Assembly (NCBI RefSeq): GCF_008831285.2
Contig: NC_045138.2
Coordinates: forward strand, 15,347,934-15,411,933
Length of the DNA stretch: 64,000 nucleotides
DNA from: Nymphaea colorata
Taxonomy: Eukaryota; Streptophyta; Magnoliopsida; Nymphaeales; Nymphaeaceae
Direction: 5' to 3'
Position numbers and translations under genes: made by a program. Of the stretch, positions 1 through 64,000 are shown one piece after another (positions within the stretch are counted from its first letter, which is position 1; each line of letters starts with the position of its first letter). A model generated the notes under the pieces. It saw only the letters and a list, made by a program, of their open reading frames with translations, did not search any database and had not been told where the DNA came from.

Positions 1-3000
1 GACAGCACGTCTGTGACATTCAGCGTGTTTTGTTGAAAAGATGTATGGAATATCAAGTCATTCAAATGGAAAAGATGAATCAATGTCAACAATCAGATGG
101 GAGAATATATGAGTTTAAAACCTTCAGAAAAGCATGTCTTCGGATCAGAAATTAGTTGTGTCACATTTAAAACACTTGAGCAAAAGAATGTAACAATATA
201 TCAACAAAACAGTGGCAAATTCTTCCACGTCAGCCTGATTGCCTTGTTTGACAAAAATGTACACACGAGAATGAACAATCTTGTAACTAGTTAACAGTAC
301 AATATGAGAACTTGTTCTCAACCACAACTGCATGTAGATGAAAATTGATCCGACGGCTAAGATATGATCTATAGTCCCAGTCGATGTCGATTAAAGTTTT
401 GGCAATTATTTTGATGTTTATAAGCTACCTTCCATAGGTGCTGCAAGTCAAAAAGGATATCGGAATCACCGGTAGTATTGACCGGAATGTTGGTCGGCGA
501 TAGTTGAGGAAGCACTCTCAATCCATACGTATTCTTTGTCTTCTTTACTGCTTGATACAACTTTGACGTTGTGTTCATTAAACAAGTACCTAAATGGAAT
601 TTATGCTTGTCCTTAGTTCAACTTTAGCTGCCTTTATGCTTCCTCTTGCTTCGCTATATTCTTTCCTTCCGTCCTCCATTCGGCCGATCAATGATTCACT
701 TTATGGCGATCTTTTTCATCGTCATAAAGTATATCAGCAACTCAGAGAGAGAGAGAGAGTGAGTAGCGACCATATGAACTAAAGTTAATCTATATCCAGG
801 GATTGGTGCAGTGTGGCAATTATGTTCAGTTGTTATATGGTCAGTGATGTTCCTGGTTTTAAGTGTTCTGCTTTTAGCAAAAGTTCAAGCAAGGTACACC
901 TGCTGCATCAAGGTGGTACTCCTGAAGGATTTTGCCACTGTTCCCAAGAGGGTTCTGGTTTCCCTTCAACTTGTGCAGAAAAGTGGACATAAAGAGACTA
1001 GCAAGTGAAGAGCCGTCTAAATCTTGCCTTAAAATTGCTTTAGTTGAAGCTGTGAACCTCTAAAGGAAGGAATTTGATCAGATAATCGATTTTAAGTCAT
1101 ATTGAAGGTCGCATATATCCCACATTCAATTTGGAATGATCAGTCTTCACTCATTATGTAATATGGTAAGAATACGTAATCTGCAATGTTTTTCTCGTTG
1201 GCTGTTTGCTTGCATGCCTCCACCTTATTCTAATTACAATTTATACTCTTGATTATATTGGGCGACCTCGACAAGGTGGCGTTGGAGATATGGGAGGACC
1301 TCAAGCCTGTGATATAAGTTGAGATCCCCTATTTTAAAATAGATTTCATCGGCCTCATTAGTTTGGGGTGCACAGAGAAACCCACAGCCTAACTGAAGGC
1401 CAAATTTGCTCACCTAACCCTCATCCTTTTAAAATATAAGGTCTGCTTGTAGTATCTTGAGATGCCGCCCCCACCATGCTGAACCCTGTAAAGTTGAATA
1501 TAATGTGTAGAGAAAAAGAATTCAACTTCATATCCGAATCTGAGATAGTCGGTGATCGAGATCACTCTAGCACCACAACCTCTTTCTAACCAGCTAGCTT
1601 GCATCAATCTTTTTCGAACAATTAACGCTTGTATTAATACGTCGCACAAGGCCTTTTCCTAATTAACCATTAGGAGCATATTCTTTATCTTTTATAGTTT
1701 TAAGTCCTTTCTTTCGTCTCGTTTAAAAAAGAAGGTCCTTTCTTTCAAATCATCAGGATGGAGCTCGACGACTTCATGTCCTATCGATGCTTTGCTTTCA
1801 CTGTTATGGATGCCATTAAAGAATTCTTAGTGGCCGATATGAAAGAAAGGGGGCGGCTCCTGGTCATGTCGCGGGGCATATGCATGGTGAGTGGCAGGCC
1901 CAAAATAGCTCGTATCAACGGGCTCTATGAACGGAGATGACTTTGAGGTCAGACAAATTCATAATATATAACTGCCTCTGTGTAGGCCAACCTGATATCC
2001 TGATCCACATCTGTTACAGCAAGTTTTCTCTATCAACCTAGCTAGGTCTGCATAGGTCTGGTTTTGGTCTTATACCTGCCATTAGATGCATATTCAATCT
2101 AAAAAATGCATTTGGGCAGTTTCAGGAATATTACTTTTCTCTAGATTTTTGGTTGGTCGGTTACCTTATTGATGATGTGTCTAATTATCGTCATCATGTA
2201 GCTCCACGCACAAAAGTGTATGACTTTTGAACTCTGAGCACTTATTGGTACCAAATGCTCTTCGCAGGAAGTATCTATATAGACCATGTTCTCTATATGT
2301 CTAGACTCTTGGAAAAAGAAGTTTTTAAATGCCTAAGAATGACGCTAGAATGTTAACATCTTTACTGTATCAATACCTTCCTCTTTGTCTCTCTCTCTTC
2401 ATATATATAGTTGGCAGGTCCCAAACCATTAGGTCAGGGACAAAACCAGTTTGCTTATCATTCAAATATGAAGGACGAGCTCTAGGTTTTTTATGGCTTG
2501 ACAAATTCTTAAAAGATAGGTACTCGAATCACTTGGTTCATTACCAAACTGTTTATCAACCGGTTTATTGTCAGACTGTTCCTTATATGGTTCATGTTCA
2601 GTTGATTCATTATCGAACTTTTTTTCAGTCGATTCATTGTCAAACTATTATTTTGAATAGATCAGATCGTCCAGTAAATTGGTTTGATCTTTAGATCATT
2701 ATTTTTATTATTGAGTTTTTTTATGAACTTTACATCCCTACTTTCGATTAGTCTCATAGTCGAGGTAGTAATTATGGCATATTTTTTGCGAAGAGAGCGA
2801 GAAAGAGAGCATGAACTAAACGCAAGTATCTTTGCACTTTGGCAAAGAGCTGGCTGGTTGGTGATTTGCAGAGCAGAGTGTAGCTAGAATTCGACAGCGA
2901 ATGTGATGATGAGGGTAGGGCCAGCAACCGGCCGATGGATGAGCCAAAAAGTCCCAAACGAAGGTAGAAGATGGATCACCAAATGCTCGCAGCAATTAGG

Positions 3001-3634
3001 GACAAATAAATTCGGGCATATTGCAAAAGGCAAAATTAAGGTATGATTCATAACGTAAGGGCAGAGCAAAGGGAAACCTACTTTGGAAGCAGAAAAGCGA
3101 AATCTTCCTTAATAAATTTCAAAAGAGCACTCCTTTTAATGCACCTTGATGCGTTGAAAAGAATCCCTTTTTCCTTCTTTTTGATTTCATAAGCAACATT
3201 CTCTCCTTTGGAAAGTGAGTCCCCCTAAACAAAAGAAAAAAATTAAAGTTTTAGTTCAGAAAAATGCGAAAGGGCATCTCCCCTTTAAGCCTCACAAGAA
3301 TGTTGGCTTTACGAGAAAAGATATCGCCCTTCTTCCAAACAAATTAAATTACCAAAATCCACCCAAGGCAGTGGAAGAATGACATTGCCCCATCTTTATC
3401 ATAATCTATTCAACTGCATATAACTTCTTACGTTTCTCTCATTGCCCTCAGATTTTCTCGAAATTCCAGAAACCACACCAGACTTGCATTATTGGCCAAG
3501 ACAACCCCAAACTTTCAAGGAACCCCTTGGCTTTTACTTTTCAGAGGCAAGTGTGCACCAAGTTCCTTTGTAACATTCCATCATCCTGAGTTTTGAAAGT
3601 AAGATAAACCAATGCTGAAATGACTTAGCACACT
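1..3634. other. Gene-poor spacer
   Basis: I see no convincing gene here. The open frames are short, have no recognisable domain and are not framed by splice sites that extend them. The stretch is AT-rich and holds a short GA run near 745-760 and a degenerate internal repeat at about 2534-2650, listed separately. Confidence 0.5.
2534..2650 (+). repeat. Degenerate repeat with a TTCATTGTCAAAC-like core
   Basis: Four variants of a 13-base core (TTCATTACCAAAC, TTTATTGTCAGAC, TTCATTATCGAAC, TTCATTGTCAAAC) start near 2536, 2563, 2606 and 2633, with spacings of about 27, 43 and 27 bases. The open frame that runs through it is repetitive for this reason and is probably not a gene. Confidence 0.4.
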
Positions 3635-4075
3635 CCTCACCAAACTCAGCTGATAATAGATTCCAATCTGTCCTCTAAAAGTTTTTCGGTTTTAACATGA
3701 CGAAGGTTAATGACAACTAACTACTTAACAATTTCCTTTATAAATCTTCAAAGATTCTCACAGTTTTCAATATAGGACTAAACTCTCAAAATACAATGGA
3801 AGTTATAATTTACCCCCCTTAAGGCAGCATCTGTGTGTGAGGAACCGTAAGTCCGAGCATTGAACTGACTCTGACACCACTGCAACGACCTGGCTCAGGA
3901 TGGATCCCAACTTGCCCCCTAAAAATTTCAGTTTTAGCATACCTGAAAAAGGTCAGGATCCAAAACGACTAACTACTTAATACCTTCCTTATAAGTCCTT
4001 GAAAATTCTTCATTGAAAGTGAAGCATTACAAATATATCATTATGAAATGAGAGTCTGATACTCCTCTTCCTAGA
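3635..4075 (-). mobile_element. TRIM-like miniature LTR retroelement (fossil)
   Basis: Two diverged direct repeats (roughly 3637-3812 and 3885 to about 4070) flank only some 70 bases. Read on the minus strand, the upstream repeat ends in a GGTCGTTGCA-like end followed at once by a tRNA-Met-type primer-binding site (TGGTGTCAGAGTC, about 3870-3884). A polypurine tract, TTAAGGGGGG, lies at about 3813-3822 directly before the second repeat. Terminal repeat, primer site, very short non-coding interior, polypurine tract, terminal repeat is the layout of a terminal-repeat retrotransposon in miniature. It carries no coding capacity. The repeats have drifted visibly, so the insertion is old, and the outer ends are uncertain by some tens of bases. 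Confidence 0.55.
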
Positions 4076-5405
4076 GCTTCTTGCTTCGAATGTGTACGAC
4101 TGCATCAATTTGTGGAGGAGATTAAGGCCCACGAGAATCCAGTTATATATAGGGGACGCCCCACAAAAACCCAACCAGATACTCACTTTCTACCAATCGG
4201 ACCAGCTACATATGTCAAACCTCTTAGAGCAAACTGCACCAATATGCTCGTTTAGGGAGCCGATAGAGAAATTTATAAGGCTCGATGACTCCATAATATC
4301 CTGAAAGTGATTATATTATGCTGTTTGTAAGTCTGGAATTTGTCGCTTGTGACTTTTAACGAAACTGTGTTCGGAGAAATAACGAATGTTTTGTAAAGTG
4401 TAAAAAAGGAGGGGGCTGAGCTCATTCATTCCCCACAGGCCGCAGGCCTTTTCCCCTTTCAAACTCTATTATATATTCCCTTCCTTTTGAGGCTTCCCTC
4501 CTTCTTTTGGGGGCTTTTCCTCCATCAGGAAAAAAGGAAGAAACCTGTCTCCTCCCACATGGCTGCTTTTTCCTCTCTCCTTCTTGCAGATGCTAATTCC
4601 ACTGAACGGCAAGCACCATCGGATAATTTATCTCTTTCTAAGACATTGGTGGGACCGAACGCGTCGGCCACATCCTCCTTTTGTTAACTTTACTGTTCTT
4701 GTTTACTCAGTTTTATTTTCATGTCGTTGGAAACTATTTAATTATATTCCTATGCGTGTATACAAGTATGACAATGATTGCATTGCATCTTATGTATATA
4801 AGAAATAAGATATGATTGCTCTCCAGTCGGAACACGACACTGGAATAACTGGGATATCAATAGTAAGTTGAACCTTATCATTTATATTTTGTTATGATAC
4901 ATGAGGACGCACATGTTTGTGTTGGTTTGTGTGTGTGTGTGTGTGTGAGGGCGTGCGTGCATGCAATGCTTAATTGAACAAGTGAGTGCATGCATGCATG
5001 GCCGATAGAGAAATATTGTCCATGATCAATCTCAATGCATCACGTTTTACTTCTCTCAACAAGTGCCTTTCCGATATTCTCTAACTGAATATGTTATATA
5101 ATTGATGTTTGAATATACCAACATGTTTCTGCCGTAAAACTAAAATTGAGTGATTTCGTAAAATTGTATATAATGCCAACGGGTCGAGCTCTCTAAGTCA
5201 TACAAGCGTCAATCATTCAGTACTTCTCAAGTATCTTGTTGATAAACCCAAAATTTGTATTGTGAGGATTAAATTTTATAATTTACACATTGAAAATTCT
5301 CATAGATTCATCGATTGACTATATGTCAAGTTTAACACGTACAAAACAGCACATCCAACACTTGCAAACTCAAGGGCAAGCGAGGATCAACATAAACAAC
5401 GTAAT
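4076..5405. other. Gene-poor spacer
   Basis: No supported gene. It contains a GT run at about 4929-4948 and a CATGCATGCATG stretch near 4989-5000. A short frame at 4487-4687 has no recognisable domain and no splice support. Confidence 0.45.
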
Positions 5406-5409
5406 CTAA

Positions 5410-5410
<1 letters not shown>

Positions 5411-5470
<60 letters not shown>

Positions 5471-5490
5471 GATAGATAGATAGATAGATG
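5411..5490. repeat. Compound microsatellite (TC)n(TA)n(GATA)n
   Basis: A TC run (about 5412-5445) passes directly into TA (about 5446-5470) and then GATA units (to about 5489). A smaller relative with TA followed by GATA-type units lies at about 5649-5683. Open frames through these tracts are artefacts of the repeats. Confidence 0.9.
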
Positions 5491-6042
5491 CAACCCATGT
5501 GTATTTGGAAGAATAAATCTGTGCTTGAAGGTCACATGCATTGATTGATGATAGGTATGATTTGGGTGGGACAAGAAGTTGGTGCTTGCCAGTTTTCATG
5601 GTAGGTTAGCAATTTTTTTAACATATACTTATAGAGAGAGAAAGAAGGATATATATATATATATATACATAGATAGATAGATAGGTGAGCAGGGGAGCAC
5701 AGCAATCCAGGGTGGGTACGGTTAAGGAAGCACAAAAAGAAGCGGCCGCATCTGCAGAAAAGAGAAAAGAAATTAAGAAAGAGTTCAGTGTAAGGGGATG
5801 AAGGAGGCAGGGGAATATGTGAGTGTGGGAATTTGGGAGAGATTCTCTCCTACCTCCTCCCCTCTCAAAAGCCGGGGACAAGGAAGATGGGAATGGCGAT
5901 GCAATTTTTAATGCAGAAAGTGGATGCTGCTTTTTAAGCATAATCTCCTTTCCCTTTTCCCCCTTCCTTTCGACCCTGATCCCAAAGCTTTTCCTCATCA
6001 TACAAATTCATAATCTTCCTTGCTTTTCTTATGTTCATCCCA

Positions 6043-6223
<181 letters not shown>

Positions 6224-6240
6224 AAGGGAGCTGTAAACAG

Positions 6241-9200
6241 CATTAGACATGCTTAATTTTCATTAACATGTTTATCCACCAAACCGTGCCTGAATTAGTT
6301 TGAACGCTACAGAAAACTTCATTCGAACCATCAATAATTAATGATTTGTTGCTCTTTTTGGAGCCATGTAAGCATGAAAAACGCTTAATTTCTTAGTTCC
6401 TTACTAAATCCACTGTAAGATCATATTTAGATTGTTAGTTTATGCAAGAATGCATACAAATTATGACGCCAAATCATGCAACTTTGACTACTGTAACACT
6501 TTTCTCCACTCCTTTTTCTAATTGAATCACGATGAAAAGGAAAATGAGGGACAAACTTCGTTGTGGGGAGTTAGGGAGTTACAATATAGTTTTGTGTGTG
6601 GTGTGTTTATCAAAATTCAGAACGAGAAAGTTCTATGCCAAATTGGCACAAATATTTTGAAATACTAAACAGTAAGTCCGTCAAGCAGCTACAAATAAGC
6701 AAACTAATCAGGAGGTATTCTGAAAAATAACAGTTGAAAGAGATTAAAGCAAAGAATGAGTAGCACAATAAAAGAATAACTAATGAAATATATTTCAAAT
6801 TTCAGAACTCTGCTTCATTACTAATGGACCGTAAGGTTTTAAATGGAGGAAAGTTGGATCAATGAATTTGGATACAGTTCTACAGATCTACGTCTCTTTG
6901 GATTCAATTATACAGGTCTGGATCCCTTCACTTGGATTCTCACATTCTGAATCTAATAGATATGTTACATAATGGTACTAACTGCATGTGGCAATTAACC
7001 TTCTCATCACATGGAAAGATGTCCTCAGTGAAAAGAAAGTAAAAAGTGAGATATTTCTAAACATAGTGAAAAATACTCTTAAAAAGGAAGACAAAATGAA
7101 GATTTTTTTTTTATCAAAAGCATTCAGTCACACATTTTTCCATCACAACCTTTCCGTGGGTCTCTACAGCAACTCATTTTGCATTTTTGCCTGGTTATAT
7201 ATATATATATATAGGCGGAGAGAGGATTTTTGTAAAAATTAAACGGTCCAATGAACTTATCCTAGTAGGGTCAAACTAAACCCGAATCTAAAAAATACAA
7301 TACCCAAATAAAAATTTTCAATTTTTATAATGTAAATATATATATAACTTGTACTTGAGGCAAGATTTTTTTCTTGACACATCCTACTCAGATTCAGATG
7401 CAAGGCTTGGAAAGGTTCCCTCAAATTATTTACTATATCTTGGTGATACGTGTGCATTTTTTGTACCACAATGGCCGTCAACATAATGTATTCTGAGCCC
7501 CAACTCACATGAAGACAACGCCTCTATGTTGGTCATAAATAATTTTCTTTTGTCTTGGCAGAAATGTGGTCAGAAAGGTGCATATGGTTGTATTATATAT
7601 AGTGCATATATGTGGAAGCACACTCGTTATGTCAATATCCCCAACTTTGTGACAACCAATAATAAGCTTCATTTATTAACAAATCTTTTTTTTTTTAATT
7701 TTTGGTTTAATAGACTATATTATCCCTTTCTCCTTTCATCAAATTTGAGGTTCCCTTTTAAAGAAAAATGTATATTATTATGTTAAAATTTTATTAAAAA
7801 AATAAGCTACGGGACCTCAGAATATTGGATTGTTGGGTCGGCGGTGCTTGCACACATACATGCCTTTAGTTGCCACTTTATATGGTGTTTCTAGAGCATA
7901 TCCAACATGGGGCGGCGACATTATTCCAAAAATGTTAAATAATTTCTGCTTTTTTGGGGTAGTGTAAAGGGAAAAAATATGCAAATCTTGAGCTGCCTCC
8001 TTTTTCTTTAAAGAGAAAAACAATAAAGATCTTTTCTTTTTGGGCTTTATCCCTCGCATTTGGAGGCGGAAATACTCGATCTTAACGAAAGTTTTTGCAT
8101 TGTTGGTGAAACATTTTGACTACCAAATATAATTGATCGGCCGTGTCCAATTGAATGAATTGGTCTACTTCTTATTTTCAACTGAAAAACGAAAGATAAT
8201 TGAATATCATCAATCCTTCTCAAAAACAAGAAAATGATCAAGATTCACATGGACCCTCCTTGGTGTCACTTGGCTCTTGCGTTTTTAGTATTTGAATCCT
8301 TGATAGGCATAGTTCGTCGGACCAGTAACTTAATCTTTCAATTTATAATTTTTAATACAGATTCATGAAACAGTAGCAAACTATTGTTAATGTTAAACTG
8401 ACACAATTGTTTGCTCATATATTGGATTGCAAACCTGCTGCCTCACGAGGCGCATCTTGCTATTTTCATCTTTTAGGGCGTGTTTGAATCAGTGGACGGA
8501 GTGTCCACAAGTTTTGATTGAATACTCCATCTCAACCGTATAAGGTGTTAATCAAACACAAGAAGCCACATTGCAAACGAGGCATCTTGGACAGAACAAC
8601 ACAAACAGCCACCCAGTTTCTTCTTTTTCATAAATTACAACAAGAAAACCCTAATATCTCTGGCCTGCACACAAAAAAAAGTATGTTATCTTGTCCCTCA
8701 AAAATTTTTTAAAACAAAAATGCATACTCACTGGTATTGAACTCTAGACCGCTTTCTACTATAAGTTTGACAACTCATATGACTAGGGACAGCCAGCCAA
8801 AATATTTGTAAAGGAAGGGGTCACATTGCGGTTTCATATAAAATACGAAGGTAGCATTTTTGAAAACTTTCATAGAAGAAATTCAAAAACTTTCATACTT
8901 TCTTTATAATAAGTTAAGTATACATGGGTACTTGGACACATTTGGATACTTTTTAGATCGAAACAAACCCAAACTGCTTAATTTACTTGATTTATTTTTT
9001 TCAACTCAGTTTTTGTTCTGTTTTTATAGTTATTGTTCATCAACATGTAACTTATTTATTTATATCACTTGTTTATTTAAATGTTGCTTATATATATATA
9101 TATATATATATCTTCATACTCACTTTTTTTTAAAAGTTGTAGTGTCTACACCCATATCTTGTACCAATGCCCCGAACCCATGTGATTTAGATGATAAGTC

Positions 9201-12200
9201 ACACAAATGGTAATGTAATCTTCGTTTTTTTCTTTTCCTTTTTTTATTCAACCTATTCTTATATACGTGGAGATCTAGGGAATGTTCTTATTTGGGATTG
9301 ATATATAACCTCACATTATTCTATCAAGACAAATTTGTAAACTGAAAGCATCCCCTGCTTTTTGTCAAGTGTAAAAATCGTTCCTTACTATTTAAAGTCA
9401 CTGCTGGCATCTTTCAAAGATATTAAACATGGAGACAAAGTTTCCACAGCTTGAAACTTTTACAGACTTTAACAAAAGGCACTGAGAAGGAAACGAAAAG
9501 AAAGGGGCTCTAAGTCGTTTTTTAAACCAATAAGGAATAATACCCATTAAATCAATCTCCATTGTTTGTCAAGTACAAAGGAGACATATATACAGAGAGC
9601 ACTTATACCCACTTATAAAATGTTCGCCATTTTTCTACAAATGATATGTTTTTGGTTCATTCAACTTTATAGATACGAACTGCATACTTGTTTAGAGAAA
9701 ATCAATTTAAACACATGGTTACAGCATATAAGAAATTAAGTATTCTAATGTGTTGCAAAATCAATTATTCACATTGTTAATGTCTATGACTAGAAAGTTC
9801 AAGTCAAAACAACATTATCTCAAAGATAAACACTTAAATAAATATCGTTCAGCATATATAAAGTTTAGACTTCTAGTTATGGTTTTGACAACATTAAAAA
9901 AAAAAAAAAAACTTGAAGTATAAAAGTAAAAATGGGAAATTTTTGTAGAAATTTTTTTAAGAGCTTCCATTTGTTTCCCTTGTGTGCACATAAATTGTGG
10001 TAAATTCATGTATAGCAACCTCAGTTTCTAAAGGCAAGTGCTCTTCCTTTTGATCATTTGCTAGGCTGTCCTCTTATGTTGATCTTGCCCTCTAAACTTG
10101 TAGAATTAACTGACATTATATAAGTAAACATTAATGTCATCTAAAATATTTCAAAACTCAAGTGGTTACGCATAAATTTGCCATATATTGACTTGGATTT
10201 GAGAGTTTCTCTATTTGAAGAAAGAAAGTTTTTTAACTTAATTATTTTAATTAAGAACCATTCAAAATGACATGCTAACTAACATTTGGCATAAGCGCAT
10301 ATAGCTCCCACAAAAACTTTATGTATTTCATTACAGTTCTTTTTTCTTTGGGTTTTTTCCTTTAAAAATGATGCACCTTTTATGGGGTGCTTCGGTCTTA
10401 AGCAAGGTAGAAATTGGTTTAAGTAAAAGCGAAAGGAAAAGGGATTACAAACTGCTGAGTCACACTGAGTTGTGGTTTTCAATGGCGATAGAAGTTATTC
10501 AAGTTTGGTCAAAAGTTGGGTAACAGCAAAAAGCAAAGATAGAAAAGAGAAAAGGAGGAAAGCTTGAACCGCACAAGGCAGATTGTAGATCACAAGAGAC
10601 GAAAAATTGAATGATTTTGAATAAAGGTTTTGGAAATGATGACGATGCTTTTCGCCATTTGTAGGAGCTTTCCAAATTTTTTTTCTTCTTCTTTTTTTGG
10701 GCTTATCATGCATCCAATTATTGGATTTTCGAATGGAACATCTACTTTTTGGCTATGCAACTTTTAAATAACATTTCACACACACACACACACATATATA
10801 TTCATTTATTTTGTTGATTTAGTAAACAACCTTCTTTACATTGACTACATCAAATGATCAAGACAAGGGTGTGGGATTTTTTCACACATAAATGCTATTC
10901 AAAGGATCCAAAGGACCATGTTAATGGGTGTTGTGGCAAACCGTCATGCATAATGGTTGAAGCTTAATTTTTGGTAATTTGCTCATAGATCAAAGCCAAA
11001 GGTCTGAATTTTATATTATGAAATTAGAGTTGCTATAAAATCTTGATGTTATATGCAGTGGAGCAGAAACTGCGTGTAAACAGATACAGTATATCGGATT
11101 TCCAATCTGATTTCCGATTTTCGATCCGTTCCAGATGGATCTAATAAAGAAATCAAGATACAATCACCAATCACGAATCAAAATCTGCGTCCGATACTGA
11201 ACTGGGATTCGAAAATGATCTGCAGTGTTTATACATAAATGCCAAGTCAGGTCTGGATTCTGCTTAAGAAATGGGGTTGGAACCCAATCCAATTATGTAG
11301 AATGCAATCCAGTTGGTTTCAGTAAACGCTGGATCCAAGCCGAATTCGAACTGTTATCAGAATCAAGAAAAAGAAATGAACAAGACAAAACATGTAGAGT
11401 ACTTTTGCATGTATGTAGTGGAAATGAAGTTCATTGTCTAGAACATTTGAAAAGGGTCATCCACATTCTTAGTGGGTTATTAATCTTGCATTATTTATAC
11501 AAGTTTGTGGATAGTCATAGATCTAAAGAAAGAAGTCAAACCATTATATGTAAAAACAACTCCATAAATAAACATGGGGAATGCAACTTTTGATATGGCA
11601 GATATGAATATTAGGAAATCTTGCTTTTGTTAATATACCATGTCAGCGAATAAATAGCACGCATGCCGGTTGGATTCCGGCAAGTCGAATTTTGGAAAGA
11701 GTTGTAGGTCCGAACTCATTGTTGTATACCTAATAATCAAATCTATAAAATCTGTTTTATTACAGAGAGCACAAGGTTATGAGATCCAGATGGGACGACC
11801 ATAAGGGATGCACATGCATAATCGCTTGCTAAATTCTAGGTCCGAATCTTGTTAGCCACTCAATTTCATCATGCTAAGCAAATCTAGTAAGATGGAACAA
11901 AAGTCAAGGAACTTGATGCAAAGAATAAAACTCGATTTGTTAGTGATAGAAATCTATTCATTGCTCATATGCGTTTCCATAGTGGAAAATCACTAGCTAG
12001 TTTGCTTTCTGTCAGCATTTTTCAGTAAAATTATCCAATGCCACAATCGCGATTGCACCGATTTCATTGGAACAACTTCTCAATATTGTGGCATAGAACA
12101 ATTAGAACACGGCAATAAATGATTGTTCCTGTGACTACCTTGATGAGAAAGATATCTGTAGCATACCTCTTTCATGGAAACCTGTAACTGTGTTCATTAG

Positions 12201-12560
12201 CAACTCGCAAGAGAAACTCTTTGGAAAATGAAACCGATACATATCATGTGAAAATTTTCGGGAATTTTTCTTTTTTGGTTGGATGGTACCAATACTAGTA
12301 CAACTACCTGCGTCTTGCAGATGAAATTTTCTTAATGAAGAGGAAAATCTTATCGTCTTCTCTCAGATTCATGTGGTGGGATGGCAATGGCTTCAAAAGT
12401 ATAACAAAATACAGAAGAAAGTCACGTGAAAGGATAATATATAATTGATACTGCAAACCGTTTTCCTTTTCAAATTGGCAAGAATTAGGCAAATCCGTGC
12501 CAGTTTTATGCAGAAAGAAGCACACTAGGCTACTGTTGACCTCCTGCTGGTTGAAAGTTG
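6241..12560. other. Gene-poor AT-rich spacer
   Basis: I find no supported gene in these 6.3 kb. Short TA runs occur near 7198-7213, 7338-7347 and 9090-9111, and a CA run near 10778-10793. Several short open frames (for example at 8860-9213 and 11225-11593) have low-complexity or unremarkable translations with no recognised family. A possible very small element with matching GTGTTTGA / TCAAACAC ends lies at about 8483-8560. Confidence 0.45.
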
Positions 12561-12573
12561 AAGGGCTTAAGGG

Positions 12574-12852
12574 CTAAGAACAGTTCTCTGGCCAGATGTA
12601 CCCAGCTCTTGTTGTGGGCTCTGATTTTGGTATTGCTATTCCATGAAGATCTTTCAGGTCTTCCAGGAAAAGAGGCAGTACCTGCTTATTGATATGCTGT
12701 GTCCAGCAACTTCTGTCACGGTTTACACAATCAAGCGTAAAACTAGATGGACATTTCCACCAATAAAATTGGTCGTGCAGTAATGGGATTCTGTAATCAT
12801 CATCGATGCTAGTCAAGAATCTGCCTTGTGGCAGAAGAGTTGGGAGCTTCTT
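12574..12852 (-). other. Exon-like open frame, possible C-terminal exon or gene remnant
   Basis: On the minus strand a frame stays open from about 12852 to a stop at 12574-12576. Its composition is typical of a folded protein (for example LLHDQFYWWKCPSS, FLEDLKDLHGIAIPKSE, and the C-terminus AGYIWPENCS), with several Trp and Cys residues. There is an AG dinucleotide just upstream (about 12850-12851) that could be a splice acceptor, and a stop precedes it in frame. I found no upstream partner exon between 12.9 and 14.6 kb and do not recognise the family. It may be the last exon of a gene with a distant start, a fragment left by rearrangement, or chance. Confidence 0.3.
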
Positions 12853-12859
12853 TTACAAC

Positions 12860-15020
12860 TTTTCTTCAAAGTCTCTGTCATTACCGTTAATAAGTTTGAT
12901 CTAAAAGACAATTTCATGGTGTAGCATGTTTTACTTATAAAAACTGATCATGATTTTAAGGAAGTCCAATTGGTTTTGAACGTTGAGTTGAGTCGAATTT
13001 CAAAGAATAGATGTCTAACCATGAGTCCCCTGCTTTATCTAGTTTCTCATGTTAGGTTACCGACTGGTCTAGTTGCACTTAATATCTTGACCATTCTGGT
13101 CATGCTAATGAAGAGGGTTGTTTCAATTCCTTTGCAGTAAGAGGAAACGAAAGCTGTTCCAAACCCTGCTCAATTCAGTAGGTCGATCTTTTTTCTTGGA
13201 CGTTACTGGAACTTAAATAGAACCGTCGTGTTGAAATTCGAGTATTAGACAGAACAAGTAAAATATTTTTTTTGCACACAGCGAGAATCTTGTAAGGAAA
13301 TTTTGATCATCTCTTCCATGACAAACTCGATTAAACAGAGAAATTTATTGGTTCGTGAGATCTTTCTAATCAACATATGGATCCAATATTTGCTATTGAC
13401 CAATAAAAAGGCAAAAGCAAATGCTGTGTTCCAATGACTTGGGAAACAACCTGACTGCTGCTTGCATATTTCATAGCTGAAGAATCAATGAATTACAATG
13501 AAACGATTGTGGAGGATTAAGCTTCAGTCGTATTTCTGAAGCTTCTAACAGCAGGCATCAAGATTGAGAATTGACCGCAGTGATCACGGATTAGGAATTT
13601 TATCAAGCAGTATTTTGGTACCACAACCCAGAAGCTCCATTTATAAAGGTCTAGTGAAGTTCCAATCCTTAATCCTTCGAGCACAGTAACCCAGTAAGAG
13701 TGGCTGCTAGAGTTACCTCCAAATAATGAGCTAGAAGGCTGCAGACAGAGAAGAACAAAATGGCAATAGGAACACAGGCTTCAAGACATCTACAGCGCAA
13801 TTGATTTCTCAACGACAAGTATACATGCTATTTTTCCACAGTGAAGAAGCAGCATACATGCATACGAACTCTTCTTTCAGTGGAAGTCACGCTTATGTAG
13901 TTATAGGGGTATGAATTAAGACCAGGAAGCAATATGAAAATCTCAACTTTAAAGGAGCCATTAAAACTTTTTCTAGACCCCAGAAACAGAAACCAAGTAT
14001 TTTCTGCCCCGGATTGTTTGGTACTGGAATCGATGATTTCCATAACTGAGGATTGCGCATCCTGATCCACTCTTGTTCCGGTCTCCGGGAAAATGACTTT
14101 CCGGTGGGAAGGAACCAGATAATATTTGCAATAGTTCAAATGCGAGCAGGCAAAAAGACAGCACATGGTCCAGACTATGCGCAATGCAATGCTTGTACGC
14201 CCTTCCAAAGAGGGGAAGTGGATAATTAAAGCTTGGTCCTGTGACTTCGATGTCTACAGTGAGAAAACTTCCAGAAAAGGGGAAAAAAATTCCAAAGTTA
14301 CATTTCAAGACATACTAACGGGCATATTATTATTTGGTATACTTAAAGTTCACATACATAAACCAATTTGGCATATCACCAAAAGATTTTGTTTAGGTGC
14401 ATGTGATACTTGTAGTACAAAGATGCCATGCACTTCCCAACGAGCTAGATGGCACAGCTCTTCTTTAATAGGATAGCATGTGACTGGAGACGGAAAACTT
14501 GGCAGCAATTCCGTCTAAAGAGAGTCTAGTTAAGGAACTTCTGTCAGGGAAAGCTTCATCAACCATCAAGGTGGAAAGATAAGAATAAAAAAAGGAAGAT
14601 GATGACAGGAAGCTGCATCAATTTGGTATCGAAGAAGTGTAGTACTGTCGGAGAACACGCAAAGGATCGGAATGCAGCTTGACTCGAACAGTTTGATGAA
14701 AAGCAGAACTCGTGGAACATAATGGAAAACGAGCTTGAAGCTGCTTTTACTGTCGCTCTTAAAAAGACTTTACGGTATGGCTCGGGTTTGGATGCTTAAA
14801 TGTTCATCAATGTAAACGAAGTATATAAAACATGAGACTTTATAAATAGACGGCATTCAAATTACAGATTTTTCAACTTCAAAAATTACTTTCATGATCA
14901 ACCCATTTGGCCCTCGAACAAGAAAAATGAACCCAAAAAAAAAAAAATGTACCAATGTTAATAATTTCGTGAACTTAGTCAAGATAAGAACATTTTCGGA
15001 CGAAGAACGTCCTGAAATTC
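12860..15020. other. Spacer downstream of the aspartyl protease
   Basis: No supported gene. Overlapping open frames on the minus strand at 13828-14308 have no recognised domain. The 3' untranslated region of the protease at 15028 presumably extends into the right end of this stretch. An A-rich tract lies at about 14935-14948. Confidence 0.4.
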
Positions 15021-15027
15021 AGCAGAT

Positions 15028-16401
15028 CTACTGCTGACACGTCTGCGGCCTGAATCCGATCCGCTCCTTCACGATGTCGTACGTTATGTAGTAATCCTGC
15101 TGCTGATAATTCCCGAGGATGACCGCAGGCCCCACCGTCCCCTCGCCGACGGCGCCGATGACCGTCAGGCAGATGGCGTCAGTTTCCCCTACGAACGAAA
15201 AGTAGTTCTTCAGCGGCAGCGTCAAGACGGCGCCGCCGTCGAAGTGGAGCGCCATCGCCGGCAAGGCCACCGTTTTCCGGCGGCCGACCTCGAAGCACGG
15301 CCGCAGGCCAGACTGCTTCTCCACTGCCACCGCCCGCCGGTATCCCCTAACCTGGCTCGCGAACGCCGCCGCCAGCCGATCGTGGGTGCCGCCCTCCATG
15401 ACGGTGAAGCTCGTCCCGGAGTCGATGATCGTCCCGCCGTTGCCGTCCGGCCGCAAAGGCGGCACATCCACGGCGACGCTGCCCACGGTGACCTTCCTCA
15501 GCCCGACGTAGTAGTAGGCGCCGAAGCGCGCCGGGCTCCTCAGGAACGGCGTGAAGGTCAGGCCTCGCGAGGCAGCCGGATTTTCACCGAGAACCAGGGT
15601 GCCGTAAGCCCCGCGAACATCGTCGAGGCGGTGGGAAGGGAGGCAGTAGGAGAAGGACCCGACGCCCAATTGGGACGGGAAGGAGGGCTGGCCGCGGCCG
15701 AAACCGGCAACTCCGGTCTCCTGGTGGTCGGAGAACACGGAGCAGCCGACAGCGAAATTCGCCACCGGTTTCCCCGGGAGAGACAGGGTCTCCGACAGGA
15801 GGATGCCGCCGGTGGCGGCGGATCCGTAAAGGACGAAATAAGGTGGGCAGACGGAGGAGGAGGAGCAGTTGGAGGGGAGACGGCTGTGGATCCAGCGGCA
15901 CTTGGGGTTGCGGCAGCCGACGAGGCGGGCAGATGAGGAGGACTTGGGGATGAATGGCGGGAATGCAGAAACTGGTGAGCGGCAGTTTCTGCAACGGAAA
16001 CTGTGGGAACAAGGGAACCAGACGAGGGTGCTGCCGGTGTCGAGGACGAAGGGGAGCGGCTGGGCAGGGGTGCCGAACCTCAGCCCGATGACGTACTCAC
16101 CGGAGCTCCGGGGGGCGACGTTCGTGGTCGCGACCTCCGAGGCGGCGATTGGCTGCCCATCGCCGTGGTAGTGGTGGCGGTTCTTCAGGTGGTGGGCTCG
16201 GGCGAGCGAGAACTCCGCGAGCTGGGAGAGCTTGGCCCATGGGTCGTTGGCTGGGAAGGAGGGCTGCTTCTGAGTCAAGTTCAGGGTTAGAGTTTGCGGG
16301 GTGGCGAAGGGGAAGAAGAGGTGGAGGAGGAAAAGGAAGACGGGAGCGGACATTGTGGCCGTTGGTGGTGAACAGAGTGGGGATGGTGGCGGTGCGGCCA
16401 T
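15028..16401 (-). CDS. Secreted aspartyl protease, nepenthesin-like (A1 family), intronless
   Basis: A single uninterrupted 457-residue frame encodes a pepsin-type (A1) aspartic endopeptidase of the plant nepenthesin-like branch. It most resembles proteins named 'probable aspartyl protease At4g16563'. A hydrophobic N-terminal segment (about residues 17-36, MSAPVFLFLLHLFFPFATPQ) suggests a signal peptide, with Met17 an alternative start. The first catalytic motif is DTGSTLVWFPC (about residues 119-129) and the second is IDSGTSFTVM (about residue 327 on). The Cys-rich stretch after the first motif (CSHSFRCRNC) is the nepenthesin-type insertion. The C-terminus ILGNYQQQDYYITYDI is typical of the family. 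Length matches the group, which is often single-exon. The coding region is markedly GC- and CpG-rich compared with its surroundings. Role: extracellular or vacuolar proteolysis; the substrate is unknown. Confidence 0.93.
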   Translation of the reverse strand: MAAPPPSPLCSPPTATMSAPVFLFLLHLFFPFATPQTLTLNLTQKQPSFPANDPWAKLSQLAEFSLARAHHLKNRHHYHGDGQPIAASEVATTNVAPRSSGEYVIGLRFGTPAQPLPFVLDTGSTLVWFPCSHSFRCRNCRSPVSAFPPFIPKSSSSARLVGCRNPKCRWIHSRLPSNCSSSSVCPPYFVLYGSAATGGILLSETLSLPGKPVANFAVGCSVFSDHQETGVAGFGRGQPSFPSQLGVGSFSYCLPSHRLDDVRGAYGTLVLGENPAASRGLTFTPFLRSPARFGAYYYVGLRKVTVGSVAVDVPPLRPDGNGGTIIDSGTSFTVMEGGTHDRLAAAFASQVRGYRRAVAVEKQSGLRPCFEVGRRKTVALPAMALHFDGGAVLTLPLKNYFSFVGETDAICLTVIGAVGEGTVGPAVILGNYQQQDYYITYDIVKERIGFRPQTCQQ

Positions 16402-16530
16402 GAAAGCGTTTAGAGAGGCGTTCGCCTGATGGGTGGAGCCCTGAAGTCCTTGCCCTTCAATTTCGCTAAAATATCGTGAACGCCATTCCGTCCCTCCAAA
16501 CGGGTTTCGGGTCGACTCGGAGAATTTGAT

Positions 16531-16540
16531 ATTTATAAAA
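16531..16540 (-). promoter_or_regulatory. Possible TATA box of the aspartyl protease
   Basis: The minus strand reads TTTTATAAAT about 130 bases upstream of the protease start codon, a usual distance for a plant core promoter with a leader of about 100 bases. It is near-palindromic, so the orientation is inferred only from the gene. Confidence 0.35.
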
Positions 16541-16720
16541 GCGATATCTCATAAAACAACCGGATCATGAATCAGGGAAAACGGTTTAGACGATCCGAGC
16601 CATGGGGGATAGGGCAAAGGGGGGTAGCCTAGTAATTCTACTGAAGAGCTCGGGGTGAAGAAGCGACGGCTGCTCTCTGTGTGTGTGTGTCTGTGTGTGT
16701 GTGTGGACCACGGATGGCGA

Positions 16721-16739
16721 TGACGTGACGGTGACGTCA
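16721..16739. promoter_or_regulatory. Triple TGACG cluster with palindromic TGACGTCA
   Basis: Three TGACG cores start at 16721, 16726 and 16732, and the last is part of the full palindrome TGACGTCA (16732-16739). TGACG motifs are the binding core of plant TGA-type bZIP factors (as-1-like elements). The cluster is about 320 bases upstream of the aspartyl protease start and next to a GT microsatellite (about 16678-16706). Regulation of the protease by stress- or salicylate-linked bZIPs is inference. Confidence 0.45.
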
Positions 16740-16741
16740 CC

Positions 16742-19700
16742 CATCTTCTACGTTCTTTTGTCCGTACGCGGCCGCCGGGAGCAGGAGCATGTGGGTTTTA
16801 GAGGGAGTGGTGTGGCCGGAGGCAGTTCGGGGCATGGGGGTCCCCATCCATGTGGATCTAAGACTATAGGATACGCCGGATCCAAGTTAGCCGCATTTTA
16901 ATATAGATCTAAGATTATAGATGTCTGAATCTCAATCTCATATGGAGGAGCTGGATCTGCTTCACCTAATCCTCTAAAAGTAAAAGTAAAAGGAGTTCCA
17001 AATTCACCATGGAAAGTCGGTTCACATTACGGGTCCACAACCTTTTGCCTCCAATGGTTTAAATAATTGCTGGTTAAGTTAATGCCACCTAAACGGCATC
17101 ATGTGGCTAGCGGGCTCCGACCAAGGTGAGTTCTTGTGTCATTAACACCAAAATTCAACGATTTATTATTATTATTATTGTTGTTGTTGTTATTTCATAA
17201 ATTTACTTTTAAATTCATGAAATACTTTTTAATGTGTTTCGGGGTAAATTTTGAGGACAATACCTAAAATCCACTTAATCAACTTATTCGAATCGAATAT
17301 ATGAGAAATCAACAGTCTTCCACAGCCGATTTTCTAGAACGCCATGCATTGATTTTTAAATTTTATCTTATAGTTAATGATTTTATTATGTTAAAATATT
17401 TAAAAAAAATCTTTTATTTTCCTAAAAAAGTATTTTTTTTTTGTTTTTATCAATAGGTTGGGCAGTGGATTGATCAGCCGATTCGTTTCATGAACCGATT
17501 TAGACAACGCTGGGTCACTCTATCGATTCAAATAACTAACTGATGGCACCAATAAATCGGTTAGAGAATCAGATTGATTTGTGGCAGTTTCAATTACAAT
17601 AAGCCAATTTTGACAACACAGAGAAGAAAAGGAAGAACAGGACAAACCTCCGGCGTCTGTTCCTCCTTCAATTTACAAGTCTTAATTATGGCCATACAAA
17701 TGTCCGCAAGACCTACGCGTGTTCGGCAAGCTTGAATGATAACATTAATTGATTAGGTCAATGCAGTGAATTTTTTGCGTATAGTTGCACAGTTTATAGA
17801 GACCTTTTTAAGAAATTTAGTTTTTCCTCGATGGGTCACCTCGAGTTAAGAGAGATGCATTCACTGAGCTGTAAGTAATTGAAAAATAGATGTCTGCTCT
17901 TGAAATTGTAAGCTTTTTTCCACAAGCATAAAACTCTCAAGATCATACCTTTATGCTTCATAAGGTAAACATACATATGATACATCTTTTAAGTCTAGCA
18001 TTGTGCTTGCTACTATTGATAACCCAAATAACTAATAAAGACAATTAATGTCTAAAAAGATTCGAGCTAAGCAATCGGACAGTGATGGCGGAAGCTTCGT
18101 GAAACCAGCGAATGGAAGATCCAAAGAAAATAAGCTCCTTCTTGTACGTGCAGAAAGGCAACGAAGTTAAGGAATAGCGACGGCCAAAACTTTTGCATCA
18201 AAGGCGTACGATGTGTCGAGGAAAAGTAATCAAGTCTCCAAAACTTTCAGGTAAGGTTCGTTTTCTTTTTGAATTTTTTGTTATTTTGATCCATTTGCTG
18301 ATGAGGCTCTGGTAAAAGAGAGATATAAAGGGTGCTATGATAAATCTTTTGTTTGTGATTTTAGTTGCCAAATGTATCTTGAATGTATCAAGATCATCCA
18401 TGTTTTTTCGAAGAAAAAATTGACAGAAAACTTAAAGTTTTATAATGTTTAGGCTTCTATTTTTAAAATTTTGAACTTTTTCATAATTTTTTCGACTAAA
18501 GAAAAAAAAAAGAAACTTCACAAATTAATACCTCGAAAAAAAAACACCACCAATAAAAGCTTGACAAAGACATTTGCTAGCGACAGTGATGTGAACTAGC
18601 TTCCAAACTCCGGCTGCAGCATTAAACTGTCATAAAAGAGGGGAAGAGAGAGAACCAAGCCATCTTTACGAGTACTGTGTCCTCACCAAAAAAAAAAAAT
18701 GAAAGTTTTCTTGACTCATTGTAGAGATTATACGATGAGAGCCAGCAGAAGAGTTAAGTTATAAGACCATCTCATACTCGAGCTGACATTTTCTGATAGT
18801 TTTGGAGTTCCAGAAAAGTTACCGATCTGGATCTTAAACGGATTTCGCAGCGGATTTGTTACCTGCCCTACTCTATTGACAGGACATGAACAGAAGATCC
18901 ATTTTTGTTCCGTATACTGTGTTGGATCTTGATTCTGAACTAGTTAAGGCCATTTCTTCTTCTGCGTAATTTTCAGTTCAATCAATGTTGTTTGGATATC
19001 CAACCTCCGATTTCAGTCTTTTGGAAAGGCTCAAAACCTTATTAACGACTGAATGTGTTAGCGACACAGCATCTGCAACGCTTTTTGTGGGGTTGTTTTT
19101 TCTCAACTCGATACCGTTCAGGCTTCTCCTATTATTTTCTTCAAATTGTGAGACTACATACCAAGTTCAACCCAATATTTAAAACTACTTTTTTAGATTT
19201 TGAATTCTGCTTTTATTTGGCACCTACTCCACACAGGTATTAGATTTTGAATTCTGCTTTTATTTGGCACCTACTCCACACAGACACAGATATGAGGTCA
19301 GGGTATGGGAGCTAAAAGTGACAAACCAACATGCACCCACAGATCCACAAGCCACAGACATTATATATATATATATATATATCCAACTCACTCACTCACT
19401 CTTAAATGTAGTCTGATCCATTGTCATTGAATATATGTACATATATATTAAGGTGGTTCAATCTATCATAATGGAAGTTGAGATAAAAACGACAAGAAAA
19501 ACATGTAAACTAATATTAGATAATGAAAACTCATCAATCTTTTCTTTTTATTTTCTCTTAACTATTCTTTATAATGGATTAAACAACTCTCTTGAGTGAA
19601 CTAGGTGACTAGATAGTTAGAATCATCATCCAAAATCTATATATTTGCAAACGCTGGTTGTGTTCTCCTGTGTCTAGAGTCTGTATAGTCATTTGCTTTG

Positions 19701-20177
19701 TTATGTATTTCATTTGCTTATGTTGAGTCTTTGATTTATGTTTGAGTGTTCACCTACGAAGCACCCTCCAATCTAGTCCCAAGTGTATGTAATGGGATTC
19801 TTCGTTTGAAGTGGTCGGCAAGAATTTTGTAAGTAGCTTCAGCCAACCTTATGTAAGCAATTTGAGATTATTCTCATTTCTTACATCCCTCATTATGTGT
19901 ACGTTTTTCAAGAAAAATACATTGCGAGTTTTCTTTATTAGCACTATGTGTTCTTTATACACTTTGTTTTCCAAATGATCTCTGTGCCCCTTTTAAGGTT
20001 ACAGACTGAAGTTGTCAGCTCGTGACAGTCTGTGTCCTTCGACAATATTGGGCCATCCAAGCATCCAGATCCTTTTTTTCTTTTGGGCTCCTAGACCTCT
20101 CTTTCTCTCTCTAAAAACATGTAGCACATGACCTATGCATTCACCCTTTCTCTCTGAGCTCTGAGCTCTTCTCTCCC
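16742..20177. other. Spacer
   Basis: No supported gene. It holds a short ATT/GTT trinucleotide run near 17163-17192, a 47-base tandem duplication (19194-19283, listed separately) and a TA run near 19362-19382. Confidence 0.45.
19194..19283 (+). repeat. Tandem duplication, 43-base unit, two copies
   Basis: A 43-base unit beginning TAGATTTTGAATTCTGC occupies 19194-19236 and recurs without visible change at 19241-19283, separated by GTAT. The lack of divergence points to a recent slippage or repair event. Confidence 0.9.
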
Positions 20178-21312
20178 TAGGAAAAATTTACAGAAGACAA
20201 CCAAACGTTTGAGCCAATAACAAGCTGGCCCTCAACCTTTCAACTACCACAAATAAGCACTTAACTTTTTCAGAAAACTCACAAACAGCAGTTTTACATA
20301 AAGAAACATTAAAATGTAAGATTAATTTACAAATCTAACCCTCTATTTTTAATCTATAATCGTTTCTTAAGCAGTTGGAAAACAAGATGTTTAATTTTTT
20401 GTTTAGTTTATTGGAAAACCAGATCTAAGCATATGAAAAATCAGAAACCTGCCGGAAAATTGTGCAATGGTGATTCTAAAGCAAAAGTCTCAAAATTTTC
20501 TATCGGTTTTGATTCATTTTTGTACTCAATGAGTCTTAAGATAGGTTTAGAAAGATTTTGAAACAGAATTTACAAAAAAACGTTGAGAAATCGATTGGAT
20601 TTTCATCAAAATCGTGGTTGTCTGTGCCGGATGTGCTCTTCCTCTTTTCTCTTGGCAATTCATGAGTTTTGATGCAACCATGGGTCCATCTTGATTAAAT
20701 TGGTGCTTTTCCTTGAAGACATTTTGGAATGATTTTGAACCAATAATTGATAAAAAAAAAAAACAACTACAACAATTGACTAGATTTTGGGGCAAAGCTG
20801 AACACTGTTACCACCAGTGGATTTTCTCAAAATCCAGGAAAAGAAAACTTGAAATTACTAGCATTATTCCTGTTTGGCTTATCTCTATTTAAGTATGATC
20901 TCTAGTATTTTGGAACCATGTTTCTTGAGTTATTGAGTTGATTTGGTCCACAAATTTCATATAATCCCCTCTATTCTTTCTATGCAGCATGGACCGCAAG
21001 GTTGGCCACCACACCCTTGATGCCCTTGCTGCCCTGGTGAGAAAAAGTCCCAACTCTCTTCATCTGGTGAGGGTCAACAGCTGGTCGATTTTCCATCACC
21101 AGCGACGGGATTGATGATTTTTTTTATTTATTAAAAACTAATTTTGATTTTAAGGTTACATTTGTAAATTGGGCATATATTTTAATATTTCTTTTTGAAA
21201 TGGAGCTTTTTTGTGATTTTCATGATAGGGCTTGTTTGTGGTAGTTCAAAGGGTGAGGGTCTATTTGTTATTGGCCCAAAGGATGGGTGCTCCCTCATAA
21301 AATTTTATGAAT
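20178..21312. mobile_element. Mutator-like (MULE-type) non-autonomous element with long terminal inverted repeats
   Basis: The first 155 or so bases (about 20180-20335) match the reverse complement of the last 160 (about 21150-21310). Both arms carry versions of GAGCCAATAACAAG and CAACTACCACAAAT(A)AG. Long, diverged inverted ends around an unrelated non-transposase interior are typical of Mutator-like elements. The interior (about 0.8 kb) has no long open frame. It contains a segment at about 20989-21036 bounded by a good acceptor (CTTTCTATGCAG) and donor (GTGAGA), GC-richer than its surroundings, which looks like a captured exon (Pack-MULE behaviour). A possible related element end begins near 21353 (GGAGAAAATTACACAGAACC). 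I could not identify the target-site duplication with confidence. Confidence 0.6.
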
Positions 21313-21352
21313 TTTCGGATTGAAATTTGGAACATGACCAATAATTAATTGG

Positions 21353-22656
21353 AGAAAATTACACAGAACCGCCCAACTATTGGACAAATACTAAATGACT
21401 GCCCAACTTTTCATGTCTAACGCTTCTCAAGTTTTCCCCATAGAGATCGAATGACTACCTCCAGATAGAAAAGAAAACATGAAGTGGTTCTGCCACTGGT
21501 CCACAACAGCTATGGATGTGGATCCAGATCTGGGCAGGCAAAAGGTGTCACACAGGCAGATCGAAGAGACTGATATATCCATTAAGGAACCAGCTATTAA
21601 CCAGATTAAGTTGGGAAGACAAAAATCAAATTCAATTGATCATTCATCGATCCTGTGAAAACAACGAAAGCAGCCAGAAGTCGTTCACAACCCTACCAGC
21701 GCAGTGGAGGAAAAATCTTTCCAAAGGGAAACTCTTGACGAGGAGTTTAAACTTTAAATCAAATAAACGAACACATCAAATTGTAGCAGAAATTTTACTA
21801 CATACATGAAATGAAAATGGTTGTTAAGGGAAGAAGTTCGGTATTCACTCGTTTCTAAGGTAAGTATATCCCAGCAGCCATACAGGCAGGAAGCACTATC
21901 CCAATCTAACATGGCATTAGGATTTCATCATGGATTAAAAACACACACTTCACTCTAGCTAAAGGAGAAGGCGCACAAACAAATGTACCCCAGTAACAAT
22001 CTGCCACAAACAGATACCCCAGTGAGAATCTGTCTCATATGCGCAGGTTTGCCCTGTTCTCGCATGACCAGATTTATTCTCCTAACAAAGCGTCTCAATT
22101 AGAAGGCCAAGAATGAAGCGCCCTGTGGCCATAGCCTTTTCGCCAGACGTACTTCGTGCTGCCCAATCCAGTTGCGACTCGCTAATAGAACCAGGCATTT
22201 TCTGTCGAGCAGGCTAATTTCAATAGTTGGATAGTAGCCCACGGAAAGAAAGAAAGTGGCGGCAGTCAGATCTAGGGAGACCAGTTTATCCAAGCCGCAC
22301 AACACTAAGAACAATCATTGAGCGAATGGGACCAGCATTGCCGTGAGCCCCACCATTATTGCCCATGACACTTTATTTCATTTCAAACTTTACCATCGGA
22401 TTTATTGAATGAACCACGAGAAGACAACAGCAAATCATCCTCAGTGAGGTCACACATTCTCCCATAACAAAATTCTTCTTCCAGAGTAAAGAGAATTGAA
22501 ATGCCGATGCTTAATAGCCCAAAGTGTTCACCAGCTATCAAAGTTATTACATCTAACAGCCTGGGGATTTCGTGACAGCCATTCCCTATTGACAAACGAA
22601 CTGGAAGACAACAAAATTCCTCGGGGACTTCAAGATGGAACTTTACCAAAGTGACA
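21353..22656. other. Spacer and 3' flank of BAS1 copy 1
   Basis: The left part starts like a MULE-type end. The right part (about 22440-22656) is probably the 3' untranslated region of BAS1 copy 1, because pieces of it recur beside copy 2 at about 44400-44594, including AAATTCTTCTTCCAGAGT. No separate gene is supported. Confidence 0.5.
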
Positions 22657-25600
22657 TTAAATTGCTGCAAAATATTCCTTACTGAGCTTCGGGTCTGGCT
22701 TCATAGATTTCTCTCCAGGCTTCCACCCAGCTGGGCAGACCTCATCAGGATTGTCTTGGACATATTGCAGCGCCTGTATAAAGAAACGGAGGACATAACA
22801 TTGGTCCAATGTAACTAGCGTGAAAATCAATTTGAAGCCTTAACTTCAAGGGAAAGAGGAAGAAGAAGAACCGTTGATCCTAACCTGCAGTGTCCTCAGT
22901 GTCTCGTCAACACTTCGACCAATAGCAAGATTGTTTATTGTTGAGTGCTGAATAACACCCTCCTTGTCAATGATAAAGAGCCCCCTCAGAGCAATGCCCT
23001 GGCAATTAGAGAAAAGGATTATCAAATTTATCCACGAACAGTGCCAGAATAATGATGGCATCTGAACACTCCAAGGTGCCATAAAGCAACACCCACGGCC
23101 CAATACCTGATCTCGGATTAGAACCCCGTAGGACTCTGAAATCGATTTAGTTACATCAGAGATAAGAGGATATTTCAGATCACCAAGACCGCCTGACTTT
23201 CTGTCAGTCTGAATCCATGCAAGATGGGAAAACTGTGCCAAAGATGAAAAGAATCAGGAAGTAGAACAGGGCCAGACTAACATGGGCATGCCCAAGATCA
23301 AGTTGAAAAATGTAGAGTATGCAGAATGCATCGGTGAGAGAGAGAGAGAGAGAGAGTTTCTTCACAAACATGATTAACCAAATCTCAATGTAGGCACAAA
23401 CAGAATAGAAAGCTAAGTGCAGAAAATAGGTTCTTATTAAAACCAAGAACCGTCTTGCCGACTGGTGTTAAATTTTGATATAACTCATATACATGGTGTA
23501 TTTTGATATAACTCATATACATGGTGTCAGAAACGTTCGTCACTAAATAAGCAGCCAACTGTTTTACGCTTCTGCATGCATAAACTTCTCATTCCTTAAA
23601 AAAATTCTCAAAATTCAATAGCAGGAGGTAACACATAATTCTTTTACAGCAAAACCACGTCAAAGTTCTGGAGTATGCAGAATGCATCGGTGAGAGAGAG
23701 AGAGAGAGAGTTTCTTCGCAAACATGATTAACCAAATCTCAATGTAGGCACAAACAGAATAGAAAGCTAAGTGCAGAAAATAGGTTCTTATTAAAACCAA
23801 GAACTGTCTTGCCGACTGGTGTTAAATTTTGATATAACTCATATACATGGTGTCAGAAACGTTCGTCACTAAATAAGCAGCCAACTGTTTTACGCTTCTG
23901 CATGCATTAACTTCTCATTCCTTCAAAAAGTTCTCAAAATTCAATAGCAGGAGGTAACACATAATTCCTTTACAGCAAAACCACGTCAAAGTTCTGTTGC
24001 AGACAATTGACCAAGCATTTATTAACAAATATAAACTTATTATCAACGTCTCTGAAAACATCAATCTTTTTTCAAAATGTGTTTTTAGAAGAGCTATCTC
24101 ATGGCCACAGCAAGACAGTGAGGATGTAAATAGATCAAACTTGAGTCAGGTCTAGGCCTTACATAGCTTCACTTAATCAGATTTACGTTCAGGCAGACTT
24201 TGATATGATATTCTGAAGCCACATCCAAGTTAGATAAGCTTAGCATCCAACATGCACATAATCACATGCACTTGAATCTGGTTCAAGCTCAAATTCATAT
24301 CTAGAAGTAAAACAATATGACATACAGAAGAGGTTATTGATCAGAAACTATTTCTTTGCCAAGTGTGTCTAATCAGATTCAGTGCAGGTGCCTGTCCAAC
24401 CCAAACCTATTCAGCATAGCCCCAAGTAGGAAGACTGACAAGGACACACTCCATTTAGTCAAAAGCCAAAGCTTGACAAATCCAAGTTTCCAACCATTTT
24501 TATTTCACAATCACAAAGTTACTGTTCAACAAAAAAAGATTGAGATCCATAAACGTGTGAAAGTTGAGATTTTAGAAACTTACCACGCTGTCAACTGAAA
24601 CACCCAGTACTTCTGTGTTTAACTTCTCAAATTCAGAGTACCGGTCACTGAATGCAGTAATTTCTGCAAAATGGATAGCGTAAATCCTTCAGTATGATGT
24701 GCATACCCTAGCACGGTACTTGTCAAATATAGACAAGTGATTCCAAAAGCAAGGTATGCCAAACTTGCCTGTCGGGCATACAAATGTGAAGTCCAATGGA
24801 TAGAAGAAAAGGATGACATACTTCTTCCCAATGTACTCAGAAAGCTTCACCTGATGACATAACCACGGTCTTAATTAGTTCAGATACAAAACAGAAAACA
24901 ATATCTTGGCCTTATTTAAACTAACCAGATATAGGAAGGCAAAAAAAGCAAGGAAAGAAATATGGAAATGTTTAAAAACCAAACCAAGAGCCAGAAGGCC
25001 TGATAGTTTTCATCACTGGATGCTGTTAGACAATGATCGTTGAACTTTTTCACTCCACATGAATAAATTCATTAATCAAAAATTATATTTGCTGCTTTTA
25101 ACCTAGAAAAAAAAATGACAAAGCATGTGAAGAAATACGACAATGTGATAGATGACCCTTTTGATTCTGACTAATAGTCTAATACTATACACTTAAGTCT
25201 CAAGCAGCATCTTGATATCCTTTAGACTTTTAAAGTTATCGATACAAAGTAAGAAGGTAGCTCACATTGATAAACTCCTGGTCAAAGACAGCCTCAGCTT
25301 CAAAATCTGGTGCTTTGTTTCCAACTAGTGGAGCCTGGCTCTGTCAAAATTCCGACCTTAGCAGGTTTAGTACAATAATATGTGATCATATGATGATAAT
25401 AAAGTAGAAAAAGACAGAGATACACGAACCCACAGGAAAAAGAATATAGCGATGTGCCTAATATTAGATGTCCGCCGCCATCAGGGAATATCATGATCAG
25501 GAACGTTAACTTAAAACTTCCATTTTTCATTTAAATTAGAACAAGAGGAGAATAGAAATTGAAAGCCAAAGTTTTACATTTCCTTTTAAGCATTTTCTTC

Positions 25601-26612
25601 ATCTCCAACGTTTTGGTTATTATCCACTATCTAAAGTTCCGACTATCATGATCTCCCACTTCCTTGTTAAACCATATCAAAGTCCAACTTGTGGATACGT
25701 AAACAACCACAAAACAAGCGTTACCTTCAAAAAATGTGCAAAAATCAGATAATGGTTCACATGGCACTCGATGACAATTTCAGCTGGGATGAACTCAAAA
25801 AACTGAAGGTGATAGAGAAGACCTGCTACTATACAACCTTAAGTGGCAGTAGAAAGATGACCAGCCAACTAATGCCAGACGCTATTGATCACTAATTCTG
25901 ATGAATAGAAGTGCCGCTTAATAAACCTGGCCGTAGTAAAATTTCTCGATTTTGTATCAAACCAAACGAGAATAACGTCCGCTCAAGCGAACTGCCTATC
26001 GCTCATAATCCAGAGGGTCAGCCCAAGATTATCCTGCTTGCAGCAGGAGAAGGGCCGTTTTCAGTTGCGTATCTTCTTCTCTCCCACATTCTCAGATGAA
26101 ATATAGAAAGGCAAATTCAGATATACAGGATACAGTAGTAAGCAACTCTCAAGAACACACATTTCCCCAAATTCGACACATGAGCACCGCAACAATCGGC
26201 GCCGCGCAAAATCCACCAAATCCAAGAAATTGAATTCGACACGAAATAACCAGAAAAACAGGAAGACGGAATTCTCAGAACCAGACTAAGATTTCCTACA
26301 AACTCCAAATCCACATACATTTACTATGAACTACCAGAATCAGGGGCAATAACGCTCAAAAAATCGACCTGTATAGAATGCGGAAAGGAGACCGATACTC
26401 ACAGCCTTCACCGAGAAGCTTCTCCGCGAAGATGTCGAGACAGGAAAGCGGGACCTGACGGTCTTGGAACGTAGGTCGACGGCCTTGCGAAGGCCATGGA
26501 AACCCTGAGGGATGACGGAGCGCTGAGGAAAGAGCTTGTTGGAGGAGACGGCCGCAAGGGGATTGGAAGAGAGGAGGGAGGAGGAAGCCGGCGCCGCCGC
26601 CATTGCCGCCAT
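22657..26612 (-). CDS. BAS1: Chloroplast 2-Cys peroxiredoxin BAS1, copy 1 (7 exons)
   Basis: Thiol peroxidase that reduces hydrogen peroxide and alkyl hydroperoxides in the plastid stroma, recharged by NTRC or thioredoxins. Exons, in transcript order: 26403-26612, 25266-25340, 24769-24850, 24584-24663, 23107-23232, 22885-22998, 22657-22773. Phases close exactly and give 267 residues, the usual length. Residues 1 to about 69 are a Ser/Arg-rich transit peptide. The peroxidatic Cys is in [12 protein letters not shown] and the resolving Cys in [14 protein letters not shown]. The GGLG motif (SGGLGDLK) and the C-terminal YF motif (KEYFAAI) mark the overoxidation-sensitive class. Intron 3 uses a GC donor (ACAG|GCAAGT). 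Intron 4 contains a recent 0.33-kb tandem duplication. The start at 26610-26612 is the first in-frame ATG; a second lies three codons on. Copy 2 is at 44595-48325. Confidence 0.95.
23315..23996 (-). repeat. Recent tandem duplication inside intron 4 of BAS1 copy 1
   Basis: A unit starting GAGTATGCAGAATGCATCGG and ending near CACGTCAAAGTTCTG occurs at 23315-23670 and again at 23671-23996, with only a few substitutions and a different GA-run length. The first copy also carries an extra internal duplication of about 28 bases (ATTTTGATATAACTCATATA and following). The corresponding intron of BAS1 copy 2 (about 45330-45570) has a single, more diverged version, so this duplication is younger than the gene duplication. 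Confidence 0.92.
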
Positions 26613-28050
26613 TTCGGGAACGCCCGTAAAACCCTAGTAGCTGGCTCCTACTGGCTAGGCTTCTCCGCCCTTTGTAGCGACTCCACTCTCTCCCACAGTC
26701 CAAGTGAAAGGAGGGAAATGCCGGTAAGAGGATAAGGAGGGGAAAGGTTGGTGGGACGAGGATCAGCGGCCCTATGCCCGATAAATCAATTACCAATCCT
26801 ACCCCTCAGCTTTCCTGGTAAAGGCATCGAGATGGTAAAAGAATCGTTTTACCATCTCAGTAAATTGATTTCCTTTCCGATTAAATTAGTAACAAAATTA
26901 ATAGATGTTTGATTCCGAACTTTTTGTATACAGAAGAACATGTTTCTCGTATCTTTGTTCCCTTCTTATGGTTAACATGTAAACTGCCCTGGGTAATTTA
27001 GAAGGTTATAAAATGATAGAAACTTATCCCGATCGGGGGTGGAAGGTGAACTACAAGCTCGGGTCGGGTTTATTCAAGGCCCCGGACCACAGTCAGTTCT
27101 CTCGAGCAAGCCTACCTTTTACTAAGGCCGTAGAAAAATGCCTACAGTTTTCTAACTATGACCTGCCCAACCATGTACCACCTTTGGTTAATATCCGATT
27201 ATTTAAATGCCACTTTCAGCTGAAATAAACCGTGGTGATTCCGTTCCAATAATTTAACGTAGAAATTTTATCAACAAAAAATATGTGTTAACGAAAAGGG
27301 AAAAAAAAAAGTTTTAATTTCTTAGACCGAGATTCTAGAAGCAACACATGGTAGAATCGCGCAGATCCATAAATAGTTTAATTTCATTCACAGGATTTAG
27401 ATCCTTACCTTCCGCGTTCCACTTCATATGACAGGAACATTGGGCAACGGGTAATAAAAAAGGCGACAATCATTTCCGTGCCACCAAGTTATGCAATGTA
27501 AATAAATACTACCATGAATGTTGTTTTAATAAAATTTCGTCACATATATGTGATCTACCAAGACTAATTTGATAAAATTGGCCGTTTAATTATCCGTTCA
27601 CAATCCAAAGATATGTTTTTCTACATCACACATTGTGTCCTTATGTCAGGATCAATTTTGCGCCTCATGCCACTAATTTAGCATTAATTTTATTATATAT
27701 ATATATATATATGCGCATAAACACTCATGCGTTCCCTCATTAACTGAAAAAGGTTGGCTTCCAACTACCAGCTATCTAAATTACATCTGTATGAAATTTT
27801 AAGTTTGTTTTTACAAAGAGATTGCGTAAGGATGGGAGACTTTTGTTGCTCACCTAGTGGGGCGAAGCTAGGAATTTTTTAGTAAAAAGGCCAAATTATA
27901 TATTTCAAAGTCATGACTGGGATCAAAGTATAACAAAACAAATCCTTTTTTTATCAAAAAGAATTTTTTTTTTTTTTTTTGGTGATGAGGATCCTTTGCT
28001 CACCCAAGCGCATGAAACCGAGAGGGTAGTGCTGTTTTCATGTTTCATAA
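26613..28050. other. Upstream region of BAS1 copy 1 and spacer
   Basis: The first 150-200 bases are presumably leader and promoter of BAS1 copy 1; a telobox-like AAACCCTAG lies at about 26625-26633. I saw no clear TATA box. Further right there is an A-rich tract near 27300, a TA run at about 27695-27712 and a poly-T tract at about 27965-27980. The open frame at 27013-27228 has no recognised domain. Confidence 0.45.
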
Positions 28051-28224
28051 AGGGGTCATTTGGAAATGAAACACTTTGTGAATGTTTCATGAATTTGCTC
28101 AAAAGATTATATTAGAATTGTGGACACCTCGTTCTAATGCTCCGTGAATCTAACAAAATCTTTAAGGTAGATTTATAAAACATTCAAAAAAGTATTTTAG
28201 TGTTTCAATTGCCAAACGACCCTA
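28051..28224. mobile_element. Small hAT-like MITE
   Basis: The segment begins AGGGGTCATTTGGAAATGAA and ends with the near reverse complement, CAATTGCCAAACGACCCT, giving imperfect inverted ends of about 20 bases or more, including the shared GAAACACT box just inside. Total length is about 174 bases with no coding capacity. The GGGTCNTTTGG type of end is common in plant hAT-derived miniature elements. I could not settle the target-site duplication. Confidence 0.55.
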
Positions 28225-31200
28225 AAAAAAACTGAATTACATTGAATTTGGACGGTGACTGCGTTCCAGACTTGCTTCAACTGTGCCAACTTCCTTCTGC
28301 CATTGAATTATGGTGTGAGACTTAAAGAAAACAACTTGTACCTGTACAATTCATGGATTCTTGTAGGAAAGGCTTTCCCTAGAGCCCTACTGATGTAATT
28401 GTCTCAACATGCCTTCGCTTAATTTTATGCAACCTAGTTTTTTTTTAAAAAAAAATTGCAGCTAGGTGTAGGTGTGCCAAACAAGAAAGTTCTGGATTCC
28501 CCTGAAACTCAATAAATACTAAACTCAATAGGTCTTAGGCCTAATCGTAAAAGAAGAATCCTGATAATTAAGAGTTCAGTTGGATCGACCGACTCCAATT
28601 ACGGAACAAGTGGGTGCCGGTTATGAAATATTTATGAAATTAAGCAAGTTCAATGGCGTAACCCTAGTTTGGACCCACAACATTGTCATGTAAAACAAAT
28701 CGTGAAAGAAATTTTATAATGCATGGATAAGTTCTAGCTTTTTGCGAAGTGAACAAGTCTTCTCTTGTGAGAGCTCCTAATGGGTCTCCGATTCTAGATC
28801 CAGTACCAGCACCATCAACCCAGTTTGCGATATAAGCCTCTTGGAGGGGGGAAAACTTGGTGCTGAACTTGATTAATTCTTATGTAATTAGATTAGCTCG
28901 TATTCGAACCAAAACCATTTATAGCATGAATGGTAGATCCAGATCTATCCATTTAAGCACTTTGGCAATGATTGTGTTTGCAGAAAATATTGCTCCATTG
29001 GATGTTCTCTACAGTGCAACCCAGCTGGGCTCTTGCATATATATGAACTTATTCCATGGAAAGTTATACTGTTGAAGTCAGCCTTTCGACTCTAATACCA
29101 AAGTTAGTAACATTCTTCAAACTTGTTTTTCTGGACCTCACATTTCCTCAAGTTGGAGAATAGAGGCCTTTACATAACACCATTATCCATTCGCTTTTAC
29201 TAAAGGTGAGCTAATTAATCGAATCAAACAGCAACAATACCTTTGATGTGAGCCACAAGTTTGAAGCTTGCATTGCCTTAGATGGAAGAATGTTCCTTGC
29301 TTTTCTTCTTAATGGCCGTGAATCCTTCAAGGATAAAAAAGGATCAGATGATTTAAGCAGATGATCTCCACCTTGAGCAGTCAATAACAAATGAGGACGA
29401 CGCAGAGGAAGAAGTGAACTCAATTTCGTGATAGAGTGCGAACTTGATCCAAGGTCTTCGATTTAACGCTATCTGCAACTTCGGTGCTGCCTTCACCATT
29501 TCGAAGAAGAGAGTGCTGTCTCCTTAGGCAGCGTTATCAGCGTCGGCTTGCATGAGCACAAAGCCGAACGCATATTCCCATCTTCAAGGACCAGACATTC
29601 AAAAGCAGTGCTGCCATGTTCAACTATAGTTTGATAAATACAAATGAACTACAATCATATAAAAAGGAACATAAAGGGGGCCACATCCTCCTTATTAAAT
29701 AAGTAGCAGAAGAAGTAGTAAAACCTTTAGCTAAAGTTCCACCTACCAACCCTACTTGACCAAATTGGTAGATCAATTAATTGCATTAGACCGGCATTAC
29801 GCTGCAGAAGATGTAAAAGGAAGTATAAATCAATCAGACCTAATCCACATCTAGCATGGTGAATAATGCCTTTCCTTGCTAGTTAAAATGCATCACATCG
29901 TATAATTGAAGTTTGTTTGTTCAGGTCGCTTTGTGCCACAAAGTCTGGGCTTCTAATCGCGGCCTTCGAAAACGCCAAATGGAACTGAATATTTTGCATC
30001 CGGGAATTGAATTGGATACATGAAAAGAGTGATGAATAATGTCCACTAAAGCCAAGATTTCCGATCTGCTCAAGCTTTGAGCGATTGTTTCTCTGCCTGT
30101 TTGGCATGTAGCATGTCTTCCTTCTAGAATATGTCTCTATTCTTTGAGACAGACAATCTTATTGTTTGATTCTTTGTGCCTCAATTTTATCCAAACAGTG
30201 GATGGCACACCATAAGAATAAGTGGCATCTGACTAGGAGCTACATACATGCAATTGTGAAGCTGTGCCATTATTGGACTAGGAAGACCCACATATTTCGA
30301 CCAGGTAGATCCATAGGACACTGTTCGGGATGCCCGTGATCGGCGGGTCCTAGAGCATCTTTTCCAATATTCTAACAGCAGCATGTCCACCTCTCATGAA
30401 AAAGGAACCGGTTTTCCTATGAAACAGGGATAGGGGAACGAAACAAACACCCTTCTTGAGAAAATTTCAAGAGCTTTTCTTGGTGATGATGGGCGGTTCT
30501 TGCGCCCACCCTTCATCATCGCATGCTCTATCTTTCATATACGATTTCGCGTTTGCAAATTGGTTCAATCCAATCTACAATCTGCCATCTCAAAAGTGCA
30601 GCTATCAGATCAGAATAAATAAAAAAAAACTTCACTAATGAGATGACGACTACACCAATCAGTGGATCTGGATCTTGCAGCTTCAAGTCACTCCGATTTC
30701 ACAAATAATAGATAAAACGAAACTCTAAACGTGGTTGGCAGGTTCAGCACTTCCCTTGGGATGAACATAACATTCAGCCAATGAAACCGTTGGATAGAAG
30801 CTGGTTATGGGTAATAAAATCCAAACCAAGCCTAACATGGGTCGTTCTCATCTTGCATTATATCAAACCTCACAATGGGATATTGAATATTCATGAGCAT
30901 TTGACAGTCCCCTACAAAAGCAGATAAAGAAACAAGTAAGAAGATGCAAGATCTTAAAGATAGTCGGCTTTTGCCCCGAACCCACAAGAATCCAAGATCT
31001 TACATTATGTATTAGCCGACTCACAAATTTTTGTTTTTCCTTTTCATAGATAAGGTACAGATACAGTCTGGGAAAGTGCCAAACTTTTCCCTAAGCGTGC
31101 TAATCTAGGTTAGTTAGGAAAGAAATGGACATGGAGTAGGCCCAGCCTCGCTAAATGCCAAGATGACGCATCGATTGTCTTTCTTATTAAGTAATCCATC

Positions 31201-31589
31201 ATGCCGCCAAGTCAACAACCAGCTTTTAGACATAAAATTAAATAAGGGCTAGAATACAAGAAGAAAAAATCCAAGAACAAACACCCATGTACAAGAGCAA
31301 TAAGTCTAAAGGGCGATGAATGTTAGACCAAATAAAATGGATTTATAATGCAGAGAGCAGACAAAATAAGGCCCAAGTTGACAATGTTGCCGACATTGAT
31401 TCTATACCATTGACAAAATGTTGATCTTTCGATATCAGTTCCCTTTCTTCTTTGAAAACCATCTCCCCGTTTTTACATGCCATGTACATAGATGACCAAA
31501 ATGTGTGAGTTTTTTTATCTACTCATGAGATTGGTGCAGGGAGCGAGATGAGTGCAACCGTTAGTCATGAGCCATGGCTTAGTTTCCGA
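28225..31589. other. Spacer with old repeat debris
   Basis: No supported gene. Minus-strand frames at 29211-29423, 29883-30107 and 30187-30390 have ordinary composition but no recognised family and no clear splice partners. A possible LTR-element trace is listed at about 29085-29230. The right end is the 3' flank of the LOG gene. Confidence 0.4.
29085..29230 (-). mobile_element. Possible LTR-retroelement trace (fossil)
   Basis: On the minus strand, TTACTAACTT is followed by TGGTATTAGAGTCG, which resembles the tRNA-Met primer-binding site that follows a Copia-type terminal repeat. Just upstream the strand reads AAGGCCTCTATTCTCC, similar to the start of transcription in such repeats. No second terminal repeat, polypurine tract or coding remnant was found nearby. 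If real it is a very old, largely lost copy. Confidence 0.2.
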
Positions 31590-32133
31590 TCAGCTTGCAA
31601 CGCCGGACTGCTGCCGCGCGTCGTAGCCAAGAGGTTCCACTTCCCAAATTAGCTTGGACACGAACGGATCGAGCTTAGGTTCGTACTCCTGCATGCAAAA
31701 GATAATGGCAGTCGTCATTCACTGACAAAGCGGTAACTGAACCCATAATAGATTAACGCAACTGAGCTCGCTTAAGCAAGTGAACGACCAAGTCTGAAAG
31801 TTTTACGATAACTCAAGATTCGAACAAGAGACAACATATGAAAGTTTTATGGTAACTCAAGATTCGAGAAGAAACAACATGCAGCCAACTATTTACGTCC
31901 GGTTTAACTGAACTCAGCTTTAACCCTGCAGCAAGGAATATCCATACTTCGTATTTCTAACATCTTGTCACTTGGTTATGTTTTATCTATAAACAGGCCT
32001 CCATCGGTTGGGTAGACCCCTCAAGGGCGTCAGAGCTTTTATCGGCTAGAAAAAAAAATGTGAGACGAATTGAAGAAGGCTTCATCAATAAAGAGAGATG
32101 GTGGAAAAGACGCACCGTTGAGGAGATTCCTTT

Positions 32134-32166
<33 letters not shown>

Positions 32167-32763
32167 GCGCTGATAGGTAATGATAACTCGGTGGCTTGAC
32201 GATGTGAAGGAATGTCTTGGCTTTCCTAACAAATAACAAGTGAACGGTGAGGGAAAGGCGATGGAGGTGGCGGATCTCTCCGTCGTCGGCGATCTTCACT
32301 TTTAGACGTACCAACGTCCACTCACAAAAGTGACATTGCTTTACAATCTTTTCTTTTGCATGTCAATGTCATTTTCTTGCAGAATCTTACCTCATCCCCC
32401 TCTTTCTCTCGCAGAGTTAGAAAAGGAAAAAAAAAAGAAAAAAAAAATAGAAAGAAAGAAAGAAAGAGGTTCTTCTTCTCTTTCCCTTCATCTGCATGAC
32501 ACTGCGACACGCACGAAATTTTCTGTTCATTGCTAGGAAAGAAGGAAAATGATCTTACTCTTACCTCTAGCTTCCTCACTAATTCTTTGGCCGTTGGTGC
32601 AGAAACGATTATGTGACGTGCGGATTGAGAGATGAAACCTTCGTCCACTGCTTTGTCAACGAAAGACAGTAGAGAGTTGTAATATCCGTCCACGTTCAAG
32701 AGCCCCACCTGTTCCAATATGAAAACGCAAACTTGTTCAACTCTCAGTTGTTCCTTTTTGACC

Positions 32764-32815
<52 letters not shown>

Positions 32816-33144
32816 GCATATGTGCAGCAACAAAGGCTTGCTTGTTGCTTGCCGTAGATGTTTGTCTTTCCGGAATTTCTTAAAGAAAAGGCAACGCACG
32901 AGTTGCTACCCGAGTCAATGGACGTGATCCAAAGCTGGAAAAAGAGAGTCTGATTCTTCACGCATTTGAACAAGAGAATATTTTAGCCATTTCAGCCATG
33001 CAATCTAAAAACATACTGCCTCCTTAAGGGTTTCTGCCACCCATTTCCTTGCAATTTCCTTTCTTTAACAAATAAAGGTGTCGTACCATCTCAACTTGCA
33101 TTCTTCTCTCCTTATATTATATATATACATATATACAAAAAGTT

Positions 33145-33197
<53 letters not shown>

Positions 33198-35976
33198 TGA
33201 GAGAGAGAGAGAAACCTACAGGTTTATTATGGATACCAAGTTGTGCCCAAGTGATGACTTCAAGAAGTTCCTCCAGGGTACCATATCCGCCTGAATGTTA
33301 TTGTTTTACAGCAATAAAAACAAATCAGGAAAGAACTCATTTGAGATTTTTGCGTGAGCGAGTTTAGAAACTGAAAGATACAGAAATGGAGGGAGACAAT
33401 AATCAAATCGATAAAAACTATACGTAGGAGTACCAGGGAGTGCTATAAAGGCATCAGCTTGACGAGCCATCTCTGCTTTCCTTTGGTGCATGTCAGAGAC
33501 AGTTCTCAGCTCCCCTACTGTCTCCCCACTTATCTTTAAAAGAAAGAAAGAAACAAAAAAGGAACGGATCAGTGCATAAAATAAACAGCAACTAGCGATG
33601 AATGATTTAAACAACGCTGTCTGAACTTCGTTTTTTTCTTTTCTTTTTTTTACTGCTCCCTACTGTTCAACACTTTTTTTCATGTTTTTGTCTTATTTGT
33701 TTCTCTCTCTTTGTGTGTTTGCACTCGAGTGGCACCGAGTCAAGAACTGAAGTCGACTCGGTTTGATCATTTCCATTTTGAATCATTGCAGACTTGAAAT
33801 CGTATTGATCTCATCTACCTAGGCTGAGTCTGCTGAGTTGTGACTTGTGAAGTTGTGATGCTCAGAAATAGTACCGAACAAATACACAGACATTGGTTGT
33901 TGCCATATGCTGGCTGCAGAGACAACCTGCAGTTATTCCCAAGCTGTGTTGCTGAAAAAGAAGGACTGAACCCTACGGCTGACTCACTGAGATTTCGTGA
34001 GACTATGAGAAAAGATTCAAAAATCAAAGAGAGCAGAGAGTCTAGTCACTAGTGCAGAAGGAAGTGTTACCTCTCTGGGCATCAGCGTCTTGGGGATAAC
34101 TCTGCCAAAAGAAACAACAACCACAAGAAGAAAATTCATAAGTACATGACAATCAGTGACTCCCCACCAGCATGATCAGCAGTCCAGAAAACCCATCTTG
34201 TTTCAATCAGGCAAAGAAGTCGAGCCATGATAATGATGAACTATCTGATGCAAGACTGTGAAGCTCAGACTGAAACAATTGACAGTTCATAGCCCAACAT
34301 TCATCGAAGTTATCAGCTTTACATGAAGGACACATGAGGAATGCTTTGTGACCAGCAGTTCTTGGTCAACAAACAGCAGAAAAAGCAAAAGAATTTTGTC
34401 ATTTTATGGTTGGCTTCTCCCTTTTTATTTCCATTTCATGGCTAAAATGAGATAAATTTCGCAAAGATTGACAGAACCTGCGTATGATGTTCAAAAGCAA
34501 GATCCTTCGTGCAAAATGATAAACGAAAAGAAATCAAGTACTTTTAAGATAATCATCGCATCAAAGTTAATTCTTTACGATTGTACACTTAGAGTATAGT
34601 AATCTAATTATCAACGTTGTTAACAGAAAAACATATGTCAAAGGGGTGAAAGAGGCAAACTCTACAAGTATACACGGATTAAGGACCAAAGTAGTTAATG
34701 GCAAACTCCATTAATGAACTACCAATGGCAACAAACATTGTTCAATTAAACAAAGAAACCAGAACTGGCAAGGTGGTCGAAGAATATCCCTTATTGGTCC
34801 TTCGATTTTTTTCTTCCTTTTTAAACACAAGGACTTAAAAGCCAAATATATTCCTTAAACTTCACATCCATAAGAAAACCTCTCGGAAATTATCAACACA
34901 GTGGAAGAATACGAAAGCGGTAACTAATTTTTCTTGGAAATTTTTGGCATGTCATAATGAGACTCATTACTCACCCCAAAACATGGCGCCCTCCATCATG
35001 CACAGCTTGTGAAACGAGCCCCATCAAACCCACGCTTCCACCTCCATACACCAAATCGATGCTTCTCTCCACCTGCAAAAGCAATCAAACACGTGCCAAC
35101 GAAGCTCAATAAGAAGTCTTTCTCACAGAACTCGCCAATAGGCAAACCTCCTTTATGTGTATCCGAGTGTGCCTTCATGCTCATAAAACCCTAGAAATAT
35201 TTATAATCCCATGGCTTCTAGCAACCCATAATTGAGCAAAGCACGTTTGTTTCCTAGGGAAGAGCAGAAGGAGAGGATGGGGTGCCTCAATTGTGATTCC
35301 CCACAATTTTTTTCCTTTTAGAAAAAAAAAAATGGGTCATGCGAGAAGGGTGTGGAATCGCCAGGCAAGCAACAGCTAGCCAAGCCCTCATGCCAAAACT
35401 CCTAAAACCAAACTCGCCAATAATAAGCCCACGTTGAAAGCTTGTTAGTTACATCGCCAAGTTAGAACCGGACACGGAAGATGTAAAAAAAAAAAAAGAA
35501 CAATGACAGAAGGAGGTGGCAACAAAGATGAACGGTGGGAGATGAGAGAAAGAGAAGCAAAATTAGATTGAACCAGCTTGAAGACCTAATTTGGCTATCA
35601 AAGAAACAAAACCAATTTGAAGGAGGACGATGAAAAACCAGTTTTAGCAGAAAGAAGATGAGAACCAGTGTCGATAGATAAGAAACTATTTATCCATGGA
35701 ACATTAATTACGAACCAGGAAAAAGAGAAAAACAAAAAGGAACCGTCGTTTTGTCTCCCTTACATGCCTAGAATTGACGTGAGAATCAGAAATGGAAAAA
35801 GGAAGGAACTTAGATGTGGTTCGAAAGAACCTCTGAAGAGAACAAGTTGTGGATTGCAGACATACCATCTCCTTGCCCAACTCCACCGCAGCCTCCTGAT
35901 AACTCATTTTCTTTCCCGGGCTGCTGCCGCAGAAGACACAAATCCTCTTGAATCTGGACATGTGAAGCTCTTCCAT
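31590..35976 (-). CDS. LOG: LOG-type cytokinin riboside 5'-monophosphate phosphoribohydrolase (7 exons)
   Basis: Releases free active cytokinin bases from their riboside 5'-monophosphates in one step; in plants this family acts in the cytosol and nucleus. Exons, in transcript order: 35866-35976, 34975-35072, 34071-34101, 33434-33533, 33220-33290, 32565-32708, 31590-31688. Phases close to 217 residues, typical of LOG. Visible landmarks are [10 protein letters not shown] (start of the Rossmann fold), [20 protein letters not shown] encoded by a 31-base exon, [17 protein letters not shown], and the diagnostic [20 protein letters not shown], whose PGG is split over the exon 4/5 junction. The start at 35974-35976 ([10 protein letters not shown]) is preceded by a compact leader and a good TATA box at 36118-36126. 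Which LOG paralogue it is cannot be decided here. It lies between the two BAS1 copies. Introns 5 and 6 carry long TA microsatellites. Confidence 0.95.
31796..31880 (-). repeat. Short tandem duplication in the last LOG intron
   Basis: A unit of about 43 bases beginning GAAAGTTTTACGATAACTCA (31796-31838) is followed by a slightly changed copy (31840-31880). It lies inside intron 6 of the LOG gene. Confidence 0.8.
32137..33211. repeat. Three TA/GA microsatellites in LOG introns 5 and 6
   Basis: TA followed by GA occurs at about 32137-32166 (intron 6), a pure TA tract at about 32768-32809 (intron 5), and TA followed by GA at about 33149-33211. The last GA run ends within ten bases of exon 5 (33220), right at its donor side. 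Length variation there could touch the splice context. Confidence 0.85.
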
Positions 35977-36117
35977 CCCGGCCTGCCTCTCCCACTCTCC
36001 CCGCCTGCCTCTCTCTCTTTCTCTGTATGGAGGGATATTCCTGTCCAAGAAAGGAGGAAAAGGTATATTTGGAAACGAATACTCCTTTTCGGTGTGCACA
36101 ACAATGGAGACCAATGG

Positions 36118-36126
36118 CTATTTATA
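36118..36126 (-). promoter_or_regulatory. TATA box of the LOG gene
   Basis: The minus strand reads TATAAATAG, a strong plant TATA consensus, about 140 bases upstream of the LOG start codon. This predicts a leader of about 110 bases. No other TATA candidate of this quality lies between it and the start. Confidence 0.6.
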
Positions 36127-36159
36127 CAGTAAGCAACTGGACGGATACAAATCATATTT

Positions 36160-38190
36160 AAAAGACGATCTCCTTTTTATAGGCCAGAAATAGTGCCCCT
36201 CTCCCCTACCACACTACCACCTACGAGCTATATGGGGCCTCCCACAGCAGCATTTCCTAAACTAAGCAACCAGTTAGTACGTAATATTAAAATGGATAGC
36301 CATTCGTCTCCTTTGCCTCCGGGCCTAATTCTTTATTCCTGTTGAAATCAATTTCAAGTCGAATGTCTTCACTTCTTTCTTGCCTGGATGAATATCAGTG
36401 GGAACTGAAGTGGGAGTACTTCCCCATCTACTGCTCCTCTTTAGTCTCCAACAATTTTCTATACAATTTGCCTATTCCTAGTCAAGGGCATGCTGAGCAG
36501 TTTATATATATAAATATTATGCATGTTCTCCTTTTCTCCTTTATTTAAGCACCTAACTTCTTACTTATCCTATTGGAATAAGGGCCCCAAGGTGAAATTG
36601 TCATTGAACTTCCTTGTAGCCTCTCATGACATCCATACCGACACAACCCAAGTTGTATTATGTCAATACTTTACCATTACTTGGTCGGGGATGCATTATT
36701 TTCTTCCTTTTAATAATTTTGTGTGTGTGTATGTGTAGAATAAGGGAATGAATATCCTCTCAGCTAAAGACCATAAGAAGCAAGAAAGATAGCCCGTGGG
36801 AGATCCACGCGTACGTTCTTCATTGATATGGGAAAAATATGGGACGTACAAGAATATAATGCATTAAGCAAAACACGCGTAAATAAGAAAAGAAAGTCAT
36901 GGCAGATGCTCCTAATGAACAGGAAAATATGTTCCTCCTTTTCTTATCCACCTGTTAATAGATCCAAATAGATCCAAATTTTAATTAGTGGGTGTTGGAT
37001 TAAATCTGACTTGTAATTTTGATATTAGATCTTTAGAATTGAGATTCATGGGTTTAATATCTACCTCTTTTTACCCCAGCCCTCTTTTCGGCTAATCACA
37101 AGTGTCGATCTTGAGTCAAATATGAGATGAACAGTTTGATGAATTATGAACTTTAGTGTGTATCTTTTGCTAAAATAAACGAAAAAAGGCCTCATCAGAT
37201 TCATGGATTGAAGACAAGAGGCAATTAAATATCCCCCTGAGTGTTGTTACGGACTGCCTGTCATGGATGTGATACTTGGATCTGAGATAAAATAGATCCT
37301 AGCTAATACATTTATTCACCAAAAACTTGAGATGTAAATCGCTCTTTTGTTCAGTCAGCATTGATCAGATGCAGATCTAGATCCAGATCCATATACAAAT
37401 CCAACAACACATATATATATATATGGAGAGAAAAGGTCGAAAACTAATTGGGATAAACTATATTTCTTTGGGAAATTGTTGGTTCATGGTGGGGACTTGT
37501 CCACCATGAACATAAGTGGTTCCTCACCACTCTTTGTGATATCTTACCTAATTAATCTGTCACTAAGTACCTTGTTCGATATTCTATTAAGATTTCTCCA
37601 GCCAAGTTGGAAATGGGCATTCATTGGAAGTTGGAACTGGCGTTTCTGGTGGCGTTATGTTTCCTAACACATTGCGTAGAGGGTTCAATCGAACCCAAGT
37701 ACTAAATTGGAAGGGGACAGAAGTTGAGTTTGTCGATTGGCAGAATTTAAGCAGGACCATTGCACCAAAATAATATGGTATTGTTTTTTGAGATTACCGA
37801 AATCAGCAGGCAGTGGTTTAAAAATTTTCAAACCTGCCGCTTATGTTTGGTTTTCTACAAAGCACATTCTTGTTTATGCTAATCTGAAGTTACCAAGGGA
37901 ACATAATTAAAGACCAAGCTATCTTACTTGTAGTTTCTCTTTTTGTTTTAACATTTTGCTTTAGGCTCAGGCATGATAAGCGCTTCTTTCCCACTATACA
38001 GGCACAGCAGCCAATGGTCAGTGCAATGGGCTCATTAATGGCGCAAGGAAGATTAAGGAGGGAGGGAGTTTGGGGGAGCAAAGTGGTGATTCTCTCGACA
38101 ACCTGAGACCCTGGTAAGGAGAAAGGGCGATGTTGGCTGGCCAAGTCTGGTGGGGGTAGAAAGGATGATCTCAATGACTGTTGGCTCCCA
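36160..38190. other. Spacer upstream of LOG
   Basis: No supported gene. It contains a GT run at about 36719-36736 and a TA run at about 37412-37425. Short frames at 36342-36738 and 37476-37667 have no recognised domains. Confidence 0.45.
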
Positions 38191-38198
38191 AGAGAGTG

Positions 38199-38560
38199 CT
38201 TAGTTGGGACGTCAGGGGACTAGTAAATCTGGCTAGTCAAACGGACCTTTGGATCTTGATGCTGCAGTTTAATTAACCCTGTTATTTCCTTTTCACTGAT
38301 TTGATGCAGCACAGGAGAGATTAGATGGTATTGATAAACGTTCTGTTAACAGAAGATTCTAGAGCCACTTTAGATAGTGCAGCCCTGGAACATGAGTGCG
38401 GTCGGTAGACGTGACAAGAAATTGTTTAGGTTCTATCTGCTTTGGGATAACTATCTAGGCTACAGGAGAATTATTGATAGTGTGTTTGGCAAGTGGAACA
38501 AAATTAGTAGACTACAAAGATTGAATGAAGGCCAAGAATGAGAATTGACATGCCTGCAAA
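38199..38560 (+). mobile_element. LINE (non-LTR retrotransposon) remnant, endonuclease region
   Basis: At 38199 the plus strand encodes LSWDVRGL, close to the SWNVRGL motif that opens the endonuclease domain of plant L1-type ORF2. About 70 codons further on it encodes KLFRFYLLWDNYLGYRRIID and then DSVFGKWN, resembling the endonuclease C-terminal F-R-F-x-x-x-W block that is followed by a conserved hydrophobic-x-x-x-W pattern. In intact elements these motifs are about 200 residues apart, so an internal part is missing, and the frame also contains stops. No reverse transcriptase motif was found. Further decayed sequence may run to about 39.2 kb. Confidence 0.35.
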
Positions 38561-39688
38561 GAGGTTACCCTGACAAATGATTAGCATCCGGAGGGAAGGG
38601 AGGCAATTGGTTAGCGGTTGTGAACTGTGGGTTTCAGCCCATGTTGGAGATTAGAGAGGGAGAGCGGCTGGGTGAAGGAATTGGCATCAGGTTTTATGGA
38701 TGAGCGGATGTGCTGCGGGTGTGAGGTGGATTACTGTTGAGAAACAAAGGCTGCAGGATGCTTCTGGTTGGGTGATATTATTGCATCAGCTATTTGAGAA
38801 TGTTATGGTGGGTGTGGCATCCTGAGTTGAATCTACGGATCAGTAGAAGATTTAATGATCAAGGGAGTAGTGGGAGGGGCTCCATGCATATGCATATGTT
38901 GAATTTCAGGAAGATTTTCCTTTTCGGGGGCAGCTTTCTCTGTTGAGGCTATCTATCTGCTGGTTGTAGCAACATGATTTGTTTGGCTGTTTGGCCTTTC
39001 CCCTTGGAATGTCGATGAGGCTGAACTTCTTCACTCAAGGAGACCTGAAAATCAAGGAAACTGTTGTGGAAGACAATAAAAGCAGATACCAACTGTTGTT
39101 TCCAAGAGAATAGCATGGAAAATCGTCCACGATTCTAGAGGGTTGATGGAAAGCAACCCTCTTCGAATGTTGAGGAGAGTTGTGATTCCGTGGACTTAGG
39201 TGATTCACACACGTGAACGTTTTGGCTTCCTCTCTCCTCTACGGCAATTTTGAACTCCTATGCGGCATACCAGACAGCCTTAGCTTCATTTTCCCTATAT
39301 AATTCGTATTTTATAAACCTTAAGTTAACAATTGAATAGATGCACATACCATTGAGAGACGGCCACCAATCCGAATTTAATCGAATCGGCTGATTCTGAT
39401 AACATTGATTAAAAGATGTGAAATAGTTCCAAAAGGAACACTGCATGCAAGTTTTAGGCAATTGTTAGGTCGACATAAAAAGAAAAACCGTGTAGGTGCG
39501 ATCTGATGAACCTCACCTATTCGTGTCTACAATAATTTAACACAAAGAACCTGCATCACATTAGGCATGTTACATATGCCATATTTTTTTAGTACGATCA
39601 ATAAATTGAATCATTAATCCATTCAGATCGCATTTATAAAAAGTCGGCTGATTATGACTCGCCACTCACCAGTCAAATATCACCGAAC

Positions 39689-39745
39689 CCATGGCCTAAC
39701 CTTCCTTCGACTCGAGTGAGGTCCGGAGTTCGAAACTCAACCATG
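39689..39745 (+). mobile_element. Possible tRNA-derived SINE head
   Basis: ATGGCCTAACCTTC resembles a polymerase III A box and GAGTTCGAAACTC, about 30 bases on, resembles a B box (GGTTCGANNCC). The pair is spaced as in tRNA-derived SINEs. It could also be a decayed tRNA-like sequence. No tail or duplication was identified. Confidence 0.25.
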
Positions 39746-40312
39746 GGTAAAAATGAAAGGAAGGAAACGGGGTGAATATGGGGTGGGCCCCACAAGGCGC
39801 CATTCACTCGGTATTAGGAAAAGGAAGAGGTGGTCCCGTACAGATGACGTGTCGAAGAGGGAGATTGCTGGCTGGTCAAGGTCGACGGGTCGTTGTCCGT
39901 TGAGCGGCCTACGTGGACTGCCCACTTGGCAGGTGGCGTGGAGCCCACACGCGTGCTTTTTTTTTTTTTTTTTTTTTTTTTTGAGAAGAAGGTGTTGTCG
40001 CGATCGCACGATGGCAATCATGAGGGCCGTCCGCACGCCGACCGCTCTCTCTCCTTTTCGGAGACTGGGAAGAAGTTCCCCACCCCCTCTCGAACTTCGC
40101 ATCTCAGCCGTACATCATGCCTGGGGATCTTCACCCTGCGGGGGGAAATGAATGGCCGCCGTCGGGTAACATGGACCGGACCCAGTTCTCGACCCCATAC
40201 CCGATTCCCAGTTAACCATACCAAGACTTGTTGGTTTGGATCTGATCCGGATCCAGAACCAGAAGCATACTGCCTTATCCGGGTTCGGGTCCGATAGATC
40301 CGGTTGAGGGTA

Positions 40313-40331
40313 GGCCGGCCGGCCGGCCGGC
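40313..40331. repeat. Perfect (GGCC)n self-complementary run
   Basis: Nineteen bases of alternating GG and CC in a CpG-rich patch. It is fully self-complementary and stands out in an AT-rich region. Confidence 0.85.
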
Positions 40332-41677
40332 AGCAGACGTGCCGTACATGTCGGCACGTGGGAGTGGGGTGGGGGGAACACGAGGCCTCCCACACCCCAC
40401 GTCTTTCCCGCCGCTTCTTCGTTCTCTAGGGCCTAGGCTTTCTCCTTTGGCGGCAGCGACGTGGTTATTTTTTATTTGATGTCGTTGGTGTACTTAAATC
40501 TGGATTTGGATTTGGATTTGGATTTAGATTTAAACCCATTCATTTCACTGAGAACGAAGATGCATCTCGAAATCTAAAAGATGCGAAAACTACAAAAACA
40601 AGGAACTATCAATTTACAAACATATATTATACCTTATAAAAATATAACATTGGCAAATACATTTGTGTATAGTTACAATATTTTCAATAGGAGCACATAC
40701 TTTTGAATGTACCCCCGATTCGAAGCACGACTTATGTGCAAGGGAATATAACAGGGGAGAGGGGAGTAGAGGCTACACATTGCTCAAGGCAGGACTTGGC
40801 TGCTCACATGTATATAACATAAAATATTGGTTAATGTCCACCCTTGGACCTCGGCTTACATATGCCTCCCCAGCATTCTACAGCAGTCATGGGCACGTAT
40901 TCTTTTCTAATTTGCCCAAACCACCTCTACTACTCCATGCTCGCTCTTCAATTTAGACTCGACTATCCATTTCCTTCCTGTTATCGGTTCATCTTTAATA
41001 TATTTAACTGCCTTAGATCCGACCCGTATTTCTCGCCCTCCTCCTCAACATTTCCAGCCTTATGGCATTAGAAAACAGCGTTGGAAGGCTTATCGAGAAA
41101 TGAGAATTCATTACTGAGCTTCATGTAACGCTGGACTGTCGATGGTGCCCTTACTTTTTTATCGGTTAACTTCACTGCAGAGCCCAAGGTTTAGAGAAAT
41201 TGAAATATTTTATTGAGCCACTGATATGGTCTCTACCAAATTTGGTTAACTCCATATGACCTGGAATTGCTCTCACCTGGCCCCATTTGACGGTGGAGAT
41301 TAAGATCCGACTTTGAAAGTTGAATTGGATATGCAAAAAAATTGTTATCGCTATCCCATTTTCTGACTCTGTGTGATGTTGCTCGAAACCATTCTGTTCC
41401 AAGTTGTATTTGGATTTCAATTTTTTTCCCCCGTCTCGCTGATTAAAAGTGATTGGATTTGGATCCGTGTCAAGTCAAACCGGATCCGTGACATCCCTCC
41501 ATTCACTCCGCGTTGGGGATCGGACTTCCAGCCGGTAACGAACTCGATCCAAACCGACCCGCCTCTTGCCGTAAAAGGATTACGGGGCGAGAGATGGAGA
41601 AGGGGAGGTGTGTGTAGGGCATCGTTTCTGGGCATCGAGGTAAGCGCTTCCTCGATTCTTGTTTCTTCTCTTCTCTC

Positions 41678-41722
41678 CTCTGCTCTCTGGTTCCAGTAAA
41701 TCTGCTCTCTGGTTCCAGTAAA
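41678..41722 (+). repeat. Tandem 21-base duplication at the start of the 5'-UTR intron
   Basis: CTGCTCTCTGGTTCCAGTAAA occurs twice in immediate succession (about 41680-41721), just inside the intron that precedes the 77-residue protein. Each copy contains CAG, a possible cryptic acceptor. A CT run follows at about 41749-41769. Confidence 0.8.
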
Positions 41723-42842
41723 CAATCTCAGGTTTGAAAAATTTTTCCTCTCTCTCTCTCTCTCTCTCTTTCGCGTCCTCTGGTTAGGACTTCTTCTGGT
41801 GGGTTCGTATCGGTTTCAGGCCAAATGGGTGAATTCTAGTGGATATGTTCCTGTTGCGCTTTTTCTTTTGGTTCTGTTGGGGAGAAATAGTTTCTTTCGA
41901 TTGCCTAATGGGCACCAAATATTCGACAGAATGATCCAGTGAAATGTTGTACCACGTTCTGCTTTATTTCTACTAATTAATTGAACTCTACGATTCGAGG
42001 GACGGTATTGAACGCCTTAATTCTTCTTATATGGAACTCTTGAGAAACTGCTGTCGCTTTGCTACTGTTCCACGAAAGAGCTCGGAAATCATGCATCAAC
42101 ATGACCACTTTTCCTCCCATTTGAAGGTCAATTTAGAATATGTGTGTGTGTGTCTCTGTGTCTGTGTCTGTGCCGGCTCAGGTTTCCTTTTCCACTACTG
42201 AACAGGCCTTCCTGAATTGAGCATCTGTAAAGTATCCCTTAATGTGGTGCTTTCCAATTGTTATGTCATAGATGACCAGCCCATCGATAAAATGCATTCT
42301 AAGTGTGTTCCTCACAGTTTACCGGCATTTACTTGCCATGTCTTCCTCTTATGCTGTGTGTTGGCCTTGTTGGGACTTCGAAGAACGGGAATTGATCTAT
42401 GACTGGTTTTTTTCCATTAATCAAATCACACGGATCACCTGGTTGACTGCCTGCCTGTCGTCCTGAATTTGTTTTTCACCTTAGCTAATGTTTTTCTTTC
42501 CCTTTTGAATGAGTTGTCAAGTCTTTCATGCGTGAATTGAGCATCCTGTCTTTTTGTTAATCTGAAACATGTTGCACTGTAAGTGATTCAAGTTGTTACT
42601 CTCGTAGATGCATGTCATGTGTTCTCATATGCGTGGGCTTATCTCATTTGTTCTAACTGCTCAATCTTGCCCATTTTAATATTCACTGGTGTTAATTTTT
42701 TAGTTTATTACTACAGCTTGTGATATTTTTAATCCTTTGGTAGCAATTGTCAGGGAAGCTTCTCTGAATTTCTGGTTTTTAAAAGCAAGTCTTCTGACTT
42801 GATGCTTACTCATGCTGCACTATTGAGTTGATCTATTTAGAC

Positions 42843-43076
42843 ATGGGGAACAAACCGGCAACACCAAAGAGGGATGAGATTCTTGTCAAAGTCATGCCTC
42901 CGATTGATCAAACTTTGGTTCGATGGATTGCTCGGGATGTTGATAGGATTTATGGGTTTGTTCCGAAGAAACCGCGTGCAATAAAACCACCTGAGCATTA
43001 CATCGAGTACATGCGATTACAGGGATGGTTGGATGTAGATTTGGATGATGCTGAACTGGCTCGCTTGTTAAAGTAA
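42843..43076 (+). CDS. Small conserved plant protein (77 aa), unnamed family
   Basis: A 77-residue frame starting MGNKPATPKRDEILVKVMPP and ending in DDAELARLLK. I recognise the pattern (PKRDEILVKVMPPIDQTLVR, then PPEHYIEYMRLQGWLDVDLD) as a small, strongly conserved plant protein of unknown function, but cannot attach a trustworthy name. It is charged, has no signal peptide or membrane segment, and shows no cysteines. The start is well supported: an acceptor, ATCTATTTAG, ends at 42840, two bases before the ATG, and pairs with a donor (GAG|GTAAGC) at 41640 downstream of a GC-rich leader. The gene therefore has a 5'-UTR intron of about 1.2 kb (41640-42840), a common arrangement in constitutively expressed plant genes. 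The whole coding region is in one exon. Confidence 0.85.
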   Translation: MGNKPATPKRDEILVKVMPPIDQTLVRWIARDVDRIYGFVPKKPRAIKPPEHYIEYMRLQGWLDVDLDDAELARLLK

Positions 43077-43324
43077 GAAGCGGCATTTGCGTCCTTTGGC
43101 AGGATTTGTCGTTCCTTTCTATTAGAGTTTCCAGAGAGATGTAGTTGCAAGATGGGTGAACCATGTTACACCACTAAATAGAAAGAAACGCATTGGGCAG
43201 CCTGAGGTTTGCGAAGATGACTTGCATTAAATTGCTAAGAGAATATTGTTTATTTCTTCCTCATTGCTGAGTTGTTCTCTTCTTTTTCATCTTTCCAGTC
43301 ATTATTTACCCATCTTGGCCGGAG

Positions 43325-43370
43325 ATGTTTATATTAGACAATAGCGTATGTTTATATTAGACAATAGCGT
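43325..43370 (+). repeat. Perfect 23-base tandem duplication
   Basis: ATGTTTATATTAGACAATAG plus three bases is repeated exactly twice (43325-43347 and 43348-43370), in the 3' flank of the 77-residue protein gene. Confidence 0.9.
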
Positions 43371-43944
43371 ATCACTCGCTAGGGATGTCCCGGCTGTTAC
43401 GGCCTTTTTATGGCCACATGCATGGCCACATGCCTAAGGATGTGAAAGGGGTAGGTTCTTATTTGGAGCCCGGGCTGCAGCGTTCATAGTGGGTTATATC
43501 CATAAAACAGAACGATCATATGAAGTATCCCTTCGAAAATCAGGATTCTCTCTGATGTTCTGCTTATCTGTTTCGCATCATAAGAGGATGTGAAAGGCAC
43601 CTGGGTATACTCTAATTTCTGTTGTAGCTCATTATACCAACTGCAGATCATGTCATCCGATATTGTAGATTTCCGATTACATGTTTGGTGTACTATGCAT
43701 TGATTCTGGTTCCTACATTGGAGGCAAACTAAAATCAGAACTGAATTCAGAGAAATAGAAACTTGAAGGTAATCAATAAGCAGGTTGTAAGTTCGTATCT
43801 CTGGGCTGAAGAATGCGATTGCGAATAATTATAAGCAGTTACCAGACCTTTTTGTATGACGTATAAGAACCATGTAAGAGGCGGGAGGGGAGCAGAAGGG
43901 GCGGAAGGCAAGTATTTCTAAATGTATTTTAATTTTTAAATGCC

Positions 43945-44100
43945 CCAAGGGGTATAGCTCAAATGGGTGGGCCAAGATGTTTTATGTTCAACTCGCAGGG
44001 ACCTATGCTTTTGTACGAAATAGAAGGGTAGGCCTCTACAAGCTTGGTATATATTTTCTCATAAAGAAGCATGTCAGGTAGAGGGACCAACAAAACAAGG
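43945..44100 (+). mobile_element. tRNA-derived SINE-like element
   Basis: CCAAGGGGTATAGCTCAAAT starts like a tRNA 5' half. TAGCTCAAATGG (43955-43966) matches the polymerase III A box and GTTCAACTC (43986-43994) resembles a B box, about 30 bases apart as in plant tRNA-derived SINEs. It does not fold as a complete tRNA. The 3' end was not identified, so the right boundary is a guess. Confidence 0.4.
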
Positions 44101-44594
44101 CCCTGACGACCTTTTGAGTTTGCCAGACATGTACTAACCGCCCAGTGCACATTCTTAGAGCTACAGCACGTACTTTGACTCGCTTTAAGAATCAAGCATC
44201 TGGTGCCAAGCAGGCCAACTTGGATATCCTGAAGATAATCCATCGAAGGAAATGTAGCAGTTAAGCATCGGCGTAAAAATGGGGAAAAAGTCCCTTCAAG
44301 CTCATGAAATTATCTGCATTCAAGCTTTATTATCGATTTGTAGAATGACCAAGAGAAAAGAAAATACTGGATCACCTTAGCGTGTGGTCAGAAAAACGAA
44401 ATTCTTCTTCCAGAGTGGAGCAAGCTAAGGAAGAAAAAAGCGATGCTTGATATATCAAAGAGTGGAATAGCTATCAAAAGTTACAGACAACGCCTGGTTG
44501 ATACATGGCTCGAAATCCCCATGAACATACGAAAATTGGAAATGAAACAAAACTTCCACAGGGATTTTGGAGATGGAAGTTTACCAACGTGTCA

Positions 44595-47500
44595 TCAAAT
44601 TGCTGCAAAATATTCTTTGCTCAGCTTAGGGTCTGGCTTCATGGATTTCTCCCCAGGCTTCCATCCAGCAGGGCAAACCTCATCAGGATTTTCTTGGACA
44701 TATTGCAATGCCTGTTAAATGAAATGGAAGATATGAATTTTGTTCCATGTAACTAGCGAGCAAATAAAGTCGAAGCCTCAAGGTCAAGGGAAAGAAAAGA
44801 GGAAGAACAAGAAATCTTAAACATAACCTGCAGTGTCCTCAGTGTCTCGTCAACACTTCGACCAATAGCAAGATTGTTTATCGTTGAATGCTGAATAACA
44901 CCTTCCTTGTCAATGATAAAGAGCCCTCTCAGTGCGATGCCCTGGCAATTAGGGAAAATTAGAATAATTTCTGTAAGCCACAGACGATCCTAAGAATTAT
45001 AGTGTGAAAACATCATAAGGTAAATGTTCAGGGGTGCCGTTAAGCAACTCCCATTCCCGTACCTGTTCTGGGATCAGAACCCCATAGGACTTTGAAATTG
45101 ATTTGGTTATATCAGAGATAAGAGGATATTTCAAATCACCAAGGCCACCAGACTTTCTGTCAGTCTGAATCCACGCAAGATGGGAAAACTGTAGCAAAGA
45201 TGAAGAAAATCAGGAACTAGTAGGTCAGAATACATCAAAATAAGAATGCGGAAGATCAGGCTGAAAAATCTCCCAGAGAGGCCAGACAGCTATCATGCAC
45301 ACGTTTTATTCAGATTTCAAAATAGAGAGTAGAGACCAATTGCAAAAGATACTACACTTCGGAAATTTGGATTCTTATAAAAGACTAGTGCATGATAGCT
45401 AATGGTGTCAAAAACACTCGTCTCAAATAACCAGGTGGCATTTTTAGGCTTCTGTAGATATAAAACTCCATGCTCAGAAAGATACAAAATCGTCTCCTTC
45501 AAAAAGTTTCCCACATTCAGTGGAGATAAGGGACATAATTCTTTATCACAAAACTACATCCAAATTCACATTATTAGAGTATGTACTTGACAACAACAAA
45601 AAATTGACTACATTTCTGCATTTAAAACATCAATCTCTTTCAAGATATGCCTTTAGAAGAGTCAGATCACAATCCCAAGCATGACAGAAAGGATGTAGAT
45701 GGATCAAACTGCAGTCAGATATTGGCCCTACCAAGTTTGACTTAATTGGATTTAAGTTGATGGACTCACAAATGATTTTCTGAAGCCAAACCCAATTTTC
45801 AAATGAGTCTAATTGGATTTGGTCCACGGGAGCCCAACCAAAACTCACAAATTCCTGGTAAGAAGACTGTTAAGACTTAAGACAGACATCATCCAGTCAA
45901 AAGCCAAAACTTCACAAATTAAACAGTTTCTAGAACCACAGAGAAAATTATAGTTCAGAAAATAACAAGTGAGATTCATAAAAGCATGAACAGTGAACTT
46001 TTAGGAACTTACCACGCTGTCCACTGAAACACCCAGTACTTCTGTGTTTAACTTCTCAAATTCAGAGTACCGGTCACTGAATGCAGTAATTTCTGCAACA
46101 TGGAGAATGTAATGCTTCAGTATTACATGCATACTCTTGGAAAGTTCTTGCTAAATATAAATAAATGATCCTGGAAAGCGATGGATTTGAATCTTGCCTG
46201 TTGGACAAACAAATGTGAAGTCCAGTGGGTAGAAGAAAAGAATGACATACTTCTTCCCAATATAATCAGAAAGCTTTACCTAATGACATCAATAAGTTTT
46301 TAACCGATTTAGACATAAAATGCAAAATAATGCATGGGCTTTATGTAGATAGTGAAATAATAACACTTAGAACGACGATAAAAAGCAAGTAAATATCATT
46401 ATGTTTGAAAGCCAAATTCGTAAGAGGCCTTTCACTGATGCTGATAAATGTTGATCATTGAACTTTTTGACTCCATACTGAATATTTATTTACATTAATC
46501 TAACTGTACATTTACCTATTCTAGGCCTCAGGAAAAAAAAAATAAGTAAATGATGAGCAATATCAAACCGCAAAGGTATAATAATGCGATGGATGATTGC
46601 TTGAGTTCTGAACAATATTGCTCCACTTAAGTTTAAGCTTTAAAGCACTACCTTCTAAACTTTTAGAATTTTGAAGTTATTAATAAAACCATAAGTAGGT
46701 AGCTCACATTGATAAACTCCTGATCGAAGACAGCCTCAGCGTCAAAATCTGGTGCTGTGTTGCCAACTAGTGGCAGTTGGCTCTGTCATAATTGCAAGGT
46801 TAGCAGATTTAGTACAATAATAAGAACATGATCATCATAAATAGAAAATGACAAACAAACATACATACACACAATATAGAATATTTTTAATCGGAATTAA
46901 TGAACTAAACAATGTTCTAGATATTTACAACATTGCTTAGTTCAATAAATGAGATGGAATAAAACCAAAAAGAAGTGGAGAAGGTGAAGACCTCCTGCAA
47001 CCTTAAGTGGCACCAAAAAGCTGATGATGGTTTAATTAAGAGAAATACCGAACGCTGTTAAGCACTAATGCTTATGAACAAAGAACATCTGGTTTCACCA
47101 CAAGCTTGTGTACTGGACCAAATGACTTGCATTAGTTTATTGAGCTTTAAATACGCTCGGGTTTATTCATTCACTACAACTCCAGAAGTATTCATCCACT
47201 CATGTGGTCGCATTTAAAAAGGAAAAACAAGGAAAAGATAAAGATGAGTAAGACGGAGAAGTTCAGCAATGCAGCTAACATCGGTGAACAAGAAATTATC
47301 GCCATCAATAACATCGTTGAATCTCAACGATAAATGAAGATAGATTCAGCTTGTCCTTGTCTCCGTTAATTGCATTCTAGGGAATGTTGAGAGTAACACT
47401 TGCCAAAATAAAAGGCATCCTAGAAACAAATCTGGACAAGGTAAAGTTGTCCAAATCTGTACACTCTAAACGAGAACATCAGGCCGCTCAAGCAACTTGC

Positions 47501-47678
47501 CAACTTAGGGTCCAGAGTTTGGCCAACCCGTGAGGCCAAGACTATCCTCGTATTCTCCTTCCAAAAGGAGAAAGGCCGAGGGCGTTTCAGATGTCCACAC
47601 TCACTAAAATAACTTGTTTAGAAACCAACCCAATCCACCGATCATTCAAAAATAAAAGAAACTTCGACGGTGAGTAGC

Positions 47679-47750
<72 letters not shown>

Positions 47751-48325
47751 ACGCGGCACGTCAACCTCTCAGCCCCTGATCCTTCTTCTTCCCCATATCA
47801 TCATCTTAAACTTGGACAGCAGTAAATTCAGATATGCTGAACCCATGTAAGCAACTCTCAGAACGCATATTTGACAAATTCAAATTACTTCCGCAACAAT
47901 TAACACACACCGCACAAATTTTATGAATTAAAAAAAAAAATCCAACAAGGAAACGAATTCCACAAGAATTAACACTCAAAACATGAACACCAAATTCAAA
48001 GCACCAAACTGAGTACTCTGAACTCTAAATCAGCATGCATTTCCTAGCTACCGAAATCAAGGGAAAGAAGCACACAAATCAACCCTGTACACAGAGCGAA
48101 AAAGGGACCGATACTCACAGCCTTCACCAAGAAGCTTCTCCGAGAAAACCTTGAGACAGGAAGCCGTGATCGGATCGACTTGGACCGTAGATCGATGGCC
48201 TTGTGGAGACCGTGGAAGCTCTGGGGGATGACGGCGCGCTGAGGGAACAGCTTGGTGGAGCAGAGGGCGCCGACGGAGTTGGAGAAGATGAGGGAGGACG
48301 AAGCCACCGTTGTCATTGACGCCAT
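44595..48325 (-). CDS. BAS1: Chloroplast 2-Cys peroxiredoxin BAS1, copy 2 (7 exons)
   Basis: Second plastid 2-Cys peroxiredoxin, with the same function as copy 1. Exons, in transcript order: 48119-48325, 46708-46782, 46198-46279, 46013-46092, 45063-45188, 44828-44941, 44595-44711. Apart from exon 1, all exon lengths are identical to copy 1; the product is 266 residues, intact by reading. The peroxidatic (FTFVCPT) and resolving (DEVCPAGW) cysteines, GGLG and YF motifs are all kept. By eye the mature parts differ at nine positions (for example NTAPDFD against [23 protein letters not shown] against [16 protein letters not shown]), while the transit peptide differs much more. Intron 3 again uses a GC donor (ACAG|GCAAGA). 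Introns, 3' flank and part of intron 1 remain alignable with copy 1, so this is a genomic duplication, not a retrocopy. Intron 1 carries a long TA microsatellite. Confidence 0.95.
47681..47755. repeat. TA microsatellite in intron 1 of BAS1 copy 2
   Basis: About 58 bases of pure TA followed by GTATGTATGTATAC. It is absent from the matching intron of copy 1. Confidence 0.9.
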
Positions 48326-50378
48326 TTCGGAAGTTTCAGTAGAACCCTACCACCACTCCGCTCCGTAATTCCAAGAAATGGGGAGCGTGAATCTCACTAT
48401 CACCGCGCGCGAAAGAGAGAAAAGGAGGGAAACGCTGGTGGAAGGACAAGCGGTCGGACGGAGAGGGAGATATTGCCAACAATGCCCCAAATATTTTACT
48501 GATAACGAATAGAAAACGAAAATGGTCCAAAATCAATTTTAAAACATGTGAACACCGCATCGGCTCGCGTTAGTATTAGATCCGACTGGCCATTTCACCG
48601 CGATCATCGCATGGGTTCATATTATTGCGTTGTATTGGTGGAGGGATTGTTAATGTATTTGGGCAGGATGGTGGCGCATTCACTTTACATCATCAGTTTC
48701 ATTATTTTTTTGGGCATTATTCTTGCACCTCACATTAGTGCGTTATAAGATATTAATATATCTGATTTGGATTTGAATAGCATAGTCAACCAAATCATTT
48801 AGAAAAAATCAGATACGAAAAAAAAATAGTATTTGATTAAAAAATCAAATCAGATTCAAATTTAAGAAATGACATCTGTTTAGATTCAATTTTGGATTCC
48901 GCATACATAATATTCAATCAGATTCAAAGTCAGATCCATATCGAATTTATCACACATTCAATGCTCTTGCATTTTAAAAATGGCCAAATTAGGCTCAAAT
49001 CGGATTCAGATATGTATGTAAAAATCAAAGTTATATCATATTTGGATTGTGAAACCATATTTTAGATTTAAATATGGATGTCTTTTTTTTGTTCGTATCC
49101 AAATCCGAATATGTGAATGCACAGATCCAATTAAGAGTATATCCAATTCAAATTAGATCGAACATCCCTAATCCTTTTTCTCACCTGTGAAATTGATGGA
49201 CGGCTTGTTTTGATTTGAAAATGGGCTTTTAGGATTAATTTTGCCTCATTAAAACTATTTGATGTAACTGGTCGTACATCTAGCACCAGAGTCTAACGTT
49301 GCCTTCTAGCAATGAAGTCTCTCGATAGGGCATCCAAAATTCACAAATAATTTTTACAAGTATATAGTGCTTTACTCATGGATTACAAATAATTTTTACA
49401 AGCCATTTTTTTCAAAACAGTGTTCTCTTATTTGCTTTGGTAAATATTTCAATAAAACTTAATTGTAATTGATGCTCTGAGCTATTATCGTGTTTTGATT
49501 GTCAAATTAATTCACAGATGTGATTCATTATCAAATTAATTCACATATGTGATTCATTATCAAATTAATTCACAGATGTGATTATTATTCTTTTCACTAT
49601 CGAATACTTCAGATGGTCTTTATGTGCATCTCACATCATCAACTTCTATTGAAATTCAAGCGTACTTCAGGTGGTCATTTATATATATATATATATATAA
49701 AATGCTCCTCACATATTCAAATTGTATTGAATTAAAATTGAAGCATACTATAGGCAAATAAATTATTCACGGACTAAAACCCACTGGTTGGTCAAAATCT
49801 AGCCAGCAAGGGTTGAGCAGCTGGCGCAACCCAACCATTTGAAAGGGTGAGTAATGAGTATCGTTGATGGTTTATCGTCTCCGTGGATTGCTCAGTGGAA
49901 ATACCATTTGTCGTTAAATCAATGAAAAAATCATGATTCAAGCAGCTTGCAAATATTTATTTGACCGATGATTAAAGTGCATATCTAAAAGCATATAGTC
50001 GCTTCAAAAATAATAAACATCACCATGGCACTTTTCAGCTTATTTTCAGTTCTTTTCTTTTAAAACAACAATAATAATGTTAATAAGTGCTTATAGATAA
50101 TATTAATGAAAGTCTCTTATGGTTTACAAAAGAACAATATAAAACTCTTTTGTCATCCAAATAAAGGCAGAAGTGGACTCTGCACTACACCAACAGTCGT
50201 AGGTTGAAGCTGGCCAATAGTTGGCAGTACCAAAAAAAATTGCTAACAAATGACCTCATAAAAAATTAAAAGAATATAGCAGAATGCATGCACTCAAAAA
50301 TTTTACCAAGTTCAAGAAACAAGTGAAAGAATGTGTAGTTCAATAAAACCCACCTTGAAATGAACAATAAAGGAGTAG
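48326..50378. other. Upstream region of BAS1 copy 2 and spacer
   Basis: No supported gene. The stretch at about 48770-49180 is unusually rich in variants of GATTTGGATT and AATCAGATTCAAAT, a degenerate repeat that also appears near 40.5, 41.4 and 60.2 kb. A TA run lies at about 49680-49699. Confidence 0.45.
49502..49582 (+). repeat. 29-base tandem repeat, about 2.8 copies
   Basis: TCAAATTAATTCACAGATGT plus nine further bases repeats at 49502, 49531 and 49560 with one visible base difference in the middle copy. Confidence 0.9.
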
Positions 50379-51135
50379 CAATTCATCTCAATGAAAACCC
50401 AAGTTGAAATAAACAACAAAGCACTAGCACTTCATCTAAGTATACACCATGTCTTATCCAAAAGAAGATGCTCAGTGGAGTACTTCTGAAAGGAATCCCA
50501 CGAGTTCAGTGTTCATCAAGCTTTAGTTTCAGGACAACATTACCAGCGACCAATAAGACATTTTCAACACAGAAAACCATCTATCAGTACACATGCAAAG
50601 GAAAAACAAGCACAATGGACAAGCAATGCATTTAAGAGGCACTGTGTCTTTATCCAAAGGCAGCTGCTCATCTGTATACTACTAGAAGGAATCACGAGTC
50701 CATCGTTGTCCATGTTTATCATGGAGGTCCGACATTAGTAGAAACCTGCAAGAGATCTAAAACATAGCTTAATAAAAGCTAAATAATAAACATTCAAGCA
50801 CATAAAATTAATTGGAACTCATCTATAAACATGGAATTGGCAACATTCCAATTACTCAACATACTGACTGAACAAACTATAGTTGCAAATACAAATGTAA
50901 CCTCCATTCTCATGAGCACAGGTATCAATTCATCTCAATGAAAACCCAAGTTGAAATAAACAACAAAGCACTAGCACTTCATCTAAGTATACGCCATGTC
51001 TTATTGTCCAAAAGAAGATGCTCAGTGGAGTACTTCTGAAAGAAATCCCATGGGTTCAGTGTTCATGAAGCTTTAATTTCAGAACATTACCAGCGACCAA
51101 TAAGACATTTTAAACACAGAAAACCATCTACCAGT
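50379..51135. repeat. Pair of roughly 200-bp direct repeats, plus a diverged third copy
   Basis: A unit beginning CAATTCATCTCAATGAAAAC and ending near AAAACCATCTA(C/T)CAGT occupies 50379-50588 and 50936-51135, about 90 percent or better identical by eye. A diverged partial copy lies between them at about 50608-50730 (ATCCAAAGGCAGCTGCTCAT and following). The unit itself contains an internal pair of about 47 bases. The second copy ends where the inverted E2F-promoter duplication begins. No open frame of note; the function is unknown. Confidence 0.85.
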
Positions 51136-51870
51136 TGTTCCACCATTCAGCGTCAAGAAACCACTCTCCTCCTCCTTCAGTTTGATCGCATCGTACTAGC
51201 TTTCGAATTTCTATAATCCCTTATCATTCTTCATCGAAAGCTCAGGGCGCCATTGGGCGGTGGATTCTGAGATCACAAAGAGATAAAAGGGCGGGAAACA
51301 GAAGAAGGCGGAGATCATCTGCAGCAGATCGGTGGATGGAAGAAACAGGCAGGATCAACTAGTGCCCGATCGGAGAAGAAACGGAGGGGGATTGAGAAGG
51401 AGGGGAAAGCGAGGGAAGGATGGAGGGAAGAGTGGGGAGGTTGAAAAAGGCTAAGAGAAGAAAACAAGGGGAAAAACGCCGAATTAAAAGTCCACTGTGG
51501 AGGGAAGGTGAGAAACGGCCCAAGCGGGAGAGCAATTTAAAAAACGCTTTAGAGACTTGTATTTATCTTTTTAACGTTAATTTTACCGAAAAAGTGTCTC
51601 CTTGACGGTCTTCGCCTTGGTTTTTCTCTCGCCGAAAAAGCACCTCTTTGCCTTTGCAAATTACGAAATATCATCATGTGGTGCAGTTCATACTTGTTCC
51701 CCAACTGCTCTTCTAGTAATTATCGGCTTGAAATACGCTTTAGTTCGGCAAAAATATCGTGATAACGTCCTTTCACATCCGATTTTTATCTTACAATTCT
51801 CTTTCTAGATAATGGCTTTTATTTGAGAGATTAAATTTAGAAGTTTAAATTGAGATATTAAATTTTCCCA
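51133..51870 (-). repeat. Inverted duplicate of the E2F promoter, leader and start codon (left arm)
   Basis: Read on the minus strand, this segment aligns along its length with 52435-53156, the region that leads into the E2F gene. Shared blocks include ATTGTAAGATA, GGATGTGAAAGG, CGGTAAAAT, TTTCTCACCTTCCCTCC, TTCAACCTCCCCACTCTTCC, CACCGCCCAATGGCGCCCTG and GGTTTCTTGACGC. The E2F start codon is kept as ATGGTGGAACAA, against ATGGCGGAACAC in the gene, but the frame closes after 19 codons and no further E2F exon follows. It is a 5'-end duplication of a host gene with no coding future. The E2F-type site is kept (GGCGGGAAA at 51290-51298). Confidence 0.85.
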
Positions 51871-52434
51871 GCATAAATGTCGTTGTACACATGGAGGAAA
51901 TAAAATATTTGTTTGGTAGATTTGGTTTTTGTGTCGGTCCCTCAAAACAAGTATTCATGACGCCATTTTAGATAAAGATTTTATTTCTTTCGTGTATAAA
52001 ACAGCATTCCATTTATGAAATTGCCTGATAATAGGAAAATGAACGTTAATAAAGCAAGCACATCTCAAAAACAAAGAGAAATTCTAAAATGTTTTAATCT
52101 AACTATCATTAAGGGGCATCCCCAACAAATTAACCTGAAAGCACATTACAATGTTTGAATGCTCTTTTTTTTTTTGCAATTAGACAAACATGATAAATAG
52201 CCAGGATTCATTCACATAAACTTAAGAAACATCACTTTTTCCTCAAATCAAGCTGGGGCAAAGAGTATTGACTCCAATAATAAATTAAATTTCCAGAAAA
52301 TCTTGAAAGATTTTTTAGGAACTCCAGTAATCATGTCCCTGTCATACATGTAGAGTTACGAATCCAATTATCGAGACAAATAATTCCAAATCTGCTAACT
52401 CATAAGCTGGAAAAAAGAAAGAACATCTCACACA
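51871..52434. other. Spacer of the inverted duplication
   Basis: About 0.56 kb of AT-rich sequence between the two arms. I see no gene, and similarity between its two halves is not convincing, although faint matches (GCTGG-AAAA) next to the arms suggest the homology once reached further in. Confidence 0.4.
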
Positions 52435-53138
52435 GTTAAAATTTCATCTCTCAAGTCAAACCTTCTCCTTACTGGGAAAGTTTTATAAAAGTCAATCCAC
52501 AGAAAGGAAATTGTAAGATACATTTTGGATGTGAAAGGGCATTTAAAAAAGCATCACGATATATTTGCGGAACTAAATCGTATTTAAAAAAACATCACTA
52601 AAAGTACCATCCGCATCACTTGACGATAGGATGGCATTTCGTAATTTGTAGGCAGACGAGGTGGCTTTTTCGGAAAGATAAAACTCCGATGTGGGGAAGG
52701 AAGAAAACTTATCGGTAAAATAACGTCAAAAACGTTAAAGAAAAATACATAAAACTTTTTTGTTTCCCACTGCTCCGCGGTTTCTCACCTTCCCTCCATG
52801 GGCCTTGACTTAATTCGGCGTTTTTTCCCTCGTTTTCTGCTCTACTCCTTTTTCAACCTCCCCACTCTTCCCTCCTTCCTTCCTTCGCTTTCCCCAACCC
52901 TAAATCTTCTCCGATCGGCACCGATCGATCCTGCCTGCTTCTTCCACCAACCGATCTGCCGCAGACGATCTTCACCTTCTTCCGTTTCCCGCCCTTTTTT
53001 CTCTCTGTGATGTCATAATCCACCGCCCAATGGCGCCCTGAGCTTTCGATACTAAGAATGATCAGGGATCCTGGAAATTCGAAGGCTAGTGCGATGCGAT
53101 TCAATTGAAGGAGGAGGAGACGGGTTTCTTGACGCAGG
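52435..53138 (+). promoter_or_regulatory. E2F promoter and 5' leader (right arm of the inverted duplication)
   Basis: This is the upstream region of the E2F gene and the partner of the reversed copy at 51133-51870; the homology continues about 18 bases past the start codon. It holds an E2F consensus, TTTCCCGCC, at 52985-52993, a telobox-like AACCCTAAA at 52896-52904 and a CT-rich leader. The telobox is not kept in the left arm, whereas the E2F site is. I saw no convincing TATA box. Confidence 0.7.
52985..52993 (+). promoter_or_regulatory. E2F-binding site TTTCCCGCC in the E2F leader
   Basis: An exact match to the TTTSSCGS consensus, about 146 bases before the E2F start codon. E2F genes often control themselves or one another through such sites. 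The same site survives in the inverted copy (51290-51298, reverse orientation), which argues that it was under constraint or that the duplication is fairly young. Confidence 0.6.
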
Positions 53139-55577
53139 ATGGCGGAACACCGTGGAGTCGGTCCCCTTCAGCGGCAGCAGACCGGGCCCATTGCGCAGCC
53201 TCTCAAGAGGCACTTTCCTTTCTCGTCTTCGAAGCCACCATTTGCAGGGCTGAACGATTACCACCGGTTCCCTGACGGTAGTCGCAAGGGAGTTGCAGAA
53301 GAGGAGGAGGCTGATGCGATCATCGTGAGGACCCCGGTAATTGGTGAATCTGTAAAATGGGTTGTTTTTGGGTTTTTTCCCTTTTTTTTTTTCCTTGGTC
53401 GTGCCGATTCTCTGTTGACTGAAGGCATCCGAGTTCAGATATCTACTTGTTCCCCAGGCTGGACTAGGTTTGGTGGAGACTATCTTGATACGAATGGCTA
53501 TGATAGTTGTGTGTCCAGCAGCTTAGATGGTAGCCGCGTATGTAGAACTTACGCACGTATACATTTTTCATTGCTTGTGTAGTTATTGAATTAATGGCAC
53601 TTCACGAACGAAGTCCATGAACATGATCTTCTCAGATTACTAGGTAATTAGGAGGTAGAAGAATTAAGAAGTAAGGATGAAAATAGAGATAGGCTCACAT
53701 TTGAGCAGGAAGCTTATTGCAGCATTTTTATCTCTTTCGCCGCGCAATGTCTAGGGAGAAAAAAATAGGAAAAAGATAAACAAAAATAAAAAAAATTAAA
53801 CTTTACTGGTTCAGGTTCAATAAATTAATTAAAAGGTAGCATTGCCGTAGTCAGGAGTTAACTATCTTTAGGTGAAAACATAGATACTGAGACAGCCATC
53901 AGAGCTATTTCTCAAAAATGTTAGCCTTTATATTCCATTTGAAATATGAAGTGGTTATACCTAGCTACATTATGAATAAAATCACCTGAGATAATTTCTA
54001 TCCTTTGATTTTGTATGTTTGATAACTTTATTGATTCTAGCAGCTCAAACGGAAAGCTCAAGTGGAAGAACATGAAGCGGAATCTAGTGATTACACAACT
54101 GGTCAAGGTTACTCTGCGGTCAACAGTCCCATGCACACACCTGTATCAGGAAAGGGTGGAAAGATTCATGTTAGGGGAAAGGTCTCCAAGAATTTGAGAT
54201 TCGGGCCACAGACCCCAATATCTCCAGATGCTGGTGAATCAGACCGACATTCTCATTCTACCCGATGCTTTTTTTTTTTTTTTATCAAAATTAAGAATTA
54301 TAATGTGTCATTGATGAGGAGCCTTCCTCCATTTCTTGTAGGATCACCATCTACCAGTGGACTAACACCTGTGGGGACATGCCGTTATGATAGCTCTTTA
54401 GGTAATCGAAGAGGCAAAGGCTGAAAATTGTGTAAAAAATTATCTCTTGGTATTCTCCTGGTTTAGATGCCTCATTGCTTGTAGGTCTTCTAACGAAGAA
54501 GTTCATCAATTTGATAAAGCAAGCTGGAGATGGTGTCCTAGATCTTAATAAGGCAGCAGATACCTTGGAGGTAACCAAGACTAACTGTGACTTCTCATCT
54601 GCTTACGGAAAGGTACTCAACCGACATTTATTCCTGATGTACAGGTTCAGAAAAGGCGGATATATGACATCACGAATGTGCTAGAGGGAATAGGACTCAT
54701 AGAGAAGAAACTAAAGAACAAAATATGTTGGAAGTAATAAGTCTTTCATTTTTATTTTAAAACTTATTCTGTCTTCCCATATTTCCTTATTTCTCACCAT
54801 AAAAGAATGTCAGCTTACTTCATAACAATACGCAGGGGTTTTGACGGTTCCAGGCCTGGGGATGTTGACAGCGACATTACATTTTTACAGGTTTGAGGAG
54901 TTTTCCAAGTCATTGTTTATTTACTCGACACCTGTCAACTGAGTTTGTTTTGAACCACCAGCCTATAGAAATGCAGATGAAAGGTAGAGGTGTGGATAGC
55001 ATTGCGGCATGTTGTCCTCCCCTGAAATGCCTTACCAATTATTAGTGACTTACAGTGCAGGCAGCGAAAGTTTAGTAACAAACGAAGAGTGGCCTTCGAG
55101 GCAAGAAGACCAATGCAGGAACAGGACAACCCCAAACGCAAAATTATAGCCTTTGGGTCAAAAGTGATGTTTCACTTGATTTGTGCATGTCCTGTATGCT
55201 TTTGACAATAAAGCGCCTCATGCATGCCAAAGCAATAGTACTGTGCTTGGTGGAGACCAAGTCTTTGGTCTTTTAGTTCTGCCATTGAAGTGGTTCAGAT
55301 TTGAGACCTGATTTCCTTTTTTTCCGAATGGCTGACATGTTTAAAGGCATGAGGTCAGATGAAAATGTTTTGATTCATTACATTGTTATTGTGATTTAGG
55401 CGGATTTGGAAAATCTTGCCGTTGAGGAGCGTAGGCTAGATGACCGCATAAGGTTTGATCAATTGCTAGCTGCTTGGATTTATGCAAGAGAAAGTAAAAA
55501 AGGAACTAACACCCTGTTTCTCACAGTGAAATGCAAGACAGATTGAGAGAACTAAGTGGAGATGAAAACAACAAAAA

Positions 55578-55612
<35 letters not shown>

Positions 55613-57074
55613 ACACAATGCACACTCAGAGGGGATTTAAATTTTCTTCTCCTAAATTTTGTCAATCATTTTTTTTTCCCAATGTTAATCGTCTCACCTG
55701 TCAGGCTGCTTTATGTCACCGAGGAAGACATAATGGGACTTTCCTGCTTTCAGGTAATGATATTCATCTCTTGCCCCATAACTTGAACATCCCTCTTTCT
55801 TCAAAATTTCAGAGACTGGATAGCGTTGCAGCTTTTGAGTTGCTTTTACCATATTTTTCTTTTTATAGAAGGGCACTCTGATTGCAATTAAAGCACCTCA
55901 TGGCACAACACTGGAGGTTCCGGACCCTGATGAGGTGGGTAGGAGTTAGGACCATTAAAGATGATAAGGCAAGATGGCTCAGATCAATATTCGTTCGCAC
56001 TAAGCTACTATTATTCATTTCCATTAAGTTTGTTTGCAGGCTGTTGATTATCCTCAGAGAAGATACAGAATGGTCCTTAGGAGTACCATGGGACCAATCG
56101 ATGTTTTCCTTGTAAAGTAAAGCATTTTTTCTGTCTCCTGCATATTTCTAATAGCAGATTTGAATAACTCTGACTAAAAACTACTGTAATGTTGTTCTTA
56201 GTGGTTATGTGAAGTTTGAGGAGGTGGATGGTGTTGTTGAGCAGCAGGCGCTACCACCTTTAAGTGCTCCAAAGGCAGTTTCTACTGTCCGTCAACCACA
56301 GATGTCAACAAAACCAGACATGGAAACAGATGTGATAATTAAGCGCCAAAACTTGCAAACGACTTTTCCTGAGACGAATAGCACACAGGATCCTGGGGGT
56401 ATCATGAAGATCGTCCCCTCAGATATTGATGTAAGTTAGTTTCCTTGAAGCCAATATGGAGCGTGGAGGATACATAGAAGTATGATGTATATGTTTTGAA
56501 GAAGCATTTCATTTGAATATTAGAGCACATGCATTTACAACTTACAACTTGATACCAAATAAAATGCTTACTGCTAATGGTACCCATTTATGTAAACAAA
56601 TGCACCCCTGAAAAATGTCTTTTTTTAACTTTACGAATCCCACTCGTTCACTTCGGAATGTTCAGCATAGTATACTTGTTTAAGGCCTTCATTGAGGACC
56701 TCATTTTCACTTTGTAGAGTGAAGACTATTGGCTGCACATGGATCCAGGTGTAAGCATCACAGATATGTGGAAGACAGATTGTATCCTTTTATGTCCGTC
56801 TGTTAATATTTACTATTGTTTTCAATGATTTCCAATTCCTTCCGATCGCAGATATACATACCTGTTTGCTATTTGTATCACTGATTTCCTTTTTATGCCA
56901 TATCTGTTATTGTTTTACTTCACTCGTTACCCAGCTGAAATTTGGGATGAGATGGATAGCTTGCAAGCAGACGGATTTGGAATCGACAATGTCAGTTCAC
57001 CCCGGCAGCTTCTATCTTCTAATTTTATTGAAGAGCCACATAGCTCGCACATCCCTACCCCAACTAGAAGATGA
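53139..57074 (+). CDS. E2F: E2F transcription factor, E2FA/E2FB-like (14 exons)
   Basis: Cell-cycle transcription factor that, with a DP partner, binds TTTSSCGS sites and is held by retinoblastoma-related protein. Exons: 53139-53336, 54041-54233, 54342-54401, 54485-54570, 54645-54733, 54836-54890, 55400-55452, 55527-55577, 55705-55753, 55869-55934, 56040-56116, 56202-56430, 56718-56781, 56935-57074. Phases close to 469 residues, within the family range. Domains: a variable N-terminus with LKRKA basic patch; winged-helix DNA-binding domain ([15 protein letters not shown] to [20 protein letters not shown], about residues 143-210); leucine-rich dimerisation helix and marked-box region ([32 protein letters not shown]); C-terminal RBR-binding block ([18 protein letters not shown] then EIWDEMDSL). 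This makes it a classic E2F, not a DEL type. Exon 2 has a NAG-NAG acceptor (TCTAGCAG), allowing loss or gain of one Gln. It converges on the DUF1279 gene. Confidence 0.93.
55579..55611. repeat. CT microsatellite at the 5' end of an E2F intron
   Basis: The donor of E2F intron 8 (AA|GTACTCTCT) opens directly into a run of about 16 CT units. Confidence 0.85.
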
Positions 57075-57533
57075 AGATAAAGGCACAAATTGATCCGGAA
57101 AGGTTGGCATCTCTTTGATTTATCTTGGATTATCCAACTTAATTTTAAACACAAATGGGTGTAACGAAGGAACCACCTATGCTGCTTGTGATTTGGACAG
57201 GATTTGCTCGACAGCATTCAACCGCTCTTCATGTCTTCTTCTCGTGGTGTGATGCGGAATTTTAGACGAATGAGATTCGATTACTAATGCAGCAGAGAGT
57301 GGTGCCTTTTGGAGTTGACTAACGAGAGTCCAATATGAGTTACTTGAAGACATCACAAGTTTAAAGTCCTTGGTTCATTCACTTGCTTAGACTGATTTCC
57401 AGTTGGGCTTCTTGATAACAAGAAGCATGAATTAGATAGAATGAACACGAATATGCGAAGCTGAGATGCTTATGGGAAAAGATATCAAGGTGTACAAAAC
57501 AAGATGAAGTGCAGAGGAGTTGCATACAAGTAC
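57075..57533. other. Shared 3' region of E2F and the DUF1279 gene
   Basis: About 460 bases separate the two convergent stop codons. The stretch must hold both 3' untranslated ends. I saw no strong separate terminator or gene. Confidence 0.5.
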
Positions 57534-58698
57534 TTATTGCTTCTCTTCTCCCTTTGCGTTCTTTCCTATCCAACCCGCAACAATGGGAGTAAGGGCTACT
57601 GTTGGCGGAAACCTGATAGGAGATGCAGCCTTGTGTGCAGCATATGCAAGTGCAAAAGTACCAACTTTTTCTCCAGTCTCGCCCGCTGATATTCCAACCT
57701 GCACAGGAAGTTATTCTTTTTCATGATGTTTATCTTGTCTAGGAGCAACATTGCTGCACTATGGGTTTCATATGCAATGAAGGTGTCCATACATCATATA
57801 TGTAATATCTATCTGATGTTTATTGTATCTCATACCTTCTGCAGCAATGCTTGTACATCAATACCGGCACTCACAAGCACGTAACAGAGTCCGAAAGACA
57901 CTAAGGAGAGAGAGATTGATGTTGCTAAGTATGCTCCTCCATATTTTGCTAACAGCTCTTTAGCCTCATCTGTCTTAGATTTCTTGCTATTTCCTTCTTC
58001 ATTCTTGTCTTTAGAGCTAAATATCTAAAGGAAAGAAAAGGGAAAAATAAATCAGGCCCAGTAGGTCGCATCGTTAGAAGCTCAAGTTTGGAAAATAAGA
58101 AGGGTGGAGAACATTGCATCGGAAGAAGTGTGGAGAATTTGGAAGCAAGGAGGAACCGATCAGGGGGAAACGTGAAAATAGGAAAGGAACAAAAAAGTAG
58201 TTATTCTTCCAACATTCGGCTGGCCAAGTGTTTGCAAAATCTACCCAACTTCATGAATTCCCTTGTCTGTCGCTCGTTTTTGCAATTGGAAAAAATAAAA
58301 TTGAAAAGACATCGTGAAGTTGGTTTCCGCTTGGCATATTCGACTTACCGGTGAAAACACACTCTCTTCATGTACTAATCTTCAACTAGAGGCTATTTAA
58401 GCTGTGTCCATACCTTCCAGAGGCCAGCTTCGAGGCCGTACTTTTGGGTGACCTCCTCTGCGGTGCTATCCGTCTCTTTGGTATCCTGAAGAGCCCGGCA
58501 CCTCAACAGCCTCCTTCCCTGAGCCTTCCTCCTCCTTGACGTTCTGTGAATGGCATATGACGGAGACGGCAATGAAGCAGTAGAAGAAAATTGAGGAAGG
58601 CTGGTCGAGTGAGAACGATAAGTTTGATGGGCATGCAGAGAGGGGGAGCCATGGCATTCGAGAAATGAAGCAGACAGAACCCTGGTGCAGGAAGCCAT
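57534..58698 (-). CDS. Chloroplast DUF1279 (FAM210-like) membrane protein (3 exons)
   Basis: Exons, in transcript order: 58414-58698, 57836-58024, 57534-57698; all junctions are phase 0 and give 212 residues. Residues 1 to about 65 are Ser/Thr/Arg-rich without acidic residues (MASCTRVLSASFLE...), a likely plastid transit peptide. The DUF1279 domain follows: ELLAKYGGAYLATSISLSLV, then SFGLCYVLVSAGIDV, which forms a hydrophobic probable membrane segment, and FALAYAAHKAASPIRFPPTV with TPIVAGWIG at the end. The Y-G-x-A-Y-L and A-H-K-A-x-S-P-x-R-F-P-P motifs are diagnostic of FAM210/DUF1279 proteins. In plants these are predicted plastid proteins whose exact role is not established. A CT/GA microsatellite (58703-58735) sits in the leader immediately before the ATG. 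Confidence 0.88.
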
Positions 58699-58702
58699 GG
58701 CC

Positions 58703-58735
58703 AGAGAGAGAGAGAGGGAGAGAGAGAGAGAGAGG
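58703..58735. repeat. GA/CT microsatellite in the DUF1279 leader
   Basis: Two GA runs split by GG end four bases upstream of the DUF1279 start codon, so in the transcript they read as a CU-rich leader. Confidence 0.85.
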
Positions 58736-58739
58736 GTTT

Positions 58740-61700
58740 TAGTGATTTAGTTACGATGCATCTTTTCCGTTCATTGGAGTGTCTGTTAGTAGGAAAGCTG
58801 ATGGCGAAGAGAAGGGATACTTGGCGGAAAATCCACCGAGGGCACAAAGGATCGAAGAAAGGGGGGGATTATTCTCCCGATGGGTATCGCTTGCATGCGC
58901 CTCCCTTTCATATAAGTTTGATGAGGCACTGTCTCATCCACGCTCATAAGCATTAAATATATTAAAAAACAATTGACACCTGAGACGGGGCAGGGCACCC
59001 CTGGATCGGCCACAAAAGCAAATCGGTTTGCACCAACTGCTACTGTTACCAGACGGGTCGCAGAAACAAGCACAAAAATCCACATAGCGGGAAAGCGCAT
59101 CTGCTCCAATACTAATTCATTCTGAAGGCCACCTCCTAACAAGGATCGATCCAATAAAAGGAATATGCAAACAAACATTAAGTATACAGTGTCTGTTAGT
59201 AAACATTTTGAAAAATATAGTTGGGCTCCTGTTGAAGATATGGTTTGGTCTGTTTAAAAGAAAATTTTTATCTCCGCCTCTGGTTTGCTACAGCTTTTAT
59301 ATCAAAGGCAAGTATCTGAAAGAGCAAATTGGAGATCTCCCCACCGATTGATGGTAGACCCTCAACCTAACTTTTTTTTTTTTTTGAAAATATATATCAC
59401 AAAAAATGAATCCCGCACGGGGATATGAACATTTACTAAGAAATCCTAAAACAAACTCACCATAATTAGAGATCAGTAGGCGGCCTATCACTTTCCATCC
59501 ACATGGGCTCACTATATTTGTTTGTGTTTGGCAGAAGTAACAGTATGTTAAAACTCCCGGCATCATGTATAGAACAATAGCAGATACGTAAAATAGTAAC
59601 ATAATATAAATGAAAGGATATTGACAAAGTAACAGATACATAACAGAATGTTAAAACTCCCTTTCCAAATAAACGCTGAATTATTGAGGGATCCCACCCT
59701 GCCGTCCATGTCATATCTCATGGTTCGACAATCATATAAAATATATAAACAAAATAAACGGGAAGAGAAAAAGCAATGGAAGGCGCATCCACTTCCGGAA
59801 AATGCCAATAGAGTGTCCAACGAACAACACATTTCTTTAAAAAGATTTTTTTTTTTTTTTTTTTTGAAGAAAATGAGGCGTATGTGTGACACGCTATACC
59901 AGCACCACCACTACATTTATCAATCACATTATTAAAATACTAAACTTGGTTTAAAACATTGAATTGATAATAACAGAATTATTAATTCTTTTCCAGAAAA
60001 ACCAAAAGGGCAATCTAATTCCGGGACATGTTGCCGATGGAGAATGAGACAAAGGCCTGGCTGCTCCTTTTTTTCCGGGTAGTCGGCGCCACCAGCTAAA
60101 AGCTCATGGACGCCGGGAACCTGACGCCGAGGATGACAACGGGTCAGTAACATCCCATTGCCGAACCGAAAACCGACCATTTTAGTCGGATCTGGAACAA
60201 AATATGGATACCAATGCTAATCGAACTTTGTCTCGAATATCTGATTTTGAATTCAAATCGAATCGGATTTGGGTTCAAGTTTAAAAATTCAGGTCCTAAT
60301 CTGAATCAAAATTTGGTAGTATTCAGGGGTGGAGTTCAATTTTTTCTTTTATGAAACATTAAATATATAGTTAACATTTTCGATTGAACTCGAGTCAATG
60401 ACCATGGGGCTGACCCATATAACTGGACCTAGGTATATCCAAATCCAACTATTGAAAATAAGAATTTAGAGTTGACTCCCTACGAAGACCCTACTTATCT
60501 TAGATCCAGCTTACACCCAACGGTTTGGATCACTGGCCACAAAATCATGGGACCTCGTTTCTCTCCCTGCAAAATCCCGTAGGAAAAGGACACCCATCAA
60601 ATAGGAAATCATGTGTTACGCATGAAAAAGTCCTTTCCCCACAAATTGTTCCATTATGTGGGTAAACTTTTTCCTACCGTGAAAGGTTTGACGCCGAGGA
60701 TCATAGCATAGTTGGTTGGTCTGAGGAACGCGCAGTTGATGCATTTTAGTTTGATTTCTATGGGTGGTACTTTTTTACACGCCAAAAGTATTGAAAAGTG
60801 TACCATAAACCATTCATGTCCAAAAGCAATCAAAGACTAGGGAGTAAGAGAAAGAGGGAGGATGTCTCTCAACTCTTGCTTTTTGTCCCTAAGTGAGACT
60901 TGATTTTCCTACCTTGTTTTCTTACCTGGAATAACGATAACGATAACGATAACTACGTGGAAAGGCCACTCACTTTTTCATGTAATAATCCAAATCAGTC
61001 TCCAAGCTGAAATTGGAAAAGTATGTCAAGACCCTTGTTGAGAATGTGTTCACATGAGAGAAAGTGAGAGGGGGTTCAATCTTCTTCGTACAACTTTCGG
61101 GAAAGTTATAAGCAAAATTCTAGAAAAATCTTTTCTAGCTTTCTTTTTTAAGATTAAGATTCTGAGGCTGATTCCAAATCCTTAATTAGATCCTAAGTTC
61201 TTTACCAGATCTTACTAAATAAATTCAAAATCGAATAGATAGTTTAACATGTTCAATATATTTTCATTGCTAGAGTAATGTTCTTCCGCCAAATTTTCAT
61301 CCTATTTCCTGTGTTTTATAGTTTAAAAACTAAAAACATTTTAAACTAAAAAAAAAAAAACATTTTTCTACGTCCAGACGAATTGCCAACTCATTCCATC
61401 TAATTTGTAACTTAAAAAGATTTTGCTTTCTGAACGACAATGTGGGCCTTCCTAACTAGTGGATTCTTTCTCCTTTCCTTCGCTTTCCCGGGAAATAAGG
61501 ATCCCTCAGCAAACGGCCATTTTTCTTAAGAAAGAACATTTTGCTTGGAATAGAGGGAGAGATTCAAGATTTCTATTTTCTCAGGTTTCATTTTGCGCAC
61601 TTAGTCCCTGAGTTATACGCAATTGACACATTCGTTCCTCAATTATTCAGCATTTTTACTTTTCAGTAAATAAATCTTTTTGTGAACCATTTGCAGCGGG

Positions 61701-62700
61701 CTCTATTATGTGCTGAAGAACAGGCATTTTATTAGGCATGGTGGATTTTTTGTTTGATGAAATATGACTTCAGTGTGAATCACAGCAAAGGCCGTGCACA
61801 TAAGATCCTTCACATTCAAATATACTTTAAACAATTTAGCTGAGATTGTTCTTGTTTCACCATGGATCCGTGATATAAGTTCACTAGGATCTCAAATCCA
61901 CGGATTTAACCTTAAATCCCTGGTTTTTAACATGTAAAGTGGATTTAAGATCTGAGGCTAACAAAAACAACCTGAGTGCGGATTTCATATCAACTTCTGA
62001 CCTTCTCCAACATACCCATAAACAAAAAGTGGAGAAGAATTTGTTAATGGAAATGTGATGCGAATGAATTTGTCAATTGCATAAACTTAAAGCAAAACCC
62101 TTTTTGTTTTTCGAAAGAAACATTTTCTTGACAGTCTATTCACTTTAGAAAATTCAAATTGTTTTTAGTGGCATAGGATCAAAGTCTTAGCATCGAATCG
62201 AAGCCTCAGATCTCGTAGCCTATGACATCTCAATCATCTAGGGACCATGCAATTTTTTGTTCGGAGACACGTGATGAATCAAAGTCCATAGATTACAAAA
62301 GTTGATGAGACATCACAAATTTAAGACCTATCACCACTCCATCAAACTAGCAACATCGAAACCATATGCACTTTTCCCTGTTCTTTTCGACAAATAATTC
62401 CAATCAGTTTCATAGAAATCAGCTCAACCAATCAGTCTTGTTAACTTCAAAGAATGTGAAGTTCATATCATATATACAAATTTTCGTTCGTTATTCTTCT
62501 TATTGTGAAAAGAAGGGAAGAAATACCTTTTTTTTTTTCCTCACCCGAGCTTGGCTGATCTTAGGGAAGAGATAATGGAGAAATAAGAAAAGCAGGCTCT
62601 TATTTAGCGTTGGTCAGCCAAACGCTGGATGTGTATCGGGAATTTCGTAAAAATCTGGGACTCGTTCTTTAGATTATGCACAAATGCTTGCGCCTTGAAC
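58740..62700. other. Spacer
   Basis: The left few hundred bases are the upstream region of the DUF1279 gene. I support no gene further on. Poly-T tracts lie at about 59371-59385 and 59846-59865 and create spurious frames. A TAGCATAGTTGG word at about 60704-60715 resembles a polymerase III A box but has no B box. The region near 60190-60330 is rich in the degenerate GGATTTGG-type repeat. Confidence 0.4.
60931..60953 (+). repeat. ATAACG hexamer repeat
   Basis: Nearly four perfect copies of ATAACG. Confidence 0.85.
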
Positions 62701-62715
62701 AAAATTTGGCATAAA

Positions 62716-62823
62716 CATTTATATCGGGACAGTTTCCCGATTACGGTCCACCCCCTTTCTCTCTCTCACTCGATCTCGCGATCGTCAAACATGGGACGGC
62801 AGATTCCCCCAATTCACAACTGA
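62716..62823 (+). promoter_or_regulatory. Possible core promoter and upstream open reading frame of the 177-aa gene
   Basis: A weak TATA candidate (ATTTATATC) lies near 62717-62725, followed by a CT-rich leader (about 62755-62770). A short upstream frame (ATG at 62791, stop at 62821-62823) would encode the ten-residue peptide MGRQIPPIHN and ends 110 bases before the main start. If the transcript starts where the TATA suggests, this frame lies in the leader and could reduce translation. The transcript start is inferred. Confidence 0.3.
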
Positions 62824-62933
62824 AAGAGTCGAAGAGCAGTCAATCTTCATCGGATCCCGGCGAATTTCCGGCTATCTCCCACATAGCTCCCTACCAGGTA
62901 CGGGAAACCCGTCTTACTCTCTCATCTTTGACG

Positions 62934-63467
62934 ATGGTAGCTGTAAAGGTCGGGCCTCTGGCGCCTCTCCAACGGCGGAACACCATAACGGCGGTGGACT
63001 CTCGCGACACCAGCATTCCGATCCGGCCGCAAAGCTCGAGCTTCTTCGTCAATGATAGCCGGAACGGCTGCCACACGGAGCTCGCCGATTGGAGCCTCAT
63101 CTCCATCGCCCCTTCCTCGTACACGAGTCTGAAGGACCTCCTCCAAACGGCACCCTATGGAACCCAATCGCCGGTGGCCGGAGACCGGTGCAGCTGCTGC
63201 TGTGTCACCAACGGCGACGGCCGCGAGATCCCCATCCGCAACCGGCTTGTGAAGCAGGCAGCTTGGGCGTACCTCCAGCCGATGGCCGTCTCTCCGAGCA
63301 ACTCCGACCGAAACCTTTTCCAGCAGCTCTGGTCGAGGTTCTCTGCCCGCTACCTCGAGGTTCCTCCAACTTCGTGCTTCGGCTTTCTTAAGGAGTGGTT
63401 CTCCGCTTGGCTCGCCCCGGCGCTCCATCGCCTCCTTGGGATCCTCTGGTTCCAGACTGCCCGATAA
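62934..63467 (+). CDS. Intronless plant protein of unknown function (177 aa)
   Basis: A GC-rich single-exon frame starting at ATG 62934 (MVAVKVGPLAPLQRRN). I cannot name it with confidence. Its pattern, with a central segment (EIPIRNRLVKQAAWAYLQPM) and a C-terminal part rich in aromatic and hydrophobic residues (SCFGFLKEWFSAWLAPALHR), resembles uncharacterised plant-specific proteins of this length. A short Cys cluster (CSCCC) lies at about residues 84-88. There is no signal peptide; the C-terminal 40 residues could form an amphipathic or membrane-associated helix. Codon use is strongly GC-rich compared with the flanks, as in the aspartyl protease, which supports a real gene. No mobile-element signs are seen around it. 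Confidence 0.7.
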   Translation: MVAVKVGPLAPLQRRNTITAVDSRDTSIPIRPQSSSFFVNDSRNGCHTELADWSLISIAPSSYTSLKDLLQTAPYGTQSPVAGDRCSCCCVTNGDGREIPIRNRLVKQAAWAYLQPMAVSPSNSDRNLFQQLWSRFSARYLEVPPTSCFGFLKEWFSAWLAPALHRLLGILWFQTAR

Positions 63468-64000
63468 CGGTTAGTGTCATAACCGCTAGCGGCTTACACA
63501 GTTACACTCACTTCTCCGCCTATCTTTTCCAAAAGCTTATTGTTTCATCAAGGGTCTTTGTGATGATAATTTGGCAATTGTAATTATTGGTTCTGCAATT
63601 AGAGAAGATCTTGTTTGTTTCTGATTGAGTTTCTGATTTTGAGAGAACCCTCAATCGACTAACGTTTGGGATCTTGTAGACCCTTAATTACAGGCCCTGG
63701 TATAAATTGGGGCTGGTAATGAAGGAATCAACTCATGATCTGGTTCAGTTCGATTGATTAAATCTTGTACAGGAAAGAACTAAGTTACCCTTACCATGAT
63801 CTCAAAAGCAAGATCAGGGAATAGTTTAGGCTGCAAACTAGTGGGAAAGTGAGTTGGCTCCATTCTTCAGGCTGCAAATTACTCGGACGGAGACTTAGTC
63901 CAGATTCTTCTTGCTGCCTGTTCTCTAGTCTTGTTATGGTAGTTTGTATTTCGGACGTAAGCTTAACTTATTGGCATAAAAATCTCGGTGCGTTTAATAA
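63468..64000. other. 3' flank of the 177-aa gene
   Basis: AT-richer sequence, presumably 3' untranslated region followed by spacer. A possible polyadenylation-type region is not distinct. No gene seen. Confidence 0.5.

Follow-up and report, generated by a model that had tools for sequence, protein, structure and literature searches.

E2F proteins are regulators of the cell cycle, and a gene predicted to encode one occupies the plus strand of the window (the whole 64-kb stretch of DNA that was analyzed), with its coding part at 53139-57074. The gene model comprises 14 predicted exons, whose ends were chosen by eye and through all of which the reading frame stays open, and yields a protein of 468 amino acids. 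This protein matches the Pfam families E2F_TDP (PF02319, winged-helix DNA-binding; 4.9e-27) and E2F_CC-MB (PF16421, coiled-coil/marked-box; 4.8e-33), and a sequence search of the Protein Data Bank returned five matches, namely E2F4 (two), E2F5, E2F8 and E2F1. The model thus combines, in an open frame, the winged helix and the coiled-coil/marked-box region that define an E2F transcription factor. The 5' end of this gene, which we predict to be intact, is the right arm of an inverted repeat, and the left arm of the repeat faces away from it.

The next gene in the direction faced by the left arm is peroxiredoxin-like (44319-48349, minus strand, start codon at approximately 48325). It is the second copy of a tandem pair and was recognized from its N-terminus and from its DNA similarity to the first copy (22382-26636, minus strand), the two being 72-76% alike over four DNA blocks in the self-BLAST. 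One frame of the first copy matched AhpC-TSA; scanning three frames of the second yielded no Pfam family. The N-termini of the two copies are similar to each other, and both look like those of plastid-targeted proteins. The window also contains an adjacent tandem duplication formed by 23315-23670 and 23671-23996 (356 and 326 bp, 89.9% identity in BLAST, 30 gap positions), an uninterrupted frame of 506 codons at 15031-16548 (minus strand) that matches TAXi_N, TAXi_C and Asp and represents a TAXi-type aspartyl-protease-like gene, and a frame at 42798-43073 that matches Pfam AtTam9 (1.1e-40). The AtTam9-family frame, the TAXi-type protease and the plastid-type N-terminus of the peroxiredoxin-like copies together suggest that the DNA comes from a plant. 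No tRNA genes were found in the window.

The inverted repeat next to E2F is real. Self-BLAST of the 64-kb window aligned 51136-51822 with 53149-52485 over 707 columns at 74.7% identity (gaps counted; E = 2e-123), and in a global alignment of 51136-51822 (minus strand) with 52485-53149 (plus strand) 539 of the 638 ungapped columns were identical, with 76 gap columns. The arm-versus-arm local score was 539, while dinucleotide shuffling of the left arm, repeated 300 times, gave a mean of 22.3 (sd 2.4) and a maximum of 31, which rules out a chance similarity between CT-rich sequences. Exact runs shared by the arms reach 34, 29 and 19 nt, the longest of which (53017-53050) is of mixed sequence. Repeat finding in 50000-54500 detected eight inverted pairs, six of which are collinear blocks of the two arms (22 to 134 nt, 76-95% complementary). 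A weaker inner extension pairs 51866-51839 with 52438-52466, with a score of 31 that was equalled in none of 500 mononucleotide shuffles. With this extension included, the left arm covers 51136-51866 (core 51136-51822, minus strand) and the right arm 52438-53149 (core 52485-53149, plus strand), and the spacer between them measures 571 bp (51867-52437). The preliminary description had proposed approximately 700 bp of inverted homology at a distance of 0.57 kb, reaching beyond simple CT-rich sequence; both the extent and the coordinates are borne out by the agreement between self-BLAST and alignment, and the mixed nature of the 34-nt run, as well as a score far above that of the shuffles, supports the latter point. 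Within the window, no further copy of the arms was found at E values up to 1e-10, and 51823-52484 has no other match at E values up to 0.001.

The right arm comprises promoter and leader of the predicted E2F gene together with its first 11 coding bases. Its inverted counterpart on the left includes the promoter, the CT-rich leader, the start codon and the E2F site. The homology spans the ATG (53139 in the right arm, 51146 in the left) and stops 11 coding bases further, in agreement with the earlier proposal that it covers all of these elements and ends within the first codons. An E2F-type site, TTTCCCGCC, is common to both arms, within an identical run of 15 nt; a motif scan placed it at 51290-51298 (minus strand) in the left arm and at 52985-52993 (plus strand) in the right arm, approximately 150 bp before the E2F start codon. 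A third site, at 40404-40412, lies outside the arms. The strict motif therefore occurs three times in the window, versus 0.32 times expected, and one of 100 shuffles contained as many; two of the three occurrences, it should be noted, are those of the homologous arms. The loose motif TTTSSCGC occurs six times where 4.9 are expected, a count equalled or exceeded in 39 of 100 shuffles, so that an enrichment of loose E2F motifs was rejected as being at chance level. The suggestion that the extra site could titrate E2F therefore seems implausible to us, although the strict motif is over-represented, mostly through the arms.

Leader, TTTCCCGCC and start codon are all retained in the left arm, which gives way after coding base 11 to an unrelated block of 214 bp that is itself duplicated. 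Repeat finding and BLAST located the first copy of this block, R1, at 50375-50588 (minus strand) and the second, R2, at 50922-51135 (minus strand, that of the presumed leftward transcript). They form a direct repeat with an offset of 547 bp and are identical at 202 of 211 ungapped positions; the edge of R2 coincides exactly with the inverted arm, and R2 is thus joined directly to the arm's coding end. The frame that opens at the left-arm ATG (51087-51146, minus strand) consists of 19 codons and a stop, of which the first three codons and two further bases are homologous to E2F and the rest is unrelated sequence. No significant E2F body was detected left of the left arm: tblastn of the 468-residue protein (E up to 10) produced two hits outside the gene, with E values of 4.9 and 6.8, and the best DNA match between the left flank (48400-51135) and 53150-62700 was of 20 bp (E = 0.076). 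On these comparisons, a leftover E2F body on the left was rejected for the window, and the structure first described, a second, leftward E2F-like promoter region with no significant match to the E2F body behind it, is borne out.

The two arms have not diverged evenly. Near the start codon, 323 of 368 ungapped columns are identical (Jukes-Cantor distance 0.133), versus 216 of 270 in the distal part (0.233), a difference with a Fisher p of 0.008 that is optimistic, the split point having been picked after inspection of the alignment. The ratio of the two distances is 0.58, with a wide block-bootstrap 95% range of 0.38-0.88. If the proximal part of the right arm were frozen by selection while the left arm drifted, the proximal distance should be approximately half of the distal one, or 0.116, and the measured value is close to what such one-sided constraint would produce. 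A neutral left arm would thus suffice to explain the divergence profile, with which constraint on both arms or gene conversion would also be compatible. R1 and R2, at a distance of 0.044, are closer to each other than the arms are. The block at the junction therefore seems to be the younger, and the junction would have been remodelled at a later time, except if R1 and R2 stayed alike through conversion. Regarding CpG, 42 aligned positions carry the dinucleotide in either arm and 19 of these in both; changes to TG or CA affect the left arm only at seven positions and the right arm only at four, and other changes number eight and four, respectively. A marked CpG decay of the left arm was rejected on these counts, which are only slightly lopsided and hence leave no clear mark of past silencing or methylation-driven decay in that arm.

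Taken together, these data probably reflect an old partial inverted duplication. Some 0.7 kb from the 5' end of E2F, running from the promoter and leader, with the E2F site, to the ATG and coding base 11, would thereby have come to lie head to head with the gene itself, and the duplicated neighboring block R2 may have reached the broken coding end through a rearrangement at a later time. The right arm would still serve the E2F gene, while the left arm would be an orphan promoter that faces away from E2F and is by now mostly a neutral relic; if active, it would give rise to a leftward, E2F-responsive RNA opening with the 19-codon frame. The structure itself, the open E2F frame over the chosen exons, the absence of a significant body match on the left and the E2F-type site in both arms can be read directly from the sequence; the neutrality of the left arm, the order of events and any transcription are what we infer from it.

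A different history is conceivable, but we hold it to be considerably less probable. A fuller E2F copy could once have stood head to head with the gene, its body being deleted later by an event that joined R2 to the leader. Such a deletion would account for how cleanly the homology breaks at coding base 11, at a block whose other copy starts 547 bp away, while the left body has left no significant trace in either the tblastn or the flank DNA comparison. This reading and the partial duplication differ in history alone, and the confidence placed in one therefore overlaps with that placed in the other.

It is unlikely, in our judgment, that the left arm works as a divergent promoter from which a non-coding, E2F-responsive RNA is transcribed leftward, or that it adds a regulatory element to E2F itself, although a divergent leftward transcript, as raised in the preliminary description, is possible. 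Leader, ATG context and TTTCCCGCC are kept in both arms, the proximal part is better conserved than the distal one (323/368 versus 216/270), and the strict motif is in excess (3 versus 0.32 expected, matched in 1 of 100 shuffles), all of which speaks for such a role. One-sided constraint, however, explains the divergence profile without any function of the left arm. Moreover, the frame from the left-arm ATG has just 19 codons, and the minus strand of 48350-51822 contains six other ATG frames of at least 35 codons, which are 35 to 74 codons long.

The inverted arrangement also raised the proposal that a hairpin RNA, and small RNAs derived from it, could silence E2F. According to PMC3237417, the model of Allen and colleagues, which derives plant microRNA genes from inverted duplications, starts from two neighboring inverted segments of one gene, either convergent or divergent, and the divergent form is the arrangement seen here. 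The predicted fold of a read-through RNA (MFE -937.6 kcal/mol, with no shuffle control) has 522 of the 687 bases of the left arm paired to the right arm, and the arms would thus be able to pair in one RNA, as in a microRNA precursor; 23 of 645 right-arm 21-mers occur exactly in the left arm. The extensive pairing stands, but the geometry disfavors silencing. The presumed promoters of the arms point outward, so that neither transcript would span both arms, and the leader of E2F would be in sense orientation in both predicted RNAs. A leftward RNA, if made, would consequently be unable to pair with E2F mRNA through the leader, and a hairpin would require a promoter outside the arms. A known RNA family was rejected as well, since no Rfam family reaches its gathering score in the window. 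We thus regard silencing of E2F through this repeat as very improbable.

Even less credible is an origin of the arms as the long terminal inverted repeats of a transposon, or from an assembly error. The long inverted arms enclosing a spacer speak for this reading, but the outer boundary on the right falls within E2F coding sequence, and the window contains neither another copy of the arms (at E up to 1e-10) nor one of the spacer (at E up to 0.001). The 99 mismatches among the 638 ungapped arm columns disfavor a simple assembly copy.

Least probable of all is the capture of the orphan E2F promoter, by way of a spliced leader, as a distal, S-phase-responsive alternative promoter of the peroxiredoxin-like gene, which would wire plastid redox defence to the cell cycle: the start codon of that gene lies 2.8 kb beyond the orphan promoter, and a pattern scan, narrow in scope, detected a single strong donor-like site (49187) on the minus strand of 48350-51822, which counts against such a capture.

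The inverted orphan copy of the E2F 5' end is real, and its significance is modest. If the left arm is active, it represents a natural copy of an E2F promoter split from its gene, in which the sufficiency of promoter and leader for cell-cycle expression could be tested, as could whether new divergent transcripts evolve from promoter copies placed head to head. If, as we judge likely, it is no more than a relic, it arose as an ordinary side product of local rearrangement.

Partial inverted gene duplications that leave a truncated 5' copy form a known general class, and we file the E2F locus, from its sequence features, as a probable instance of this kind of event. As in other members, an inverted 5' copy without the gene body lies adjacent to the parent: the inverted homology is significant and includes gene-specific sequence, and the rest of the gene is absent beside the copy within the window. 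Here, in contrast, the copy reaches no further than coding base 11 and hence duplicates almost nothing but promoter and leader, and its parent, a regulator of the cell cycle, has an E2F-type site ahead of the start codon. Among the literature matches listed, the same arrangement was not found in titles and the beginnings of abstracts, which does not prove its absence from print. With the plant microRNA model, as set out in PMC3237417, the locus shares two adjacent, divergent segments of one gene; it differs in that the presumed promoters lie within the arms and point outward. As to the regulatory site, TTTCCCGCC is given in PMC8008544 as E2FAT, a plant E2F/DP target motif, and rice E2Fs are described in PMC9749859 as activating, directly or indirectly, reporters with TTTCCCGC elements. 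Both arms here contain the exact E2FAT motif; the difference is that one of its occurrences belongs to an E2F 5' region copied in inverted orientation without its gene body.
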